This document shows, one piece after another, positions 1 through 64,000 of a stretch of 64,000 nt of DNA. The DNA is taken from NCBI GenBank assembly GCA_905480645.1, contig CAJQRC010000026.1, forward strand, positions 1-64,000. Reading direction: 5' to 3'. Each line of letters starts with the position of its first letter. The first letter of the stretch is position 1. The position numbers and the translations under genes were made by a program. The notes under the pieces are model-generated. The model was not told where the DNA came from, did not search any database, and saw only the letters and a list, made by a program, of their open reading frames with translations. Source of the stretch: an uncultured Tateyamaria sp. (lineage in GTDB: Bacteria; Pseudomonadota; Alphaproteobacteria; Rhodobacterales; Rhodobacteraceae).

Positions 1-2
1 TT

Positions 3-164
3 AGCGCATTCCCAGCGTTTATCTGTGCGGCGCGCATGGCGCAAGCTCACGCATTAAAATTGAATGTTCCCGGCCAACTGGAAACCTTTGAGCGAACAGG
101 GACTTGGGGCTTCCGATATGCCGGTATTCTGGGAAATAATATCCGGAGTTTTTGGAGGCCCTAA
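3..164 (+). pseudogene. C-terminal fragment of an unrecognised protein
   Basis: An open frame enters from near the window edge and runs to a TAA at 162-164, giving about 53 residues that end in the motif NNIRSFWRP. I do not recognise the family. The last residues and the DNA after the stop reappear in diverged form at about 4169-4310, where the same motif reads NI-stop-SFWKP. It is therefore either the real end of a gene that starts left of the window or a repeated gene scrap. There is no partner gene visible. Confidence 0.3.
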
Positions 165-275
165 TAGAGAAGCGGGCTTCCAGCTTTGATAATCTGTATT
201 ATCAGCCTTTCAAGCGAAGTTTGTGGTCACACCATGACAATATGCCAAAACGGTTCACGCAGGGTGGTAACGCCT
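137..275 (+). repeat. Diverged direct repeat, copy A
   Basis: The stretch from TAATATCCGGAGTTTTTGGA onward aligns by eye with 4169-4310 (copy B) in the same orientation. Both copies share GAGTTTTTGGA, AGAGAAGCGG, a GTATTATCAG/GCGTTATCAG block and CACGCAGG. Similarity is strongest over the first 75 bases and fades afterwards. Copies A and B flank the zeta/mqsA fragments, hipBA, vapBC-1 and yefM-yoeB-1. The repeat does not show an obvious integron attC core (no clear RYYYAAC/GTTRRRY pair), so its nature is open. Confidence 0.5.
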
Positions 276-295
276 TTTCCACGTAAGCGGACACA

Positions 296-592
296 TCATA
301 TACTCAAGTCTCCCTCGTATATGCTCAACGCCCATTGAGGTAATTGCTCGACAACAAAACACGGCTTTCCACTCGAGAAGGACAGCACGCGTATGGGAGG
401 GTGATTTAGTTTCGAGTTGTGATAGATATGAGCCACATCACTTAGCATTACAACCTGCTTAATGAACGCACCATTTTGATCGAAACACTTGCCAATTTTT
501 TCCGCGAGCACATCATGACCGCCTTCTCTAATGCGCTCACCAACGCGAGCCACGGATAGATCCGGTGCTTCCACACTGACGTGAAGTATCTG
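296..592 (-). pseudogene. Zeta-toxin-like P-loop kinase, C-terminal fragment
   Basis: The minus-strand frame reads ILHVSVEAPDLSVARVGER followed by IREGGHDV. This resembles the region after the P-loop in COG4185/zeta-toxin-like ATPases, where L-V-S-P-E-L-x-x-x-R-V-x-x-R-V-x-x-GGHDVP is typical. The Walker A part is missing. The open frame continues upstream to about 727, but that stretch is antisense to an MqsA-like fragment on the plus strand, so the real zeta homology stops near 590. It is probably dead: a toxin tail stranded between other TA scraps and hipA. Confidence 0.5.
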
Positions 593-719
593 TCCTGAAA
601 CGGGCAAAGTGATGGTGCGGGGTGTTCGCTCGATGACCCTGGAGTTCGAGGGCGAAGAGGTCACGTTCGACATTCCAGGCTGGTATGTTGAGAGCGTTGC
701 CTCTGCTAAAGTGTTTAAA
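591..719 (+). pseudogene. MqsA/YgiT-type antitoxin, N-terminal fragment
   Basis: The plus-strand frame reads CPETGKVMVRGVRSMTL, then EFEGEEVTFDIPGWY. This matches the N-terminal zinc-finger part of MqsA-type antitoxins (C-P-x-C-G...M-x-x-G-x-R-D-x-x-x-x-Y-x-G...x-x-P-G-W-Y-C). The second cysteine of the first pair and the cysteines after GWY are replaced (GWYVESV). The frame then runs into the antisense of hipA. No start codon with a ribosome site precedes it and no helix-turn-helix half follows, so this is a short relic fused head to head with the zeta fragment. Confidence 0.5.
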
Positions 720-1964
720 TTATCCACCGACCACCTGCATCAATTTGTTGCCAATCAGCCTAATATTAGTGGCATTCACACCATGATGCTTTGCCAGCCT
801 TGGCCATTTGGCAAGACTTACCTGTGTTTGCTGGATAATTTCATGGATGCGGTCTTTATCTATTTTAGCATCTATCCCCAGCTTAATGAGATGTTCTGCT
901 TTCGGGGCTTTACCTTCGCCCATCACCATTGTGCTTTGTTCTCCACGTGGGCCCGATGAGAATGTTAAGTCATAGGCCGGTGATAATGCCCACTGACCTT
1001 GTTCATTCATTAAAAAGCTAAAGTTCTTGGCATGGTCATCACGATTGTGCGCCAACACATTAAAGACCGCCAGTTGATACATTTTTTCAACCTCGCGCAC
1101 ATCACGCGTCAGCATGCTCGCAAAGGCAATTAGATCTTCATAATCTAGAGATGGCGTGCGGAAGTCTGAATGTAGTAATCCACAAGCCGTGTGCATGTGA
1201 TAGCGTTTATTGCCATCCCTATCAAAACGCTTAACGGCGAAATATCCAGCGCTTTTTTTTGCGGGGAACAAGTGAACATCTGGCATATTAATGCCTGCGT
1301 CGGCGGCTATCAGTGCATAAACATATTCTATTGCACCAGCATCAAGACCATCTTGACTATTCGCAAATTTAACCATCCATGGCGTATATCCACCAGGCAA
1401 ATCATTGACCCCATGTACGATATGCGTGCGGTCTTGATTAACGCCAATAAGCGCTTTAGGACGCGCTCCTGCGGATGATCCGTTTAAAGAGAGGAGCTCT
1501 TGTAAAACTTCATCAGAAGTACCGGCTAATACGTCTTGTGCTTGCTCGGCTAGATTATCTAAGCTAATAGTATCATGTGTGCCACCAACACTGTGATCAG
1601 GCTCAAAAACCAATGCACCCATGCCATGCACGCCAATATGTGCCAATCGATCTAAAGGCGTGACTTCCGATGGAACAGTACCTTGTGCGCGAGCAAAACG
1701 ATCAAATAACAGACGCCCCCAGCCATCAGGTAAGCTGTCATTAAATACGCCTGGTAAACCCTCAAACAAATTATAATCAAAACTGAAAAGACCTGATTTT
1801 AATGGCAAGCGTAAGGGAGATAGTTCTAACCCACGCTCAATAAATGTGCGGTCATATTCAAAATAGATCGTGCGCTCACGCATTGCCAATCGCCCAACAG
1901 GCGCAACGCCGTCACCAAAATTGATCCCAACCTTGATTTCTTTCACAAAAGCTATGCTGTTCAT
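720..1964 (-). CDS. hipA: HipA-type serine/threonine kinase toxin
   Basis: This is a full-length HipA toxin of 414 residues. HipA kinases phosphorylate glutamyl-tRNA synthetase or related targets and cause growth arrest; the antitoxin HipB binds and silences them. Visible motifs are the N-terminal subdomain, the Gly/Ser-rich loop SSAGARPKAL at residues 163-172 (site of autophosphorylation in this family), the catalytic HNRDDHAKN at 306-314, and the metal-binding AYDL at 330-333. Length is close to E. coli HipA (440). The start overlaps the end of hipB by four bases, so the two are cotranscribed from the hipB promoter. The C-terminal end abuts the zeta/mqsA scraps. All catalytic motifs are intact, so this toxin may be active. 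Confidence 0.9.
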   Translation of the reverse strand: MNSIAFVKEIKVGINFGDGVAPVGRLAMRERTIYFEYDRTFIERGLELSPLRLPLKSGLFSFDYNLFEGLPGVFNDSLPDGWGRLLFDRFARAQGTVPSEVTPLDRLAHIGVHGMGALVFEPDHSVGGTHDTISLDNLAEQAQDVLAGTSDEVLQELLSLNGSSAGARPKALIGVNQDRTHIVHGVNDLPGGYTPWMVKFANSQDGLDAGAIEYVYALIAADAGINMPDVHLFPAKKSAGYFAVKRFDRDGNKRYHMHTACGLLHSDFRTPSLDYEDLIAFASMLTRDVREVEKMYQLAVFNVLAHNRDDHAKNFSFLMNEQGQWALSPAYDLTFSSGPRGEQSTMVMGEGKAPKAEHLIKLGIDAKIDKDRIHEIIQQTQVSLAKWPRLAKHHGVNATNIRLIGNKLMQVVGG

Positions 1965-2269
1965 TTGTGCTTACCTCTTTTGCGGTTGGATGTGATGTCA
2001 GCGTCAAGAACTTCATCAATTGATGAGAACGCTGTTTCTTTGACTTCTGTAACCGCTAAGATATTTTCTAGTCCACCAAGCACCATTTGAAGTTTTAGAA
2101 ATGATTCCAGAGAAATAGCGCCCTTTTGCTCGAACTTACGGAGCGTTGGCAATGGCACGCCAGAGCGCTTGGCTAAACCTTCTTGTGTTAGGTCCATCTG
2201 CAATCTACGCAGCCGGACATTCTCAGCGAGCTTCTTTTGAACTTTGGATGGCGTTACAAATAATACCAT
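1961..2269 (-). CDS. hipB: HipB-type antitoxin, Xre helix-turn-helix
   Basis: This 102-residue protein has an Xre-type helix-turn-helix over about residues 12-68 (VRLRRLQMDLTQEGLAKRSG, then PLPTLRKFEQ). It is placed directly upstream of hipA with a four-base overlap, as expected for the antitoxin and autorepressor of a hipBA operon. The C-terminal tail is rich in charged residues (SNRKRGKHK). The promoter region upstream holds a perfect 16-base AT-only palindrome, a plausible HipB operator. Confidence 0.85.
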   Translation of the reverse strand: MVLFVTPSKVQKKLAENVRLRRLQMDLTQEGLAKRSGVPLPTLRKFEQKGAISLESFLKLQMVLGGLENILAVTEVKETAFSSIDEVLDADITSNRKRGKHK

Positions 2270-2301
2270 TATATTACTAATACCTATTTTAGGTTGATTA
2301 A

Positions 2302-2317
2302 TAATATTATAATATTA
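2302..2317. promoter_or_regulatory. Palindromic operator candidate for hipBA
   Basis: TAATATTATAATATTA is a perfect 16-base inverted repeat lying about 35 bases upstream of the hipB start codon, within an AT-rich promoter stretch. Its place and symmetry fit an autoregulatory HipB site. That HipB binds it is inference. Confidence 0.45.
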
Positions 2318-2382
2318 GTAGCACTAAAAATCAAGTAAGTGTTGAGGTGAAGGGTTTGGGCTAGAGGTACTTTAGGCTCATT

Positions 2383-2490
2383 CATGGCACAACCCCGGCG
2401 ACTGCGCGAAGAGATTTGGTTGATCTGGTTAATAAGCGTGCTCTGAATCGTACGGGTGAGCGAAAAGGAACGCGGTACTGGTTGCAATGA
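2383..2490 (+). pseudogene. Winged-helix C-terminus, Fic-protein-like relic
   Basis: The plus frame reads HGTTPATARRDLVDLVNKRA, then LNRTGERKGTRYWLQ-stop. This fits the winged-helix tail found at the end of many Fic-family and RecG-like proteins (S-x-x-T-A-x-R-D-L-x-x-L-V-x-x-G-x-L-x-x-x-G-x-x-R-x-T-R-Y-x-L). Upstream in the same frame a stop occurs within about 25 bases, so only the last 35 residues survive. It is another truncated piece in the TA island. The Fic assignment is tentative because this tail is shared by several families. Confidence 0.4.
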
Positions 2491-2712
2491 TGAGGATCTT
2501 TAGTTAGGGATTAGCCTCTGGCTGACGGTGCGCCCATGCCGCGCCTCCCCAAATACCAAATAATACATATTGCCCAAATACTTGATACTCTGATATTATC
2601 AAATATCCGCCCCTTTATTGAAAAAGCATTACATTTAAGACAAACGAATTGCATTTTGTCTTGTTTAATGATAAAAATAACAGTGCATTCTGTCGATGAA
2701 TTGGGGAACACG

Positions 2713-2955
2713 ATGCAAGAGTCAAAAGTTACTTCAAAAGGTCAAACCACACTGCCGAGAGCTGTTCGTTCTAAACTTGGTTTAGAGGCGGGCGATACGG
2801 TACGTTACATTGTCTCAGGTGAACGTGTTCAAATCCTAAAGGCGCGGCACGCAAGCGATCTTGGTGGGATGTTATATCGTCCCGGTCAGCGGAGGGTCTC
2901 GCTGGAGGAGATGGATGATGCTATCGCAGAAGGTGCAGCTGAAAGCGCGTCATGA
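2713..2955 (+). CDS. vapB: VapB/AbrB-type antitoxin (copy 1)
   Basis: This is an 80-residue antitoxin with an N-terminal SpoVT/AbrB swapped-hairpin domain (MQESKVTSKGQTTLPRAVR). I chose the ATG at 2713 over upstream starts because the AbrB fold begins there and a GGGGA site precedes it. The upstream open frame does not look coding. The stop overlaps the vapC start by four bases (ATGA). Upstream, TGCATTTTGTC (2650-2660) and TGCATTCTGTC (2684-2694) form a direct repeat that could be the autoregulatory operator. A decayed paralogue of this module lies at 5194-5830. Confidence 0.85.
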   Translation: MQESKVTSKGQTTLPRAVRSKLGLEAGDTVRYIVSGERVQILKARHASDLGGMLYRPGQRRVSLEEMDDAIAEGAAESAS

Positions 2956-3356
2956 TAGCGATAGATACAAATGTTCTGATGCGGTTCTTGATAAGAGACG
3001 ATGCCGATCAATACGAAATAGCTGCGGATTTGGTTAAGGCATGCACCTTAGATGAGCCAGGCTTTATCTGTCGGGAAGTGATCATAGAATTAGTTTGGGT
3101 GTTAGAGCGTTCGTATAAGTTTAATCACTCTGAAGTTGCGGACACTCTTATCGCTTTGATTTCCTCGACTGAATTTTTAGTGGAAGCGTCAGATGATATA
3201 GCGTCAATCATCCCACTTTATCAAAATGAAGGCTTTGGCTTCGCTGATCTTATGATCCGCCAAGCTGCCCATCTCAGCGGCGCTAAGGTGCTCAAAACAT
3301 TCGATCAGAAACTCGCGAAGCTCAGCGGTGTTGATCTCCTAGGAACTACACATTGA
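2952..3356 (+). CDS. vapC: VapC PIN-domain ribonuclease toxin (copy 1)
   Basis: This 134-residue PIN-domain toxin would cleave RNA using a magnesium or manganese site. The acidic residues are visible: D5 in AIDTNVLMRF, E42 and E46 in REVIIELVWVLERS, D99 in GFADLMIRQAA and D118 in TFDQK. It follows vapB with an ATGA overlap, so expression is coupled. Nothing is broken, and it is the intact relative of the pseudogene at 5419-5830, sharing the pattern LVWVLERSYK and LMIRQAA. Confidence 0.9.
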   Translation: MIAIDTNVLMRFLIRDDADQYEIAADLVKACTLDEPGFICREVIIELVWVLERSYKFNHSEVADTLIALISSTEFLVEASDDIASIIPLYQNEGFGFADLMIRQAAHLSGAKVLKTFDQKLAKLSGVDLLGTTH

Positions 3357-3576
3357 CACCCCATATCGCCAAAGCTTTTCAAATGTTTGGGAGCTGCGAT
3401 TGTCGAAGGTTACGGGAAAATACAATTTTGAATACGCATTTGATGAATTTCGGATGTAAAAGAATCCCTTATCAGACCTGTTATGCAGGCAATTATCACC
3501 TTTAAGTGAAGAAAAACTCGGGTGAAATTGATATGACGTACGTAATAACATACTCTTAGTTGAAGAGGAGTATATT
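3357..3576. promoter_or_regulatory. Intergenic stretch with yefM-1 promoter
   Basis: No gene is seen. Near its right end TTGATA (3528-3533), a 17-base spacer and TACTCT (3551-3556) could be the yefM-1 promoter. GACGTACGT inside the spacer resembles the GCGTACG core at the same place in front of yefM copy 2. Confidence 0.35.
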
Positions 3577-3819
3577 ATGACAACGCTCACTGTGACAGAG
3601 GCGCGCGCCAACCTGTATAAATTGAATGACGATACGTCAGTCAACCATGAGCCGGTGATTATCACTGGTAAGCGTGGCAATGCGGTTCTTTTGGCTGAAG
3701 GTAACTGGAATTCTATCACCGAAACTCTGCACCTCGTATCAGTATCAGGAATGCGAGACTCAATTTTAGCCGGCATGCAGGAAAGCATTGACGGCGCTGC
3801 TACTGAATTAGATTGGTAA
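3577..3819 (+). CDS. yefM: YefM/Phd-type antitoxin (copy 1)
   Basis: This is an 80-residue Phd/YefM antitoxin with the standard N-terminal DNA-binding fold (TVTEARANLYKL at 5-16, then EPVIITGKRGNAVLLAEGNW). It is a close paralogue of the antitoxin at 8293-8535, with the same length and nearly the same sequence. A good GAGGAG ribosome site precedes the ATG. It sits directly in front of a yoeB copy killed by a nonsense codon, so this antitoxin is now an orphan. It may still repress its own promoter or neutralise the second copy's toxin. Confidence 0.85.
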   Translation: MTTLTVTEARANLYKLNDDTSVNHEPVIITGKRGNAVLLAEGNWNSITETLHLVSVSGMRDSILAGMQESIDGAATELDW

Positions 3820-4079
3820 TGTGGAAATTATACTTTACTAAGTAGGCGCAAAAGGTTGCACGCAAGCTAGCATCTTCCGGATTAAAAACTAAAGCACGGC
3901 AATTATTAACTATTCTCCAGTCTGATCCATGGCAAAACACACCCCCTTTCGAAAAGTTAGTGGGTGACTTATCCGGTGCCTATTCAAGAAGAATTAATAT
4001 TCAGCATCGGCTTGTCTATCAGGTTTTAGAGCCAGAAAAGTCTGTCAAGATATTGCGACTGTGGCCACATTACGAGTAG
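3819..4079 (+). pseudogene. yoeB: YoeB toxin (copy 1) with one in-frame stop
   Basis: The frame starts with an ATG overlapping the yefM stop and encodes MWKLYFTK, then TAG at codon 9, then a fully open YoeB sequence to the TAG at 4077-4079. The intact relative at 8529 has Gln at the matching position (TKQAQK), so a single CAG to TAG change explains the stop. The rest keeps the catalytic pattern: FEKLVGDLSGAYSRR, HRLVYQVLE and the C-terminal PHYE with the family's His-Tyr. There is no further frameshift, so the inactivation looks recent. No good internal start was seen right after the stop. Confidence 0.8.
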
Positions 4080-4168
4080 CCGGGCGACCACTCATGGAGC
4101 CATCGAGAGCGCAACATGAGCGGGGTTAATAAACAGCTTAAGCCCCCAACCTTGGGGTGTTGTGGTCG

Positions 4169-4310
4169 TAATATCTAGAGTTTTTGGAAGCCTTAAAGAG
4201 AAGCGGTTTCGCAGTTTCAATAGCCTGCGTTATCAGGTATTTAGATCAGGGAGAGTTTCACTCGGCGCTAGTCCCATGAAACGGCAATAATGCACGCAGG
4301 GGTAGGATAC
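4169..4310 (+). repeat. Diverged direct repeat, copy B
   Basis: This is the second copy of the repeat at 137-275, lying between yoeB-1 and higB. The shared stretch again includes the tail of a frame ending SFW(R/K)P, here interrupted by a TAG. The element after the stop codon is conserved as well, so what was duplicated includes noncoding DNA. Confidence 0.5.
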
Positions 4311-4320
4311 GTATCACATA

Positions 4321-4349
4321 TTGACACAGGTATCGTGTGGTGATACACA
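4321..4349 (+). promoter_or_regulatory. higBA promoter
   Basis: TTGACA at 4321-4326, 17 bases, then TACACA at 4344-4349 lie just before the higB start. GGTATC/GATACA half-sites around the spacer form an imperfect dyad suited to HigA binding. The leader would be very short, leaving little room for a ribosome site before the ATG at 4356. Confidence 0.45.
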
Positions 4350-4355
4350 CCTCAC

Positions 4356-4637
4356 ATGATCCAAAGCACCAAGGGCAAACGTGCCGCCAACGCCGTCCAA
4401 GGCAAGTATGGCAAAGGCTTTCCTAGTGACTTGGTAAATCGCAGTAGGGCGATGCTCACAGCGCTTGATGCAGCGGTTGTCGTGGAAGATTTACGCTTCC
4501 CATCTGGTAACCATTTGGAAGAACTAAAAGGTGATAGGGCTGGGCAACATTCTGTGCGGATAAACGGGCAATGGCGCATTTGTTTTTTCTGGACTGCCAC
4601 CGGCCCCACCGATGTTGAGCTCATCGATTATCATTGA
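4356..4637 (+). CDS. higB: HigB-type RelE-fold mRNA interferase
   Basis: This 93-residue RelE-superfamily toxin of the HigB type is placed toxin-first, as is usual for higBA. Family features include KGFPSDLVNRSRAML, the basic stretch LRFPSGNHLEELKGDRAG, QHSVRINGQWRICFFW and the ending VELIDYH. HigB cleaves mRNA on translating ribosomes. The antitoxin gene follows with its start 11 bases after the stop. The frame is clean with no sign of decay. Confidence 0.88.
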   Translation: MIQSTKGKRAANAVQGKYGKGFPSDLVNRSRAMLTALDAAVVVEDLRFPSGNHLEELKGDRAGQHSVRINGQWRICFFWTATGPTDVELIDYH

Positions 4638-4648
4638 AAGGAAGCACT

Positions 4649-4939
4649 ATGAGCCTGCTTAAAGAGCCAATGCACCCGGGCGAAGTCCTGAAAGAACTCT
4701 ACCTCGATCCTCTGGACATGGGGGCAATCGCTTTTGCACGTCGCCTGGATGTTCCCCGCACGCGGATCGAGCGGCTGGTGAAGGGGGTGACCAGCGTAAC
4801 GCCAGACACGGCTCTACGCCTTGCCCGCGCATTTAACACGACCCCAGCTTACTGGATGAACATGCAGACCAACTATGACATGTCCGTAGCCTCCAAAGTG
4901 GTTGATGTTTCAGGGATTGAGCCACTTTTCGCGGCGTAG
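4649..4939 (+). CDS. higA: HigA-type antitoxin, Xre helix-turn-helix
   Basis: This 96-residue HigA antitoxin contains the signature MHPGEVLKELYLDPL, then a helix-turn-helix (AFARRLDVPRTRIERLVKG) and the tail TPAYWMNMQTNYDM that wraps the toxin. The ATG at 4649 is preferred because AAAGGAAG sits just upstream; the frame also has a TTG at 4634 overlapping the higB stop. It neutralises HigB and probably represses the promoter at 4321. Confidence 0.9.
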   Translation: MSLLKEPMHPGEVLKELYLDPLDMGAIAFARRLDVPRTRIERLVKGVTSVTPDTALRLARAFNTTPAYWMNMQTNYDMSVASKVVDVSGIEPLFAA

Positions 4940-5193
4940 ATAGACCCAAATTATGAGCCTCAGCACTTGAAAGGTTCATTCCGTCATAATAGAAGGTGCG
5001 GCCGCGTAGCATGGATCGGACGGGCGGTATCGAGTAGACCATAGGGTTGATAACGTTCCGCCTCAAAACATCCCCTACTCAAAAATATAATCCTTTCATT
5101 GTTATATTATTATATTTTGAATCTTTCATTGCTGTAATTTAAGGTTCGTTCGCTAAAGTAAGGTGAACTTCCTGGGTGGGATTGGTTTAGGAA

Positions 5194-5419
5194 ATGCAAG
5201 AACCTAAAGTAACATCTAAAGGGCAGACAACACTACCTACAGCCGTCCGAGCAGCCCTAAAAATTGATGCGGGTGACACGCTTTGTCACATTGTGTTGGG
5301 TGGCGAGTTTCGCTTGTTAGACAATCACGCGTTATGCAACCAAACTATTAGGAATGTAGGAAAGACCAAATCAAGCGTCTGTATCTGTCGAAGCGATTGC
5401 TGAAGGTGCGACGTCATAG
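5194..5419 (+). pseudogene. vapB: VapB/AbrB antitoxin (copy 2), frameshifted
   Basis: The first 45 codons give a good AbrB domain (MQEPKVTSKGQTTLPTAVRA), paralogous to the antitoxin at 2713. The frame then departs and stops at 5403. In another frame the expected C-terminal end reappears as EAIAEGATS-stop (to 5419), matching the AIAEGAAESAS end of copy 1. So at least one indel lies near 5330-5380. The DNA-binding half may still be made and could act on copy 1's operator. Confidence 0.65.
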
Positions 5420-5830
5420 ACATATCTATTTCTCTCGACACAAATGTCCTAGTGCGCCTTTTGACACAAGTGACTTGGAGTAGTTTTAAATTGCGAAGGA
5501 TGTAATAAATAACTACAGAGCCAGGCAGTCCGCCGTTATTTACCGAGAAGTCTTGGTGGAACTGGTTTGGGTTCTTGAGCGTTCCTATAAATACTCTCGA
5601 AATGAAATTATGGCAGCTGTGATGGGATTGGTTCCTGCCGCGGAGCTTCATGTAGAGACGGCTCAAGATTTTGCTGAGATATTGCCCCTCTAATAGAATG
5701 AAGGTTTTGGATTTTCCAATTTGATGATCCGCCAAGCTGCAATCAAAAATGGTGGGCGTGATATCCAAATATTTGACCGCAAGTCTGCAAATCTTGCGGG
5801 TATCACCCTGCTCGGGACCAGTCACTGGCT
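5419..5830 (+). pseudogene. vapC: VapC PIN toxin (copy 2), multiply disrupted
   Basis: A vapC relic can be read in pieces: IDISISLDTNVLVRLL, then a frame break with TAA near 5508, then YREVLVELVWVLERSYKYSR, then LPL followed by TAA TAG near 5692, then NEGFGFSNLMIRQAA and a tail ending GITLLGTSHW. Each piece aligns with the intact VapC at 2952. The metal-binding D of GFADLM has become N. With three stops, a frame break and a lost active-site residue, this toxin is dead. Confidence 0.75.
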
Positions 5831-6040
5831 AATTATTCTTCAGCGTGGAATGTAGCATTTCCGTTTGTTGGCAAGTACTTCAAGGTGCCTATTAGGTAAA
5901 ATTCTAGGCCTCCCCCATAGGCAGCTATTGCTTGCACACTCTCCCCTGCCCTCTCTATCCAGAGGCTCCTGCTGGTATTTTTTGCGCAACATGTTATGCA
6001 TTATTATCGCATAATTTTGATTTTCGATTAACATTGACGT
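5831..6040. promoter_or_regulatory. Intergenic stretch upstream of hicAB
   Basis: No gene is seen. An AT-rich stretch with TTGCGC, TTATGCATTATTATCGCATAA and TAATTTTG just before hicA contains an imperfect TTATGC...GCATAA dyad that could be the hicAB promoter-operator. Confidence 0.35.
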
Positions 6041-6237
6041 ATGGAGCGCGATACTAAGAAGATAATAAAACGTCTCAAGCGAGAAGGTTGCACCCTTCGC
6101 GATATCAAAGGGTCTCATCACCAATTCGTCATAGATAAAAACCGTCTTACGATCCCGCATCCCAAAAGGATCTGCCCCTTGGCACAGCACGAGCGATCGC
6201 TCGCGCTGCTGGCTGGATCGAGAGGAATGACAAATGA
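6041..6237 (+). pseudogene. hicA: HicA toxin with a one-base frameshift
   Basis: HicA is a small double-stranded-RNA-binding-fold mRNA interferase with an active His in the G-S-H motif, seen here as KGSHHQF at residues 24-29. The frame is correct through TIPHPK and then shifts. Moving one frame restores the expected end: DLPLGTARAIARAAGW, then IERNDK-stop, with TGA at 6235-6237 overlapping the hicB ATG by four bases. The break is at CCCAAAAGG, where one extra A would give PHPKKDLPLG. In the unshifted frame the protein reads on into hicB with a nonsense tail. It could be a true mutation, a slippery-run phase variant or a sequencing error. Confidence 0.75.
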
Positions 6238-6629
6238 AAACATATTTTGCATTAGCAAACAAAGACCCTGACAGCCCATACGGGTTGTGGTTTCCAGATG
6301 TCACAGGATGCTTTTCAGCGGCAGATCGTGAAGAAGATGTTATGAGCAATGCAATTGAAGCGCTACTACTCCACCTTGAAAACGAAGAGCAACCACATTC
6401 TCGTCAGGTGCATGAGATCGCGAGTGACCCTTCAGTTGCTCAAGAACTCGCGTCTGGCTCATATCTCATTGCTGTGCCCCTCGTGACTGCTAAAAATCGC
6501 TCAGTGCGGGTCAACTTAAGTTTAGACAAGGGGATCGTTGATGCAATTGATGCCGCGGCCCGGATGCGAAGGCTCTCTCGGTCAGGTTTTTTGGCTGAGG
6601 CTGCGCAAAATGAAATTAGAGGCCGTTGA
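6234..6629 (+). CDS. hicB: HicB antitoxin
   Basis: HicB of 131 residues has an N-terminal degenerated RNase H-like domain (LWFPDVTGCFSAADREEDV) and a C-terminal ribbon-helix-helix (VRVNLSLDKGIVDAIDAAAR, then SRSGFLAEAA). It neutralises HicA and represses the operon. The start overlaps the restored hicA stop by four bases. The gene is intact even though its toxin partner is frameshifted. Confidence 0.9.
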   Translation: MKTYFALANKDPDSPYGLWFPDVTGCFSAADREEDVMSNAIEALLLHLENEEQPHSRQVHEIASDPSVAQELASGSYLIAVPLVTAKNRSVRVNLSLDKGIVDAIDAAARMRRLSRSGFLAEAAQNEIRGR

Positions 6630-6771
6630 AATTTATGAGAATTCCACACACTTCGCATACTATTGTTAAAGGTCTCTGCGCGTATGAATACGCATATTTT
6701 AATCTTTGCATGAGACCCTGTCGTTGGGGTGGCGGCTTCCAAACTGAAACTCATAGTGACTGCTTGAGATC

Positions 6772-7029
6772 TCAATAAAAATTCTCGTGAGACCCCAGAG
6801 CAAGGAGCGTCAGCGTCAAGACTTCTTCTTCATAGCTGTACGCCAAAAGGTTCAACTGATTTGTCATTTTAAATTTGTAGATGCGGATGCCACCTAGATC
6901 GCCAGCCTTACGATCACCAATGAGTGGGTCCTGAATGAGCAGCTGAATTGCCTTGTCCAAATCTGCCTTCTGGTTGGCGTGTAGTTTCTTAACTGCTTTC
7001 GCAAACTGCCGAGACTGGAGGAGTTTCAT
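6772..7029 (-). CDS. RelE/YafQ-like type II toxin
   Basis: This 85-residue basic protein has the RelE/ParE superfamily pattern: QFAKAVKKLHANQKADLDKA, then GDRKAGDLGGIRIYKFKM and the hydrophobic strands LNLLAYSYEEEVLTLTLLALG ending SHENFY. It lies two bases after a ParD-like antitoxin and is presumably co-expressed with it. The family pairs with ParD_like (PF11903) antitoxins. It is on the opposite strand from its island neighbours. Its target (mRNA or gyrase) cannot be told from sequence alone. Confidence 0.75.
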   Translation of the reverse strand: MKLLQSRQFAKAVKKLHANQKADLDKAIQLLIQDPLIGDRKAGDLGGIRIYKFKMTNQLNLLAYSYEEEVLTLTLLALGSHENFY

Positions 7030-7031
7030 GT

Positions 7032-7250
7032 TTATCCAAAATCATAAGGTGCCACATCACCACTGAGAACTTCGCGCTGCGCTAATAAGATATCCTTAAT
7101 AAAGCTGTAGGGTAAATCAGGGTTCTCTTCTGATATTTTCCCAATTGTCGACCAGTATTCGATCTGCTTGGCTGTTGAGCGATGGTACACAACGCCATAG
7201 TGGCGCGCTTGTTTAATCAGCTCATCAGATAGTTTTACGGATTGGGGCAT
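7032..7250 (-). CDS. ParD-like antitoxin
   Basis: This 72-residue antitoxin begins MPQSVKLSDELIKQARHYG and continues HRSTAKQIEYWSTIGKISEE, NPDLPYSFIKDILLA, with an end in GDVAPYDFG. This matches the ParD-like family (a ribbon-helix-helix relative) almost end to end. The ATG at 7250 is chosen because AAAGGAG precedes it; the longer upstream frame crosses the promoter region. GGTGCA...GGTGCA and TTTTGCCAC/TTTTTGCGAC repeats directly upstream may be its operator. Confidence 0.8.
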   Translation of the reverse strand: MPQSVKLSDELIKQARHYGVVYHRSTAKQIEYWSTIGKISEENPDLPYSFIKDILLAQREVLSGDVAPYDFG

Positions 7251-7396
7251 GTGAATCTCCTTTGCACCATTATGTCGCAAAAAGTGGCAAAATGCACCAT
7301 GGGTATAATCTGCGCTCAGATGGAATCCTGGTAGTTTAACCAAACGATTTGATAATCCACCCTTTTGGGGTGGCGTGAATGTACACAGCTCACCCA

Positions 7397-7427
7397 TTTG
7401 ACAAATATTGTCAAAATAATTGACAAT
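7397..7427. promoter_or_regulatory. Three-half-site operator before parDE
   Basis: TTGACAAATATTGTCAA (7397-7413) is an inverted repeat of TTGACAA with a three-base centre, followed by a third half-site TTGACAA about eight bases on. This phased array is typical of ribbon-helix-helix repressor sites and lies just upstream of the parD-like gene at 7468, between it and the divergent ParD-like/RelE-like pair. Confidence 0.5.
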
Positions 7428-7467
7428 CTTTGCCAATCAATTCATAGTTACAGTAGGAGGCATCCCT

Positions 7468-7710
7468 ATGGCGACAATGAATATCTCGCTCCCTGATCCA
7501 ATGAAAAATTGGATTGAGGAGCACCTAAAAGACGGAACGTTTAGCAATAGTAGTGATTATCTGCGACATCTCATCAGAAAGGATCAAGAGCGCACATTTG
7601 CTATCAAAATGCTACAACAGGAAATCGAAAAAGGCATACAAAGCGGTGAGCCGGAACCTTTTGATTTAGCAACGTTTAAAAATAGGATGAAAGAAAAATA
7701 TGTCCGATAA
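7468..7710 (+). CDS. parD: ParD-type ribbon-helix-helix antitoxin
   Basis: This 80-residue antitoxin starts MATMNISLPDPMKNWIEEH, the characteristic ribbon and first helix of ParD/CC2985-type antitoxins. It then shows the second helix (NSSDYLRHLIRKDQE) and an acidic C-terminal tail that binds the toxin. The ATG at 7468 is chosen over the upstream frame because GGAGG precedes it and the fold begins there. The end overlaps parE by 11 bases. Confidence 0.88.
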   Translation: MATMNISLPDPMKNWIEEHLKDGTFSNSSDYLRHLIRKDQERTFAIKMLQQEIEKGIQSGEPEPFDLATFKNRMKEKYVR

Positions 7711-8017
7711 AAAAATCTCGGAATATTTACTTACACCCCAGGCAGAAAAAGATTTAGAATACATTTGGTTTTATTCTTATGAGACATGGTCTGAACACCA
7801 AGCGGATCGGTACGTTGAAATTTTAGAGGATACCTTTGGCAACTTATCCTTCATGCCAGAGCAAGCGCGTGAACTATCAGAGTTTAACCCGCCTGTGCGC
7901 ATTTTCACATGTGCAAAACATATTATCGTTTACCGAATTGACGCACAGGCTATTGTCATATTGAGAGTGTTAGGAGCGAAGCAAGATTGGATAACAATCC
8001 TACACAAACTAGAATAG
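7700..8017 (+). CDS. parE: ParE-type toxin
   Basis: This 105-residue RelE/ParE-superfamily toxin shows LTPQAEKDLEYIWFYSYETW, SEHQADRYVEILEDTF, and the C-terminal strands HIIVYRIDAQAIVILRVLG. ParE toxins of this group poison DNA gyrase. The gene overlaps parD, so translation is coupled. It is intact. Confidence 0.88.
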   Translation: MSDKKISEYLLTPQAEKDLEYIWFYSYETWSEHQADRYVEILEDTFGNLSFMPEQARELSEFNPPVRIFTCAKHIIVYRIDAQAIVILRVLGAKQDWITILHKLE

Positions 8018-8098
8018 AGCTAAGGACCCATTAATCCACTTGAGGCTGAGATGGTTGCGTGGTTCATAGCCCTCAATTTGGGGGATATTTTGGGAGAT

Positions 8099-8226
8099 CT
8101 TTACTGGCTGAACGAAGATCCAATGGTACGGCTTTGGCCCCATTTTACAAAGAGCCAGAACGTACCGAGCGCTAATGATTGACATGTCTTAAGTGCCATT
8201 ACCTCAAATCTTAAATTACAGGTAAT
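8099..8226 (+). pseudogene. IS5-family transposase N-terminal relic
   Basis: The plus frame reads YWLNEDPMVRLWPHFTKSQN, then VPSAND-stop-HVLSAITSNLK. This fits the start of IS5/IS427-type transposases (W-L-T-D-x-x-M-x-R-L-x-P-F-F-P-K-S, D-D-R-R-V-L-S-G-I). The stop is a TGA where Arg (CGA) is expected, so the relic also carries a nonsense change. No terminal inverted repeats or C-terminal half were found. It records a past insertion in the TA island. Confidence 0.5.
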
Positions 8227-8243
8227 TGTAAGCCGGTCAGAGA

Positions 8244-8272
8244 TTGACGATGCGTACGTTTTAGCGTACATT
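8244..8272 (+). promoter_or_regulatory. yefM-yoeB copy 2 promoter and operator
   Basis: TTGACG (8244-8249), 17 bases and TACATT (8267-8272) form a good promoter. The spacer contains the dyad GCGTACG-TTTTA-GCGTAC, similar in placement to the GTAC-containing operators of YefM. Its overlap with the promoter suits autorepression. Confidence 0.55.
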
Positions 8273-8292
8273 TGGTCGCGAGGAGTATTGCC

Positions 8293-8535
8293 ATGACAAC
8301 AGTGAACGTAACTGAGGCACGCGCCAATCTTTATAAGCTTATCGATGATGCATCTGTGAGTCACGAACCAGTTGTCATCACTGGCAAGCGTGGAAATGCA
8401 GTGCTACTGGCGGAAAGCGATTGGAATGCAATTAATGAGACACTTTATCTGCTCTCTGTTCCAGGCATGCGAGAATCTATTTTAGAAGGAATGCGGGAAA
8501 ATATTGAAGACACATCAACTGAGTTAGAGTGGTGA
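8293..8535 (+). CDS. yefM: YefM/Phd-type antitoxin (copy 2)
   Basis: This 80-residue Phd/YefM antitoxin (MTTVNVTEARANLYKLIDD, then EPVVITGKRGNAVLLAESDW) is nearly colinear with the copy at 3577. The ATG at 8293 is chosen because GAGGAG precedes it and the paralogue starts at the same residue; an upstream in-frame start at 8272 lies inside the promoter. It overlaps the yoeB start by seven bases. Confidence 0.88.
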   Translation: MTTVNVTEARANLYKLIDDASVSHEPVVITGKRGNAVLLAESDWNAINETLYLLSVPGMRESILEGMRENIEDTSTELEW

Positions 8536-8795
8536 CTTGGACGCTTAACTACACAAAACAGGCCCAGAAAGATGCGAAAAAACTCGCATCTTCTGGCCTT
8601 AAAACCAAGGCTCAAACACTATTCGCAATACTCGAGGAAGATCCTTGGCAAAGCCCGCCCCCCTTAGAAAAGCTCGTGGGCGATTTGAGTGGGGCATACT
8701 CAAGGCGTATCAATATTCAACACCGCCTCGCCTATCAGGTTTTAGAAGCGGAGAAGGCCGTCAAAATATTGAGGCTTTGGACGTATTATGAGTAG
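8529..8795 (+). CDS. yoeB: YoeB/Txe-type toxin (copy 2), catalytic His replaced
   Basis: This full-length 88-residue YoeB/Txe toxin would cleave mRNA at the ribosomal A site. It shows LEKLVGDLSGAYSRR at about 46-60 (family Glu and Arg residues) and HRLAYQVLE at 65-73. The C-terminus reads LWTYYE, whereas the broken copy reads LWPHYE and YoeB/Txe proteins normally end in a His-Tyr pair. E. coli YoeB uses His83 as a catalytic residue, so Tyr here may lower or abolish activity. The frame is otherwise clean and translationally coupled to yefM. Confidence 0.85.
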   Translation: MVTWTLNYTKQAQKDAKKLASSGLKTKAQTLFAILEEDPWQSPPPLEKLVGDLSGAYSRRINIQHRLAYQVLEAEKAVKILRLWTYYE

Positions 8796-8970
8796 CCACG
8801 CGTACCCTAAAATTCTTGCGCCCTGTGTGTCAAAATGCTCCCTGGCACAATCACCGTGTTGAACAGGGAGTTTGTGCTAGCGCGGAACACACCGATATAC
8901 ACATTCTGATACACATTTTAAATATTGCGAAATTAAATACTTATTATCAATAATTTAGGTTGAGTGATTT
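8796..8970. other. Gene-free stretch at the island edge
   Basis: No gene is seen between the yoeB-2 stop and the tRNA-Cys remnant. The DNA becomes AT-rich toward the remnant. Confidence 0.4.
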
Positions 8971-8972
8971 CT

Positions 8973-9016
8973 TTGCAAATCAGTGTCCACCAATCCGATT
9001 CCGGTACCCGCCTCCA
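8973..9016 (+). other. Displaced 3' half of tRNA-Cys(GCA), att-site remnant
   Basis: The stretch TTGCAAATCAGTGTCCACC followed by GATTCCGGTACCCGCCTCCA corresponds to the anticodon loop (GCA), T arm, acceptor strand, U73 and CCA of an alphaproteobacterial tRNA-Cys. The 5' half is absent: the bases upstream cannot form the anticodon stem. The T stem is damaged (ACCAA against CCGGT), so it is not a functional tRNA. Such 3' copies are left by integrases that use the 3' end of a tRNA gene. Because the copy is on the plus strand, the intact gene and the island should lie to the left. Confidence 0.65.
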
Positions 9017-9525
9017 CAACATATTGTGTATTTCCCTAAAAAGCCTCACCTGAAACAAGATGTTGTTCGCAATTTCTTGTACACAATTTGTACACAAAAT
9101 TTCGATGTATATTTGGCGGTTCCAATGCTAATGTTTGAGGGCATTTGTTAGAGGATTTTATCAGATGAGTTGCGGTGTGAATTCCATACAAATTCACAAA
9201 AAACTTAGATACGATCATTCGTGTCGCAGCGAGTGAAAGCGGCGAGGTTGAGCTTGCACAGTGGATCAAGGAAAACCTTACAACGCTCCAACATTAAGCG
9301 TTTGACGTGAACGCAAGTCTCAAAAGCCTTTTTATGCTTGTTAAGGCGTTTCTATGTTCCATTTTGGCGCAAATTATTACGCGCACTAATTATATTTATC
9401 CCACTTGACCCTTTTCGCACCAAGACGCCTGCAAATGTATATCCAACATTTAAGAACAACTTGCGCTTTAACCTAAGTGCATTAATCTCTATGACTATTA
9501 CCAGTATTCAGAAAGGCACTTCCCA
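9017..9525. other. About 500 bases without a convincing gene
   Basis: Between the tRNA-Cys remnant and the cupin gene no full gene is supported. A short open frame at about 9178-9294 encodes IPYKFTKNLDTIIRVAASE and then ELAQWIKENLTTLQH-stop, which looks coding-like but begins just after a stop. It may be the end of a lost gene; I do not recognise it. Confidence 0.35.
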
Positions 9526-9981
9526 ATGACAATGCTTCCCGGAGTTACTAAGGCAAACCAAGGGATGGACCACATCAGTTGGAATATTTTAGGGCAAACA
9601 TACGTGCCAAAACAACTTTCCGAAAGATCTTTCTCATGGCATGCAACTTTACCAATTGGTACTTTTGTGCCTCCTCATATCCACCCAAAACAAGATGAAT
9701 TTCTTTATATTCTAGAAGGTCGCTTCAACTTAATTCTTGACGGGGATGAGACACACGCCGAGCCTGGTGATTTGGTACGGTTGCCTATGGGCATTCCTCA
9801 TGGCATTTTCAATAAAACAGATACTACAATTAAATGTCTCTTTTGGGTCTCACCCAGTCGTAATTTGTTTGATTTATTTTGGGCTCTTCACAATTTGGGT
9901 CCGGAGGCCAATCCAGCCGAAGTAGTAGCTACGTCTGCCAAATTCGAAGTTGATTTTCTTCCCCCACCAGAAAGCAACTAA
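9526..9981 (+). CDS. Cupin-domain protein next to a flavin monooxygenase
   Basis: This 151-residue single-domain cupin has motif 1 at about residues 51-70 (PPHIHPKQDEFLYILEGRF; metal ligands H, H, E) and motif 2 at about 84-98 (EPGDLVRLPMGIPHG, ligand H). The fold is that of small metal-binding cupins, which include dioxygenases, isomerases and sensors. Its stop is directly followed by the ATG of the flavin monooxygenase, so the two are one operon. By context it may act on the monooxygenase substrate or product, but the reaction is not readable from sequence. Confidence 0.75.
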   Translation: MTMLPGVTKANQGMDHISWNILGQTYVPKQLSERSFSWHATLPIGTFVPPHIHPKQDEFLYILEGRFNLILDGDETHAEPGDLVRLPMGIPHGIFNKTDTTIKCLFWVSPSRNLFDLFWALHNLGPEANPAEVVATSAKFEVDFLPPPESN

Positions 9982-11229
9982 ATGAAAGTTCTAATCGCAG
10001 GGGCAGGCATTGGTGGCTTGACTACCGCACTTATGCTGCACGCCAGGGGTATTCCAGCCCAAATATATGAGACTGCCGATGAAGTCCGCGAGGCAGGTGT
10101 TGGGATTAATGTCTTACCGCATGCAATCCGCGAGCTTGAGACGTTAAGTCTACTAAGTGACTTAGATATTATTGGCCTTAGAACCAAGCAACTAACCTAT
10201 TACACTCGCTCTGGACAAGAAGTATGGTCAGAATTGCGAGGCACACATGCCGGCCACGAAGTACCTCAGTTTTCCATTCACCGTGGGCGATTACAAAACC
10301 TACTCTACAGAACAGTGCTTGATCGTCTCGGGCCTGCGGCAGTGCAAACAGGCAGGCGCCTCAACGGTTTTGTTCAAGAGGAAATGGGAGTAACAGCGCA
10401 TTTTGCCAATAGTATTGATGGTTCATCAGGTGTAACAGTTCGAGGTGATGTGTTGATCTGTTGCGATGGTATTCATTCAGCTGGTCGAAAAGTCTTTTAC
10501 CCCAATGAAAAATCACCCTCTTGGAATGGCGTAATGATGTGGCGGGGAGCTGTTGAGTGGCCTGTATGGCAGGACGGTGAGAGTATGGCTATTGGTGGCG
10601 GTCTTGGTGGTAAATTCGTTCTCTATCCGATTACGCAAGTCAAAGACGGTCGACAGCTTATGAACTGGGTAGTTAACGTGCGCGTCAAAGATCCAGCTAT
10701 TTCACCACCGCCCGCAAACAATTGGTCTCGCAAAGTTTCACTTGCCTTGGTTTTACCGCATGCACTGCGATTCAACATCCCTGATTTTGACATCGAAGGT
10801 TTGGTCCGCGCAACGCCAACGATCTTTGAGTATCCGATGGCGGACCGCGATCCTCTGCCCCGCTGGACGTTTGGACGGATAAGTCTTCTGGGCGATGCCG
10901 CTCATCCAATGTATCCCGTTGGATCAAATGGGGCAAGTCAAGCTATTCTGGACGCGAGGTGTCTTGCCGACAATTTAGCGCAAGGCGAACACCCCCGCGC
11001 CGCTCTTTGGGCCTATGAAAAAAACCGTCTTCCTATGACAGCTAAAGTGGTGATGGATAATCGAGATGGCGGACCCGAAGGTGTCATTGACGAAGTTGAA
11101 AAACTAGCTCCTGCTGGGTTTTCAAATATAAACGAGGTTATGACTTATAAAGACCGTGAGGCGCTCGTTAAAGGCTATGCTGCAACCGCTGGGTTTAAAG
11201 ATGTTAAGATAGACAGAATATCTACATAA
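9982..11229 (+). CDS. FAD-dependent aromatic-ring monooxygenase
   Basis: This 415-residue class A flavoprotein hydroxylase is related to salicylate/3-hydroxybenzoate hydroxylases and PhzS. The N-terminal GxGxxG FAD motif (VLIAGAGIGGLTTALML), the CDG motif (DVLICCDGIHSAGRK, about 160) and the FAD-ribityl GD motif (GRISLLGDAAHPMYPVGSNG, about 305-324) are all present. These enzymes hydroxylate aromatic acids with NAD(P)H and oxygen. The upstream cupin and the converging HAAT-type importer suggest uptake and attack of a small aromatic or heteroaromatic acid. The exact substrate is unknown. Confidence 0.85.
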   Translation: MKVLIAGAGIGGLTTALMLHARGIPAQIYETADEVREAGVGINVLPHAIRELETLSLLSDLDIIGLRTKQLTYYTRSGQEVWSELRGTHAGHEVPQFSIHRGRLQNLLYRTVLDRLGPAAVQTGRRLNGFVQEEMGVTAHFANSIDGSSGVTVRGDVLICCDGIHSAGRKVFYPNEKSPSWNGVMMWRGAVEWPVWQDGESMAIGGGLGGKFVLYPITQVKDGRQLMNWVVNVRVKDPAISPPPANNWSRKVSLALVLPHALRFNIPDFDIEGLVRATPTIFEYPMADRDPLPRWTFGRISLLGDAAHPMYPVGSNGASQAILDARCLADNLAQGEHPRAALWAYEKNRLPMTAKVVMDNRDGGPEGVIDEVEKLAPAGFSNINEVMTYKDREALVKGYAATAGFKDVKIDRIST

Positions 11230-11267
11230 CGGCTATCTAATTAAAACGTCTCAATGTTGCATGCCGT

Positions 11268-11963
11268 CTAAAGATGCAAAAACCGATCTACGATGTTTGG
11301 ATCAGTGTGCAGGTCGAAGTCTGATCCAGCCCAAACTACCCTGCCCTTCTCCAAAATTGTATGATGGTCAACTAACTTCGATAGAGCACCAATGTTTTTA
11401 TCAATAACAAGAATGGCCTCTCCTTCACCTTTAAGTTCTGCAAGTTTTGCCCAAATTTCCGCACTTATCAAAGGTGCGAGCCCCTCTGTCGCCTCATCCA
11501 GAATAATCAGACTTGGGTTTGTCATCAAAGCCCGACCAATTGCCAGCATTTGCTGCTCTCCTCCCGACAATTGCGACCCAAGATAACTGCTACGCTCTAA
11601 CAGCCGAGGAAAAAAATCATAGACAAGCTTAAGTGTCCATTTTCCTCGCGATATGGCGATAGCACGTAAATTCTCTTCAACCGTCAAGGTTGGGAAAATC
11701 TGACGACCTTCTGGCACCAAACCAATCCCAGCCTGAGCGATCCGGTAGGGCGCCGCTGAGGTAATATCCGTGCCCTTAAATGTAATTCTACCCTCAAATG
11801 GCTTTATTAAGCCCATGATAGTTTTTACCGTAGTGGTCTTACCCATTCCGTTACGGCCCATTAGGCTTACTGCTTCTCCCGCCTTGACTGACAAACAAAT
11901 GTCAAACAGTACCTTTGCTGATCCATACCCTGCCTGCAGTTTTTCAACATGAAGTAAACTCAA
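11268..11963 (-). CDS. HAAT ABC importer ATP-binding protein (LivF type)
   Basis: This 231-residue LivF-type ATPase has Walker A GRNGMGKTTT (about 36-45), signature LSGGEQQML, Walker B LIILDEATEGLAP and the LivF-typical GLVPEGRQIFPTLTVEENL. It would dimerise with the LivG-type partner to drive import. The start is a TTG at 11963 overlapping the end of the upstream gene, so it is last in a tightly packed five-gene operon. The cargo is not set by the ATPase. Convergence with the monooxygenase gene hints at an aromatic or amide substrate. Confidence 0.88.
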   Translation of the reverse strand: MSLLHVEKLQAGYGSAKVLFDICLSVKAGEAVSLMGRNGMGKTTTVKTIMGLIKPFEGRITFKGTDITSAAPYRIAQAGIGLVPEGRQIFPTLTVEENLRAIAISRGKWTLKLVYDFFPRLLERSSYLGSQLSGGEQQMLAIGRALMTNPSLIILDEATEGLAPLISAEIWAKLAELKGEGEAILVIDKNIGALSKLVDHHTILEKGRVVWAGSDFDLHTDPNIVDRFLHL

Positions 11964-12709
11964 ACCGCTTCCTGACCAAGATAAGCAGCGCGCACCTTAG
12001 AGTTTTTACGCAATTCTTGCGGTGTTCCCGTGGCAATAATTTTGCCATATACAATGACAGACACACGGTCAGCCAATTTGAAAACTGCCTCCATGTCATG
12101 TTCAACCAGCAGCATTGGAATGGTGGATTTCAGCTGTGTCAAAGTCTCAGTCAACGCCTTACTTTCGCCTTTACCTATCCCTGCCATAGGTTCGTCTAGC
12201 AATAATATCTTGGGGGCAGCCACAGTGGCCATAGCAAGTTCCAACTGCCGTTGTTCGCCGTGTGATAATTCTCCAGCCATACTATCTGCGCAAGCCAGGA
12301 GGTTAAACTTTTTCAAAGCCAACATGGCCTTTTCGTTTAGGTTATTTTCGTGCGCGGCAGGACGTAAAAAACGAAAACTTGATCCAGATTTTGCTTGCGC
12401 ACTTAAGGCAGTATTTTCCAATACAGAAAAATGGGGGATCAGTGTAGTAATCTGAAAAGTCCGCCCCAAACCAGCAGCAGATCGCTGTGGAAGAGATAGG
12501 TTTGTAATATCGCGACCGGCAAACAAAATCCGCCCACTATCAGATTTTAAGCCGCCCGCAATTTGGCGGATCAAGCTCGTTTTTCCTGCGCCGTTGGGCC
12601 CAATCAATGCGTGACACTCGCCAGGGCAAACCTCCAGGGAAACATCATCGGTAACGCGCAGTGCACCATAACTTTTGTGTAAATTTTCAAGACACAGTAC
12701 CGGTGTCAT
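11960..12709 (-). CDS. HAAT ABC importer ATP-binding protein (LivG type)
   Basis: This 249-residue LivG-type ATPase has Walker A GPNGAGKTSL, signature LSHGEQRQLELAMA, Walker B ILLLDEPMAGIGKGE and the switch His in LLVEHDMEAVF. It overlaps the LivM-type gene by four bases at its start and the LivF-type gene by four at its end. Confidence 0.88.
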   Translation of the reverse strand: MTPVLCLENLHKSYGALRVTDDVSLEVCPGECHALIGPNGAGKTSLIRQIAGGLKSDSGRILFAGRDITNLSLPQRSAAGLGRTFQITTLIPHFSVLENTALSAQAKSGSSFRFLRPAAHENNLNEKAMLALKKFNLLACADSMAGELSHGEQRQLELAMATVAAPKILLLDEPMAGIGKGESKALTETLTQLKSTIPMLLVEHDMEAVFKLADRVSVIVYGKIIATGTPQELRKNSKVRAAYLGQEAV

Positions 12710-13680
12710 TCTCGTATCCCCAGTCGCCGTAGCAGTTCAACTAGTCCTCCATTGGCAAATAGCACAATTACAACAAGAAGAGGTCCAAAAATAAGCCGCC
12801 ATTCATGCAAAACAAGCGAAAGGCCTTCTTCAACCAAAATAAAAAACAAGGCGCCCAAAAGAGGCCCATTGCGGGTTGCCATACCTCCTAGCACTACCAT
12901 GATAATTAAATCACCTGAACGTTGCCAAGTTGCGATAGCGGGGCTAACAAACTCAGCCTGGCAAGCGAATAAAAAACCAGCAATTCCAGCAATCATACCA
13001 GAGATAACATAAGCAAGAAGTTGATATTGGAAGGTTTTGAAACCCATTGTTTCGACGCGTAATTTATTTTGCTTCGCAGCCCGTAGTACCCGTCCAAAAC
13101 GCGACCCTGATAAAAGCGATACAAAGCCCCAGCACAATGTAAGGATTATTAAAACTGCATAAAAAAGACCACCATCATATTCAAAAAAAGTAGTGCCAAA
13201 AAAAGTTGCAGTGTCCCAAAGGGTCAGCCCATCATCACCCCCATAGTTCGCGAGTGAAGACAGAGAGAAAAATAACATCTGTCCAAAGGCAAGGGTAATC
13301 ATAATAAAATAAACACCAGACGTCCGCAGACTTATCGCACCGGTAATTAGTGCAAAAAGGCCTGATACGGCTAATACCATTGGTAATATAATTAGTGCGT
13401 CCGTTACCCCCTCAGTAATCAAAATTCCAGTCACATAGGATCCCAAGCCTAAAAATGCAGCATGGCCAAAGCTAACCAATCCACCGTACCCAATCAGCAG
13501 ATTTAGAGATAGGCTTGCAATGGCAAAAATCATCGCTTTCACTACCAATGACACCACATAGCTACCACCAAAAATCTGAGACCAATAGGGCGTCAGAGCC
13601 AGTAAAAATAAAATTCCTAAACCAAAAATGAGAGAACGATTTTGACATATTGAGCGAAATTGTGAAACCGCGACCTCCAT
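12706..13680 (-). CDS. HAAT ABC importer permease (LivM type)
   Basis: This 324-residue permease has about nine hydrophobic segments and the LivM hallmark SLNLLIGYGGLVSFGHAAFLG near residues 57-77, plus the cytoplasmic coupling region FGRVLRAAKQNKLRVETMGF. It pairs with the LivH-type permease; their genes share one base. Confidence 0.88.
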   Translation of the reverse strand: MEVAVSQFRSICQNRSLIFGLGILFLLALTPYWSQIFGGSYVVSLVVKAMIFAIASLSLNLLIGYGGLVSFGHAAFLGLGSYVTGILITEGVTDALIILPMVLAVSGLFALITGAISLRTSGVYFIMITLAFGQMLFFSLSSLANYGGDDGLTLWDTATFFGTTFFEYDGGLFYAVLIILTLCWGFVSLLSGSRFGRVLRAAKQNKLRVETMGFKTFQYQLLAYVISGMIAGIAGFLFACQAEFVSPAIATWQRSGDLIIMVVLGGMATRNGPLLGALFFILVEEGLSLVLHEWRLIFGPLLVVIVLFANGGLVELLRRLGIRE

Positions 13681-14606
13681 TACCCTGCCCTATGCACTGG
13701 AAACAGCCCTTCAGGTTTAAAAAACAGGACGACCGCCATCAAAATATATATGAGCATTGAAGATAAAGCGGGCCCAATTTGATTAGCCGTAGATGGATCG
13801 AAAAAAAGTCTTAAAATGTCTGTTGTAACCGCTCGCCCTAGGGTATCCAACAAACCTATTAGTACTGCGGCAATAAATGCACCGCGGATAGACCCAATTC
13901 CCCCAATAATTATAACCACAAAGACAGTAATCAAAAGGTCATCACCCATGTTTGGTTCCAGCGAGAACATCGGCGCCGCAATTGCACCAGCAAATCCAGC
14001 TAGCATCGTGCCAAATCCAAACACGATCATGAACAACCTTTTAATATCTACGCCTAGGGCACTGACCATCTCAGGATTAGTTGCACCAGCGCGGACCAAC
14101 ATTCCAACGCGCGTTTTAAACACGGCAAAATACAAACCCACAGCCACCGTAATTCCTACTGCAATTACCACCAAACGATAAATCGGGTACCGCAAACCCT
14201 CAATAATCTCAAATGACCATGAAAAAATTTCAGGTGGGGGTAAAATAAGCGAAGACGGTCCCCAAATTACCTTCACTAATTCATTTACGAACAGGATAAT
14301 ACCAAAGGTCGCAAGCACCTGATCGAGATGATTCCGCTGATAAAGATGTCGAAAAATAAACATTTCACAGGCCAAGCCAATAATCAGGGCAACAATCATT
14401 CCAAGTAATAGCGCAATAAAGAAATTGGTGGTCCATTGAAAAAACATGAACGTCAGATAAGCGCCAATCATATATTGCACACCATGTGCAAGATTGATGA
14501 AACCCATGACCCCAAAAACAAGCGTAAGGCCTGCTGCAATTAAAAAAAGCAAAATGCCAAATTGCAGGCCGTTAAGGCTCTGAACAAGAAACAAGCTCAT
14601 CGACAT
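13680..14606 (-). CDS. HAAT ABC importer permease (LivH type)
   Basis: This 308-residue permease has about eight hydrophobic segments and the LivH hallmark GLTLVFGVMGFINLAHG near residues 26-42. It lies about 80 bases downstream of the binding-protein gene. That gap is larger than elsewhere in the operon and may allow a higher binding-protein level. Confidence 0.88.
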   Translation of the reverse strand: MSMSLFLVQSLNGLQFGILLFLIAAGLTLVFGVMGFINLAHGVQYMIGAYLTFMFFQWTTNFFIALLLGMIVALIIGLACEMFIFRHLYQRNHLDQVLATFGIILFVNELVKVIWGPSSLILPPPEIFSWSFEIIEGLRYPIYRLVVIAVGITVAVGLYFAVFKTRVGMLVRAGATNPEMVSALGVDIKRLFMIVFGFGTMLAGFAGAIAAPMFSLEPNMGDDLLITVFVVIIIGGIGSIRGAFIAAVLIGLLDTLGRAVTTDILRLFFDPSTANQIGPALSSMLIYILMAVVLFFKPEGLFPVHRAG

Positions 14607-14687
14607 TGGGCGTTTAATTCATTGTATGACACACAAAGAAGATGCGTTTATCATATTGATGACGCATCTTCGATGTCTGTTTCTGAT

Positions 14688-15857
14688 TTACATTTTGCAT
14701 TCTGCAGCAAAAGAGTCCCCGGAATTTTCAAGGATTTTCTCTGCTATTTCTGTCTGATATTTCCCATCAGCTCGTTTAGCGATGTTGAGTAGATAAAAGT
14801 CTTGAATAGGATACTGGTTGTTATTGAACGTAAAGGTGCCGCGCATGCTATCAAACTTGGCTTCCTTTAATGCAGCCATCAAACCTTCTTTGTTAGAAAC
14901 ATCGCCATCAACTGCTGAAACCGCACTGTCAATTAGCAAGGCTGCATCATAAGCCTGCATTGCATAGCTGCCAGGAACATACCCGTATTTTGCCTCGAAA
15001 CTAGAAACAAAATCTTTTGAGCGATCTAGGTCAAAGTCTGGCGCCCAAGTTCCAGCACCAAACAAACCAACAGCGGCATCTTTCTGAGCGGGAAGTGTTG
15101 TCTCATCGACTGTAAAGGCGGAAAGAAAAGTCATTTTATCCGACAAGCCAGCTTCATCAAACTGTTTAACGAAACGCACTCCCATACCACCTGGCATAAA
15201 GGTAAACACTGCATCAGATTTTGAGGTCGCAATCTGCGCTATCTCTGCCGAGAAATCTTTATGCCCAAGTGGCGTGAATACTTCATCAGCAATGTCGCCT
15301 TTAAAATACTTTTTAAAGCCATTCATCGCATCCCGACCAGCTTGATAATTTGGAGCCAGCATAAAGACCCGTTTTACACCATTATCTTGGGCATATTTTC
15401 CCAATGCCTCAAAGTTTTGGTTATTTTGATAAGACGTCACGAAGAAATTTGGGTGGCATTTTTCACCCGCAAATGTTGAGGGACCAGCATTTGGACTTAT
15501 AAGAATTTTATCTGCTTTGATAACCGGCTTGTAGATTGCGGCCAACATATTCGAGAATATGGTGCCTACTACAATGTCTACGTCATCGCGTTCGAGAAGG
15601 CTTTTGACCCGCGTCAAAGCTACATCCGGCTTTAATTCGTCATCGACGACCACAACCGTCGTGTTGGCACCGCCCAATGAACCACCAAGTTTTTCAACAG
15701 CAAGATTGAACCCATCTTCCGCCTGCTTTCCCAAAGCTCCCGGAGGGCCCGAAAGTGTAAGAACTAAACCAACTTTCAAGTCGGCCGCGTTTGCCACTGG
15801 CACTGTCGTAAACGCTAACGCTATAGCAGCAGCCGTGGTACTCAAAAATTTCCGCAT
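14688..15857 (-). CDS. HAAT ABC importer periplasmic binding protein
   Basis: This 389-residue type I periplasmic binding protein of the LivK/AmiC kind begins with a Sec signal peptide (MRKFLSTTAAAIALAFTTVP, cleavage after VANA). The body begins DLKVGLVLTLSGPPGALGK, the usual opening strand and loop of this family. The ATG at 15857 is chosen because GAGGAGAATA precedes it; a longer frame to 15905 lacks a ribosome site. The fold is closer to aromatic/amide binders than to classical LivK by general feel only, so the ligand is unassigned. Confidence 0.85.
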   Translation of the reverse strand: MRKFLSTTAAAIALAFTTVPVANAADLKVGLVLTLSGPPGALGKQAEDGFNLAVEKLGGSLGGANTTVVVVDDELKPDVALTRVKSLLERDDVDIVVGTIFSNMLAAIYKPVIKADKILISPNAGPSTFAGEKCHPNFFVTSYQNNQNFEALGKYAQDNGVKRVFMLAPNYQAGRDAMNGFKKYFKGDIADEVFTPLGHKDFSAEIAQIATSKSDAVFTFMPGGMGVRFVKQFDEAGLSDKMTFLSAFTVDETTLPAQKDAAVGLFGAGTWAPDFDLDRSKDFVSSFEAKYGYVPGSYAMQAYDAALLIDSAVSAVDGDVSNKEGLMAALKEAKFDSMRGTFTFNNNQYPIQDFYLLNIAKRADGKYQTEIAEKILENSGDSFAAECKM

Positions 15858-16265
15858 ATTTATTCTCCTCAGTGTACTTTTCAGCTCCAAAGTCGCAACG
15901 ATCATTCATACGCAACTATGTTTAAAATTTGACTTTTCTTCGGCATAGTCCGGCCGATTACGGCAAACAATTGCAAAACTTCATTATGGCAAGTCAACAC
16001 AAACCCTTAGAGACTGCAAGGATACCTTTTGATAAACACACATCCATCAACACCACAAATTTGGAACGACTTCATACATAGTTATTCTGATCATAACTTG
16101 GCATACATGTAGTAAAGTAAACTTGTGATATTGAATGTTAAACCGAATGCATTGAGACACCGTTTTTAAAATGAAATAAAAACTTTCATTTTAGTTCTAT
16201 CACCACATCGAGTTACGCAATAAATAGATGAAACAAAATTTACTTAAAAACAAATAAGGGAAAGT
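15858..16265. promoter_or_regulatory. Divergent intergenic region
   Basis: About 400 AT-rich bases separate the importer operon (leftward) and the secreted protein (rightward). Both promoters must lie here. I see no gene, tRNA or clear large palindrome. Confidence 0.3.
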
Positions 16266-16268
16266 TTG

Positions 16269-17036
16269 GTGAATAAAGCTAGAAGTGTTTTTGCAGTAAT
16301 CTGTACATACTTTGTTTTTACGTTTCCTGTCCTGTCTTGTGAGACATCATATTTGATTCAGCACGTGACTGCTGCTGATAAGTATAATTCACGTGGCAAC
16401 CCAATAACAGACAACGCGGCTTATCTACAGCAAGACAGGTATTGGTTCCATGCCAAGTCTCGCAAAGATCCTATGGATGGTGATGACCACATAGCAACCA
16501 CAAAAGAAGCTCGCGCTTGGTACGGAAACGCAGTACGCGAAGCGATAGACCCCGAAACAGCATATATTATGCAGCAAGGGGATTTCATTGCAGTCGTAAG
16601 TTTTGATCAATGTTCTGCAATAAATGCCAATGGCAATCGAGAATGGACAATATTTATCAATTTTGTTGATGTTTCACCCTACGAACAAGACGGATATCAA
16701 CCGTCCTTTCGTCATTATGACGCTGAACAGGCCTCAGAACTTTCAGGGGTTGATGAATATCAAACTGATCCACTTGCTAAACAGGCATTTGAAGCGTTTG
16801 TTAATTTACAATCTATTTCATTCTCACCTGGCAATGTAGTCATCACCTATATTCCACGCGTTGAGTTGTACGTTGCGCAAGTTGGTTGTGAAACAATTTT
16901 ATGCCCATTTTTAATTTTTGACAGCAACGGGGCAAGTCATGGTCAGTTTAATGCCAAATTCGGATTTCGATATGTCGAAAAAGAAGGGAAAAAGATGCTT
17001 TTAAATGAATTCGGCGAGCAAATTCTACAATTTTAA
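16269..17036 (+). CDS. Secreted or lipid-anchored protein of unknown function
   Basis: This protein of about 255 residues has a hydrophobic N-terminus (SVFAVICTYFVFTFPVLSC), either a Sec signal or a lipoprotein signal with Cys after VLS. The mature part is polar with few cysteines and the stretch YLQQDRYWFHAKSRKDPMDG. I recognise no domain. The start is a GTG at 16269 (a TTG lies one codon earlier); AAGGGA is upstream. It is a monocistronic gene. Confidence 0.65.
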   Translation: MNKARSVFAVICTYFVFTFPVLSCETSYLIQHVTAADKYNSRGNPITDNAAYLQQDRYWFHAKSRKDPMDGDDHIATTKEARAWYGNAVREAIDPETAYIMQQGDFIAVVSFDQCSAINANGNREWTIFINFVDVSPYEQDGYQPSFRHYDAEQASELSGVDEYQTDPLAKQAFEAFVNLQSISFSPGNVVITYIPRVELYVAQVGCETILCPFLIFDSNGASHGQFNAKFGFRYVEKEGKKMLLNEFGEQILQF

Positions 17037-17228
17037 TAGTGTTATCAGGATTTGACAAAACAAAGGCAGCGTTTTTAGCACAAAAATCAATGCAAATTGA
17101 ATACGTATGATTTCAAATTTAAAAATAATGCTATAAGCTGCCTAATATCGTTGTTTTTTTGGCAAATTAAGTGCTGACGCCGGTAACAAACACTCTACTC
17201 GTGCATCTTAAATGAGGGACCCACAATA

Positions 17229-17525
17229 ATGTGTCAAATGTTTGCAGGTCAAGATCAAGAACGTTACGAACCAGTAACACGGCGCCTACGTTTAAATGGT
17301 CAAAGTACTTCAATCAGACTTGAACGTTCTTTTTGGAAAATCGTTGATCAAATTGCTGCCAAAGAAAAGCTCAGCACCCCAGCTTTTATTTCAAAGCTAC
17401 ATGCTGAAGTTCTTGAAATTCATGGTGAAGCACTGAATTTCACCTCGCTTCTTCGTTGCGCTTGCACGATCCACCTTGGAGAATACGAAAACAAGCATTT
17501 GTCAGATACAACTGCAGCAGAGTAA
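17229..17525 (+). CDS. Ribbon-helix-helix domain protein (RHH_4)
   Basis: This 98-residue protein matches the proteobacterial RHH_4 family (PF13467): RRLRLNGQSTSIRLERSFWK, IVDQIAAKEKLSTPAF, then NFTSLLRCACTIHL. The N-terminal leader MCQMFAGQDQERYEPVTRR is the conserved form seen in alphaproteobacteria. The fold suggests a DNA-binding dimer; the regulated genes are unknown. A separate GloA-type gene follows after a 100-base gap. Confidence 0.75.
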   Translation: MCQMFAGQDQERYEPVTRRLRLNGQSTSIRLERSFWKIVDQIAAKEKLSTPAFISKLHAEVLEIHGEALNFTSLLRCACTIHLGEYENKHLSDTTAAE

Positions 17526-17624
17526 GATCTGTAGCGTAAAATTAAATCAGTAGTATGTAATTACTACCAAAATAACTTTGCTCGACATAAGCTTGTCCCT
17601 ACAACTACCTACGGGAGGACTACT

Positions 17625-18020
17625 TTGGCAAAGATGATACACTCGATGATTCGAGTGCTAAATGAGGAACGTTCCGTTGCCTTTTACAAAAAAGCATTTG
17701 GCTTGGACATTGCTGACCGACTGGACTTCGATGGCTTTACACTAGTCTATATGAGCAATGAAGAGACCTCTTTTGAGCTTGAGTTGACTATAAATAAAAA
17801 TCAGGAAGAGGCGTATGATCTTGGTAATGGGTACGGCCATTTTGCGGTGGTGGTAGATAATGTTACCGCTGAGCATGCACGATTCGAAGCTGAAGGCTTG
17901 GAACCTCGCAAACTGGTAGATTTCAAAAATAATGGTGTCCCAATTGCAAAGTTTTTCTTTGTAACCGATCCTGATGGTTACGAAATTGAAGTTTTGCAGC
18001 GCCAGGGACGCTTTGAATAA
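17625..18020 (+). CDS. gloA: Lactoylglutathione lyase (glyoxalase I)
   Basis: This 131-residue VOC-fold enzyme is very close to alphaproteobacterial GloA: MIHSMIRVLNEERSVAFYKK, then AFGLDIADRLDF, GNGYGHFAVVVDNV and DPDGYEIEVLQR. It isomerises the methylglyoxal-glutathione hemithioacetal. Metal ligands are His in HSMIRV, Glu in FELELT, His in GYGHFA and Glu in YEIEVL. The start is TTG at 17625 with GGGAGGA upstream. Confidence 0.88.
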   Translation: MAKMIHSMIRVLNEERSVAFYKKAFGLDIADRLDFDGFTLVYMSNEETSFELELTINKNQEEAYDLGNGYGHFAVVVDNVTAEHARFEAEGLEPRKLVDFKNNGVPIAKFFFVTDPDGYEIEVLQRQGRFE

Positions 18021-18056
18021 TTAAGAAAACAAAAATGTTTCGATAGGGAGGAATTT

Positions 18057-18581
18057 ATGACCAAGGAAACGAAACCAACAAACTTAACACGCAGAGCCCT
18101 TTTGGGTAGAGCTGCCGCTGCCGGTTCTCTGGCAGTAATTGGTGGCGGTTTTATAGCGGCCCCAAATGCGTCTTGGGCGTTAACAGTTAACGTTATCTCA
18201 AGCCACCAAATGGCTACCATTTTTCAAATGGCGAGAGATATTTATCCTCACGATCAGATTGGTGACGAGTATTATGTCATCGCGGTCAAAGGTTATGACA
18301 GTGACGGGACCAAAGATATGATCGCCGAGGGCGTTGCAGCGTTGGATGCATCCGCGAAAGCAGCTGGCTTCGCGGACTATCTAAGCGTCGGCTGGGAATC
18401 AGATCGCGTCAAGCTTTTAACAGCTATGGAAGATACGGGATTTTTTCAAACCATTCGAGGGGGTCTAGTAACCGGATTGTACAACCAAAAAGCGGTTTGG
18501 CCAATTTTTGGCTACGAAGGCGAGTCCTTTTCTAAAGGCGGGTACGTAGACCGCGGCTTCAATGACATCAACTGGTTATAA
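18057..18581 (+). CDS. Tat-signal small subunit of a GMC dehydrogenase
   Basis: This 174-residue protein has a twin-arginine leader: LTRRALLGRAAAAGSLAVIG, cleavage near NASWA. The rest resembles gluconate-2-dehydrogenase subunit 3/fructose-dehydrogenase small-subunit proteins (IFQMARDIYPHDQIGDEYYV, YNQKAVWPIFGYEGESF). These small subunits carry their flavoprotein partner through the Tat pathway. The GMC gene starts 15 bases downstream with its own GGGAGG site. No cytochrome c subunit is encoded next to them. Confidence 0.8.
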   Translation: MTKETKPTNLTRRALLGRAAAAGSLAVIGGGFIAAPNASWALTVNVISSHQMATIFQMARDIYPHDQIGDEYYVIAVKGYDSDGTKDMIAEGVAALDASAKAAGFADYLSVGWESDRVKLLTAMEDTGFFQTIRGGLVTGLYNQKAVWPIFGYEGESFSKGGYVDRGFNDINWL

Positions 18582-18595
18582 GGGAGGATAATCCA

Positions 18596-20167
18596 ATGGT
18601 CGCTAAATTTGATTTAAACGACGACAACGTCGTAGTGGTTATCGGCACTGGTGCCGGTGGCGGTGTACTATCTAATGAACTAGCGCAAAAGGGTGTCAAA
18701 GTTGTGGCGCTCGAAGCTGGTGGTCGGTATTTACCCGAAGACTATGTAAATGACGAATGGGAAAGCTTTGGCCAACTTGCCTGGACAGACCCTCGCACCA
18801 CGTCAGGGGACTGGCGGGTATCGCGAGACTTTTCTGGCTTGCCTGCATGGATTGTAAAAGCTGTAGGTGGAGCCACAACACACTGGGCAGGTGCATCCTT
18901 ACGCATTCAAGAACATGAGTTTAAAACTCAAACCCACTACGGAGATGTTGAGGGCGCAAGCCTTTTAGATTGGCCAATTACTTTGGCAGACTTAGAGCCT
19001 TATTATGACAAGGCAGAAAAAAAGCTGGGCGTTACTCGCACCAATGGTATTCCGGGTTTGCCTGGAAACAACAACTTCAAAGTATTTGAAGCAGGGGCAA
19101 AAAAACTTGGCTATAAGGAAGTAAGCACTGGCCGAATGGCGATTAATCCAGTGGACTACGATGACCGTCTTGCCTGCCAGCAGACTGGATTTTGTTTTCA
19201 GGGCTGTAAATGGGGAGCTAAATGGTCGGCCGCCTACACTGATATTCCCCGCGGTGAAGCCACCGGAAACCTGGAAGTGCGAGAAAACGCACAAGTAGCA
19301 CGTATTCTTCATAATGATGAAGGTAAAGTAACCGGTGTTGAGTACTTCGACAAAGATGGTGCTCTCCAAATGCAAAAGGCGCGGGTTGTGTGCGTTGCTG
19401 GCAATTCACTGGAGAGCCCGAGAATGTTACTTAATTCTGCCTCGGCTATGTTCCCGGATGGATTAGCAAACTCTTCAGGAATGGTCGGTAAGAACTACAT
19501 GCGCCACATGACTGGATCAGTGTATGCAGCATTTGATAAGCCCGTTCGCATGTGGCGTGGAACCACAATGGCTGGTATAATTCAGGATGAAGCACGTCAC
19601 GATCCCAGCCGCGGTTTTGTTGGTGGATATGAGCTGGAAACATTAGGCTTGGGAGTTCCATTTATGGCAGCTTTCCTTGATCCTGGCGCCTGGGGCCGGT
19701 CGTTTACCTCCGCAATGGATAGCTATGAAAATATGGCTGGCATGTGGATTGTTGGGGAAGACATGCCTCAAGAAAGTAACCGCGTTACACTAAATAATGA
19801 AGTCAAAGATCAATGGGGACTTCCAGTAGCAAACGTGCATTTCACAGATCATCCCAATGATATAGCCATGCGGAACCATGCTTATCAACAGGGCAAGGCG
19901 GTTTATGAAGCGGTTGGTGCAACCCGAACTTTCCCAACACCTCCGTATCCCTCGACCCACAACTTAGGCACCAACCGTATGTCGGCAAAAGTTCAAGATG
20001 GCGTTGTAAATAAATGGGGACAAAGTCATGATATTGACAATCTGTTCATCTCTGATGGATCTCAATTCACAACTGGAGCCGCTGAGAATCCGACCTTAAC
20101 AATCGTTTCATTGGCAATCCGTCAAGCTGATCGCATAGCGAGTGAGATGAGCCAGAAAAATCTTTAA
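18596..20167 (+). CDS. GMC-family FAD oxidoreductase, large subunit
   Basis: This 523-residue GMC oxidoreductase starts with the FAD motif VVVIGTGAGGGVLSNELAQK, has the ALEAGG strand, GGATTHWAG loop and the C-terminal FAD-binding end TTGAAENPTLTIVSLAIRQA. It has no signal of its own, fitting export as a complex with the Tat small subunit. Family members oxidise alcohols or sugars (gluconate, fructose, sorbitol) in the periplasm and pass electrons to a cytochrome or quinone. The substrate here is unknown. A strong terminator follows. Confidence 0.85.
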   Translation: MVAKFDLNDDNVVVVIGTGAGGGVLSNELAQKGVKVVALEAGGRYLPEDYVNDEWESFGQLAWTDPRTTSGDWRVSRDFSGLPAWIVKAVGGATTHWAGASLRIQEHEFKTQTHYGDVEGASLLDWPITLADLEPYYDKAEKKLGVTRTNGIPGLPGNNNFKVFEAGAKKLGYKEVSTGRMAINPVDYDDRLACQQTGFCFQGCKWGAKWSAAYTDIPRGEATGNLEVRENAQVARILHNDEGKVTGVEYFDKDGALQMQKARVVCVAGNSLESPRMLLNSASAMFPDGLANSSGMVGKNYMRHMTGSVYAAFDKPVRMWRGTTMAGIIQDEARHDPSRGFVGGYELETLGLGVPFMAAFLDPGAWGRSFTSAMDSYENMAGMWIVGEDMPQESNRVTLNNEVKDQWGLPVANVHFTDHPNDIAMRNHAYQQGKAVYEAVGATRTFPTPPYPSTHNLGTNRMSAKVQDGVVNKWGQSHDIDNLFISDGSQFTTGAAENPTLTIVSLAIRQADRIASEMSQKNL

Positions 20168-20191
20168 GTTTTGCGGAAATTAAAAATGATT

Positions 20192-20226
20192 GGGGGCCGC
20201 AGGTAGTGGCCCCTTTTTCTTTTTTA
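20192..20226 (+). terminator. Rho-independent terminator after the GMC gene
   Basis: GGGGCC (20193-20198) pairs with GGCCCC (20208-20213) and is followed by a long T-rich run. It lies 25 bases after the GMC stop. Confidence 0.85.
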
Positions 20227-20543
20227 TTAATAGAGTCTCGTCATAATTTTTGTTTATTTTGCATGGGTGAGCGTGATACTGTCCTTCTGCTCATCTAAAA
20301 ATGTGTCATATTTATACTTATTAGCATTGAAGTCTAATAAATTTCGATAACAATAGTATTGTATTAAAACTAAAAAAAACTTTCTGGAAATAAGTCTTAA
20401 GAATTTTACAAAGCCATTTTAATCTGTTATTTTTTATAACTGCCTAAAATAAACAATGAAGCTAAACACTGAAAATAACGGGTTAGCGCAGGGATATTAT
20501 ATAATATTAGCCAAAACTTTCCACTCAATGTAAGATAATTTAA
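20227..20543. other. AT-rich intergenic stretch before the AraC gene
   Basis: It contains no gene. The promoter of the AraC-family regulator should lie here; I cannot place it with confidence. Confidence 0.3.
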
Positions 20544-21560
20544 ATGGACCAGCGACTTGGACTCGTTAGAGCAGCATATCTAAATGATTTCGTAGCAATC
20601 CTGCGCGATGTGGGGGTTCCCGTAGATCGTTTTATGGCTGAATCTTCTTTGCCACAAAACATTGAAGAAATGCCTCAGATGCAAATAAGTACCCCTACTG
20701 CAGTAGATTGGCTCGCAAAAGTTGGTAATGATATAAATCCAATGGAACTGGGACTTCTGGCTTCAGTGTATGCTACAAGTTCCTCCTTATTTCCACTTCA
20801 GCAAACAGTCATAAAATCTGCTCATTCCGGTATCAAACGCCTCGAAGCATTACTTGGGTTAATGCTCTATGAAGACCGAACACTGAAAATTAGAATAAGG
20901 CAAAAAGCAGATAGCTACTGTGTTGACATTCAATCACCTCTCAAAAATCATCGGTATAATTGCTTTCAGGAATGGATTTGTTTTCAAGCAATCATTGCAA
21001 TAATACGCAGTGTTACTGACCCAGCGTGGTGCCCCAGCGAATTGTCCTTTTCCTCTCATATACGTCCACCAGAAGTTATTTATAATGCTTACCCAAATAC
21101 CCGCATCTTTTGCGCACAACCTCAAACCTCAATTACAATCCCGACATCCGATCTTCTGAAAACCTATGGCAAAGTTGGTGCCACAGCGCTAGACCCGCAA
21201 ACATTAATTAAAGTGACAAACGTGTACCATGAAGCTGCAGCTTGGGAACTCCCAAGCTATCTGCGAGCTCTAGTCAAGCCATACCTCACGGACGGCCCTA
21301 TAAAGATTGACTCTGTGTCAGAGATCACTGGAATCAGCACACGTACTTTACAACGCAATTTAAAGGAAAACGGCAGTTCTTATTCACAAATCATTCAGGA
21401 AGCACGTTTTGAACTGGCATGTTCACACCTTAATAATCAGAATATGAAGGTAATCGATGTAGCAATTGCTTTAGGTTATGAGAATCCCCAACATTTTAGT
21501 CGAGCATTCCGCCGGTTTGCAGGCATTACACCAAGCGAGTATCGCACTCAAATTTTATAA
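20544..21560 (+). CDS. AraC-family transcriptional regulator
   Basis: This 338-residue regulator has an N-terminal Arabinose_bd-like sensing domain (about residues 20-200) and a C-terminal double helix-turn-helix (about 235-335), including VSEITGISTRTLQRNLKENG and VIDVAIALGYENPQHFSRAFRR, FAGITPSEYR. The architecture matches OruR/ArgR-like and other virulence-type activators. It is flanked by the GMC module and an outer-membrane protein, either of which could be its target. Confidence 0.88.
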   Translation: MDQRLGLVRAAYLNDFVAILRDVGVPVDRFMAESSLPQNIEEMPQMQISTPTAVDWLAKVGNDINPMELGLLASVYATSSSLFPLQQTVIKSAHSGIKRLEALLGLMLYEDRTLKIRIRQKADSYCVDIQSPLKNHRYNCFQEWICFQAIIAIIRSVTDPAWCPSELSFSSHIRPPEVIYNAYPNTRIFCAQPQTSITIPTSDLLKTYGKVGATALDPQTLIKVTNVYHEAAAWELPSYLRALVKPYLTDGPIKIDSVSEITGISTRTLQRNLKENGSSYSQIIQEARFELACSHLNNQNMKVIDVAIALGYENPQHFSRAFRRFAGITPSEYRTQIL

Positions 21561-21650
21561 TAGTCTTAAAATCATGCCATGTTAACTAAACATCACCCAA
21601 GATATTTTGGATTGTGGGAGTTAACATGCTTGATCAGAGAAAATTCCGTC

Positions 21651-22457
21651 TTACTTTTTAGGGATAACGATCTGCGCTTGTACCCGATAACGAATACCTT
21701 CAGGCCCAAAAGTTGGCGAATTTGCCCAATATCCAACACCCGCTTGCCAATTTATTAAAGTTTTTCCTATTGGAGCTAATTTTGATGCAGAAATATTAAT
21801 AGGCACTGACCATTGTTCAGTTTCCCAATTATAAGAACTCTCTGAAGTCAAAGAATAGGTCCATTTTGTATCTGTTGTATACGATAAAAACGGTTGCAAG
21901 CCCGTAGTGCTGGTTGGAACTGTGGGGTTACTTTCAAGATCCCAAAGGTGATAGGCTAAACCGCCGTAGGTCCAAGGACCAACAACTTTGAGAGCAATGC
22001 CGGTAGCACCTGCAGCCCATGTTTCAGTTGAAACGTCACTATTCGTTGGAATACGGACAGTAGGTCCTACGCCCCAAGTGACACCACTCTCAGTTGTTTT
22101 AGAATACCAAGCGCTGAAGAGCACATCAGCCACACCTTCACGTGATTTGCCAGGGACAACATCCTTTTCCCAAATATATGGAATTATTGTCCGAGTAACT
22201 ATGTTAGCTCCGTTTTCCATACTGAATGGAATAACTGGCTGTAAATTAAAAGTTTTGCGATTGCCTTTGTTATTAGGCCCCATGTTATCATCATAGTTTA
22301 ATTGAAAGGGAACAGAAATAATCGCAGCTATTGGGTTCGCCAGTTGTTGGGCCAAGTCATCAGATGCTTGCGCATGAACTCCAGTGGAAACAGTTGCTAA
22401 GGACAAGAAAGGGATTGCAAATAATAATTTAAACGACACGAAGATACTCCTTAACAA
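21651..22457 (-). CDS. Outer-membrane beta-barrel, phenol-degradation MetA-like
   Basis: This 268-residue protein has a Sec signal (FKLLFAIPFLSLATVSTGVHA) and a mature part of alternating aromatic/polar strands (VPFQLNYDDNMGPNNKG, GVTWGVGPTVRIPTNSD, WQAGVGYWANSPTFGPEG, final strand RYRVQAQIVIPKK). The layout fits the MetA-pathway phenol-degradation family or similar porin-like barrels. Its ligand is unknown. It is monocistronic between the AraC gene and the sugar importer. Confidence 0.65.
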   Translation of the reverse strand: MLRSIFVSFKLLFAIPFLSLATVSTGVHAQASDDLAQQLANPIAAIISVPFQLNYDDNMGPNNKGNRKTFNLQPVIPFSMENGANIVTRTIIPYIWEKDVVPGKSREGVADVLFSAWYSKTTESGVTWGVGPTVRIPTNSDVSTETWAAGATGIALKVVGPWTYGGLAYHLWDLESNPTVPTSTTGLQPFLSYTTDTKWTYSLTSESSYNWETEQWSVPINISASKLAPIGKTLINWQAGVGYWANSPTFGPEGIRYRVQAQIVIPKK

Positions 22458-22696
22458 CGGTTTCTAATCAATTTCTTGTTCAAGAAAGCAACAGAATCAC
22501 CCAATTAACTTAAACATACGATAACAAAAATGCTGAATCTTACCATTTTGCGCCAAAAATATAATTTTTTAGCTGCTCAATTTGATCTACAGGAGCAACA
22601 ACTAAAACTGACAATGACTTAAATGAAATACAAAACAGATAACAATTTATATCATTTTAGGAAACGCAACAGGCTGTTAGGTTAAGTTCAGCCAGT

Positions 22697-23467
22697 TTAA
22701 ATAGCTGCTAATTCCTGCTTTAAATCCCCCATTTCAGCCCCACCTGACATGAGCCTGCGCATTTCTTCATCGTTAATCTCTGAATTAGTGCCCGAACCAA
22801 TAGTTTGTCCAAGCGCGAGAAACGTGAAACGGTCCCCCACAAGCCTTGAGTGAATCTCGTTATGGGTAATAAATATTATGCCAATATCACCACGCGCACG
22901 GACTTTCTTAATCGTTTTTAACACGCCCATTTGCTGTTTTTGGCCAAGAGCAGAGGTTGGCTCATCAAGTATTAAAACTTTAGCACCAAAATATATTGCA
23001 CGCGCGATTGCCAACGTTTGGCGTTGCCCACCCGACATTGTTCCTACGGCTTGCGTGGGATCTGAGAAATCAATGCCGATTTTAAGCATTTCATCATGCG
23101 CAATTTGATTCATTTCATCCATACGCAAAGTACCGAACGAACCCTTCAGTTCTCGTCCCATAAAGAAATTTCGCGTAACACTGAGAAGCTGGTTTATAGC
23201 TAAGTCCTGATATACCGTACCTATGCCAGCGTCAGAAGCATCTCGAGGTGAACGGAATTTAACCGGTTTCCCCTCTATGTAAATTTTCCCCTTGGTAGGC
23301 TCATGAACGCCAGAAAGAGTTTTAATAAGAGTAGATTTGCCAGCCCCATTATCACCAAGAAGACAATGCACTTCGCCAGGGTAAACTTCCAGATCCACAC
23401 CACCAAGTGCAGTAAAAGGTCCAAAACGTTTAACAAGTCCCTCTACACGGAGATAGGGATCTGACAT
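22697..23467 (-). CDS. Sugar ABC importer ATP-binding protein
   Basis: This 256-residue ATPase of the CUT2 (ribose/fructose/inositol) class is a single-domain version like FrcA. It shows Walker A GDNGAGKSTLIK, signature TMSGGQRQTLAIA, Walker B VLILDEPTSALGQKQ and the switch His in FITHNEIHS. CUT2 ATPases are often two-domain fusions; this one is not. It is the last gene of the leftward iol-like operon. Confidence 0.85.
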   Translation of the reverse strand: MSDPYLRVEGLVKRFGPFTALGGVDLEVYPGEVHCLLGDNGAGKSTLIKTLSGVHEPTKGKIYIEGKPVKFRSPRDASDAGIGTVYQDLAINQLLSVTRNFFMGRELKGSFGTLRMDEMNQIAHDEMLKIGIDFSDPTQAVGTMSGGQRQTLAIARAIYFGAKVLILDEPTSALGQKQQMGVLKTIKKVRARGDIGIIFITHNEIHSRLVGDRFTFLALGQTIGSGTNSEINDEEMRRLMSGGAEMGDLKQELAAI

Positions 23468-23468
23468 A

Positions 23469-24581
23469 TCAAATTCCTCCCGTTATTCGTTTGCGGATAC
23501 GTTCATTCGCAAACACTGCCGCAAGAAGGATCGCGCCAAGAAATACACGGAACCAAGCGCCGTCAATAGCTGGAATAAAAAATACTGCATTCGCTACAAG
23601 ACCCACTGTTATAGCACCAAAAACAACTCCAATGATGGAGCCAAATCCACCTGTCATCAAGGTCCCACCAACAACAGCGATGGCTATTGCAAACAACTCC
23701 ATTAGATTCCCCTTAGCCGCGTCAGAAGTATTAGTGTCAAAGACCTGACAAGCAGCAAACATCGTAGCGCAGAAAGCGGTGAACATAAATAAAGTAACTT
23801 TAACCCGATTAACTGGTACCCCGTTCGCGCGTGCGGCCTCTTTATTATCACCTGTTGCGAAAATCCAATTCCCAAATTGAGTACGACTTAATATGAAATA
23901 CGCAACAGCAGAAATAATCAACCACCACAAGAAACGCGCATCGAACCCGTCCACCCATTGAGCGCCCTTACGGTTTAAATTACCTCCAAGCATAAACCAA
24001 AGGTCATAAAACCAACCAAAAACGTCACCACCAAGGAGATTAGCAAACCAACTTTCCTCCTTATAATCTGGAAGACCAGAGATCTGCGTAGACTTATTAA
24101 TCAATCGAAAGCTGACTTCCGTAACACCGCGCAAAAAGAACAGGAATGCGAGGGTCACAATGAAACTTGAAAGACCGGACCGCACCACCACTGTACCGAT
24201 AAGCCATCCAAATATTAAAGTCATTGCCAGTGTGAAAATAAAGGCCGTAAAGGGTGTTGCTTCACCCATACCAAAGGGCAATCCCCATTTCAGCATCATA
24301 GACATTGCCATACCGGCAAATCCAATCATGGAGCCTATGGAAAGGTCAAACTCACCAGCTATCATCAGCACTGCCGCACCAGTGGCGATTATCCCATATT
24401 GAGCGATAATTGCTATATTGTTTTTCAGCCCTAAAGCGTTGAACGATTTACCTTCAGACGCGAATGAGAGTGCCACGATAATAATCAACATTACCGTAAA
24501 CGACCCAATTTCAGGTCGCCTCAGTAATTTTTGGAGTGCAGTCTCCTGCTTCAGCCGTCCGGCCTCATTTTGGTCAGCCAT
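23469..24581 (-). CDS. Sugar ABC importer permease
   Basis: This 370-residue CUT2 permease has about ten hydrophobic segments and the family motif IAGEFDLSIGSMIGFAGM. It has an extra loop near residues 165-215 compared with RbsC. The gene lies one base from the ATPase gene and about 80 bases from the binding-protein gene. Confidence 0.85.
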   Translation of the reverse strand: MADQNEAGRLKQETALQKLLRRPEIGSFTVMLIIIVALSFASEGKSFNALGLKNNIAIIAQYGIIATGAAVLMIAGEFDLSIGSMIGFAGMAMSMMLKWGLPFGMGEATPFTAFIFTLAMTLIFGWLIGTVVVRSGLSSFIVTLAFLFFLRGVTEVSFRLINKSTQISGLPDYKEESWFANLLGGDVFGWFYDLWFMLGGNLNRKGAQWVDGFDARFLWWLIISAVAYFILSRTQFGNWIFATGDNKEAARANGVPVNRVKVTLFMFTAFCATMFAACQVFDTNTSDAAKGNLMELFAIAIAVVGGTLMTGGFGSIIGVVFGAITVGLVANAVFFIPAIDGAWFRVFLGAILLAAVFANERIRKRITGGI

Positions 24582-24663
24582 TTTGTGCCCCCTAGATCAT
24601 TTGTGGCAGTGCGAAGTCAAACAGGCGGAAATTACCGCCTGCTATCTTTTTTAGAGTTTGGTC

Positions 24664-25578
24664 TTAGCGGTCAATTCCAGCAAGTGCTGAAACGTTGGCT
24701 GCGTTTGACGCATCAACAAAACCAGGGCCTGACGGAATGTTTGCGCCAGGCAAAAGACCTGCATGGTTGTTATAAAGATGCAGAACAATTACCGGCATGT
24801 AACCCTGTAAGCGCTGCTGCTGGTCGATTGTGAAAGCAGCACGGCCATCTTGGATCATGTCCATAACACCTGGGCTAAGGTCAAAACAAGCCAAATGCAC
24901 ATCCGCTCCAACAGCTTCAATCGCTTTTGTAGCAGCTTCACAGACGTGTGGTCCAACAGCCAAAACGCCATTAATGGATTCATCAGCCTGAAGCGCAGCA
25001 GCAGTCCGAGTTTCGATCTGTGTAGGGTCATTTGACACATCGATCATGTTCAGATCACCACCAATACCATCGAAATAACCAGTACACCGGTCAACAAGCG
25101 CAGTATTGAATGACTCTTGGTTCAGGCATAAGCCATTAGTTACGCCCTCAGCAGCAGCACGCTGCCCAGCTTTTTCACCGGCAAGGCGCTCTGGTTGACC
25201 AACGTGCATTAGCGCGCCAAGCTCAGCAGATGATTCTAAACCAGAGTTGATTGTGATTACTGGCACGCCATCACTTACAGCAGCCTTAATTGCTGGGCCG
25301 AGCGCAGCAGCGTCTGGTAAGGACACAATGATTCCATCAGGCTGTGTTGCAGCAGCAGCTTCAATTAACTTTGCCATCGCAGCCATGTCGCCAGAAACAT
25401 CAAAGTTATACTCGAGCGTTGCACCCACATGCTTAGCGGCATCACGCCCACCTTTTTCAACAACCGGCCAAAATGGGTCTGTGCCCTGTGTGTGTGTAAT
25501 CATGACATAACGTTCTTCAGCCAGTGCTGCACCGGCTACGATTGTGGCTGCAACCGCCGCAAATAGTACTTTCTTCAT
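24664..25578 (-). CDS. Sugar ABC importer periplasmic binding protein
   Basis: This 304-residue CUT2 binding protein has a Sec signal (MKKVLFAAVAATIVAGAALA) and the sequence RYVMITHTQGTDPFWPVVEK, then DGIIVSLPDA. The ATG at 25578 is set by GGGAGGAAACC upstream; the longer frame is not supported. The ligand is probably a cyclitol or sugar, given iolD and iolE in the same operon. Confidence 0.88.
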   Translation of the reverse strand: MKKVLFAAVAATIVAGAALAEERYVMITHTQGTDPFWPVVEKGGRDAAKHVGATLEYNFDVSGDMAAMAKLIEAAAATQPDGIIVSLPDAAALGPAIKAAVSDGVPVITINSGLESSAELGALMHVGQPERLAGEKAGQRAAAEGVTNGLCLNQESFNTALVDRCTGYFDGIGGDLNMIDVSNDPTQIETRTAAALQADESINGVLAVGPHVCEAATKAIEAVGADVHLACFDLSPGVMDMIQDGRAAFTIDQQQRLQGYMPVIVLHLYNNHAGLLPGANIPSGPGFVDASNAANVSALAGIDR

Positions 25579-25625
25579 GGTTTCCTCCCATAGAGTGGTG
25601 TCCGGCGCACCATTAAAATCCGGAA

Positions 25626-25659
25626 GCCTTTTAAGGCCCATTTCCTCATCATTGAGGAA
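25626..25659. promoter_or_regulatory. Two short hairpins before the binding-protein gene
   Basis: GCCTT-TT-AAGGC (25626-25637) and TTCCTCA-TCAT-TGAGGAA (25642-25659) lie in the 120-base gap between the SDR gene and the binding-protein gene. They could stabilise or attenuate the mRNA, which would fit the usual excess of binding protein, or be operator sites. Confidence 0.4.
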
Positions 25660-25699
25660 TTCTGAGATATACAGGGCGTACCTGTTACTAATTTTTCTA

Positions 25700-26515
25700 T
25701 CAAGGCACCAACTTTGCAGTCGGCGTTGACGGTTGACTGTCACAACCACCCCAAACAGATTGATCAAAATGCACAACTGATCCAGTCAACATACCACTGT
25801 CTTTTGATGCCATCCATAAGACTGCCTTAGCAACTTCTTGCGGGTCCAGCAGTCGCCCAAATGGCAGCAGAGCTGCTTGATTATCGATAAAGTTTGGGTC
25901 ACCAGACTCAGCCTCTTGGATCTTACGCTCATGGTCAGAATTCATCCATCCAATGTCTAACTGATTGACGTGAATTCGGTTACGCATCAACGCATAGCCC
26001 GCATGTCGAGTCAACGTGGAAAGCGCACCTTTTGACGTTGCATAAGGCGCAAGAAAGGGTTGGCCAACTTGACTGGAAACTGATCCAATATTTACAATCC
26101 GTCCTTCGATCCCCTCGCGCTCCATTATCTTTACAGCATCCTGAATCAGAAAAAATGGCGCACGTGTATTTACTGCAATCATTTCGTCAAACAATTCTGG
26201 AGTGGTGTTTAACAGGTTACCGCGATCAGTAAAGCCTGCTGCATTAACAAGAATGTCAATACGTCCGAAAAGCTTATCTGTTTGCTTCATAATTCCACGG
26301 ACATCCGCCATTTCAGCTAAGTTGGCGGCTATCATATGTACCGGAACACTCGTGGCTTTGGTAATTTCACTCGCCTTCGCTTGCCCTTTTTTAAAATCCC
26401 TGCCAACTATCACGATACCGGCGGCCCCCGCCTCGGCAAATAGCCTTGCTACAGCAGCGCCTAGGCCCTGTGTTGCACCTGTGATGACAGCAATTTTACC
26501 CTCTATGCGGTTCAC
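25700..26515 (-). CDS. Short-chain dehydrogenase/reductase
   Basis: This 271-residue classical SDR has TGATQGLG in the nucleotide site (about 13-20), NAAG (about 91), and the catalytic Ser (SVSSQVGQPF) and YATSK. The start is a GTG overlapping the iolE stop. In the cyclitol operon it probably oxidises a polyol or inosose intermediate with NAD. The exact substrate is not readable. Confidence 0.85.
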   Translation of the reverse strand: MNRIEGKIAVITGATQGLGAAVARLFAEAGAAGIVIVGRDFKKGQAKASEITKATSVPVHMIAANLAEMADVRGIMKQTDKLFGRIDILVNAAGFTDRGNLLNTTPELFDEMIAVNTRAPFFLIQDAVKIMEREGIEGRIVNIGSVSSQVGQPFLAPYATSKGALSTLTRHAGYALMRNRIHVNQLDIGWMNSDHERKIQEAESGDPNFIDNQAALLPFGRLLDPQEVAKAVLWMASKDSGMLTGSVVHFDQSVWGGCDSQPSTPTAKLVP

Positions 26516-27408
26516 CCGATCACCTCATAACCAGCTAAATCCATCACACGCTTTAGCTCACGTCGTCCTTTTATAGCCATATCCAGAGGAGGATTGATGA
26601 TGGGATCTTGTTCAGCTTCGATGACAAACCAGCCCTCATATTGTTTAGAAGCTAGGGCTTTTACAATCATTTCAAAGTCGAGCGAACCATCGCCAGGCAC
26701 TGTGAACGCTCCTTTAATGACCGCATCAAGAAAACTATCATGAGTTCGGTCCAGCCCATCAAAAACCGATTTGCGAACATCTTTTGTATGAACGTGAGAT
26801 ATTCGTTTATGGTGATTTTCAATAACCCTGAGGTTATTTCCTCCCGCAAAAGCCATATGGCCGGTATCAAAAAGTAATGGTACGGACGAATGCTGCATAA
26901 AAGAATTCAACTCTATTTCAGTCTCAACCACGGCCCCCATGTGATGATGATAACTAAGCGGCATACCTTCGCCCGCACACCAATCTGAAAAATCTGAAAT
27001 CTTTCGCGCATACACAGCCATTTCAGCCTCATTCAACTTTGGTTTTTTTTCCAGTGGCGTGTTACGTTCTCCCTGAACAGACTTCGCAGTTTCGCCATAA
27101 ACAATGCAGGGAGCATTGGCTGATTTGAAAAATGCAAGTTGCTGTGCGATGCGCTCTTTTTCAAACTCGATATCATCAGTCAGAAGAAGACCCGAAAACC
27201 AACCACCACAAACAGACATACTGTGTTGACGCAGAATAGGGCCAAGTTCATCCATTTTCATCGGAAATCGCCTGCCGGTTTCCATACCCGTTAGACCTGC
27301 CACGGACGCTTGGCGCAAACACTCATCAAGACTTACATCGTCAGAAAGCTCAGCTAAATCATCATTCCACCAAGCAATGGGCGCAATTCCAAGTTGAGCT
27401 TTCAGCAT
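26512..27408 (-). CDS. iolE: Myo-inosose-2 dehydratase (IolE type)
   Basis: This 298-residue TIM-barrel protein of the AP-endonuclease-2/xylose-isomerase superfamily opens LGIAPIAWWNDDLAELSDD, the typical start of IolE, and continues with ETGRRFP, YHHHMGAVVET, LFDTGHMAFAGGN, HVHTKDVR and GDGSLDF. IolE removes water from scyllo-inosose. The ATG at 27408 is chosen because it matches the family start and lies five bases after iolD. It is co-operonic with iolD. Confidence 0.88.
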   Translation of the reverse strand: MLKAQLGIAPIAWWNDDLAELSDDVSLDECLRQASVAGLTGMETGRRFPMKMDELGPILRQHSMSVCGGWFSGLLLTDDIEFEKERIAQQLAFFKSANAPCIVYGETAKSVQGERNTPLEKKPKLNEAEMAVYARKISDFSDWCAGEGMPLSYHHHMGAVVETEIELNSFMQHSSVPLLFDTGHMAFAGGNNLRVIENHHKRISHVHTKDVRKSVFDGLDRTHDSFLDAVIKGAFTVPGDGSLDFEMIVKALASKQYEGWFVIEAEQDPIINPPLDMAIKGRRELKRVMDLAGYEVIG

Positions 27409-27412
27409 AAAT

Positions 27413-29272
27413 TTAAATTCCTCTTCGCTGTTTGCTACGAAACTTTTCCTGAACTTCTCGCGCGTCCCGGACACTCTTACGCTCGTTAACCTCAGGGACG
27501 CCGACATACCAGTCAGCACCGCCAGGCGTCCAAGAGTAAGCATCAGAATTAATGCTTATAACTGTCGTGCAGTCAGTAGTTTGCGCCCATTCCATCGCCA
27601 ACTTAAGATCATCAAGATTATCGCAATGACGGGCCTTAGCCCCCATTGACTCAGCGTGCTTGGCAAAATCAACATGCAGCGGGTTATTTTTGTTCAAGAC
27701 GCGTGAATCTTTAAGAAGATTATTGAAGCCAGGCACACCCATACCCGTTTGGAGACGGTTGATAACACCATAACCACCGTTATCACAGACCACGACAATC
27801 ATTTTATGTCCCGATAAAACAGACGAATAAATATCAGAATTCATAAGCATATATGAGCCATCACCAACCATAACAATTGGCACACCATCACCGCCTTTGG
27901 CCATCGCGTGTCCCCAGCCGCCAGCAATCTCATAACCCATGCAAGAAAAGCCAAATTCACAATCAAAAGTGTTCGGTGCTTTCACACGCCAGTTTTTTAC
28001 AGTCTCTCCTGGAAGTCCACCAGCGGCAGTAACCATCGTATCCTTCGCAGTAGCTGCGCTATTCACAACCGCAATAACCTGAGAATAGCTGGGAACGGCA
28101 ACATCAGTAGCCGCTTGTAAAGAATCCAACACGGCATTCCATTTAGCATACAGTTCCTGCGCCTCTTTCATCCGTTTAGAGTCACAAATCCAGTCGCCTA
28201 ATGCTGTATCAAGCTCCGCAAGACATTCTAACGCATCTCCAATTACAGGAAGAGAGCGGTGCTTCCGAGCATCAAAACGAGCCGTATTAACATTTATGAA
28301 TTGAGTTTCACGATTGAATGTCGTCCAAGATCCAGTCGTGAAATCTTGCAAGCGTGTGCCGACTGCCAGAATTACATCAGCGCCTTCTGCCATCTCCTTA
28401 GCTGCATCGGTTCCTTCGATCCCAAGCGGACCAACATAAGCTTCGTGATTGTGCATTACGGCCCCCTTGCCAGCAATCGTTTCAGCCATAGGAATACCGT
28501 GAACTTTTGCAAATTTAGCTAAAGCTGCCCCTGCTCCAGAGTAGCGCACACCTCCACCCGAAATAATTAACGGTTTTTTAGACGTTTTAAGAAGTGTTAT
28601 TGCTGCCTTAATCTGATCACGATCCGGGCGCGGGCGCGGTATCTTCCAAATATTTTCCTCAAAAAATTCAACAGGATAATCATAGGCAACTTCCTGTATG
28701 TCCTGTGGCAGACTAATGAAGGCTGGACCACAGTCCGCAGGGTCGAGCATAGTAGCCACCGCTTGTGGAAGAGACGAAATAATTTGAGCTGGGTGAACAA
28801 TTCGGTCCCAATATCTGGATACAGCCCGAAAACTGTCATTAACTGTGGTTGACGGTTCTCCAAAATGTTCAACTTGCTGCAATACCGGATCAGGAAGTCG
28901 GTTCACATAGGTGTCGCCGGACAAAAGTAAAACTGGTAGGCGATTCGCATGTGCCACCCCTGCGGCCGTGACCATATTAGTAGCACCAGGCCCAACTGAG
29001 GTTGTAGCAACCATTATTTGTCGACGAAGCTTCGCCTTACTAAAACCTATAGCAGCTAAAGCCATAGACTGTTCGTTTTGACCTCGCCAAGTTGGCAACA
29101 CATCTTGCACCTGCTCAAGCGCTTCAGAAATGCAAGTCACGTTACCATGACCAAAAATACCAAATACTCCAGCAAATAGCGGTACACGATCACCATCAAT
29201 TTCAGTGTATTGATTAATAAGAAAGCGCACCAGCGCCTGCCCCACCGTCAACCTGATTGTACCTTCGGTCAT
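27413..29272 (-). CDS. iolD: 3D-trihydroxycyclohexane-dione hydrolase (IolD)
   Basis: This 619-residue ThDP enzyme closely follows IolD: IRLTVGQALVRFLINQY, GVFGIFGHGNVTCISEALEQ, WRGQNEQSMALAAIGFSK, TSVGPGATNMVTAAGVAHAN and the ThDP site GDGSYMLMNSDIYSSVLSG with the DNGGYGVINRLQ end. IolD opens the inositol-derived ring to 5-deoxyglucuronate. It is the first gene of the leftward operon, right behind the shared palindrome. The next canonical steps (IolB, IolC) are not in the window. Confidence 0.92.
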   Translation of the reverse strand: MTEGTIRLTVGQALVRFLINQYTEIDGDRVPLFAGVFGIFGHGNVTCISEALEQVQDVLPTWRGQNEQSMALAAIGFSKAKLRRQIMVATTSVGPGATNMVTAAGVAHANRLPVLLLSGDTYVNRLPDPVLQQVEHFGEPSTTVNDSFRAVSRYWDRIVHPAQIISSLPQAVATMLDPADCGPAFISLPQDIQEVAYDYPVEFFEENIWKIPRPRPDRDQIKAAITLLKTSKKPLIISGGGVRYSGAGAALAKFAKVHGIPMAETIAGKGAVMHNHEAYVGPLGIEGTDAAKEMAEGADVILAVGTRLQDFTTGSWTTFNRETQFINVNTARFDARKHRSLPVIGDALECLAELDTALGDWICDSKRMKEAQELYAKWNAVLDSLQAATDVAVPSYSQVIAVVNSAATAKDTMVTAAGGLPGETVKNWRVKAPNTFDCEFGFSCMGYEIAGGWGHAMAKGGDGVPIVMVGDGSYMLMNSDIYSSVLSGHKMIVVVCDNGGYGVINRLQTGMGVPGFNNLLKDSRVLNKNNPLHVDFAKHAESMGAKARHCDNLDDLKLAMEWAQTTDCTTVISINSDAYSWTPGGADWYVGVPEVNERKSVRDAREVQEKFRSKQRRGI

Positions 29273-29334
29273 ACCGCCTGTTCCCTTTTAATAAGATTCT
29301 TGAGCGTTGAAGCAATGATTATTGACTTTTAAAT

Positions 29335-29360
29335 TTTTCTGCAACAATTATTGCAGAAAA
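29335..29360. promoter_or_regulatory. Palindromic operator between iolD and iolG-like genes
   Basis: TTTTCTGCAA-CAATTA-TTGCAGAAAA is a perfect 10-6-10 inverted repeat, 16 bases before the rightward ATG and about 63 bases before the leftward iolD start. It is placed to control both operons. The RpiR-family protein at 34752 is the obvious candidate binder. Confidence 0.7.
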
Positions 29361-29375
29361 GATAGAGGTATATTG

Positions 29376-30383
29376 ATGGTGAGAATTGCTGTCCTTGGTT
29401 GTGGTCGGATAGGGAGGATGCACGCAGCAAATATTGCAAACCACCCGACTGCTGAGCTTGCCACCATTTATGATATTCAAACAGCCGCAGCAAAAGACAT
29501 AGCTGAGAAATTAAATGCTTCAGTGGCAGATAGTGCCAAAGCGATTTTTATCGATCCAAGTATTGATGCAGTTCTAATCGCCACAGCCACTCCGACGCAT
29601 GCTGAATACATTGAGGCCGCTGTTAAAGCAGGAAAACCAGTACTCTGCGAAAAACCAATCGACCTGTCCTTGGAGCGTGTAAACTCTTGCATGAAAGCGA
29701 TTGCAGGTAGTTCTGTTCCCGTTCAGATAGGGTTTAACCGTCGATTTGATCCAGGCCATAAAGCAGCGCGCAATGCTGTGATAGCCGGTGAAATAGGTGA
29801 TTTACATCAAGTTATCATTACATCACGTGATCCCGGCATGCCCCACCGTAATTATTGGTTAGAAGCCGGAGGTATTTTTCGAGACATGGTGATACATGAT
29901 TTTGATCTTGCGCGGTTTATGCTCCGAGAAGAACCAATAGAGGTTTTTTCTATTGGAGGCCGTTTAATTGACCCAAATCTAATGGAAGAACTTCAAGATT
30001 ACGACTCAACCATGACCATTATGCGGACAGCCACAGGGCGCCAATGTCATATCAATACATCACGCGCCTCAAATTATGGATATGATCAACGGGTTGAACT
30101 CTTGGGTGACAAGGGAATGGTCCAAAGCCAAAACAAAAAACCTTATGAATTACGCAAATTTGGCAGTACTGCCGTCGAAAGTACAAGTCTATATCTGGAG
30201 TTTTTTATTGAACGATATAAAGAAGCTTTCAATGAAGAATTAAACGCATTTATTAACTCTGTTGAAAAAAACGAGCCCGTTCCAGTGAATTTCGAGGACG
30301 GGCGCCGCGCTCTAATTCTCGCTGAGGCAGCGATAAAGTCGGCTGTAGAGGGCCGTTTCATAAAAATAGACGAGGTGAACTAA
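29376..30383 (+). CDS. iolG: Inositol 2-dehydrogenase-like (IolG)
   Basis: This 335-residue Gfo/Idh/MocA oxidoreductase has the NAD motif VLGCGRIGRMHAANI, the CEKPID strand (catalytic Lys), and GGIFRDMVIHDFDLARFM with the catalytic Asp/His pair. Its features fit myo-inositol 2-dehydrogenases, the entry step of inositol catabolism, and IolD/IolE lie divergently. The ATG at 29376 follows AGAGGT. It opens the rightward operon and overlaps the next gene by one base. Confidence 0.8.
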   Translation: MVRIAVLGCGRIGRMHAANIANHPTAELATIYDIQTAAAKDIAEKLNASVADSAKAIFIDPSIDAVLIATATPTHAEYIEAAVKAGKPVLCEKPIDLSLERVNSCMKAIAGSSVPVQIGFNRRFDPGHKAARNAVIAGEIGDLHQVIITSRDPGMPHRNYWLEAGGIFRDMVIHDFDLARFMLREEPIEVFSIGGRLIDPNLMEELQDYDSTMTIMRTATGRQCHINTSRASNYGYDQRVELLGDKGMVQSQNKKPYELRKFGSTAVESTSLYLEFFIERYKEAFNEELNAFINSVEKNEPVPVNFEDGRRALILAEAAIKSAVEGRFIKIDEVN

Positions 30384-31816
30384 TGTATCGAGAATTCGGT
30401 CTTTTCATAGCAGGTAAGTGGGAATCAAGTACTGAGACATCAGCCACGGTCGTCAGCCCAGTTACAGAAAAAGTACTGGGAGATGTCGCAACTGCCACAA
30501 TTTCTGATACAAAACGTGCTATTGATGCCGCCGAACTGGCGCTTAAAAAACTGCGTGAAATGGGTGGTTACGCTCGCGCCGACGCTCTTCACAAGATTGC
30601 AGACGAAATGGCCAAATGCGCAAATAAAGCTGCGCGCATGATATCAACTGAAACTGGGAAGCCTTTAGTACAAGCGGAACGCGAATGGGCTCTGTCAATC
30701 GACCAATTCCGTTGGTATGCAGAAGAGGCGCGGCGCATATATGGCCGTGTAATAGAAAGCCGTGTTCCGAAAGGTCGTCTTGAGGTCACCAAAGAAGCCA
30801 TTGGAATCGTTGGTGCTTTTACTGCCTGGAACTTCCCAGCCGCTCTTCCTTCGCGCAAAATCGCTCCGGCCATCGCCGCGGGCTGTTCCGTCATCTTGCG
30901 GCCCTCCTCTCAGACCCCTGGCGTCGCAATGATTATAGTAAACTGCATTCGTACAGGCGCTCTACCAGATGGGGCCGTAAACCTAGTGATTGGTTCGACC
31001 ACGAATACTTATAATCCGATTATGTCAGATCCTCGTGTCCGTAAGGTTTCTCTAACTGGGTCCACACGTGTTGGCCAGCAGATGATCCGTGATGCAGCGG
31101 ATACAGTGAAGAAAGTATCAATGGAATTAGGGGGCAACGCACCCTGTATTATCTATGACGACGCAAATCTTGAAGCAGCACTAGACGCCTGTATCCCATC
31201 TAAATTTGGTAATGCGGGTCAAGTATGTGTGACGCCAGACAGATTTTTCGTGCACAATAGCCTGCATGACGAGTTTGTTTCGGAATTTGCAAAGCGTGCT
31301 GCAACTTTGATCCTTGGCGATGGACTAAACAATAATACAGAGATGGGACCGTTGATTAGTTCTGGTCGCATGGGCGAAGTGGATGCAATTGTTCAGGAAG
31401 CTATCAGCGCTGGCGCCAAATTAGAAGTTGGTGGTAAACCTGCAGCCCAGTTCAAAACAGGCCACTTTTATGAGCCCACTGTATTAAGCAGAGTTACTGA
31501 TGATATGCGCGTATTTAACCAAGAAAACTTCGGACCTGTTGCTGCAATCAGTAGTTTTTCCGAAGAAGATGAGGTGCTGGTGCGTGCGAATAACTCTTTT
31601 ATGGGTCTATCAGCTTACGCCTTTACGCGCAGCCCAGAGCGCGCACGCCGCACTATCGCAACACTTAAATCTGGAATGGTAGGGATTAATTCTTTTGCGC
31701 TGGCTGCATCAGAAGCGCCGTTCGGCGGCACCAATTACTCCGGCCTTGGTCGTGAAGGTGGCACTGAAGGTATCGAAGATTATCTCGATACAAAACTATC
31801 GCAAATTGTATTCTGA
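30383..31816 (+). CDS. NAD(P)-dependent semialdehyde dehydrogenase
   Basis: This 477-residue aldehyde dehydrogenase is of the succinate-semialdehyde type rather than the methylmalonate-semialdehyde (IolA) type. Visible are FTAWNFPAALPSRKIAPA, the catalytic Glu in MELGGNAP and the Cys in NAGQVCVTPDR (about 285), plus the C-terminal FGGTNYSGLGREGG. It probably oxidises the semialdehyde released by the neighbouring aldolase. Confidence 0.85.
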   Translation: MYREFGLFIAGKWESSTETSATVVSPVTEKVLGDVATATISDTKRAIDAAELALKKLREMGGYARADALHKIADEMAKCANKAARMISTETGKPLVQAEREWALSIDQFRWYAEEARRIYGRVIESRVPKGRLEVTKEAIGIVGAFTAWNFPAALPSRKIAPAIAAGCSVILRPSSQTPGVAMIIVNCIRTGALPDGAVNLVIGSTTNTYNPIMSDPRVRKVSLTGSTRVGQQMIRDAADTVKKVSMELGGNAPCIIYDDANLEAALDACIPSKFGNAGQVCVTPDRFFVHNSLHDEFVSEFAKRAATLILGDGLNNNTEMGPLISSGRMGEVDAIVQEAISAGAKLEVGGKPAAQFKTGHFYEPTVLSRVTDDMRVFNQENFGPVAAISSFSEEDEVLVRANNSFMGLSAYAFTRSPERARRTIATLKSGMVGINSFALAASEAPFGGTNYSGLGREGGTEGIEDYLDTKLSQIVF

Positions 31817-31827
31817 AAGGGCCTTCA

Positions 31828-32637
31828 ATGCAAAAGAACAAGCTGAAGAAACTCTGGGCTGCGGGCCAGCCTACAATGAACGGTTGGTGCTCCATAGGCA
31901 ACCCTTTCACAGCCGAGATTATGGCCGCTCAAGGTTATGACAGCTTGACGATAGATATTCAGCATGGTGCTCTTGATTATGGGGATGCTTTACCAATGCT
32001 GCAAGCGATGAAGGCCTCCGATGCAACTTTAATGGCGAGAGTGCCATGGCGCGACCCAAGCTATATTATGAAAGCGCTAGACGCTGGTGCAATGGGAATC
32101 ATTTGCCCTATGATTAACAATCGATCTGAAGCGGAGGAGTTTGTTTCATACATGCGTTATCCACCGCATGGACAACGTAGCTTTGGACCAACACGCGCTG
32201 CTGTAGCTATCCCGGGCTATAGTGTGGCAGCAAATGAAGAAGTGTTGGCGTTGGCAATGATCGAAACTGCTGATGGAGTAGAAAATCTTGATGAGATTGC
32301 GGCTACACCGGGTTTGGACGGAATTTACGTAGGTCCCGCAGATCTCACGCTAGGCACTCAGCACGGCCGCTTATCTCCTGGCTTTGATAGAACTGAACCT
32401 GAAATGATCGTTTTGATCAAACAGATTGCCCAGATATGTAAAACAAACAAAATTGTTGCCTGCCTGCATTGTGGAACACCGGAGTATGCCGCTGAATCAA
32501 TCGGATGGGGGTATCAGCTTACGACTGTCAGCGGTGATACACGTCTTCTAGCTAGTGCAGCTTCAAACTCTGTTGCTGAGTGGAGAAATTTGGTTAGCCG
32601 GAACAAACAAAGCAGTAATACCGAAGAGGTTTATTGA
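31828..32637 (+). CDS. HpcH/HpaI-family aldolase
   Basis: This 269-residue class II pyruvate aldolase has LTIDIQHGALDYGD, ARVPWRDPSYIMKALDAGAM, GIICPMINNRSEAEE, MIETADGVENLDEIA and YVGPADLTLG, the metal- and pyruvate-binding pattern of the HpcH/HpaI family. It would split a 4-hydroxy-2-oxo acid to pyruvate (or a homologue) and an aldehyde. Its place in an inositol-type operon is unusual. The substrate is inferred, not known. Confidence 0.85.
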   Translation: MQKNKLKKLWAAGQPTMNGWCSIGNPFTAEIMAAQGYDSLTIDIQHGALDYGDALPMLQAMKASDATLMARVPWRDPSYIMKALDAGAMGIICPMINNRSEAEEFVSYMRYPPHGQRSFGPTRAAVAIPGYSVAANEEVLALAMIETADGVENLDEIAATPGLDGIYVGPADLTLGTQHGRLSPGFDRTEPEMIVLIKQIAQICKTNKIVACLHCGTPEYAAESIGWGYQLTTVSGDTRLLASAASNSVAEWRNLVSRNKQSSNTEEVY

Positions 32638-33602
32638 TGACCCATCTGCTAGTTGCCGGCAAACTGCACCCAGCTGGAGTTACATTTCTTGAGACACTAA
32701 AATCCAAGGGCACCACAGTCACTTACATAGAAGAGATCAACGAAGAAAGTTACTTCGAACATATCGTAACAGCAGATGCACTAGTTATCCGCACTCAGCC
32801 ATTGTCAGCAGCTACAATCAAACATGCTAAACGCCTTAAAATAGTTTCTCGTCATGGAGTGGGCTATGACGCAATAGATCTAGAGGCACTAAATTTACGT
32901 GGCATCCCATTAGCGATTGTAGGCGATGTGAACTCAGTCTCAGTTGCTGAGCAGGCAATGATGCAACTATTAGCCTGTGCCAAACAAGCGATACGTGCTG
33001 ACCGCGCTGTACGGGACCCCTCAAAATGGGGTTGGAGGAATAATTTAGAACAACGGGAAATCTCACATCGTAACCTTTTAATAATTGGTTTTGGACGCGC
33101 CGGACAAAAACTTGCCAGAATGGCAAGAGGTTTTGAAATGAATGTCCGTGCCTATGATCCATATTTGGAATCTAAATGCTGGCCGGACAGCACCGTAGCG
33201 CCAGTAAAGTCCCTTACTGACGGATTAACTTGGGCAGACTGCCTTTCACTCCATGTTCCGCGCAGTAAAAAACCACTACTGGACGCAGCAGCTTTCAAAA
33301 AAATGAAACCCGGAATGATTATTGCTAATACTTCACGTGGAGGAGTCATGTGTGAAACGGCTCTCGCGTCCGCCTTATCTGATGGTATTGTTCATGCCGC
33401 AGGACTGGATGTCTTTGACATAGAGCCACCAACAGAAACTCTGGTTCTCACTGAACATGACAACATTATATTATCGCCTCATATCGCGGGGCTGACGGAA
33501 GAGGCGAGTAAAAGGATGGCCATTTCTTCCATTAAAAATGCAATGGACGCTCTAGACGGTTCACTTGATCCTGACTTAATCGTAAATAAAGCGAATATAT
33601 AA
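32637..33602 (+). CDS. D-2-hydroxyacid dehydrogenase
   Basis: This protein of about 321 residues is of the phosphoglycerate-dehydrogenase-like family. It has LKIVSRHGVGYDAIDL, the NAD motif LLIIGFGRAGQKLARMARG, NTSRGGV (catalytic Arg region), LDVFDIEPPTE (Glu) and LSPHIAG (His). The ATG at 32637 overlaps the aldolase stop by one base. It could reduce a 2-oxo acid or oxidise a hydroxy acid in the pathway. Confidence 0.85.
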   Translation: MTHLLVAGKLHPAGVTFLETLKSKGTTVTYIEEINEESYFEHIVTADALVIRTQPLSAATIKHAKRLKIVSRHGVGYDAIDLEALNLRGIPLAIVGDVNSVSVAEQAMMQLLACAKQAIRADRAVRDPSKWGWRNNLEQREISHRNLLIIGFGRAGQKLARMARGFEMNVRAYDPYLESKCWPDSTVAPVKSLTDGLTWADCLSLHVPRSKKPLLDAAAFKKMKPGMIIANTSRGGVMCETALASALSDGIVHAAGLDVFDIEPPTETLVLTEHDNIILSPHIAGLTEEASKRMAISSIKNAMDALDGSLDPDLIVNKANI

Positions 33603-34720
33603 TGAATGAAAAAAAGAAGCTTTCTATTGGCTTAATCGGGTCTGGCTTTATGGGTAAAGCCCATGTGTTCGGCTTTGCAACGGCGCAAAAAGTCTTTGAC
33701 TTACCAATGCAGATCGACCTGCACACTGTAGCTGATATCGATGATAAAATTGCCTCTCGTGCCGCTCACGAATTTGGGTTTAGAAACGCCACATCTAACT
33801 GGAAGACAATGATTGCCAATCCAGAAATTGACATTATTGATATCACAGCTCCGAATGCACTTCATAAAGAAATGGCACTTGCAGCGATTGCCGCTGGCAA
33901 ACATGTCTATTGTGAAAAGCCACTTGCAGGAATGGCCAGAGACGCCAAAGAAATGGCAGACGCCGCAGAAGCATTAGGCGTAAAAACGCAAGTCGGCTTC
34001 AATTATATTTGCAATCCAATGCTTGGACTAGCTCGTGAAATGATCACAAGCGGAGAATTGGGCGAAATTCGCAGCTACCGAGGCGTGCACGCCGAAGATT
34101 ATATGGCTGCCGCAGATGGACCAATTACTTTTCGCCACGATCCCGCTGGCGGTGGTGCGTTGGCGGACCTTGGCAGCCACACTTTAGCAACAGCTGAATT
34201 TTTACTTGGTAATGTTCGAAAAGTCATGGGCGATTGTGTAACAGCTATCTCCAACCGACCTGACGGTAAAGGCGGGCAGCAAAATGTCAAAGTTGATGAC
34301 ATCGGACGCGCTTTCCTGCGATTTGAGAACGGTGCCAGTGGGTCAATTGAAGGAAACTGGATTGCGACTGGGCGAAAGATGCAGCATGATTTTGAAATCT
34401 ACGGTTCAAAAGGTGCTCTTTTTTTCAGTCAAGAAAGATTTAACGAATTACATTTCTATTCAAGTGCAGACGCACCTGGCCGCCAAGGTTTCCGCCGAAT
34501 TGAGGCCTCGCCAGAGCATGCACCTTATGGAAAATTTTGCGTGGCTCCAGGTCATCAGATTGGTTTCAATGATCTGAAAGCCATTGAGGTTTCCAATTTT
34601 ATCAATGCGATTGCCGGACAGGCGCCAGAACAGTTTTCATTTAGAAAAGGTGCGCGAATTCAGCATCTAGTTGAAAGTATCCAAGAGTCCTCAGCCTCTG
34701 AAAGCTGGGTAAACGTTTAA
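33602..34720 (+). CDS. Gfo/Idh/MocA-family oxidoreductase
   Basis: This 372-residue second Gfo/Idh protein has LIGSGFMGKAHVFGFATA, CEKPLAGMARDA, FNYICNPMLG and GGGALADLGSHTLATAEFLL. It differs from the first (29376) and is longer. Family members act on sugars or cyclitols. It overlaps the previous gene by one base, so it belongs to the same operon. Confidence 0.85.
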   Translation: MNEKKKLSIGLIGSGFMGKAHVFGFATAQKVFDLPMQIDLHTVADIDDKIASRAAHEFGFRNATSNWKTMIANPEIDIIDITAPNALHKEMALAAIAAGKHVYCEKPLAGMARDAKEMADAAEALGVKTQVGFNYICNPMLGLAREMITSGELGEIRSYRGVHAEDYMAAADGPITFRHDPAGGGALADLGSHTLATAEFLLGNVRKVMGDCVTAISNRPDGKGGQQNVKVDDIGRAFLRFENGASGSIEGNWIATGRKMQHDFEIYGSKGALFFSQERFNELHFYSSADAPGRQGFRRIEASPEHAPYGKFCVAPGHQIGFNDLKAIEVSNFINAIAGQAPEQFSFRKGARIQHLVESIQESSASESWVNV

Positions 34721-34751
34721 ACATTGTGAGATAGTGATCAGGTAAAGCCAA

Positions 34752-35630
34752 ATGACGCAAGATTTACCACCTCAGGATTATGAAAGCCTAATACGCCTAA
34801 TCCACGACCGTCACCACAATATGAGCAAAACACATCAACAAATCGCAATATATCTCACACAGAGCCCTAACGACATCGCTGTTCGTTCAGTCAATGCTAT
34901 TGCACAAAGCTGCAACATTCATGCTTCTAGTTTTGTGCGATTTGCGCAGTCGTTGGGGTATGACGGCTTTAAAAGTCTGCAAATGTTATTTCAACAACGT
35001 CTGACTACAGCAGCCCCAGGATTTGAAGCCCGGACACATGCTCTAAAACAAGAATTGAAGTCTCGCGATGACCTCTCGGGAGCAGATTTACTGCGTGATT
35101 TAGTAGTAAGCGATGCTGCATCAGTACAAAGCCTGATTGACGAGATTAATGTTACCGATCTGGCAAAAGCGGCAGAAATTATTAGTACGGCAGAAACGGT
35201 CTTTCTATTGGGTCAATTGCGATCAGCACCAATTATCGAATTAATTCGGTATCTCCTGACGATGGCGGGAAAAAAATGCGTAATGCTTGATCCCAGCGGA
35301 GGACTTGCGACCCATATTGCACGCACAATCGGACCAAAAGATGTTTTACTAGCCGTTTCTTTCCGTTTTTACGCAAACGAAGTAGTCTCAATCGTAGAAG
35401 AAGTTGCAGCGTTAAACAGGGTAATCGTTGCAGTGTCAGACAGTACATTATCCCCACTGGCAAAATCAGCACATATTCTTTTTGCCACACAAGAACATCC
35501 TGGACCTCTCTCCCGCTCTTTGACAGCTCCAATTTGTCTGGCACAAGCAATCGCATTAGCGGTTGCATCGCGGATACAAAACAATCCAAACATGCCTGCT
35601 ATTCCATCAGTAACAAGTACAAATAAATGA
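34752..35630 (+). CDS. MurR/RpiR-family transcriptional regulator
   Basis: This 292-residue protein has an N-terminal HTH_6 (residues about 1-80, VRSVNAIAQSCNIHASSFVR, FAQSLGYDGFKSLQ) and a C-terminal SIS sugar-isomerase-like ligand domain (about 125-265, ETVFLLGQLRSAPIIELIRY). RpiR proteins commonly control inositol and related genes in alphaproteobacteria. It ends the rightward operon and is the natural candidate for the palindrome at 29335. Confidence 0.88.
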   Translation: MTQDLPPQDYESLIRLIHDRHHNMSKTHQQIAIYLTQSPNDIAVRSVNAIAQSCNIHASSFVRFAQSLGYDGFKSLQMLFQQRLTTAAPGFEARTHALKQELKSRDDLSGADLLRDLVVSDAASVQSLIDEINVTDLAKAAEIISTAETVFLLGQLRSAPIIELIRYLLTMAGKKCVMLDPSGGLATHIARTIGPKDVLLAVSFRFYANEVVSIVEEVAALNRVIVAVSDSTLSPLAKSAHILFATQEHPGPLSRSLTAPICLAQAIALAVASRIQNNPNMPAIPSVTSTNK

Positions 35631-35822
35631 AAACCATTATCAGTTGCTGGGTAGCCCGCCAGGTAATCATCCTTGCACTTATCAATAAACGATAGGGTAC
35701 CGACCTTATCAATCATCACAATTTGGAGGATATTTACTAAGTATCGCGCCATATAGATTGGTAAAAAGTGCCTGAAAACAGAAAAGTTTGAGCAAAATGT
35801 ATATTCATTCATATTCTGGCGC

Positions 35823-35860
35823 AACGAAGCCTACCCCTGTTTCCAAGAATAGGCTTCGTT
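35823..35860. terminator. Hairpin between rpiR and ompA-like genes
   Basis: AACGAAGCCTA (35823-35833) pairs with TAGGCTTCGTT (35850-35860). The flanks are AT-rich without a long T run. It sits between convergent genes and could serve both directions. Confidence 0.55.
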
Positions 35861-35906
35861 ATTAATAAAATACTAATATTTCAATCTGGTATTTAAGAAA
35901 CTGATA

Positions 35907-36428
35907 TCAGTTTGATGTTCGTAGCTCTTCGTCCAGCATGACGAATTCAACACGTCTATTCAATGCACGGCCTTCATCACCCAGATTGGAAGCAACAGGA
36001 GCAATCGGACCAACTCCAATCGCCACAAGGCGCTCAGGTGCAATGTTATATGGTTCACCCAGTAAGGCTCTGCGAACAGCATTTGCACGGCGTGCAGATA
36101 AATCAATATTGTAATTGAAATCGCCAGTGGAGTCCGTGTGGCCCACCAGCACTAACCGCATTTCGGTTAAAGTGGCCATGGCGCTGGCAACTTTAAACAA
36201 GACCTCGGATGAGGTGCCGGTCAATTCAGCGCTATCATAATCAAAAAAACCACCGCTCATAGAAACACGGCCGTCATCACGCAAAGCTTGAATGATCATA
36301 GAATCTGTCATTTCACCAATAGCCCTGGCGCGTTCCTGACCAAAACTTTGTGCAACAGCACAAGTCCCAGTGATCGCAAAAAGAGCGGCAGCTAATGTTA
36401 ATCCTTTAGAAAATAAATTCAATTTCAT
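35907..36428 (-). CDS. OmpA-family outer-membrane peptidoglycan-binding protein
   Basis: This 173-residue protein has a Sec signal (LTLAAALFAITGTCAVAQ) and an OmpA C-terminal domain: FFDYDSAELTG, LVLVGHTDSTGDFNYNIDLS, ARRANAVRRALL, and NRRVEFVM. It binds peptidoglycan via the conserved Asp/Arg pair (D in HTDSTG, R in NRRVEF). No barrel is encoded, so it is a soluble periplasmic or lipid-attached form. Confidence 0.85.
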   Translation of the reverse strand: MKLNLFSKGLTLAAALFAITGTCAVAQSFGQERARAIGEMTDSMIIQALRDDGRVSMSGGFFDYDSAELTGTSSEVLFKVASAMATLTEMRLVLVGHTDSTGDFNYNIDLSARRANAVRRALLGEPYNIAPERLVAIGVGPIAPVASNLGDEGRALNRRVEFVMLDEELRTSN

Positions 36429-36885
36429 CTCTCCCTACAGTTACCAAATAATTATTGTCATGAATAATCATAGTTTGTTTAAGTGTTCATCAGCATTTAA
36501 ATTATAAATACTGTTATTCTCTGAAGCCATATATTCGGTAAATCGGTTCTAAGTCTGCCCATATCGCGCCAAATTTGAACATATTTATTATTTTTACCGA
36601 AATAACTCTGTGTTTCAACATCCAAACAGCTGCGTAATTGTGGTAGAATTTATTTTGCTTGAATGCAGTACTTTCACAGTCGGCAATTCTTTTCTTCTGG
36701 GCAAGATGCGCTTGGTTCAAACTCCATATGCCCCGAGCGTTTGTTTCATTTTAATTTGACTTGGGAAGTGTAATACAATTTCCAAGCGTTCCAAACCAAA
36801 ATTTCCATCAACGAAATGAGCTTCTCAAATTCGATCTACCAATGAGCCATGCTAAATCGATTCCAACCAATTACCTTTAGTATGT
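36429..36885. other. Gene-free stretch of about 450 bases
   Basis: No gene or RNA is supported here. Open frames present are short and look like chance. Confidence 0.35.
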
Positions 36886-37644
36886 TCAGGGCAGAGTCTT
36901 CATCCAATCTAAAGTAGAATTTGTATCCCCAATTGGTTTATACTCCGCTCCCAGAGGGGCATCCCAGCCCATTTCCACAATCGCATTGAAAACCGCAGCA
37001 TAATTAACCTCTCCTTGATCTGGTGGACCACGATCGGGGACAGAAGCAAATTGAATATGGCCGATATCCGATTGTAGCTGATGAAGACGAGTGATCAAAT
37101 CGCCTTCAGTTCGAGCAACATGATAACAATCAAACATCAGTTTGATGTTTGGTGCACCAACTTCGGCAATAATGGCTATCGCTTGATCTGTGGTCTGCAA
37201 GAAATAATCAGGGGCATCATGACGGTTAAGGGGCTCAATCAGTATATTCCGTTGAGCCGCGGTCGCACAAGCGTAGCGTAGATTACCCACAAAGGTTTTA
37301 TGCGCTGACTCACCATTTCCAAATCCTGCCATTACATGAATTGCTGCTGCATCAATCCCTTCAGCGTATATCACTGCTTCATTAATAGCATCACGAGCTT
37401 CATTTTCACGGCCCGGCAATGCTGCAAGTCCGTTATCACCATGCTCAAAATCACCACGTCGCGTGTTCAAACCCAACATAGGAAGACCAGTTTCAGTCAG
37501 TGCAGTGCGAACTTCTTTAATCGGTACTTCGTAGGGCCAGTGACACTCAACCGCATCAAATCCAGCAGCCTTTGCGGCACGAATAGCATCTGGTAAAACA
37601 AGATCATTCCACAGAAATCCTAAATTAGCAGATAACTTTATCAC
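36886..37644 (-). CDS. Hydroxypyruvate isomerase family, OtnI-like
   Basis: This 252-residue TIM barrel of the Hyi/OtnI type opens SANLGFLWNDLVLPDAIRAA and contains EPLNRHDAPDYFLQTTDQA, LMFDCYHVARTEGD and GEVNYAAVFNAI, the metal and acid residues of this family. OtnI isomerises 2-oxo-tetronate in threonate/erythronate catabolism. It overlaps by four bases with the LtnD-like gene, which supports that role over hydroxypyruvate isomerase. Confidence 0.75.
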   Translation of the reverse strand: MIKLSANLGFLWNDLVLPDAIRAAKAAGFDAVECHWPYEVPIKEVRTALTETGLPMLGLNTRRGDFEHGDNGLAALPGRENEARDAINEAVIYAEGIDAAAIHVMAGFGNGESAHKTFVGNLRYACATAAQRNILIEPLNRHDAPDYFLQTTDQAIAIIAEVGAPNIKLMFDCYHVARTEGDLITRLHQLQSDIGHIQFASVPDRGPPDQGEVNYAAVFNAIVEMGWDAPLGAEYKPIGDTNSTLDWMKTLP

Positions 37645-38546
37645 AAAATCTCTCCCGGAAGGGACAAACCGGCATTATGCGCATACACCTTTGCCACCGC
37701 AGAATCGTCCTCACCCCCTAATCCCATCTCAACCGCCTCTTCAAACTGCTTAAGTGCAGCAGCGGCTAACGGCGTACCTAAATTAGCTGCTCTAGCAATA
37801 TCAAGCACGATACCAAGGTCCTTAGGCCAAATGTTTACTTGACTATGCGGGCTATAATCTCCCGATACTATGTGAGGTGCCCTATTTTCCAACATCCAGC
37901 TTGATCCAGCGCACTTGCTAATCACTTCCAAAAACATTTCTGGAGCAACACCTTGTGTCATGCCAAAGGTCAAAGCTTCCGCCATAGTCGCAATGTGAAC
38001 TCCTGCCAATAATTGATTGACAGCCTTCATCGCCGACCCCGGGCCTGCAGTTTTACCAATTTTAAATATTGTCTCAGCGGTGGCATTCAAAACTGCACTT
38101 GCTGCGGCAAACGCTTCACTTGTGCCCGATGCCATAATTGACAATTGTCCAGCTGCTGCTTTGATAGATCCACCAGAAATTGGAGCATCCAAGTAGAATA
38201 CACCGAACATAGAACAACGTTCTTCCATATCACGTGCGAAATCGGGAGGCATAGTGGCGCAAGCTACGATCACAGACCCTTTCCGCATCTGTGCCACAAT
38301 CCCATGAGTTCCAAAAAGAACATCTTCTGTTTGTCGTGCATTTAAGACAACAACCATTACAGCATCTATAGTGCTTATTATCTCAAACAACTTTTCGCCC
38401 TGTCCACCTTCATTTTGAAGACGGCGCATTGGCTCTGGAGAAACATCATAACCATAGGTCTTATGTCCTGCACGCACACAGGAAAGAGCCATGCCATAGC
38501 CCATTGATCCCAGCCCTACGACAGCTGTATTGTGTTCCTTTTTCAT
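37641..38546 (-). CDS. NAD-dependent 3-hydroxyacid dehydrogenase, LtnD-like
   Basis: This 301-residue beta-hydroxyacid dehydrogenase has the NAD motif VVGLGSMGYGMALSCVRAGH, LDAPISGGSIKAAAGQL, the catalytic Lys in GPGSAMKAVNQLLAG and FGMTQGVAPEMFLEVI. It resembles L-threonate dehydrogenase (LtnD/YgbJ) and GarR. It is first in a two-gene operon with the OtnI-like gene. The kinase and aldolase of the pathway (OtnK, OtnC) are not nearby. Confidence 0.75.
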   Translation of the reverse strand: MKKEHNTAVVGLGSMGYGMALSCVRAGHKTYGYDVSPEPMRRLQNEGGQGEKLFEIISTIDAVMVVVLNARQTEDVLFGTHGIVAQMRKGSVIVACATMPPDFARDMEERCSMFGVFYLDAPISGGSIKAAAGQLSIMASGTSEAFAAASAVLNATAETIFKIGKTAGPGSAMKAVNQLLAGVHIATMAEALTFGMTQGVAPEMFLEVISKCAGSSWMLENRAPHIVSGDYSPHSQVNIWPKDLGIVLDIARAANLGTPLAAAALKQFEEAVEMGLGGEDDSAVAKVYAHNAGLSLPGEIL

Positions 38547-38792
38547 GTGATTATCCCTTAAAATATACTAGGTTCACCTTGGCGGCGCCAGAATACAACT
38601 GCACAGAGCTATAATCGCCTGTTAAATGAAGCGTTTGCACATATTAATCAATATTTGAAGCCAATAAACAGCAAGAAAAGATTTTGGTTACTTCAACCCT
38701 TTCTCAATTCAAATTAGCAACATTTACTAATGTGAAACATAAAGCGAGAAGTGTTGCGGCTTACTAAGACAAAGTTCAATAAGCAGACGTTT

Positions 38793-39896
38793 TCAACCGA
38801 CATGAAATAATGATGCAAACATTTTCGGGTCTATGCTGTCATTTGCAAACGTGTCACCTTCGGTCAAAATGGACACGGCATCATGGCTATGTAGGCTTTC
38901 CTGATGGCTCGCGATCACACGAAAATCTGCAACTCGCGGATCTGCCAAAAGTTTCTGACAAAACAAACGCGCTGCATCTTCAACAAAAATCGGATTAGCG
39001 GCATTTAATTCTGCAAATGCTTGCTCGTCCTCACGCTTTACCATCACTTGTGTTTCAGTCGGGACGGCACAACGACACCCTTCAATCAAATCTTCAAACC
39101 ATAAATGGTTTTGGTCGTTACATACCACGACCGATATTCGTGCAATGGAACGCTGAGAATGTGGCGTAGCTAACTGACCCCGCGTGACGCGCGCATGTTC
39201 GCTTAATTCTAGGGAACAAGGGCAAGTCGATGAATATACATAATCCAAATGAATGATTTTTTTACGTACACCCGCTTTTTCAACCAGTTCCAAGGAAATG
39301 TCATAGTACTGAAAACCGAACAAGCCAGAGCGTAAGCTTTCCATCTTCATAGGAAAGCTGAATTTCATCTGGATCCTAGCATCAATACTTTCCAAATCAG
39401 ATTTATAATCGTTCAAAACAGATTCAATTAATTCAAAGCTGAAAGTCTCGTCAGCGTACTCATAGAACGAGCGCATAATTCGAGACATGTTAATACCTTT
39501 TTTGTCAGCCTCAAGGCTCACAGTGCCTGTTACTGAAGTCTCTAGCACCAACGCATCGCCGGATCGCGTCCGAATGTTCAACGGCAAACGGAAGTTTGAA
39601 ATGCCAACATGCTGTATATGCTGTTGTGAGCCTCGAATAAGACTAGAAGGCCCATTTTGAAGATCTGGCAGTGACTGTTTATATGCTGTATCTGCATCAA
39701 AATTATCAGGATAGCTTCGTTCCAGCATTGGATAATCATTGAAATTATCATTAGTCCCAAGGCGCGCTATTGAAGGATCTAATTCAAGTATCTCTGACAA
39801 GCTTGCGGAATTGCGCCACCGCTTTAATAAGCTCAGCGCCTCTTTAGCATCATTGTGGTCGGGTATTGCTTCCATCTCGGGCGTATGAACGTTCAT
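38793..39896 (-). CDS. folE2: GTP cyclohydrolase I type B (FolE2)
   Basis: This 367-residue FolE2 makes dihydroneopterin triphosphate for folate. Features include VGISNFRLPLNIRTRSG, GTVSLEADKKGINMSR, the Cys site SSTCPCSLELSEHARVTRGQ, ATPHSQRS and HLWFEDLIEG. FolE2 replaces the zinc-dependent FolE in many marine bacteria and can use other metals. Length is normal. The gene stands alone between AT-rich gaps. Confidence 0.92.
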   Translation of the reverse strand: MNVHTPEMEAIPDHNDAKEALSLLKRWRNSASLSEILELDPSIARLGTNDNFNDYPMLERSYPDNFDADTAYKQSLPDLQNGPSSLIRGSQQHIQHVGISNFRLPLNIRTRSGDALVLETSVTGTVSLEADKKGINMSRIMRSFYEYADETFSFELIESVLNDYKSDLESIDARIQMKFSFPMKMESLRSGLFGFQYYDISLELVEKAGVRKKIIHLDYVYSSTCPCSLELSEHARVTRGQLATPHSQRSIARISVVVCNDQNHLWFEDLIEGCRCAVPTETQVMVKREDEQAFAELNAANPIFVEDAARLFCQKLLADPRVADFRVIASHQESLHSHDAVSILTEGDTFANDSIDPKMFASLFHVG

Positions 39897-40043
39897 AAAG
39901 TAGCCCCCCTTTCAATTTTTGTCCTGCCATTAAAGTTAATGGAACCAGTAACTATCTTTCATTTATAGTACGAGCATAGACCTAACATGGATTAAACTTA
40001 TTTGAAAAAAAGATTTTCTTAAGTCCAATTGAATACCGAAGTA

Positions 40044-41231
40044 TCAAATGGTTTGCTCAAGTGCTTGAAGAACGTCTGCAATTAAATCATCACTGTCTTC
40101 GATCCCAGCGGATATGCGCACTAAACCAGGAGTGATTCCTAACACATCTTTTTGATCCTGCGGCAAGCGCTGATGGGTGGTTGTTGACGGATGAGTAACA
40201 ATTGATTTGGCATCACCCAGATTGTTGGAAATCAAACAAATCTTCAGCGCATTTAGAAAGCGAAAAGCTGCAACTTGCCCCTCTTTCAAATCTATGGACA
40301 AAACGGTCCCGCCTTTGCCCCCCATTTGTGTCTTTACTAAAGCATGTTGTGCGTGATTTGGGTGCCCAGGATAAATAACTTGCGATAAAGTAGGCTGCCC
40401 TTCAAGAGCAATTGCCAGCTTCAAAGCATTATCAGTTTGCGCACGCACGCGCAGTTCCATTGTTTCGAGACCTTTAAGCATAATCCAAGCCGTAAATGGT
40501 GACATACAGCCACCCGTGTGCTTCATGTAAGGTTCAACAGTTTTTCGAATAAACTCGCGTGTGCCAATAACAACGCCGCCCAAAGCACGCCCTTGACCGT
40601 CAATGTGTTTAGTCGCTGAATAAATTAAAACATCTGCACCCTGAGCAATCGCATCTGAAAAAACAGGGGTGGCAAACACATTATCAACTACCACAATTGC
40701 ACTGACGGCATGGGCCAATTGGGCAACTGATTTGATATCAATAACTTCAAGAGTAGGGTTGGATATGGATTCAAAAAAAACCGCTTTGGTCTCTGGTGTG
40801 ATAGCAGCTTCCCAATCAGCCAAACTTGTTCCGTCAACAAAGACAACTTCGATACCAAATCGTACTAGAATTTCTTCAAGCACATAAAGACACGACCCAA
40901 ATAACGCCCGCGCAGATACTACCTTATCCCCAGATTTCAACATTGACATCAATGCGCCAGATACAGCAGCCATGCCAGAAGCAGTGGCAAACGCGTCTTC
41001 TGCACCTTCAAGCAACGCTATCCGCTCTTCAAACATTCGTACTGTTGGATTTCCATACCGGGCGTAAACAAATTCATCTGGTCCAGCCTCAAGAAATCGT
41101 GACTCTGCAGACTCAGCGTCATTATAAACATAACCCTGCGTCAGAAAAATTGCTTCACTAACCTCGCCATACTGGCTGCGGCGCGTTCCACCATGCACGG
41201 CACGAGTGCGCGGTTTCCAGTTGTCTGTCAT
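40044..41231 (-). CDS. metZ: O-succinylhomoserine sulfhydrylase (MetZ)
   Basis: This 395-residue PLP enzyme of the Cys/Met metabolism family shows TRAVHGGTRRSQYGE, YARYGNPT, SATKHIDGQGR (PLP Lys), and THPSTTTHQRL. MetZ forms homocysteine from O-succinyl- or O-acetylhomoserine with sulfide. The ATG at 41231 follows a GGAG and matches the family start. An in-frame ATG at 41312 would add 27 residues and sits directly behind the putative SAM-II riboswitch, so a longer form or a leader peptide is possible. Confidence 0.9.
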   Translation of the reverse strand: MTDNWKPRTRAVHGGTRRSQYGEVSEAIFLTQGYVYNDAESAESRFLEAGPDEFVYARYGNPTVRMFEERIALLEGAEDAFATASGMAAVSGALMSMLKSGDKVVSARALFGSCLYVLEEILVRFGIEVVFVDGTSLADWEAAITPETKAVFFESISNPTLEVIDIKSVAQLAHAVSAIVVVDNVFATPVFSDAIAQGADVLIYSATKHIDGQGRALGGVVIGTREFIRKTVEPYMKHTGGCMSPFTAWIMLKGLETMELRVRAQTDNALKLAIALEGQPTLSQVIYPGHPNHAQHALVKTQMGGKGGTVLSIDLKEGQVAAFRFLNALKICLISNNLGDAKSIVTHPSTTTHQRLPQDQKDVLGITPGLVRISAGIEDSDDLIADVLQALEQTI

Positions 41232-41315
41232 CTTCAACTCCATATCAGCCTGACAGAGCTTCAGGCCAAGAAAAACCTCAAAAAACGGGTCAAGCGAAAG
41301 GAGGGCTTTCATCCT

Positions 41316-41390
41316 GACCTTTTAGCAATTATGCCAGCGCTTCAAAATAGACGCTGGCGTGGCCTGCAATCTGGTAACAACTCGCCATAG
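41316..41390 (-). promoter_or_regulatory. SAM-II-like riboswitch in the metZ leader
   Basis: On the minus strand the leader contains TGGCG, then GTTGTTACCAGATTGCAGG, then CGCCA (a P1 with its loop), an extra hairpin GCCAGCG...CGCTGGC, and TTGCTAAAAGGTC. ACC in the loop can pair with GGT, and GCAG with TTGC, giving the H-type pseudoknot of SAM-II. The GCTAAAAGG end is the conserved SAM-II end that hides the ribosome site. SAM-II elements control met genes in alphaproteobacteria. The CGCCA strand overlaps the extra hairpin, so the fold needs testing. Confidence 0.5.
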
Positions 41391-41726
41391 ACCAACCGCT
41401 ATGCCTGCAAAACGTCAAGGTCAACACCGTCATCGCGCTTTAACGGTAAATAAGTTAAACTTTCAGGAGGGTTTTCAACGATGTTAATAATTAGCATTTA
41501 AGAGGTACGACCCAGCGATTTCATCCCAATTTGTGATTGAGCCCACAATACTTCCAGTACTTGCTTGCTAATTTGAGATGTAAAGCAAAAACCTTGGACT
41601 TCTTCAGGCCTGCACTCGTTTAAGGCTAAGATGTATTGAGAATTGGTAATTTAAATAACATTTCATTAGCTGCAGAATTCTCAGAATTTGAAAGTTTGAC
41701 ATAATATTTATGGTGTTATCTTTATG
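41391..41726. other. Gene-free stretch between metZ leader and ispZ
   Basis: This holds the metZ promoter by position, but I cannot place it. No gene is supported. Confidence 0.3.
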
Positions 41727-42332
41727 TTACTTTTTTTTATCTTCGAGCAAATACTTTTGTAAGGCAGTTATCTGCCAAAATAAAAATGCGATCAAAGCTA
41801 TGGGAAAACCAAATGTTTCGATTACCACCCACGCATCGTTCGACATCGTACGCCAGATTAATTCATTTAGCAGCGCCAGCGCTACGAACATGGCACAGAG
41901 CCGCCTAGTCAAAATCATCCAACCTTCCTCACGCATCGGAAGTGCATCTTGCAACACAAAAGCAAGCCAGCTTTGCCCTCGCAGTAAGCCGATACCGAGT
42001 AGAGCCGCAAACACTGCATATACGATGCTCGTTTTCATTTTAAAAAACCGCTCATCATTGAAGTAGGCTGTAAGCCCACCAAAAAAAACAACCATAAAGG
42101 CCGTGAATAACTGCATACGGCTTAGTTTGCCGGTCAATGCCCACAACACAGCCATTGCAATCAAAATAATTGGTACGAATATGAGCGTTGATACAATAAA
42201 ACCGGAATATTCCGCTCCGCCAAATTCATAGCTGTTATCTCTAATTTTAAGGTAAATCACAAAAAAAACTAGTGGTGGGCCTAGTTCAAGAAACTGTTTC
42301 AAAACTGGGTTTATCTCGCGCGATTCACTCAT
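41727..42332 (-). CDS. ispZ: Inner-membrane septation protein IspZ/YciB
   Basis: This 201-residue protein has about five hydrophobic segments and the family patterns FLELGPPLVFFVIYL, GGLTAYFNDERFFKMKTSI, GWMILTRRLCAMFVALALLNE and IWRTMSNDAWVVIETF. The family acts at the cell envelope and septum. It follows an EamA transporter and ftsY in the order seen in Rhodobacterales. Confidence 0.88.
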   Translation of the reverse strand: MSESREINPVLKQFLELGPPLVFFVIYLKIRDNSYEFGGAEYSGFIVSTLIFVPIILIAMAVLWALTGKLSRMQLFTAFMVVFFGGLTAYFNDERFFKMKTSIVYAVFAALLGIGLLRGQSWLAFVLQDALPMREEGWMILTRRLCAMFVALALLNELIWRTMSNDAWVVIETFGFPIALIAFLFWQITALQKYLLEDKKK

Positions 42333-42342
42333 TTTTTTCTCT

Positions 42343-43245
42343 CTATACGCCTATTTCAACGATTACTGCCCCTATTGCGATCAACGCCATCAAAGCCACA
42401 CGCCGGGGGCCTACCGTTTCTTTCAGCACTAGCCAGCCAATAACAGCCGCGAATATGGTAGACGTTTCTCGCAATACCGCAGCTTCGCCCACTTTGTCGA
42501 GGCGTGTAGCCAGCATAATGGAGCCAAAACTTAGAAACGCTACGACGCCACCAAAAATTCCCCGCAACATAAGGGGGGGAATTCTCGGTCGGACAGTCAT
42601 TCTTCTCCAGTGTATATAAGAAACTGGAGGCATAAACACTCCATCAATCATGAAAAACCATGCTAGAAAAGTAAATGGATTTTCCGTCGCTCTAATCCCA
42701 TAAGCATCATATGTTGTGTAAAGCGCAACAAAAAGACCAGTTATAAACGCGAGTACTAAAGCTAGATGTAAAGTATCCCGTTCAGTTTTGAGATAACGCA
42801 AGTTGTATGCTGCCAGTCCAAAGATACCAACTAATAGAGTGCCCACCCCAAACCATTGTAATGTTGAAAATGTCTCTCCAAAGAGGAGATAAGCGCCAAT
42901 TACAGTAAAAAAAGGACCTGTACCGCGCACTACAGGATATACCACAGTATATGATCCTTTAGTGTAAGCCCAAGCCTGGAGTAATTTATAAAAAGTATGA
43001 ATTAGCCAGACGGTAAGAAAAATAGGCCACATATGTGTTTCTGGCCAGGGAACTACAAACAATGCAAATGGGGCAGCCATTAATCCATAAGACGCATCAA
43101 TTGCACCACGCATCAGCCACGGGTCGTAACGACCTTTTTGTAATGCTCCAAAAACTGCATGCAAAAAAGCAGCCAAAATAGCGAGAAATAACGCAACGTT
43201 GTGACCAGACTCTGTATTTTGTATGCTTAATAACCAATCAGTCAT
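42343..43245 (-). CDS. EamA-family (DMT) membrane transporter
   Basis: This 300-residue protein has ten predicted hydrophobic segments in two EamA repeats, with VVYPVVRGTGPFFTVIGAYL in the first and LRETSTIFAAVIGWLVLKE in the second. Members export amino acids, nucleosides and other small molecules. The position between ftsY and ispZ is conserved but does not reveal cargo. Confidence 0.85.
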   Translation of the reverse strand: MTDWLLSIQNTESGHNVALFLAILAAFLHAVFGALQKGRYDPWLMRGAIDASYGLMAAPFALFVVPWPETHMWPIFLTVWLIHTFYKLLQAWAYTKGSYTVVYPVVRGTGPFFTVIGAYLLFGETFSTLQWFGVGTLLVGIFGLAAYNLRYLKTERDTLHLALVLAFITGLFVALYTTYDAYGIRATENPFTFLAWFFMIDGVFMPPVSYIHWRRMTVRPRIPPLMLRGIFGGVVAFLSFGSIMLATRLDKVGEAAVLRETSTIFAAVIGWLVLKETVGPRRVALMALIAIGAVIVEIGV

Positions 43246-43383
43246 GAAAGAGATGGTTGGTTCTGCAATGTCTTACATAATGAGTATTTATTATAATAAT
43301 TAGGCTTGAAGTACTTATGCTCCCCAATTCACTCGACCTCAAACTGACGCTAAAATAACAGGGTTGATTTGCAACTGCCAAAT

Positions 43384-44766
43384 TCATTTCTGCCCAAGAC
43401 CAGTAAGTGCAGCAGCAAAGTCTTCCGGATCAAAAGGAGAGAGATCATCAATTTGTTCACCTACCCCAATAGCGTGGATCGGAAGCCCAAATCTATCAGC
43501 CAAAGCCACTAGCACCCCTCCCTTAGCAGTGCCATCAAGTTTCGTCATTACCAAGCCAGATACATCAGAAACGTCTTGAAAAACCTTAACTTGGCTAAGA
43601 GCGTTTTGCCCAGTAGTAGCATCTAAAACCAACAGAGTGTTATGCGGCGCGCTGATATCTTTTTTACGGATGACACGCACGATCTTTGCTAATTCTTCCA
43701 TCAGATCACCCCGATTTTGCAATCGTCCCGCAGTATCGATCATCAATAAATCCGCACCTTCTTCTTGCGCCTTGCTCATTGCATCATAAGCAAGACTTGC
43801 AGGATCTGATCCCTCAGGGGCTGTGAGGACAGGAACTCCAGCACGTTCGCCCCATACTTGCAATTGTTCCACGGCAGCCGCACGGAATGTATCACCTGCA
43901 GCAATTACTACCGATTTGCCAGCAGCCTTAAATTGGCTAGCTAGTTTACCGATCGTCGTAGTTTTGCCCGATCCATTAACGCCGACAACTAAAACGACTT
44001 GAGGCTTTTGCGAATAAATCGGTAAAGGTTTAGCAACAGAATCCATAATCCTTGCAATTTCGTTTGCCAGCAGTTCTTTTATCTCTTTAACAGAAAGCTT
44101 TTTACCCATTCTGCCTTCAGCCATATTTGCGGTAACTCGCAATGCCGTATCAACTCCCATATCAGTTGCGATTAAGAGTTCTTCCAGTTGTTCAAGCATA
44201 TCATCATCAAGAGCGCGCTTTATTACAGGGCTGACATCTTTACGACCCAAAAATTGGCTTAAGAGACCTTTTTTTACAATGGGCTTTTCAGTTTGCAGAT
44301 CAGGTTCTGATAGCGACGGCATTTTGAGTGAGCCTGGTTTGGCCTTAGAGTTTGAACCGTCTTGTTTTTCTACCTCCCGACTGGTTTTTTGGATTTCATT
44401 ATCAAGCTTTGTGATAGCGGGATTTGGAGCTGCGGTAGAGCGCCATTTTTGATCATTTTTATTTAGCGTGGGTTGAGCATCTAATTCTTTTGCGAAACCA
44501 TTACTTACATTGTTCTGAGTAGCAGTTTGACTTTCCGGCGCGAGCTCACTTTCGAGAGCCTGCTCAACAGTTGGATAAGCCGAAGCGTGAGGCACTTTAA
44601 CTTGGTCTAAAACAATTGTTGGTTCAGACTTTTGCTCTTCAGATTGAAGTAAATCAGGCTCAACTCTAACTTCGATGGCACCTTCATTAACTATAGCTTC
44701 AAGCCCCTCATCTATTTTAGAAGAGGATTTAAAAAGTTTGTCTTTTAGTTTCTTAAAAAACGCCAT
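43384..44766 (-). CDS. ftsY: Signal recognition particle receptor FtsY
   Basis: This 460-residue FtsY has an acidic N-terminal A region (about 1-160), the N bundle and the G domain. GTPase motifs are GVNGSGKTTTIGK (262-274), DTFRAAAVEQL, DTAGRLQNRGDLM and TKLDGTAKGG. It receives ribosome-SRP complexes at the membrane. The acidic region is longer than in small alphaproteobacterial FtsY, but similar to E. coli. Confidence 0.95.
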   Translation of the reverse strand: MAFFKKLKDKLFKSSSKIDEGLEAIVNEGAIEVRVEPDLLQSEEQKSEPTIVLDQVKVPHASAYPTVEQALESELAPESQTATQNNVSNGFAKELDAQPTLNKNDQKWRSTAAPNPAITKLDNEIQKTSREVEKQDGSNSKAKPGSLKMPSLSEPDLQTEKPIVKKGLLSQFLGRKDVSPVIKRALDDDMLEQLEELLIATDMGVDTALRVTANMAEGRMGKKLSVKEIKELLANEIARIMDSVAKPLPIYSQKPQVVLVVGVNGSGKTTTIGKLASQFKAAGKSVVIAAGDTFRAAAVEQLQVWGERAGVPVLTAPEGSDPASLAYDAMSKAQEEGADLLMIDTAGRLQNRGDLMEELAKIVRVIRKKDISAPHNTLLVLDATTGQNALSQVKVFQDVSDVSGLVMTKLDGTAKGGVLVALADRFGLPIHAIGVGEQIDDLSPFDPEDFAAALTGLGQK

Positions 44767-44982
44767 GTTACCCCAGCGGTTGAACTATGCCTGACCTATG
44801 ACTTCAGGCAATGCGTGAAGAGGAATCAAATTAAATCATGAAGCCACAACTTAATTGAAACTATGCCCTCAAATTAACTTTGCATTTCCAAGATCAGGCC
44901 AACCTCAACTCAAACAAGGTACATAAAATGGAAAAGCATGAACATTCTAGCAAAGAAAACAGCACTCTGCCATCATTGAATT

Positions 44983-45380
44983 ATGAAAATAATAATATCT
45001 TCCTTCATCTTAACCATGTTTGGCATTTTTGCCCATGCAGCCCCAATACCTGCAAAAGAATTCGAAGCCTACGTTTCTGGAATGACACGCTAATACGGCA
45101 AACAAGGGACAGAATATGGAGCAGAAATCTATCATAAGCATCGCCTTGTGACGTGGTCATTCCTAGATAGTATACGCAAAACTGATCATTAGTATGAATA
45201 CAAAGATTCAAAAATTTGTTTCATCTATGGAGAACAAATTAAACCACAATGCTGGACATTCGAAAAACAGAAAAGGGCTTACGTGTAACATTAGAAAGCG
45301 GATCCCAAAAACTAAAAATTTATAGAGCCTATGACATAGGACCAGAATTTGCATGTTTTAGTCCAAAAATTGGAGTTTGA
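44983..45380 (+). pseudogene. Small secreted protein relic with two stops and a shift
   Basis: The frame begins MKIIISSFILTMFGIFAHAA (a Sec signal), then EFEAYVSGMTR-stop-YGKQGTEYGAEIYHKHRLV, TWSFLDSIRKTDH-stop-YEYKDSKICFIYGEQ, PQCWTFEK and, one frame over, GLRVTLESGSQKL to a TGA at 45378-45380. The pattern (G-T-x-Y, YG-x-E-x-Y, V-x-W-x-F, WYE-x-x-x-x-ICF-Y, CW-F) fits a small hypothetical family I recall from Roseobacters. The stops are where Gln (CAA) and Trp (TGG) would be, and the shift lies in an A run. Confidence 0.6.
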
Positions 45381-45534
45381 CTGCAATTAATTTATCATTT
45401 CTTTCTAAGAATTGCCGTTTAGGTTGGCATCCAAATAGGTCTGTTTGAACGATTCATTTGCGCACCAGTCTTAAAAAACTAAATTTTCTCGTTTATGCGG
45501 TCCTTTAATCACTCTCTTCTTTGAGCTATTTTAA

Positions 45535-46296
45535 TCAAACTGAAACTCTTAAATCGCCAGAGCCTTCCCACCCGAGGTTAAATGAAATTTGTTTCGAAAT
45601 TTGAATAAGTTTAATTCCAAGTTTTTCCCGGAAATCCGGTGTAAAAATTCTCAATGAACCCGCTGCACCAATTGACATAGCCGCGCCTAATCCACTTGAG
45701 GATAACGGAGCGGCAACCGAACAAAGGCCACGTTCAATCTCTTCAACACATTCGGCAAATCCACGCTTACGAATTACTTCAAACTCAGCTTCTAAATCAC
45801 ATACAGTGGCAAGTGTGAATTCAGTGTAGGCGCGCAGACGCCCATCTAAGTCAGAGGCCAAAAACAGATCCGGTGAAAATGCTGCAACTGCTTTGGAACA
45901 TGAACAAGCATGTAAAGGGCGCTTACCCAAACCAGGGTGCAGGAATGATACCCCAGTATTTGGCGTCTCAACATGAATAATTTCAACTGAATTACCACGC
46001 AACCGCGATAGAAAGAATGCAGCGCCATATTGTGCTGCTGCTTGCTGAAGAACGGGTGCTATTGTTTCGAGCAGTGCTCCATCAGATTGATCACTTTGCG
46101 CAATGCGTTTGAGACGGGAACCTACAGAAAATTTACCACGAACAACTGGCTCCAACAGGCCAACACCAACCAGTTCCTGCACTAAGCGGTAAGCTGAGGG
46201 CTTTGGAAGGTCAGAATGGGCACAAATATCAGCCACTGTTGCCACTCCTTTTTGTCCAACAACTTCCAGTATAAAAGTAAGCCGTTCCAAATGCAT
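45535..46296 (-). CDS. IclR-family transcriptional regulator
   Basis: This 253-residue IclR protein has the N-terminal winged helix (MHLERLTFILEVVGQKGVAT, then DLPKPSAYRLVQELVGVGLLE) and the effector domain (about 80-250, PLHACSCSKAVAAF, RGFAECVEEIERGLCSVAAPL). The ATG at 46296 is chosen because the fold starts there. It is divergent from the methanethiol-oxidase operon with a palindrome between, and is therefore its likely regulator. Confidence 0.88.
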   Translation of the reverse strand: MHLERLTFILEVVGQKGVATVADICAHSDLPKPSAYRLVQELVGVGLLEPVVRGKFSVGSRLKRIAQSDQSDGALLETIAPVLQQAAAQYGAAFFLSRLRGNSVEIIHVETPNTGVSFLHPGLGKRPLHACSCSKAVAAFSPDLFLASDLDGRLRAYTEFTLATVCDLEAEFEVIRKRGFAECVEEIERGLCSVAAPLSSSGLGAAMSIGAAGSLRIFTPDFREKLGIKLIQISKQISFNLGWEGSGDLRVSV

Positions 46297-46308
46297 ATTT
46301 TTACCTTG

Positions 46309-46325
46309 TGATAAATTAATTATCA
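46309..46325. promoter_or_regulatory. Inverted repeat between iclR and mtoX
   Basis: TGATAA-ATTAA-TTATCA is a perfect 6-5-6 inverted repeat in the 72-base divergent gap, 12 bases from the iclR ATG and about 43 from the mtoX ATG. It is a candidate IclR operator controlling both genes. Confidence 0.55.
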
Positions 46326-46368
46326 ATATACGAGAATTATTAAGTGATCGCAATGAAGGAATTGAACG

Positions 46369-47724
46369 ATGAATACCGCATGTTGTGGTCCTGGTTACGC
46401 AAGCCCAGCTAAAGCGATTAAAGCTCCACGCGAAAAATTACTTTACACAATTGCAATTTATACAGGAACAGGCATTCAAAAGCCTGACTACCTTGCAACT
46501 GTTGATGCAGATCCCGAAAGTCTAACATATTCTCAAGTAATTCACCGTTTAGAAATGCCTGGGATAGGCGATGAATTACATCATATGGGCTGGAATGCCT
46601 GCTCATCCTGTCACGATGATGCCGGAATGGCTCGAAAGTATTTATTAGTGCCTGGAGTACGTTCAAACAACATTTATATCGTTGACACTGCCACTGATCC
46701 GATAGCACCGCGATTGCATAAAGTAATTGATGGCCCAGAAATAAAATCTAAAACCAACCTTAGTGGGCCTCACACAGTACATTGCCTTGGTTCAGAAATC
46801 ATCATTTCATTTCTTGGCGATGCCAAAGGCGAAGCTCCAGGCGGCTATCTACATCTCAATAAAGATTTTGAAATCGTTGGGCGGTGGGAAAACTCTATGG
46901 GGGACATCCCCTTCAGCTATGACTTTTGGTATCAACCACGCCACAACGTTATGGTTAGTTCCGAGTGGGCTGCACCAAATACATTCATGCCAGGGTTTGA
47001 TCTGGAAGAGGTGGGTCACCTGAAATATGGGCGCCGTTTGCACATCTGGGACTTTGAGAAACGTAAGCCCATCGAAACAATGTATCTCGGCGAAGACGGA
47101 TTGATTCCACTAGAAGTAAAATTCCTCCATGACCCAGACAGCACGCATGGCTTTTGCGGAGCGGCACTCAGCACTAACGTAATTCATTTCTGGAAAACAA
47201 AAAATAATAATTGGGAATGGGAAAAAATTATTGATGTAGAGAATGAACCACATCCAGATTGGCCCATCCCAGTACCAGGTGTGATGTCCGCAATTCTCGT
47301 TTCTATGGACGACAAGTATCTCTATTTGAATAACTGGCTACACGGGGACATGCGCCAATATGATATCAGTGACCCCCACAATCCTGTTCTCACTGGACAG
47401 GTTTGGATGGGTGGACTTTTGGGTAAAGCAAAAGAGGTAAATGGTGTCGAAGTGACAGGTGGTCCACAAATGTATCAGCTCTCACTAGATGGGAAACGGC
47501 TCTATGTAACAACTTCTCTTTTCTCCACATGGGATAATCAGTTTTACCCAGAGATTCGGACGAAAGGCGGGGTAATGCTGATGATTGATTGTGATGTTAA
47601 AAATGGCGGAATGGAGATAAACAGGGACTTCGTCGTTAATTTCGGTAAGGAGCCCAACGGCCCAAGCCGGTGTCATGAAACCCGCTACCCAGGTGGCGAT
47701 TGCACGAGTGATATTTGGCTGTGA
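46369..47724 (+). CDS. mtoX: Methanethiol oxidase (SBP56 family)
   Basis: This 451-residue protein matches selenium-binding protein 56/methanethiol oxidase end to end, including the eukaryote-like start CCGPGYASPAKAIKAPREK, ELHHMGWNACSSC (CSSC at 78-81), SYDFWYQPRHNVM, SSEWAAPNTF, DGLIPLEVKFLHDPD, NNWLHGDMRQYDISDP, and the end HETRYPGGDCTSDIW. It converts methanethiol to formaldehyde, hydrogen sulfide and peroxide. There is no signal peptide, unlike the periplasmic form studied in Hyphomicrobium, so it is probably cytosolic. A ferredoxin overlaps its end. Confidence 0.9.
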   Translation: MNTACCGPGYASPAKAIKAPREKLLYTIAIYTGTGIQKPDYLATVDADPESLTYSQVIHRLEMPGIGDELHHMGWNACSSCHDDAGMARKYLLVPGVRSNNIYIVDTATDPIAPRLHKVIDGPEIKSKTNLSGPHTVHCLGSEIIISFLGDAKGEAPGGYLHLNKDFEIVGRWENSMGDIPFSYDFWYQPRHNVMVSSEWAAPNTFMPGFDLEEVGHLKYGRRLHIWDFEKRKPIETMYLGEDGLIPLEVKFLHDPDSTHGFCGAALSTNVIHFWKTKNNNWEWEKIIDVENEPHPDWPIPVPGVMSAILVSMDDKYLYLNNWLHGDMRQYDISDPHNPVLTGQVWMGGLLGKAKEVNGVEVTGGPQMYQLSLDGKRLYVTTSLFSTWDNQFYPEIRTKGGVMLMIDCDVKNGGMEINRDFVVNFGKEPNGPSRCHETRYPGGDCTSDIWL

Positions 47725-48089
47725 GTAATACACGTGTCATAACAGTCGCCAATCGCAATGGAGTCTCTTACCAAGTTGACGCTCATCGTCCGTTGCTGGA
47801 AACTTTGCGAGAACAGGGTGTAGATTTACCTTACGGTTGTAGGTACGGCGGATGCATAACTTGCGCGGCCAAACTAATCAAAGGTCAGATTGATCAACGA
47901 AGGCAAGTAGCATTGAATAACCGTCAGATTAACAATGGCTATGTTCTGCTTTGCGTTGCCCGCGCAAAAACGAATTGCACCCTAGAGATTGGCGTGGAAA
48001 GTCACAATAAACTTTACCGAAACCCATTTCTCGACCCGCTAGAGCCACACGAGTTAAAGGCAGATATAGCGACTTCAAGGGAGATTTGA
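47721..48089 (+). CDS. Plant-type 2Fe-2S ferredoxin
   Basis: This protein of about 122 residues has the plant-type cluster motif YGCRYGGCITCAAKLIKG (C-x4-C-x2-C) and the last Cys in GYVLLCVARAK. The start is a GTG overlapping the mtoX stop (GTGA), so the two are translated together. It could accept electrons from, or feed, an enzyme of the sulfur cluster. Its redox partner is unknown. Confidence 0.85.
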   Translation: MSNTRVITVANRNGVSYQVDAHRPLLETLREQGVDLPYGCRYGGCITCAAKLIKGQIDQRRQVALNNRQINNGYVLLCVARAKTNCTLEIGVESHNKLYRNPFLDPLEPHELKADIATSREI

Positions 48090-48092
48090 ACC

Positions 48093-48557
48093 ATGCCAAG
48101 CAAAGCATTGGACGCACTATATGATTACGACCCTAAATATTTAGCGGATATTCTAAAATCAGTTAAAACCATCGCAATGGTTGGTGCCAGCGGCGACAAA
48201 ACTAAGTTTAGCTACGGTGTGCTACGTGTACTTCACGAAACTGGATATGAAATGCTTCCAGTGAATCCTAACCCTAAACTTGAAGAAATTCGTGGCATTC
48301 CCGTCTTCCATTCCCTTGATGAAATAGACCGCCCAGTAGATATGGTTGAAGTTTTTCGCCCAAAAGAAGAATTCTATTTTATAGCACAAAAAGCCATTGC
48401 TCTTGGTGCAAAAGTCCTTTGGGGGCAAATCGGCGTTTATGATGACCATGCGGCAAGGCTTGCCGAAGAAGCAGGCCTAAAAGTTGTGATGAACCGCTGC
48501 CCAAAAATTGAGTTATTTCGCCCGTTTTGGAAACCGCGCCTGGACCTACCAATATAA
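48093..48557 (+). CDS. CoA-binding protein, YccU-like
   Basis: This 154-residue Rossmann-fold protein of the CoA_binding_2 family has IAMVGASGDKTKFSYGVLRV, YEMLPVNPNPKLEEIRGIPV, and VVMNRCPKIEL. It begins three bases after the ferredoxin stop. The function of the family is not settled; the neighbourhood ties it to sulfur or acyl-CoA metabolism. Confidence 0.85.
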   Translation: MPSKALDALYDYDPKYLADILKSVKTIAMVGASGDKTKFSYGVLRVLHETGYEMLPVNPNPKLEEIRGIPVFHSLDEIDRPVDMVEVFRPKEEFYFIAQKAIALGAKVLWGQIGVYDDHAARLAEEAGLKVVMNRCPKIELFRPFWKPRLDLPI

Positions 48558-48569
48558 CTAGGACGAAAT

Positions 48570-48980
48570 ATGTCACAGACAGGAAAAAATATGGGCCAAA
48601 CAATAAACAAAACTACAAAAGATCTTGTAAAAATAGCTATTTCGAATGTGCCTGCAATTAGCGCTGAAGATGCCATCAAATTAGTAAAATCGTCCGATCA
48701 TGTTTTCGTTGATGTACGCGATGGCACCGAACAAGCAAAAACAGGTATAATTTCGGGCGCTATTGCTTCCTCGCGCGGCATGGTAGAATTCCACATCGAT
48801 CCAAACAGCCCAGTGCATAAACCTGCATTCAATCAAGATAAAACATATGTTTTTTATTGCGCATCCGGCGGCCGCTCTGCAATGGCAGCAATGGCAGCAC
48901 TGGACATGGGGCTATCACCCGTCATTAACCTCACAGGCGGCGTTGGTGCATGGGAAAAAGCCGGAGGAATTTTGACTTAG
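48570..48980 (+). CDS. Rhodanese-like sulfurtransferase
   Basis: This 136-residue single rhodanese domain has VFVDVRDGTEQAKTGIISGA, the active-site loop YCASGGRSAMAA with the persulfide Cys, and NLTGGVGAWEKAGG. It would carry or detoxify sulfane sulfur. It lies 12 bases after the CoA-binding gene, consistent with handling sulfide made from methanethiol. Confidence 0.88.
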   Translation: MSQTGKNMGQTINKTTKDLVKIAISNVPAISAEDAIKLVKSSDHVFVDVRDGTEQAKTGIISGAIASSRGMVEFHIDPNSPVHKPAFNQDKTYVFYCASGGRSAMAAMAALDMGLSPVINLTGGVGAWEKAGGILT

Positions 48981-49111
48981 TGAAGTAACGTCACGCAAGT
49001 GCAACGAGCAGTCACCGACGATAAAACCCGTTACCAGAAAAATATTTAAAACGAGACAGTATTTTTTTGATAAAAAAGTTAACCGCACTCCATACAAAAT
49101 GGATGGACATT

Positions 49112-50266
49112 ATGAATCAGAACCTAACCTTTAACAAATTTAGTTTTGGCACACAGATTCGAAAATCACCTTACTCCGATGCTGCACTTCGTTGGGGTGC
49201 AAAAGGGTTTTCAGTTTACAACCACATGTACATCCCCCGTAATTTTGGTGATCCCGTTCAAAATTTCTGGAACTTAGTAAATGACGCTATTCTTTGCGAT
49301 GTTTCCGTCGAACGGCAAGTCGAGATCAAAGGACCAGATGCTGCAAAGTTCGTTCAGTACATTTGCTGCCGCGATCTATCCAAATGTCAGATTGGACAAT
49401 GCAAGTATGTCTTAATTACAGACCAAAAGGGAGGAATCATAAACGATCCGATCCTTTTAAAATTGGGAGAAAATCATTTTTGGTTATCAATCGCAGACAG
49501 TGATGTCCTGCTCTGGGCACGCGGGGTATTGGTAAATTCAAATATGGATCTCGAGATATCAGAGCCAGATGTTTCACCATTGCAACTGCAAGGACCAAAA
49601 TCACGCAAAATTCTTCAAGCAGCTTTTGGCGATGCGCCAGCAGAACTTAAGTACTATCATTTTATGGAGTATGTCTGGGACGGAATTCCACTTATAATTT
49701 CGCGGACAGGTTGGTCCAGCGAGCTGGGCTATGAAATTTATTTACGTGACGGCTCCCAAGGCGATCGGCTTTGGGAGCATTTAATGGCTGTTGGCGCACC
49801 TCTAGGGTTAAAACCTGGCCACACGTCAAGTATTCGTAGAATTGAAGCAGGTATGTTATCATATCAAGCCGACATGACCCTAGAGAACAACCCCTATGAA
49901 CTTGGCTTGGAACGTCTTGTTGATCTTGATATTGATACTGATTTTGTAAGCAAGTCAGCGCTTCACAAAATTAAAAAGATAGGCGTTGTCAAAAAACTTG
50001 TAGGTTTAGAAATTGATGGCGATCCGCTTGTTGGTTCTAATGACTTCTATTGGCCTGTTTTAAAAAATGACAAAAAAGTTGGCATGATAACTTCTGCGAT
50101 CTATTCGCCTAGATTGAAAAAAAATATTGCACTGGCGATGATAGGTGTCGAAGGTATAAAATTAAATGCCGCTCTTAAAGTCGTGAATTCTAACGATGTA
50201 CGCGCCTGTCACTTCACCTCGATACCATTCTACGATCCCAAAAAATTACTCGCTTCAAAGAGTTGA
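49112..50266 (+). CDS. GcvT-fold demethylase, DmdA-like
   Basis: This protein of about 384 residues belongs to the aminomethyltransferase fold and is very like DMSP demethylase DmdA in layout and motifs: YNHMYIPRNFGDPVQNF, CDVSVERQVEIKGPDAAKF, CRDLSKCQIGQCKYVLITDQ, HFWLSIADSDVLLWARG, EPDVSPLQLQGP, SRTGWSSELGYEIYLRDG and IRRIEAGMLSYQADMT. DmdA moves a methyl group from DMSP to tetrahydrofolate. It could be DmdA itself or a paralogue acting on a related compound. The ATG at 49112 follows a GGATGG. It lies 130 bases after the rhodanese. Confidence 0.75.
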   Translation: MNQNLTFNKFSFGTQIRKSPYSDAALRWGAKGFSVYNHMYIPRNFGDPVQNFWNLVNDAILCDVSVERQVEIKGPDAAKFVQYICCRDLSKCQIGQCKYVLITDQKGGIINDPILLKLGENHFWLSIADSDVLLWARGVLVNSNMDLEISEPDVSPLQLQGPKSRKILQAAFGDAPAELKYYHFMEYVWDGIPLIISRTGWSSELGYEIYLRDGSQGDRLWEHLMAVGAPLGLKPGHTSSIRRIEAGMLSYQADMTLENNPYELGLERLVDLDIDTDFVSKSALHKIKKIGVVKKLVGLEIDGDPLVGSNDFYWPVLKNDKKVGMITSAIYSPRLKKNIALAMIGVEGIKLNAALKVVNSNDVRACHFTSIPFYDPKKLLASKS

Positions 50267-50485
50267 TATACGTTTCAGGCAACAATTATTGTTCGCTGAA
50301 ATAACTCATAATTCAGTGTTATTTCTAATACTTAAAATTTCACAAACAGAACAGTTCTTGTGATCGATATAGATTTGAATGAACATCGAATTCCCTTTAA
50401 TAGCGCGTGTTTTTTAGAACATACATGATGGCTGCCATGCGCTTTTTATTTATAAATGAATTAAAAAGTTTAACTGATAGCCATT

Positions 50486-52027
50486 TTAAAAAAGTGACCC
50501 TTGTTCAGCAGTCTCCGAATTCGTTTTACGTCCACTACGAACTCCAGGTAAGCTAAATTTACCATCACTAAGTTCTATCTCTAAATCTTTAGCACTCTTT
50601 ACCTCAGACTGAGTTGTTAAAATTTTTCCTCCACCGCGCACTACAGCATAACCACGAGAAAGCGTCGCTTTGTAACTAAGTGTTTCGCAGAGACGGCCCA
50701 CGGTCTCAATTTGCTGACGTCGCAATTCAAACTGGCGTATTATGGCAAATTGCAAACGCTCAATTAAAATCTTTAATTGCTGGTTCGCCAGATCCTTTTT
50801 TTCTGTAAGTTTGTATAACTTCAGACGGTTAATACGCACTTCTAGATGCTCCCTTTTACTCTTTGTTATAAGACCAAGGGACAAATCCAACCTTGCATTC
50901 GATGCTTCCAGTCTTTGCAAATCTTTTTCCATCTGGCGCATTAAAACTATAGGTTTCAGACTGCCTCCAATATTTGCTAACCTGACTTTGCGAAGTTGAA
51001 CGCCTCCCATCAGAGCAGGCCCAAGTCGATCAGTTAATATGTCCAAGCGTTGGCGCGGCAACTCAATCAACGCATCAGGCCTCGGTAAAGCCCTACCTAA
51101 ATCTGACAAACGTTGCCCACGACTTTGTAAACAGCCACTTAGTGCACTTATCATGCGCGCGCCTACGTCTTCAGTCCACGCCAGTAACTCGTGACGTACA
51201 GGCACCGCCAATTCTGCGGCCGCAGTAGGCGTTGGGGCACGTTTATCCGATACAAAATCAATCAATGTAGTATCAGTCTCGTGACCCACTGCGGAAATTA
51301 GAGGAATATTAGATGCAGCAGCGGCCCGAACTACAATCTCCTCATTGAAACCCCATAAATCTTCAACAGATCCCCCTCCACGGGCTACGATCAACAAATT
51401 TGGCCGCGGAATTGCTCCATCAGGAGGCAGAACATTAAAACCTGCAATACCTCGCGCGACCTCTGGTGCACACTTGCCCCCTTGAACGGCCACTGGCCAA
51501 ATTAGAACTTTACGAGGAAATCGATCACGCAACCGATGCAAAATATCTCGGATAACGGCGCCAGAGGGTGAAGTTATTACTCCAATGACATCTGGCAAAT
51601 AAGGTAAAGCTTTTTTACGTTCTGTTTTAAAGAGACCTTCAGCCTGAAATAGAAACTTTCGTTTTTCTAATAAGGCCATTAACGCACCCACACCTGCAGG
51701 TTGAATGTCTTCAATTATTATTTGATATTTAGACTGCCCTGGGAAAGTGGTCAGACGGCCCGTTGCAACAACTTCCATACCCTCTTCAGGTTGGGTTTGC
51801 ATGTGGCTCGCCACCCCTTTCCACAAAATTCCTGAAATTACTGATCGGTCATCCTTCAAATCCAAATAAACATGGCCAGAGCGCGGACGGCTAACACGAC
51901 CGACTTCTCCTCGAATCTTTACATACGAAAACTCGCCCTCAATTAGCCGCTTCACCGCCGTAGAGATATCTGAGACACTGAATTCTGGAGCATTCAACCC
52001 ATCTGAGGGATCGTCAATCAGGTTCAT
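50486..52027 (-). CDS. xseA: Exodeoxyribonuclease VII large subunit
   Basis: This 513-residue XseA has an N-terminal OB domain (FSVSDISTAVKRLIEGEFSY, VRGEVGRVSRPRSGHVYLDL) and a catalytic domain (VITSPSGAVIRDILHRLRDR, ARGGGSVEDLWGFNEE, SAVGHETDTTLIDFVSDKRA), then a long coiled-coil and a C-terminal GYAVVRGGGK element. The ATG at 52027 follows AAGGAATTG. It is divergent from purD, as in Rhodobacterales. Confidence 0.93.
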   Translation of the reverse strand: MNLIDDPSDGLNAPEFSVSDISTAVKRLIEGEFSYVKIRGEVGRVSRPRSGHVYLDLKDDRSVISGILWKGVASHMQTQPEEGMEVVATGRLTTFPGQSKYQIIIEDIQPAGVGALMALLEKRKFLFQAEGLFKTERKKALPYLPDVIGVITSPSGAVIRDILHRLRDRFPRKVLIWPVAVQGGKCAPEVARGIAGFNVLPPDGAIPRPNLLIVARGGGSVEDLWGFNEEIVVRAAAASNIPLISAVGHETDTTLIDFVSDKRAPTPTAAAELAVPVRHELLAWTEDVGARMISALSGCLQSRGQRLSDLGRALPRPDALIELPRQRLDILTDRLGPALMGGVQLRKVRLANIGGSLKPIVLMRQMEKDLQRLEASNARLDLSLGLITKSKREHLEVRINRLKLYKLTEKKDLANQQLKILIERLQFAIIRQFELRRQQIETVGRLCETLSYKATLSRGYAVVRGGGKILTTQSEVKSAKDLEIELSDGKFSLPGVRSGRKTNSETAEQGSLF

Positions 52028-52097
52028 TTCAATTCCTTGTGTATGGCCACGCTCCAGCTTAGAACGTTGTGGCATAAAGGCCAAGGAGTGCTAGTCC

Positions 52098-53375
52098 ATG
52101 AATATTCTAATTCTCGGTGGAGGAGGGCGTGAACATTCGCTGGCATGGGCTGTTCTGCAAAATCCTAAATGTGATCGACTTGTAGTGGCACCTGGAAACG
52201 CAGGCATTGCTGCAATTGCAGATTGTGCAACGCTCGACATACTTGACGCTGTCGCCGTAATAAACTTTGTGGAACAAGAAGCCATCGATTTTGTTATTAT
52301 CGGCCCGGAAGCGCCACTAGTTGCGGGGATTGGTGACCGATTAAGAGATGCCGGTGTCCTAGTCTTTGGCCCCAGTAAAGCCGCTGCAGAACTAGAAGCA
52401 TCAAAGGCTTTTACGAAGGCTATCTGTACTGCAGTTGGCGCACCCACTGCTGCCTATAGTCATTTCACAAATGCGTTGGAGGCAAAGGCTTATGCACAAA
52501 CCACTTCTACTCCTATCGTGGTAAAAGCAGATGGTCTTGCGGCTGGCAAAGGAGTGATCATTGCTGACACTATTGCCGAGGCAGAAACCGCGATTGATTA
52601 CATGTTTGACGGAGCATTAGGCAGCGCTGGCGCAGAAGTGGTCATTGAAGAATTTATGACTGGCGAAGAGGCTTCTTTCTTTGTTCTATGTGATGGCAAA
52701 GATGTTTTACCTATTGGCACCGCCCAAGATCATAAACGGGTCGGAGAAGCTGACACGGGTCCTAATACTGGTGGTATGGGCGCTTACTCACCCGCACCAG
52801 CATTAACTGATGAAGTCGCAGAACGCGCCATGGCAGAAATAATTCGCCCTACAGTGGCTGAAATGGCACGACGTGGAATACCATATCAGGGTGTTCTTTA
52901 TGCTGGTTTGATGATTGAGAAAGGCGTTCCACGTTTAGTTGAATACAATGTCCGCTTTGGCGACCCTGAGTGTCAGGTTTTAATGATGCGCTTAGGCGCT
53001 CAAGCTTTAGATTTGATGCAAGCAACTGCGGAGAACCGTTTGGCGCAAGCCCAAGTAAATTGGGCTAGTGATAACGCCATTACTGTTGTGATGGCAGCAA
53101 ATGGCTACCCAGGTAATTATGCAAAAGGTGAGACAATACATGGCTTAGAAACATTGCCCGAAACTAGCAACCAAATGATTTTCCATGCTGGCACTGCACT
53201 AAAAGAAGGGAAAATTACGACGTCGGGTGGTCGAGTTCTTAACATAACAGCACGCGCAGCCGAATTAGCAGAAGCAGCGCAGCTTGCCTATGAATTGATT
53301 GGACGGATTGATTATCCTGCCGGGTTTTACCGAAGGGACATAGGTTGGCGTGCACTAGCACCTTCCAAGATATAA
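52098..53375 (+). CDS. purD: Phosphoribosylamine-glycine ligase
   Basis: This 425-residue PurD makes glycinamide ribonucleotide. It has LILGGGGREHSLAWAV, PGNAGIAAIA, GPEAPLVAGIGDRLR, VVKADGLAAGKGV, the ATP-grasp EEFMTGEEASFFVLCDG, AQDHKRVGEADTGPNTGGMG and EYNVRFGDPECQVLMMRL. The gene is monocistronic and divergent from xseA. Confidence 0.95.
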   Translation: MNILILGGGGREHSLAWAVLQNPKCDRLVVAPGNAGIAAIADCATLDILDAVAVINFVEQEAIDFVIIGPEAPLVAGIGDRLRDAGVLVFGPSKAAAELEASKAFTKAICTAVGAPTAAYSHFTNALEAKAYAQTTSTPIVVKADGLAAGKGVIIADTIAEAETAIDYMFDGALGSAGAEVVIEEFMTGEEASFFVLCDGKDVLPIGTAQDHKRVGEADTGPNTGGMGAYSPAPALTDEVAERAMAEIIRPTVAEMARRGIPYQGVLYAGLMIEKGVPRLVEYNVRFGDPECQVLMMRLGAQALDLMQATAENRLAQAQVNWASDNAITVVMAANGYPGNYAKGETIHGLETLPETSNQMIFHAGTALKEGKITTSGGRVLNITARAAELAEAAQLAYELIGRIDYPAGFYRRDIGWRALAPSKI

Positions 53376-53718
53376 TTATTCAGCTGGCAATTTAACCCAC
53401 AGTTCCAAGTAAAATCCAAAATCAAAATTGTGAGTTGCCTCCCTATTACTTCATACAAAGTTAATAATTTTGTTGCGGCTTGGAATAATGGAATAAGCCC
53501 CCAGAAAACAAAAAACAAACTGTAGAAACTTTACCTCTATATGGTAACTCTGGTTTATCAACAATTGACCACTGGTGTTTCCAGCGAAACCTTGTGATGA
53601 AAAAGTTTGGCGGCTCCGTTTAGTAAATCTTTTGGGTAAAAGGAATTTGCTCAATAAAAGGATTTCAAATCTAGACAAGTGGCGCCACTGATAGCAGGCT
53701 GGGCGCCACCGCTCCAAA
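53376..53718. other. Intergenic stretch between purD and a ferredoxin gene
   Basis: No gene is seen. Near the right end GTGGCGCC (53679-53686) pairs with GGCGCCAC (53702-53709), a hairpin 10 bases beyond the ferredoxin stop. It lacks a T run, so it may be a processing or pausing element rather than a full terminator. Confidence 0.45.
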
Positions 53719-54042
<324 letters not shown>

Positions 54043-54130
54043 CTAACGCTCCCTTTTTTCTTTCATCTCGATGTTTTAACCGCCTCTTTTTCAACTCACC
54101 AGTCCCTTTTTTATCAAAGCTTTTGATCTC

Positions 54131-54163
54131 TTGCTATACACACCAAATGTTCTATATTTGTTC
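54131..54163 (+). promoter_or_regulatory. SOS (LexA-type) box and promoter before the dnaE2 relic
   Basis: GTTC-TATATTT-GTTC at 54149-54163 matches the alphaproteobacterial LexA box (GTTC-N7-GTTC). TTGCTA (54131-54136), 16 bases and TATATT (54153-54158) form a promoter overlapped by the box. The ATG follows only two bases later, so the transcript would be almost leaderless. Confidence 0.6.
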
Positions 54164-54165
54164 CT

Positions 54166-54561
54166 ATGGAATTTCATCAATCTTTACCAAAAAATTCTAA
54201 AAATTGGCCTCATCCTCCTTCTTGTTTGCGGGCGTGCGATTTAAATTTCCCACCTAATCATGTATTAATAACCGTTGCAGGTCTCGTGATTCTACGGCAG
54301 CGCCCAGGGACCGCAAAAGGTGTCATTTTTCTCACTCTTGAAGATGAAACAGGCGCCGTCAACGTTATTGTATGGCAGCATATCTATGAACGGTTTCGCC
54401 GGCCTGTGATTGCAGGACGTATGTTGCGTATCACTGGCCGCCTTCAACGCGTCCATGATGTCACCCATATTCTGGCTGAGAAAATCGAGGACATCTCGGA
54501 TATGCTTGACCACCTAATCACCATAGAGACTGATAATAACGAAATAGGAAAAGACATATAA
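54166..54561 (+). pseudogene. dnaE2: dnaE2 relic: C-terminal OB domain only
   Basis: This 131-residue frame matches the C-terminal OB-fold of error-prone polymerase DnaE2 from about residue 20 on: ITVAGLVILRQRPGTAKGVI, FLTLEDETGAVNVIVW, YERFRRPVIAGRMLRITGRL, QRVHDVTHILAEKIEDISDM. The polymerase domains are absent. The first 20 residues look unrelated. The SOS box directly upstream suggests that a deletion joined the LexA-controlled promoter of an imuA-imuB-dnaE2 type cassette to the 3' end of dnaE2. Whether the short protein is made is open. Confidence 0.7.
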
Positions 54562-54659
54562 ACACAAATTTATTTGGCTTTTACTAAAAGATCGCACCCA
54601 ACAAACAATCTAACGTAACTCTACCTTATCCGTTCAACCGTTTATAAATTATTTAATTA

Positions 54660-54692
54660 AAAAAGGCGCCCCTAAACTGAGGCGCCTTTTTC
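54660..54692. terminator. Bidirectional rho-independent terminator
   Basis: AAAAAGGCGCC and GGCGCCTTTTT form a perfect stem with a 10-base loop, with A and T runs on both sides. It ends degP on the minus strand and the dnaE2 relic on the plus strand. Confidence 0.9.
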
Positions 54693-54707
54693 TCAATATG
54701 AAAAACG

Positions 54708-56186
54708 TTATTCGGATAAATTCAGTGCAACAAATCTTGGATCACCTGCGCGACGGACCAAAAGTAATAGTGATTTGCGTCCAGCTTCTTTAACCTCTTC
54801 CAAGCGCGCCTCAAAATCAGGAATTGAGATGATTTTTTGCTGACCAGCCTCAGTAATCACGTCCCCAGCACGCAAACCTTTTTCAAATGCTTCCGACATT
54901 TCATCCACGTCTCCTACAGCAAGGCCTTCTTGTTCTGGGCTCATACCCAATTGCTCACGCAATTCATCAGTTAAACCACTTAATGTGAGGCCAAGGATCT
55001 CTTTAGTTTCAGGCTCTTGCTCATCATCCGGAATTGCCGCAACTGCAGGTACAGCACCTTCAGCCTCTTCACGACGACCAAGCGTGACGCGCAATGTTAC
55101 AGTTTCTCCTGCGCGAAATACTACAACACGAACTGTTTCACCTACAGGGCTATAACCTACCTGACGAACGAGTCCACGAGTGTCTTCTACATCTACACCA
55201 GCAAAACTAATAATAACGTCACCATCTTCCATACCTGCTTCTTTCGCAGGTCCCTCCGGTACAGAAGTCACCAAAGCGCCCAAAACAGGTTCAAGACCTA
55301 TAGCCTCGGCTATGTCGTCGGTCACATCTTGAATGCGAACACCCAACCAGCCACGACGTGTCTCACCAAATTCCTGAAGCTGGTCGACTACATTCTGTAC
55401 GACATTAGCTGCCATAGAAAACCCGATCCCAATCGAACCGCCATTTGGCGACAAGATTGCTGTGTTAACGCCAATGACTTCACCATCCATGTTAAACAAC
55501 GGGCCGCCTGAATTTCCCCGGTTAATTGCTGCATCAGTTTGAATATAGTCATCGTATGAACCGCTTAGAGCACGGTTGCGCGCAGACACAATTCCAGCAG
55601 AGACCGAAAAACCTTGACCTAATGGGTTACCCATAGCAATCACCCAGTCACCAACATTTGCAGTATCACTGTCTCCAAAAGGAACAAACGGTAATGCCTT
55701 TTCTGCTTCAACCTTAAGCAAGGCGATATCAGTTTTGGCGTCTGTACCAATTACCGTGGCCTTGAGTTCCGAACCATTGAAAAACTCAATTAAAATCTCA
55801 TCGGCGCCTTCGATTACGTGGTTGTTGGTAACAACATAACCGTCCTCAGAAATAACAAACCCTGACCCCAGCGCCGACGATCGGCGAGGACGATTACCAT
55901 TTTCGTTATTGTTTCGATCCTGAAATTCCCGAAAAAAATCTTCAAATGGTGAACCCTCTGGAACGATACCTTGAGGAGCGGTACGGCCTTCTACCAGAGT
56001 TGACGTTGTAATGTTTACGACTGAGGGGCTAATCTTTTCAGCTAAAGGAGCAAGACTTTCAGGTCGAGCAAATGAACTAAGCGTTTGCAAAACAATAAAA
56101 GTAATAAATAGTGCACCCAGCGAAAACGCGCGCACAAAATTTATATTGGGAAAGTGATTCACTTGAGCTTCTGCCTGTCTGTTCAT
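54708..56186 (-). CDS. degP: Periplasmic serine protease DegP/DegQ type
   Basis: This 492-residue Do-family protease has an N-terminal membrane anchor or signal (about 17-40), the trypsin-like domain with catalytic H123 (TNNHVIEGA), D153 (KTDIALL) and S226 (GNSGGPLFN), and two PDZ domains (about 285-385 and 400-490). It degrades misfolded envelope proteins. It lies downstream of hflK-hflC and DUF2065, a grouping conserved in Rhodobacterales. Confidence 0.93.
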   Translation of the reverse strand: MNRQAEAQVNHFPNINFVRAFSLGALFITFIVLQTLSSFARPESLAPLAEKISPSVVNITTSTLVEGRTAPQGIVPEGSPFEDFFREFQDRNNNENGNRPRRSSALGSGFVISEDGYVVTNNHVIEGADEILIEFFNGSELKATVIGTDAKTDIALLKVEAEKALPFVPFGDSDTANVGDWVIAMGNPLGQGFSVSAGIVSARNRALSGSYDDYIQTDAAINRGNSGGPLFNMDGEVIGVNTAILSPNGGSIGIGFSMAANVVQNVVDQLQEFGETRRGWLGVRIQDVTDDIAEAIGLEPVLGALVTSVPEGPAKEAGMEDGDVIISFAGVDVEDTRGLVRQVGYSPVGETVRVVVFRAGETVTLRVTLGRREEAEGAVPAVAAIPDDEQEPETKEILGLTLSGLTDELREQLGMSPEQEGLAVGDVDEMSEAFEKGLRAGDVITEAGQQKIISIPDFEARLEEVKEAGRKSLLLLVRRAGDPRFVALNLSE

Positions 56187-56347
56187 CAGGTATCTCCTGC
56201 AGCTTCTTATCAGCCAGAATGGCTGATATATGGGTTTGTGGTTTTTATATTGTATAGATTAAGACTTCTCTTACTAAATTAAAGATGGTTCCTGCACACG
56301 GGCTTTCAACTCCATGTTACCAAACCGTGAATAGCAGAGGTAAAATG

Positions 56348-56545
56348 TTACAGCCCAATAAAAAAAGCCAACCAAAGAAAAATTAATCCAGACACAAGAA
56401 TTAAAGCGCCAAATTGACGTTTTGCGGTTTGGGGCAGGCTTCTCAGTATCTCTAATACTTTTTCAACATGCGATGGGGCCAACATATAAGTTAGCCCCTC
56501 CACAATCATTACAAGCCCAAAAGCAAGCAGTATCCACGCCATCAC
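56348..56545 (-). CDS. DUF2065 small membrane protein
   Basis: This 65-residue protein has two hydrophobic segments (ILLAFGLVMIVEGLTYMLAP and GALILVSGLIFLWLAFFIG) and the linking stretch LEILRSLPQTAKRQFG. It matches DUF2065, found next to hflC across proteobacteria. It overlaps hflC by four bases. Confidence 0.88.
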   Translation of the reverse strand: MMAWILLAFGLVMIVEGLTYMLAPSHVEKVLEILRSLPQTAKRQFGALILVSGLIFLWLAFFIGL

Positions 56546-57429
56546 TCACCTACAGAGCTGCGTCTACCATTATCTGAACCCAAAAAGTCAAAAAATTCGC
56601 TATCGGGAGACATTACCATTGTTGAGTTTTTCCCTTGAAGCGCTCGCTCATACGCTGTCAACGAACGATAGAATTCAAAAAACTCTGAATCCTTACTGAA
56701 AGCTTCAGCAAAAATTGCATTACGGCGCGCATCAGCTTCACCACGAACAATTTCAGCCTGCCTCTCAGCATCGGAGACTAGCTCAACCACCGTTCGATCT
56801 GCCTGAGCACGAACCCTTTGAGCAGCTTCGTTACCACGAGCACGTTCATCAGTCGCCTCACGCTCACGTTCTGCACGCATCCGTTGGAAAGTAGCATCGA
56901 GGTTTTCCGTTGGTAAGTCAGTCCTTTTGAGACGAACATCAATAACCTCGACACCCAACGACCGCGCTGAAGCGATTGCTGCGTTTCGAATGCGAAGCAT
57001 TAATGCTGCGCGATCCGAACTAAGGATATCGTTGGATGATACCGAGCCCAACACCTCGCGCAGTTCAGCACGCAGAATCGAGTCCAGCCTATTTTCAGCT
57101 GTTGCAATACCGCCAACACCAACGGCCTGACGGAACTGTTCTATGTCTACTATTCTGTAGCGAGCAAACGCATCAACAACTAGACGTCGGTCATCCAGCG
57201 GGGTAATTTCCAGCGGATCGATATCACGACTCAGAATACGATCATCATAACGAACAACTTCTTGTATAACAGGTATTTTGAACGCCAGCCCTGGCTCTTC
57301 TTTCACATCTACAACTCGTCCAAACTGTAATACCAGTGCCTTTTCGCGCTCATCAACAATAAAAAGCGAAGACAATGCGACAGCTATCAGAACGACAATT
57401 ATCGGTAATATAAATGTTGCTCGGCGCAT
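56542..57429 (-). CDS. hflC: HflC, FtsH protease modulator
   Basis: This 295-residue SPFH/band-7 protein has one N-terminal membrane segment (about 5-24), then VDEREKALVLQFGRVVDV, and a long coiled stretch with RMRAEREREATDERARGNEA. With HflK it forms a membrane cage around FtsH. It overlaps hflK by one base. Confidence 0.92.
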   Translation of the reverse strand: MRRATFILPIIVVLIAVALSSLFIVDEREKALVLQFGRVVDVKEEPGLAFKIPVIQEVVRYDDRILSRDIDPLEITPLDDRRLVVDAFARYRIVDIEQFRQAVGVGGIATAENRLDSILRAELREVLGSVSSNDILSSDRAALMLRIRNAAIASARSLGVEVIDVRLKRTDLPTENLDATFQRMRAEREREATDERARGNEAAQRVRAQADRTVVELVSDAERQAEIVRGEADARRNAIFAEAFSKDSEFFEFYRSLTAYERALQGKNSTMVMSPDSEFFDFLGSDNGRRSSVGE

Positions 57430-58583
57430 TAGTTTTTACCCCCACGGCGAAGTTCATTTAGCGGTAGATACGGAACGATACCCTGCCCCTCACCACCTGC
57501 GGACTGATCAAGAATTATTTTATCCATTTGACCCAATACATTTTCCATTGTCTCGAGATAAAGACGCTTTCGCGTTACGTCTGGAGCTTTTTCGTATTCC
57601 GCAAGAACAGCAGAAAATCGTGACGCTTCACCCTCGGCTTGGTTCACTTGTTGGGCGCGGTAACCCTCGGCTTCTTCGAGTAATTGCGCCGCCTGACCGC
57701 GGGCTTCAGCTAAGACTTTGTTTGCGTAAGCATCAGCAACATTCTGTAACCGATCACGTTCTTGCTCAGCCGCTTGTACATCTCGGAATGCATCAATTAC
57801 AGACTGTGGTGGATCAGCCTTGTCAAAATTGACACGTATAACATTTACGCCACTGCCATAACTATCCAGTGTAGACTGGATCAGATCCTGTAAACGTCCC
57901 GCGATTGCCCCCCTATCCCTGTTTAAAATCGGTGCTAACTCTGACTGGGCAATAATTTCACGCATAGCGGATTCAGACACGGCACGGATTGTTGGGCGAG
58001 GGTCTCGCAAATTAAATAGAAATTGTTCTGGATCATCAATATTCCACACTACCTGGAAATCAATATCAACTATGTTTTCATCGCCAGTTAACATTAAACC
58101 TGCATCACTGCCCGCCCGGCCAACGCCAATATCCTCTGTACGTTCGCTAGTAACCGCAATCACTTCTGCAGTAACAAACGGCCATGGTGCAAAATTAAGC
58201 CCTGGGTTTCCTACGGACAAAAATTTTCCAAGAAATAATTCAACAGACTGCTCCTCAGGCTTGACAGTGTAGAAAGACGTGAAAACCCACACGACAACAG
58301 CAGCTACAATGCCAAGCACTATAGAACCTCGTGGTAAACCCTGACGACCACCGTCTCCAGCGCCACGGCCACCACCACCACCGCTACGACCGCCCATAAG
58401 GACCCGCAGTTGTTCCTGTCCTTTTTTAACAAGTTCATCAATCTCAGGTATTTGGGGGCCCTCTTCGCCCTTGTTCCGTCCACCATTTCCTTGGTCGGAA
58501 CCAGTGTGACCGTTTCCACGGCCATCATCATCTCCGCCTGCACCTCCGCCGCCGCCCCAGGGGCCGCCTTTATTACCAGCCAT
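57429..58583 (-). CDS. hflK: HflK, FtsH protease modulator
   Basis: This 384-residue SPFH/band-7 protein has a Gly/Asn-rich N-terminal tail with the usual HflK GGPWGGGGG beginning, a membrane segment near 89-105 and the core YTVKPEEQSVELFLGKF, NIVDIDFQVVWNI and RDRLQNVADAYANKVLAEAR. It is translationally coupled to hflC. Confidence 0.92.
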   Translation of the reverse strand: MAGNKGGPWGGGGGAGGDDDGRGNGHTGSDQGNGGRNKGEEGPQIPEIDELVKKGQEQLRVLMGGRSGGGGGRGAGDGGRQGLPRGSIVLGIVAAVVVWVFTSFYTVKPEEQSVELFLGKFLSVGNPGLNFAPWPFVTAEVIAVTSERTEDIGVGRAGSDAGLMLTGDENIVDIDFQVVWNIDDPEQFLFNLRDPRPTIRAVSESAMREIIAQSELAPILNRDRGAIAGRLQDLIQSTLDSYGSGVNVIRVNFDKADPPQSVIDAFRDVQAAEQERDRLQNVADAYANKVLAEARGQAAQLLEEAEGYRAQQVNQAEGEASRFSAVLAEYEKAPDVTRKRLYLETMENVLGQMDKIILDQSAGGEGQGIVPYLPLNELRRGGKN

Positions 58584-58654
58584 TTGGTACTGTTCTCCTA
58601 TTGCCGCACAAATCTTGCGCTGTTAATTGTGAATTGTGTTTTTCATTTAGAATT

Positions 58655-60118
58655 TCAAGCTACCCGCGTTGGCGATTTCATAGTGACTATTTCTTCAGAC
58701 ATTGTTGGATGAACCGCAATAGTACGATCAAAATCTTCTTTTGTTGCACCCATATTGATTGCAATGCCAGCCATTTGGATCATTTCTCCTGCATTTGGTG
58801 CGACTATGTGACAACCCAAAACCTTCCGTGTGGCCACACTTACCACCAGTTTCATCATAGCTCGGTCTGATTTACCTGCGAATGCAGTCTGCATTGGTCG
58901 GAACGTCGTAGTATACACCTCAACTTTTTCACGCGTACTCGCAATTTCTTCGCTTAGGCCAATAGTACCTATTTCAGGCTGAGTAAAAACGGCCGAAGGG
59001 ATAAGTTTATGATTTACTGCAGTTGGTTTACCTTTAAATACTGTGTCGACAAAAGCCATACCTTCCCTAATCGCAACTGGGGTTAAATTTATTCTGTTAG
59101 TAACATCACCAATGGCATAGATTGTTTCATTTTTTGTTTGCGAAAGTGCATCCACAACTACCTCACCTCGTTCGCCTAACTCTACCCCAAGGGCTTCAAT
59201 ACCCAAATTTTTACTATTGGGATTGCGACCTGTAGCAAACAAAACAATATCAAATTCTTGCGTTATACCTTTAGTCGATTTAACACAAATCGGGAATTGC
59301 TGACAATCCTTTCCTGCCGACGAGTACCCACCAATTATTTCAGCAGCTGCACCCACAGCAGTTACTGTATCCTTTGCTTCCACTCCGGTACTGTCGTCGT
59401 TAACAGGCCCCATCTCTGAAATATTGGTGTCAAGGTGCAGATTAATTCCATTTTCGATCATAGATTCGGCAACTATGCCCCGCGCCTCATTGTCAAATCC
59501 ACGGAGGATTTGATTGCCTCTATAGTATTGAGTAACCTCAACGCCCAAACCATTAAATATGCAGGCAAACTCACAAGCAATATAGCCACCACCTACAATC
59601 AAAATAGATTTTGGCAATTTTTTGAGATTAAAAATATCATCACTTACAATTCCAAATTCTGCATTCGGTATTTCGGGACGTGCTGGTTTTCCACCAGTGG
59701 CTATTAGAATAGTCTTGGCAGTTTTAATTTCACCAGTAGACAGCTCAATTGTGTTAGGACTTTTTACGCAGGCACGCGCATCAAAAGTTTCGACTCCAGA
59801 ATTCTTTAGCAGTTGTCGATATATTATTTCGAGCCTGCTCAATTCACTATTGAGATTACTGCGGAATACGGACCAGTCAAAATTACTAGTCTCACAATCC
59901 CAGCCATAGCCCTTTGCTAAAGATGGGATCGAAGAAAATTCACTGGCAAAAACCATCAATTTTTTAGGTACACAGCCACGTATTACACAAGTGCCTCCGT
60001 AACGATCCTCTTCAGCCAAAGCGACACGTACGCCTACATCACTAGCCGCTACACGTGCTGCGCGCACTCCTCCAGATCCACCACCGATAACGAATAGGTC
60101 GTAATCATAAGTTTTCAT
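58655..60118 (-). CDS. gor: Glutathione-disulfide reductase
   Basis: This 487-residue flavoenzyme has VIGGGSGGVRAARVAA, the redox pair C44-C49 (GGTCVIRGCVPKK), LIVGGGYIACEFACIF, FATGRNPNSKNLG, IGDVTNRINLTPVAI and the interface HPTMSEEI (His-Glu pair). It is longer than usual: between NISEMGPVNDD and QQFPICVKST there are some 25-30 extra residues (rich in Ala, Gly and Ser). The gene lies between hflK and rpiA. Confidence 0.9.
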   Translation of the reverse strand: MKTYDYDLFVIGGGSGGVRAARVAASDVGVRVALAEEDRYGGTCVIRGCVPKKLMVFASEFSSIPSLAKGYGWDCETSNFDWSVFRSNLNSELSRLEIIYRQLLKNSGVETFDARACVKSPNTIELSTGEIKTAKTILIATGGKPARPEIPNAEFGIVSDDIFNLKKLPKSILIVGGGYIACEFACIFNGLGVEVTQYYRGNQILRGFDNEARGIVAESMIENGINLHLDTNISEMGPVNDDSTGVEAKDTVTAVGAAAEIIGGYSSAGKDCQQFPICVKSTKGITQEFDIVLFATGRNPNSKNLGIEALGVELGERGEVVVDALSQTKNETIYAIGDVTNRINLTPVAIREGMAFVDTVFKGKPTAVNHKLIPSAVFTQPEIGTIGLSEEIASTREKVEVYTTTFRPMQTAFAGKSDRAMMKLVVSVATRKVLGCHIVAPNAGEMIQMAGIAINMGATKEDFDRTIAVHPTMSEEIVTMKSPTRVA

Positions 60119-60394
60119 TTAATAACCTTTTCGCTTGCTGCTGTGCATATTTCACATGGATTACTGAAAAACTAGTCCTTGTTAAACACAGCCTAGTTCC
60201 GGTCAGCAGCCAATCTGATAATCAATCACAATTTTTAAAAGCGATACTGAACCCTTTTTAATTAGAGAATAGTATTGAGTACTTGATCACGACAGTTAAG
60301 TAATTAGACGAAACCTTTAGAACCGTCGGGGCTGCACTGTGATTTGAGAAATTAAATCAGATATTACGGCTCGGCAAACACGGCTAGTGCATCT

Positions 60395-61120
60395 TTATTT
60401 CTTTTCGATATCGCGAACTTCTACACCACCATCGCCAAACCCAACTATAACTGTGTCGCAAGTATCAACAAACAAACCGCTTTCCACAACACCTGGCACT
60501 TGGTTCAATAATGACGCCAACTGACGCGGCTCAGGAATGCGATGTAAATGCAAATCAATAATATGATTGCCCTCATCTGTTCTGTAGTTCTGATCTCCAT
60601 TCATCCGCAGAATAGAATTTTGCTCCTCAAAACCCAATGTAATTAACACCTGTTCGACCAGTTTCTTTGTAGTTTCCCAACCAAAAGGAATTAACTCAAC
60701 AGGCAAAGGAAAAGCACCCAGACATTCAACTTTTTTGTGACTGTCTGCAATAACTACCATTCGATCACTAGCAGTCGCTACAATCTTCTCCCATAAAAGA
60801 GCTCCGCCACCACCCTTAATTAAATGGCCATCACCATCAAATTCGTCCGCACCGTCAATGGTAAGGTCAAGCCATTTGGCTTCATTAAGTGAGATAACGT
60901 CAATCCCAACCTCACGAGCCAAAGTAGCAGTGCGTGCAGACGTTGGTACACATTTGATCTGTAAACCTGTATCACACACTCTCTCACCAAGGCATCGAAC
61001 GAGCCAAGCCGCAGTTGATCCAGTCCCAAGGCCAACCTGCATCCCATTTTCTACAATGTCCGCTGCGCGTCGCGCAGCGGCAAATTTTGCAGTATCGATC
61101 GGTGATAATTCTCCAGTCAT
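60395..61120 (-). CDS. rpiA: Ribose-5-phosphate isomerase A
   Basis: This 241-residue RpiA has VGLGTGSTAAWLVRCLGERV, LDLTIDGADEFDGDGHLIKG, GGGALLWEKIVATAS and the active-site Lys in DSHKKVECLG. The ATG at 61120 follows AGGAAG and fits the family length; a longer upstream frame exists. Confidence 0.92.
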   Translation of the reverse strand: MTGELSPIDTAKFAAARRAADIVENGMQVGLGTGSTAAWLVRCLGERVCDTGLQIKCVPTSARTATLAREVGIDVISLNEAKWLDLTIDGADEFDGDGHLIKGGGGALLWEKIVATASDRMVVIADSHKKVECLGAFPLPVELIPFGWETTKKLVEQVLITLGFEEQNSILRMNGDQNYRTDEGNHIIDLHLHRIPEPRQLASLLNQVPGVVESGLFVDTCDTVIVGFGDGGVEVRDIEKK

Positions 61121-61146
61121 TTCAGCGCTTCCTAAATCTAATATTT

Positions 61147-61581
61147 CATGCAAACGATGATGTCTGGATTTATTATAAGCCACCTGAGGGCTTTCCAACA
61201 GCAGTAAACGCGCAATATAATTCGTTCATCGCAATGGCTACCGAGCAAGCCCAGCTTATTGGAGGGTCAGTCACATGCCAAGCAGTCAAACCCAACTACG
61301 ACATTGCCTCGTTTAATGAAACCTTCGAGCCGAATGGCAGTGTAGAACCAGTTCTCATAGCAGGCACAGGTCTATGGTCAGCCTGTGTCGGTGCTAATTG
61401 GATCTTAAAATTTGATGCTATCCAACCACATTATCCAGCCCCATTAACTTCAAAATTCCTACGCGTATTTATCAGCTTCACATCGGTTCAGTTTGAAAAT
61501 TATATAATTGTAGAAACTGGTGATTGTATCGAGTTCAACAGTCGGCTCACTGAAGTTAATTCAACCAAAACTTTTACTTGA
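61147..61581 (+). CDS. Unrecognised open frame, possibly a gene remnant
   Basis: An open plus-strand frame reads DDVWIYYKPPEGFPTAVNAQ, then EQAQLIGGSVTCQAVKPNYD, and TGLWSACVGANWILKFDA to a TGA at 61579-61581. Composition looks protein-like and third positions vary, but the frame continues upstream into the antisense of rpiA without a convincing start. ATG at 61231 is the first in-frame candidate. I do not recognise the family. It may be the 3' part of a truncated gene. Confidence 0.35.
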   Translation, partial: HANDDVWIYYKPPEGFPTAVNAQYNSFIAMATEQAQLIGGSVTCQAVKPNYDIASFNETFEPNGSVEPVLIAGTGLWSACVGANWILKFDAIQPHYPAPLTSKFLRVFISFTSVQFENYIIVETGDCIEFNSRLTEVNSTKTFT

Positions 61582-61734
61582 ACAAAACCACTTATTCAGT
61601 GATGTTATTTTATTTTTCATTCATGAAACTACCGTCATTGTACTCACAGCTGAGTTGGATTTAATGTCTGATTAATAACCGTTAACAAGGTCGAAAAGCT
61701 AGAATTGCCCCAACCAGAGGATTCTTATTGCTCT

Positions 61735-63108
61735 ATGTTCTTATCCGTTTTCGAAATGTTTAAAATAGGTATTGGTCCATCTTCATCTCATACAATGGGG
61801 CCGATGATTGCTGCAGCGCGTTTTTTGGACATGATGCGTAATTCGCCCTTTAATTTTTTTGGAATCAAAGTTTCTCTACACGGCAGCTTTGCTTTTACCG
61901 GTGCCGGTCACGCTACTGACAGAGCAATAATACTTGGGCTAGCGGGATTTCTACCCGAGACTTACGACCTTATCAAAGCCGAAGCAGCGCTAAGTTCAAT
62001 AGCAGAGACTAATACTGTGAATCCAGAAGGCTTGGGAGAGTTAAGGTTTGATCCTATTTCTGATCTTGTTTTTGACTACGAAATGCCACTATCCGGGCAT
62101 GCCAATGGCATGATCCTAATGGCAACCGACGCTCAGGGTGACGTTACACTGCGACAAACTTTTTATTCAATTGGCGGTGGATTCGTTGTGACAGAAGAAG
62201 AATTAGCCGCAGGCGTCGCCACTAATGAAGGAGCACCGGTTCCTTATCCATTCAAATCTGCGGCAGAAATGCTTGAAATGGCAGAAATTTCCAACCAAAG
62301 CATAGCCCAGATGAAAAGAGCCAATGAAACGGCGAGGGGCGGGCATGACAATCTGAAGTCAGGCACAAAACGCATATGGCAGGTAATGCGTGACTGCATG
62401 GACCGGGGTTTAACAACTGATGGGATTTTACCAGGAGGTCTCTGTGTCAAACGGAGGGCCAAAGCAATTCATGACAAACTTCTTGCAGAACGGGGTATGA
62501 ATTTAACTGCCCCGCATACAATCAATGACTGGATGAGCGTTTATGCAATGGCGGTGAACGAGGAAAATGCTGCAGGCGGTCAAGTCGTAACTGCGCCAAC
62601 AAATGGGGCTGCGGGCGTTTTACCTGCAACACTTAGGTATTATCTGGATCATGTCCCTGGCGCATCAGAAGCTTACATTGAGGACTTTTTATTGACCGCT
62701 GCTGCAATAGGTGGTCTTGTCAAATACAATGCATCAATTTCTGGAGCAGAAGCAGGATGTCAGGCAGAAGTTGGCAGTGCTGCGGCTATGTCTGCTGCCG
62801 GGCTTTGCGCCGTATTGGGCGGCACACCAAAACAAATCGAGAATGCGGCTGAAATTGCATTAGAACACCACCTCGGTATGACCTGCGATCCTGTACGTGG
62901 CCTAGTTCAAGTTCCATGCATAGAACGCAACGGGCTTGGAGCAATCAAAGCCGTCTCAGCAGCTAGTTTAGCCCTACGCGGAGACGGCGATCACTTTGTA
63001 CCACTCGATGCTTGCATTGAAACAATGCGGCAGACTGGTGAAGACATGAGCAACAAGTATAAAGAAACAGCATTAGGTGGACTGGCCGTTAATGTTCCGA
63101 ATTGTTAA
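61735..63108 (+). CDS. sdaA: L-serine ammonia-lyase, iron-sulfur type
   Basis: This 457-residue single-chain serine dehydratase has MFLSVFEMFKIGIGPSSSHT, MGPMIAAARFL, the catalytic domain with GILPGGLCVKRRAKAIHDKL, GGQVVTAPTNGAAGVLPATL, EAGCQAEVGSAAAMSAAGL, DPVRGLVQVPCIERNG and TGEDMSNKYKETALGGLAVN. It makes pyruvate and ammonia using a 4Fe-4S cluster. The ATG at 61735 matches the family start; a TTG 30 bases upstream is in frame. Confidence 0.93.
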   Translation: MFLSVFEMFKIGIGPSSSHTMGPMIAAARFLDMMRNSPFNFFGIKVSLHGSFAFTGAGHATDRAIILGLAGFLPETYDLIKAEAALSSIAETNTVNPEGLGELRFDPISDLVFDYEMPLSGHANGMILMATDAQGDVTLRQTFYSIGGGFVVTEEELAAGVATNEGAPVPYPFKSAAEMLEMAEISNQSIAQMKRANETARGGHDNLKSGTKRIWQVMRDCMDRGLTTDGILPGGLCVKRRAKAIHDKLLAERGMNLTAPHTINDWMSVYAMAVNEENAAGGQVVTAPTNGAAGVLPATLRYYLDHVPGASEAYIEDFLLTAAAIGGLVKYNASISGAEAGCQAEVGSAAAMSAAGLCAVLGGTPKQIENAAEIALEHHLGMTCDPVRGLVQVPCIERNGLGAIKAVSAASLALRGDGDHFVPLDACIETMRQTGEDMSNKYKETALGGLAVNVPNC

Positions 63109-63461
63109 GCTACAGACGGTTAGATTCGTATTTTAGGCAATTTTATTTTTCCTTGATCACAATTTTACTGTACAAAAAATCACCAGAATCCTTGCAATAA
63201 GAAGAAATCACATTTGTATTTTCGAAGCACCAATCAAGCCTATTAGAAATGCAACACATTGTTATCAGTCCTGCGCTAAAAGACTAAGTATCAGGAAAAA
63301 TTTATTTATTTATAAGCATTTGACTTTCAGATCAGTTTCACTGGAACTCAATAAAATTCCTGTGAGATATAATACTTAAATTAACCCATTAAAAAACTAG
63401 TTTTGAGTAATTTATAGTTTACGAGTAATATAACTTGGTTGATTAAAAAATAGGGTTGCTC
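63109..63461. other. AT-rich intergenic stretch
   Basis: No gene is supported in these 350 bases. The promoter for the sensor gene that follows should lie here. Confidence 0.35.
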
Positions 63462-64000
63462 ATGCGCATTCGAAATATCCTCCTCATATTGCTGGGAGTA
63501 CAGCTCTGTCTAGTTGGTGGGTTGATACTTACCGCATTACAAATGCAGGCAACGCAAACCTTGACTGAGAATGCAGAGCAACAGCGCTTAACTTCATTGT
63601 TGCTTGCCGATGAATTACGTCAATCCTCAGACGATCTGACGCGCTTTGCCCGCACCTATGTCACAACGGGTGATGACCGCTATGAAGATTACTTCAATCA
63701 AGTACTTGCAATTCGTAATGGGGACGTTCGGCGTCCTGACGGATATGAAGGGATCTACTGGGATATAGTAGTCGCAGATTCTGATTACAAAATTTCCTTG
63801 GGACAGCAAATTTCTCTGCGAGATCGTATGCTCGCTGCTGGTTTCACCAATAAGGAATTTGACAAACTTTCCGAATCGCAAAGCATGTCTGATGCACTCG
63901 TCCGTCTAGAGTCTGTTGCTATTAATGCGATGAAGGGTCGTTACGATGATGGAACAGGAACATTTGGCCTGACCGGCGTTCCTGATCCTCAACGCGCAGT
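63462..64000 (+). CDS. Membrane sensor protein, N-terminal part (cut by window)
   Basis: The first about 179 residues are seen. A membrane segment (ILLILLGVQLCLVGGLILTA, about 6-25) is followed by an extracytoplasmic helical domain (ENAEQQRLTSLLLADELRQS, SDDLTRFARTYVTTGDDRYE, DYFNQVLAIRNGD, GYEGIYWDIV). This start is common to sensor histidine kinases, diguanylate cyclases and chemoreceptors with a long input helix bundle. The effector domain is outside the window, so the output cannot be named. Confidence 0.7.
   Translation, partial: MRIRNILLILLGVQLCLVGGLILTALQMQATQTLTENAEQQRLTSLLLADELRQSSDDLTRFARTYVTTGDDRYEDYFNQVLAIRNGDVRRPDGYEGIYWDIVVADSDYKISLGQQISLRDRMLAAGFTNKEFDKLSESQSMSDALVRLESVAINAMKGRYDDGTGTFGLTGVPDPQRA

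Follow-up and report, generated by a model that had tools for sequence, protein, structure and literature searches.

We found that 12 genes at positions 22697 to 35630 of a stretch of DNA of 64,000 nucleotides (the window) form a locus that we consider about evenly likely (probability roughly 0.5) to be a self-contained inositol cassette, in which a kinase-free oxidative lower branch would replace IolB-IolC-IolJ. The genes, their order, their conservation and their occurrence in genomes without IolB and IolC were observed; the reactions after IolD, the substrate and the regulation we infer from sequence. More tentatively, and at somewhat less than even odds, the non-phosphorylative route (in other words, one in which the IolD product is oxidised twice and then split) would be an undescribed transferable alphaproteobacterial cassette, and many streamlined ocean bacteria, probably of SAR11, would have no other way to use inositol. 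In the listed titles, abstract openings and selected passages of the open-access literature, we found no description of such a route and no assay of a lower-branch enzyme.

Gene content of the locus

The 12 genes were taken from the list of open reading frames and assigned with NCBIfam and Pfam profile searches (Table 1). The first-pass annotation had placed iolD, iolE and an iolG-like gene next to an importer, and this was borne out, with all three products exceeding curated cut-offs. It had also noted that iolB, iolC and iolA are missing here, which is correct, and that an aldehyde dehydrogenase (ALDH), an HpcH-type aldolase, a D-2-hydroxyacid dehydrogenase (HADH), an SDR and a second Gfo/Idh enzyme (Gfo2) are present, as NCBIfam and Pfam models confirmed. 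When at least three of iolB, iolC, iolD and iolE were sought in one cluster, only iolD and iolE were found, and no IolA-type MMSDH is present at the locus; on the window's contig iolC had no match, and the sole MMSDH match listed was the ALDH itself (194 bits, below the cut-off of 448.5). In the list of reading frames, the overlap is 4 bases for the pairs HpcH/HADH and iolE/SDR and 1 base for iolG/ALDH and HADH/Gfo2. The true starts of the binding protein gene, iolE and iolG, read from the onset of the family match, are probably at 25578, 27408 and 29376, the listed frames beginning earlier.

Table 1. Features of the locus, in window coordinates
Feature	Position	Strand	Basis
CUT2-type ABC importer ATPase, single domain	22697..23467	-	NCBIfam
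ABC importer permease	23469..24581	-	NCBIfam
Periplasmic binding protein (SBP), inositol/rhizopine type	24664..25578	-	NF052284, below cut-off
SDR oxidoreductase, PRK06198 subfamily	25700..26515	-	374 bits, cut-off 240
iolE, inosose dehydratase	26512..27408	-	TIGR04379, 374 bits, cut-off 290
iolD, THcHDO hydrolase, module-specific clade	27413..29272	-	TIGR04377, 811 bits, cut-off 715
Inverted repeat, perfect 10+10 bp, between iolD and iolG	29335..29360	.	candidate RpiR operator
iolG, inositol 2-dehydrogenase	29376..30383	+	TIGR04380, 393 bits, cut-off 355
ALDH, SSADH-like; proposed 5-deoxyglucuronate dehydrogenase	30383..31816	+	
HpcH/HpaI class II aldolase (HpcH); proposed 2-oxo-3,4-dihydroxyadipate aldolase	31828..32637	+	
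D-2-hydroxyacid dehydrogenase (HADH); proposed C2 dehydrogenase or hydroxypyruvate reductase	32634..33602	+	
Second Gfo/Idh/MocA dehydrogenase (Gfo2), related to scyllo-inositol dehydrogenase	33602..34720	+	Pfam
RpiR-type regulator, HTH_6 + SIS	34752..35630	+	Pfam

The best NCBIfam models for the ALDH (SSADH, TIGR01780; 462 bits, cut-off 646) and for the HADH (PGDH; 234 bits, cut-off 454) both stayed below their cut-offs. The same holds for the SBP against the rhizopine model (253 bits, cut-off 420), its nearest solved structure being 4ru1 (172 bits), while Gfo2 matched 5ya8 with 251 bits, higher-scoring structures coming without a stated function. Counterparts of the importer ATPase, 93-95% identical, adjoin the module in three other loci (L105-L107). 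Two sets of neighbouring genes were considered and set aside. A TIM barrel and a dehydrogenase downstream (36886-38546) were rejected as the module's hydroxypyruvate enzymes, because the dehydrogenase scores over the cut-off for L-threonate dehydrogenase, the TIM barrel has 2-oxo-tetronate isomerase as its top model (below cut-off), and both are nearly absent from other loci: tblastn over the collected loci found the isomerase in none and an L-threonate-type dehydrogenase in L176, L231 and L234 only. Upstream GMC and partner genes were likewise rejected as conserved companions, with a single weak tblastn match (L140).

RpiR may act on the intergenic iolD-iolG palindrome, for which 0.01 occurrences are expected when up to 3 mismatches are allowed; its core motif lies near the 5' end of iolD in 22 of 68 loci. 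The rhizobial IolR motif is GGAA-N6-TTCC, which was not found in the window or in locus L002.

Distribution of the gene set and of IolB

The absence of iolB, iolC and iolA holds for the locus and not for the genome: a genome-wide search found iolB, iolC and an IolA-type gene on contig C36, and the reading that the genome lacks iolBCA was therefore rejected. The only iolB match in the genome lies there, in a locus of iolG, an iolJ-like gene, iolB, iolC and iolD plus a Gfo gene, a TIM barrel and a further Gfo gene. Its iolD and iolG score over cut-off, as does an IolA/MMSDH-type gene at C36:65411, 35 kb from the iolB and iolC genes. Canonical iolBCA elsewhere in the genome are half of what the first-pass annotation had named as evidence against its own proposal. 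Like the window locus, the C36 locus has iolD, iolG and a related Gfo/Idh gene (38% for Gfo2 against GfoA); unlike it, it carries iolB and iolC, its IolD falls in another clade, and its candidate palindrome is differently spaced.

When sought in other genomes, the gene set recurred as a conserved module across several orders and on plasmids, and because of this recurrence we consider it a real module whose order is more than chance; it is conserved, and partly plasmid-borne, in marine and soil alphaproteobacteria. An aldolase-based search, from which the best 80 loci were listed, yielded 56 with iolD (the module loci), a ratio not to be taken as a frequency in the population. Each gene was scored from its best blastp match within the stretch retrieved, some of these stretches being cut short. 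Among these 56 module loci from the best 80 listed, HADH was found in 55, ALDH and SDR in 51 each, RpiR in 46 and Gfo2 in 45, with ALDH-HpcH-HADH contiguous in 49; iolE was not found in 10 stretches, pyruvate carboxylase was present in five, and mocE and a mocD-like gene in two each (a looser criterion adds mocE in L153). In a tree, the module IolD forms a separate clade (SH-aLRT 100, stem 0.57).

Could the rightward genes instead break down a separate sugar acid, sharing no more than their regulation with a redundant set of iolD, iolE and iolG? We consider this quite improbable: the canonical genes on C36 would fit it, as would two Nioella loci (L109, L110) with ALDH-HpcH-HADH-Gfo2 and no iolD within 10 kb flanks, and genome G084, which lacks IolB and whose ALDH-HpcH-HADH trio sits on a contig of 16.8 kb that has no iolD, but the trio is contiguous in 49 module loci in several orders, and the size-constrained SAR11-like genomes described below keep iolD, ALDH and HpcH together, one of them (G207) without IolB. 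The L109 genome pairs a module without its own iolD with an ordinary-type iolD elsewhere (L264), so the module may act on the ordinary IolD product.

IolB is absent from five of 54 module genomes; the other 49, including the window genome, have it, so for the IolB/IolC step most hosts can do without the module, a point against the cassette reading. The 54 comprise the genomes of the 50 most similar among the 55 loci that have iolD, HpcH and HADH, together with G207, G015, G349 and the window genome (G000), with G070, which is the genome of L157 (G426), counted once. Left out were 12 genomes in which no iolD was seen beside HpcH, seven of them without IolB (G084, G289, G316, G131, G098, G375 and G102), and eight plasmid records, which are not whole genomes (four have IolB). 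Three IolB-free cases are convincing, namely G207 and two Komagataeibacter isolates (G416, G421). We did not rely on G390, a small MAG labelled Formosa whose contig is Rhodobacteraceae-like, nor on G349, whose cluster has a truncated iolE and no ALDH.

The SAR11-like G207, a 99% complete genome of 1.2 Mb in a single contig, has no IolB match and a best IolC match of 87.5 bits against a cut-off of 300, and holds iolD-ALDH-HpcH-HADH-iolE-iolG-SBP-permease-ATPase in a single cluster, with IolD (808 bits), IolE (412) and IolG (357) over cut-off. The two isolates, Komagataeibacter diospyri and K. intermedius, likewise have no IolB match, and their best IolC matches reach 115.5 and 115.8 bits, respectively. 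K. intermedius has iolG and, by sequence only, an MFS-type transporter nearby; a frameshift in the draft sequence interrupts its iolD, while that of K. diospyri is whole. Of 17 genomes searched for IolC (13 from the 50-genome set), 11 scored over cut-off; G390, G416, G421, G435 and G436 fell below, as did, by a small margin, G386 (293 bits); its match lies beside iolB, and we counted this genome as having IolC.

The family of G207 is probably SAR11, judging from a G+C content of about 31%, the small genome and the family size. The aldolase occurs in 124 of its 297 genomes (63 of 128 high-quality ones), and IolB was absent from all three family genomes searched. We compared 35 loci, that of G207 and 34 of the other 123 matches, hand-picked with a view to a wide spread and long contigs: iolD, ALDH and HpcH stand together in 33, and neither iolB nor iolC was found in any of the 35 stretches. 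In only 19 is HpcH followed by a close HADH, meaning one of at least 60%; L228 and L248 carry a homologue of 35-36% at that place, and the tally is 22 when distant homologues elsewhere in the stretch are counted.

A different substrate would also account for a private branch. If the cyclitol were a chiro-, scyllo-, O-methyl or amino inositol (e.g. pinitol or rhizopine), a dedicated IolD subtype could yield a stereoisomer that IolB and IolC cannot use. The distinct IolD clade, the 49 hosts that also have IolB, the sub-cut-off rhizopine match of the SBP, the kinship of Gfo2 with scyllo-inositol dehydrogenase, and the genes adjoining the module in Jiella (moc-like, annotated MocE) and Rhizobium leguminosarum Vaf-108 (desaturase family) point this way. 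We nevertheless regard it as rather unlikely, given that moc-like genes are rare among module loci, that there is no other IolB/IolC route in G207 or in either Komagataeibacter, and that the sole IolD among the loci examined in two genomes of MED-G08 type is of the module type, beside iolB and iolC loci without an iolD of their own.

The proposed lower branch and its aldolase

An alternative lower route, as first suggested for this locus, remains the best reading, backed by the IolB/IolC-free genomes G207, G416 and G421 and not by an absence of iolBCA. The importer would bring in an inositol, IolG would oxidise this to an inosose, IolE would dehydrate the inosose, and IolD would open the ring to give 5-deoxyglucuronate. 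The ALDH would then oxidise the C1 aldehyde to 5-deoxyglucarate (2,3,4-trihydroxyadipate), the HADH (or a Gfo/Idh enzyme) would oxidise C2 to give 2-oxo-3,4-dihydroxyadipate, and HpcH would cleave this between C3 and C4 into hydroxypyruvate and malonate semialdehyde, the former passing to glycerate and the latter, through IolA, to acetyl-CoA. The SDR, Gfo2 and neighbouring genes that differ between loci (demethylase-like moc genes, PhyH, TIM-barrel isomerases) may feed in other inositols. It counts against the branch that each of its steps needs stand-ins in some loci, since HpcH is followed by a close HADH in just 19 of the 35 SAR11-like loci and five of the 56 module loci have no ALDH.

HpcH has the fold (PF03328, 107 bits) and the catalytic residues of the HpcH/HpaI class II family, with H46, R71, S118, E146 and D172 invariant in 168 of 168 aligned relatives. 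It is not an HpaI equivalog, HpaI being its best NCBIfam model (TIGR02311) at 152 bits against a cut-off of 369. Its closest solved aldolases include the Sphingomonas wittichii hydroxyketoacid aldolase SwHKA (6r62, 179.6 bits), in whose crystal hydroxypyruvate is bound as donor, as selected passages of the report describe (PMC10099721). The metal ligands (E/D) and the active-site H of SwHKA align with those of HpcH, whereas F210, which promotes hydroxypyruvate use, aligns with a His. As this His occurs in 165 of 168 relatives, inside and outside iol loci, the position does not mark iol-linked enzymes and gives no pointer to hydroxypyruvate.

The first-pass annotation had envisaged cleavage of a 2-oxo acid to pyruvate and a semialdehyde; we keep the semialdehyde, and hydroxypyruvate fits the genes better than pyruvate, because the pyruvate route needs a dehydratase that is missing from the recurrent set. 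Under the pyruvate variant, dehydration after oxidation would give 4-hydroxy-2-oxoadipate, and HpcH would release pyruvate and malonate semialdehyde. The known HpaI substrate, as the family name has it, is the C7 homologue of that acid, and the pyruvate carboxylase of five module loci could argue for a pyruvate product. In addition, on three plasmids (H20-H22, one of which was inspected more closely), HpcH relatives of 57-59% identity share bases with an annotated gene of the mandelate racemase type. Enzymes of this type include sugar-acid dehydratases, and the pairing hints at a pyruvate-type cleavage in these kin. However, IolE is the sole dehydratase among the recurrent genes and was itself not found in 10 module stretches, and the near-constant HADH would be left without a clear role, so that we judge this variant improbable.

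Comparison with known systems

The locus shares IolG, IolE and IolD, all over cut-off, with the canonical myo-inositol pathway (iolG-E-D-B-C-J-A, Bacillus subtilis type), and the two routes probably share malonate semialdehyde as end product; where the canonical pathway has IolB, IolC and IolA, the locus has ALDH, HADH and HpcH, with no ATP-dependent step proposed. In the selected passages of a 2022 survey, iolB, iolC, iolD and iolE are the genomic signature of inositol use, and a cluster call demands three of them, so clusters with only iolD and iolE would escape it (PMC9430895). If the proposed branch is real, inositol users without IolB and IolC have been overlooked, among them perhaps a sizeable part of a streamlined marine family, and hydroxypyruvate-type HpcH aldolases would gain a natural role; the genomes without IolB and IolC allow a direct test of this.

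Rhizopine catabolism (moc) resembles the locus in its MocB-like binding protein (below cut-off here) and in the moc-like genes that adjoin some module loci. It differs in that no moc demethylase-like gene, or any mocDEF-like gene, was recognised by eye near the window locus, among reading frames of at least 150 aa between 16000 and 42000; classical moc reportedly feeds the canonical inositol pathway, according to a 1998 paper. The Thermotoga inositol route via 5-keto-L-gluconate (IolN/IolO) bypasses IolB and IolC, as the proposed branch would; unlike the locus, it is not known to use IolE or IolD, and the window IolE scores just 25 bits against the IolO model. Finally, the Weimberg/Dahms, glucarate/GarL and HpaI routes oxidise their substrate, form a 2-oxo acid and split it with a pyruvate-type aldolase. 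The proposed branch would work in a similar manner, but with a recurrent gene set in which no sugar-acid dehydratase was seen, and beginning from a ring-opened cyclitol.

Two inositol loci in one genome

Two divergent gene groups fill the 13 kb of the module and leave a central gap of about 103 bases between them (Table). IolD, IolE and IolG of the window passed the curated cut-offs of their NCBIfam profiles. The succinate-semialdehyde-dehydrogenase-like aldehyde dehydrogenase (ALDH), the HpcH/HpaI class II aldolase (HpcH) and the D-2-hydroxyacid dehydrogenase (HADH) fell under every NCBIfam cut-off among the profiles shown, so that their families can be assigned, and their substrates cannot. 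Two neighboring gene pairs are also listed; the GMC pair, upstream of the importer, was likened by eye to gluconate 2-dehydrogenase subunits, and is not conserved beside the module elsewhere.

Table. Features of the window locus, its surroundings and the second locus
Feature	Position	Strand	Content
Leftward group			iolD, iolE, SDR, binding protein, permease, ATPase
Rightward group			iolG, SSADH-like ALDH, HpcH aldolase, HADH, second Gfo/Idh (Gfo2), RpiR regulator
Palindrome	window 29335-29360		perfect, 10+10 bp, in central gap
GMC pair	window 18057-20167	+	small exported-looking protein, GMC oxidoreductase
Pair outside module	window 36886-38546	-	probable 2-oxo-tetronate isomerase, L-threonate dehydrogenase
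Second inositol-type locus	contig C36 21268-30080 (fetched stretch L002, 7269-16081)		iolG, iolJ-like, iolB, iolC, iolD / Gfo, TIM barrel, Gfo

The first-pass annotation had reported iolB, iolC and iolA as missing from the 13 kb locus; this holds there but not for the genome as a whole (3.07 Mb, 67 contigs, 99.85% complete). A profile search of its contigs placed iolG, iolB, iolC and another iolD, each over its cut-off, on contig C36, together with an aldolase gene that its sequence marks as iolJ-like. The divergent side of this locus encodes two Gfo/Idh proteins flanking a TIM-barrel protein that scored 178 bits against the IolE profile, below the cut-off of 290. C36 also carries, 35 kb beyond the iol locus, an IolA/MMSDH-type gene that scored 634 bits against a cut-off of 448.5. 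The window locus is therefore a second, parallel inositol locus. The IolC of the C36 locus is short, and C36-type loci in which no iolD is seen occur in stretches of several Rhodobacterales (L256, L258, L262, L266 and L267).

The palindrome in the central gap is a candidate regulatory site, with an expectation of 0.01 even when up to three mismatches are allowed. In 22 of 68 module loci, a copy of the motif TGCAA-N6-TTGCA lies at most 700 bases from the 5' end of the iolD frame; all 68 together (1.36 Mb) contain 62 copies, so that the motif is concentrated there. It also occurs just before the RpiR gene in some loci (e.g., L069 and L075), and its counterpart on C36, TTGCAA-CCGG-TTGCAA, has a spacing two bases shorter.

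Distribution and phylogeny of the module

A search for the gene set in other genomes, as the first-pass annotation had proposed, recovered it both on plasmids and in loci from a genome scan. Among nine plasmid regions opened, those of Paracoccus, Jiella, Acidiphilium, Qingshengfaniella and Rhizobium repeated the divergent arrangement of the window with minor losses, and a Shinella plasmid carried it in rearranged form; one region was unannotated, with the module visible by BLAST, and one was an unrelated context. From the genome scan, made through the aldolase, the best 80 loci were kept, and genes were counted within the fetched stretches. These included iolD in 56 loci, accompanied by HADH (55), ALDH (51), SDR (51), iolE (46), RpiR (46), Gfo2 (45) and iolG (40); ALDH, HpcH and HADH were contiguous in 49 of the 56, with iolC present in 6 and iolB in 1. 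The core is kept across loci, and transporters and side genes differ. The stretches of the other 24 loci lacked iolD: two from Nioella carried ALDH-HpcH-HADH-Gfo2, five had HADH, Gfo2 or both, one had only a distant HADH, and 16 had no ALDH, HADH or Gfo2.

Loci of Paracoccus and Rhizobium daejeonense (L074, L075, L115, L118, L119, L120, L127 and L161) have a pyruvate carboxylase gene within or next to the module. Genes resembling moc (MocE ferredoxin or desaturase type) adjoin the module or its aldolase at L070, L073, L137, L146, L153, L155 and L177, which suggests O-methyl inositols as feeds. In three small (1.4 Mb) alphaproteobacterial genomes (L078, L079 and L080), importer genes 44-70% identical to those of the window adjoin HpcH, iolG, iolE and SDR; ALDH, HADH and iolD are not in the stretch, and the distance to iolC and iolB is about 15 kb.

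A quick tree was built from 90 IolD sequences with frames of at least 560 codons. All module IolDs other than those of the SAR11-like family and the divergent L081 formed one clade (SH-aLRT 100, stem 0.57), separate from the C36 type (5 sequences) and from the IolDs of ordinary iolB-iolE-iolD-iolC loci (7 sequences). The placement of the SAR11-like and ordinary types is unsure because both have long branches, of which the tree program warned. One subclade mixes Rhizobiaceae, Paracoccaceae and Thalassospiraceae, which, together with plasmid carriage, suggests horizontal transfer of the module. A module contig in a metagenome-assembled genome labelled Formosa (Bacteroidota; L113), whose IolD groups with Rhodobacteraceae MED-G08, is probably a binning error.

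A proposed lower branch and genomes without IolB and IolC

The product of IolD is 5-deoxyglucuronate, an aldehyde acid, and class II HpcH aldolases demand a 2-oxo acid with a 4-hydroxyl. An SSADH-like ALDH would suit an aldehyde with a distant carboxylate, and could oxidize 5-deoxyglucuronate at C1; oxidation at both C1 and C2 would give 2-oxo-3,4-dihydroxyadipate, which matches the substrate type of HpcH and which the aldolase would cleave to malonate semialdehyde and hydroxypyruvate. HADH may either form the 2-oxo acid or reduce hydroxypyruvate. Among the closest solved aldolases to the window HpcH is SwHKA of Sphingomonas wittichii (structure 6r62), which, according to PMC10099721, accepts hydroxypyruvate and was crystallized with it, with F210 credited for its use; a review gives 19 of 571 class II aldolases as tolerating hydroxypyruvate (PMC7610986). 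All 168 HpcH relatives retain the metal ligands and the catalytic residues, and the F210 position is His in 165 of them, module and non-module alike, so that sequence does not settle the HpcH donor.

Counting against this branch, most module genomes keep IolB: of the 54 in which it was sought (50 from genome-scan loci, plus G207, G015, G349 and the window's own genome), only five lack it. The absence of core genes near HpcH in some loci likewise counts against it. The module could instead serve another cyclitol beside the canonical pathway, which accounts well for its coexistence with IolB; however, three of the five IolB-less genomes are convincing cases of a module with no other route. The first, the SAR11-like G207, is a single 1.2 Mb contig (99% complete) with the order iolD, ALDH, HpcH, HADH, iolE, iolG, SBP, permease, ATPase; IolD (808 bits), IolE (412) and IolG (357) are over cut-off, and its sole match to the IolC profile, at 87.5 bits, is under the cut-off of 300. 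The others, Komagataeibacter diospyri and K. intermedius, each hold RpiR, SDR, iolE, iolD, ALDH, HpcH, HADH and Gfo2, the latter with iolG and an MFS-type transporter in addition; neither genome gave an IolB match, and their best IolC scores were 115.5 and 115.8 bits against the same cut-off. Also at odds with another cyclitol are a Nioella submodule without its own iolD (L109) in a genome with an ordinary iolD elsewhere (L264), and two MED-G08-type genomes with iolB and iolC in which the only IolD seen is of the module type (L112, L114, L262 and L267).

In the family of G207, the aldolase was found in 124 of 297 genomes (63 of the 128 good ones); iolD, ALDH and HpcH occur together in 33 of 35 loci opened, and a close HADH follows HpcH in 19. 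IolB was absent from all three family genomes searched (G207, G098 and G375), of which G098 and G375 had no match to the module aldolase. In K. europaeus (L140) and K. swingsii (L158), the aldolase is present with no other module genes in the stretch; that of L140 adjoins cytochrome c and GMC-like genes resembling the iolG flanks in K. intermedius, and is perhaps a deletion remnant.

No paper listed in searches of open-access full text described these enzymes together as a lower branch of inositol breakdown. Each of the enzyme families is known, and we regard their combination as a putative new variant of inositol catabolism, whose proposed chemistry would share with the canonical route its C3 product, malonate semialdehyde.
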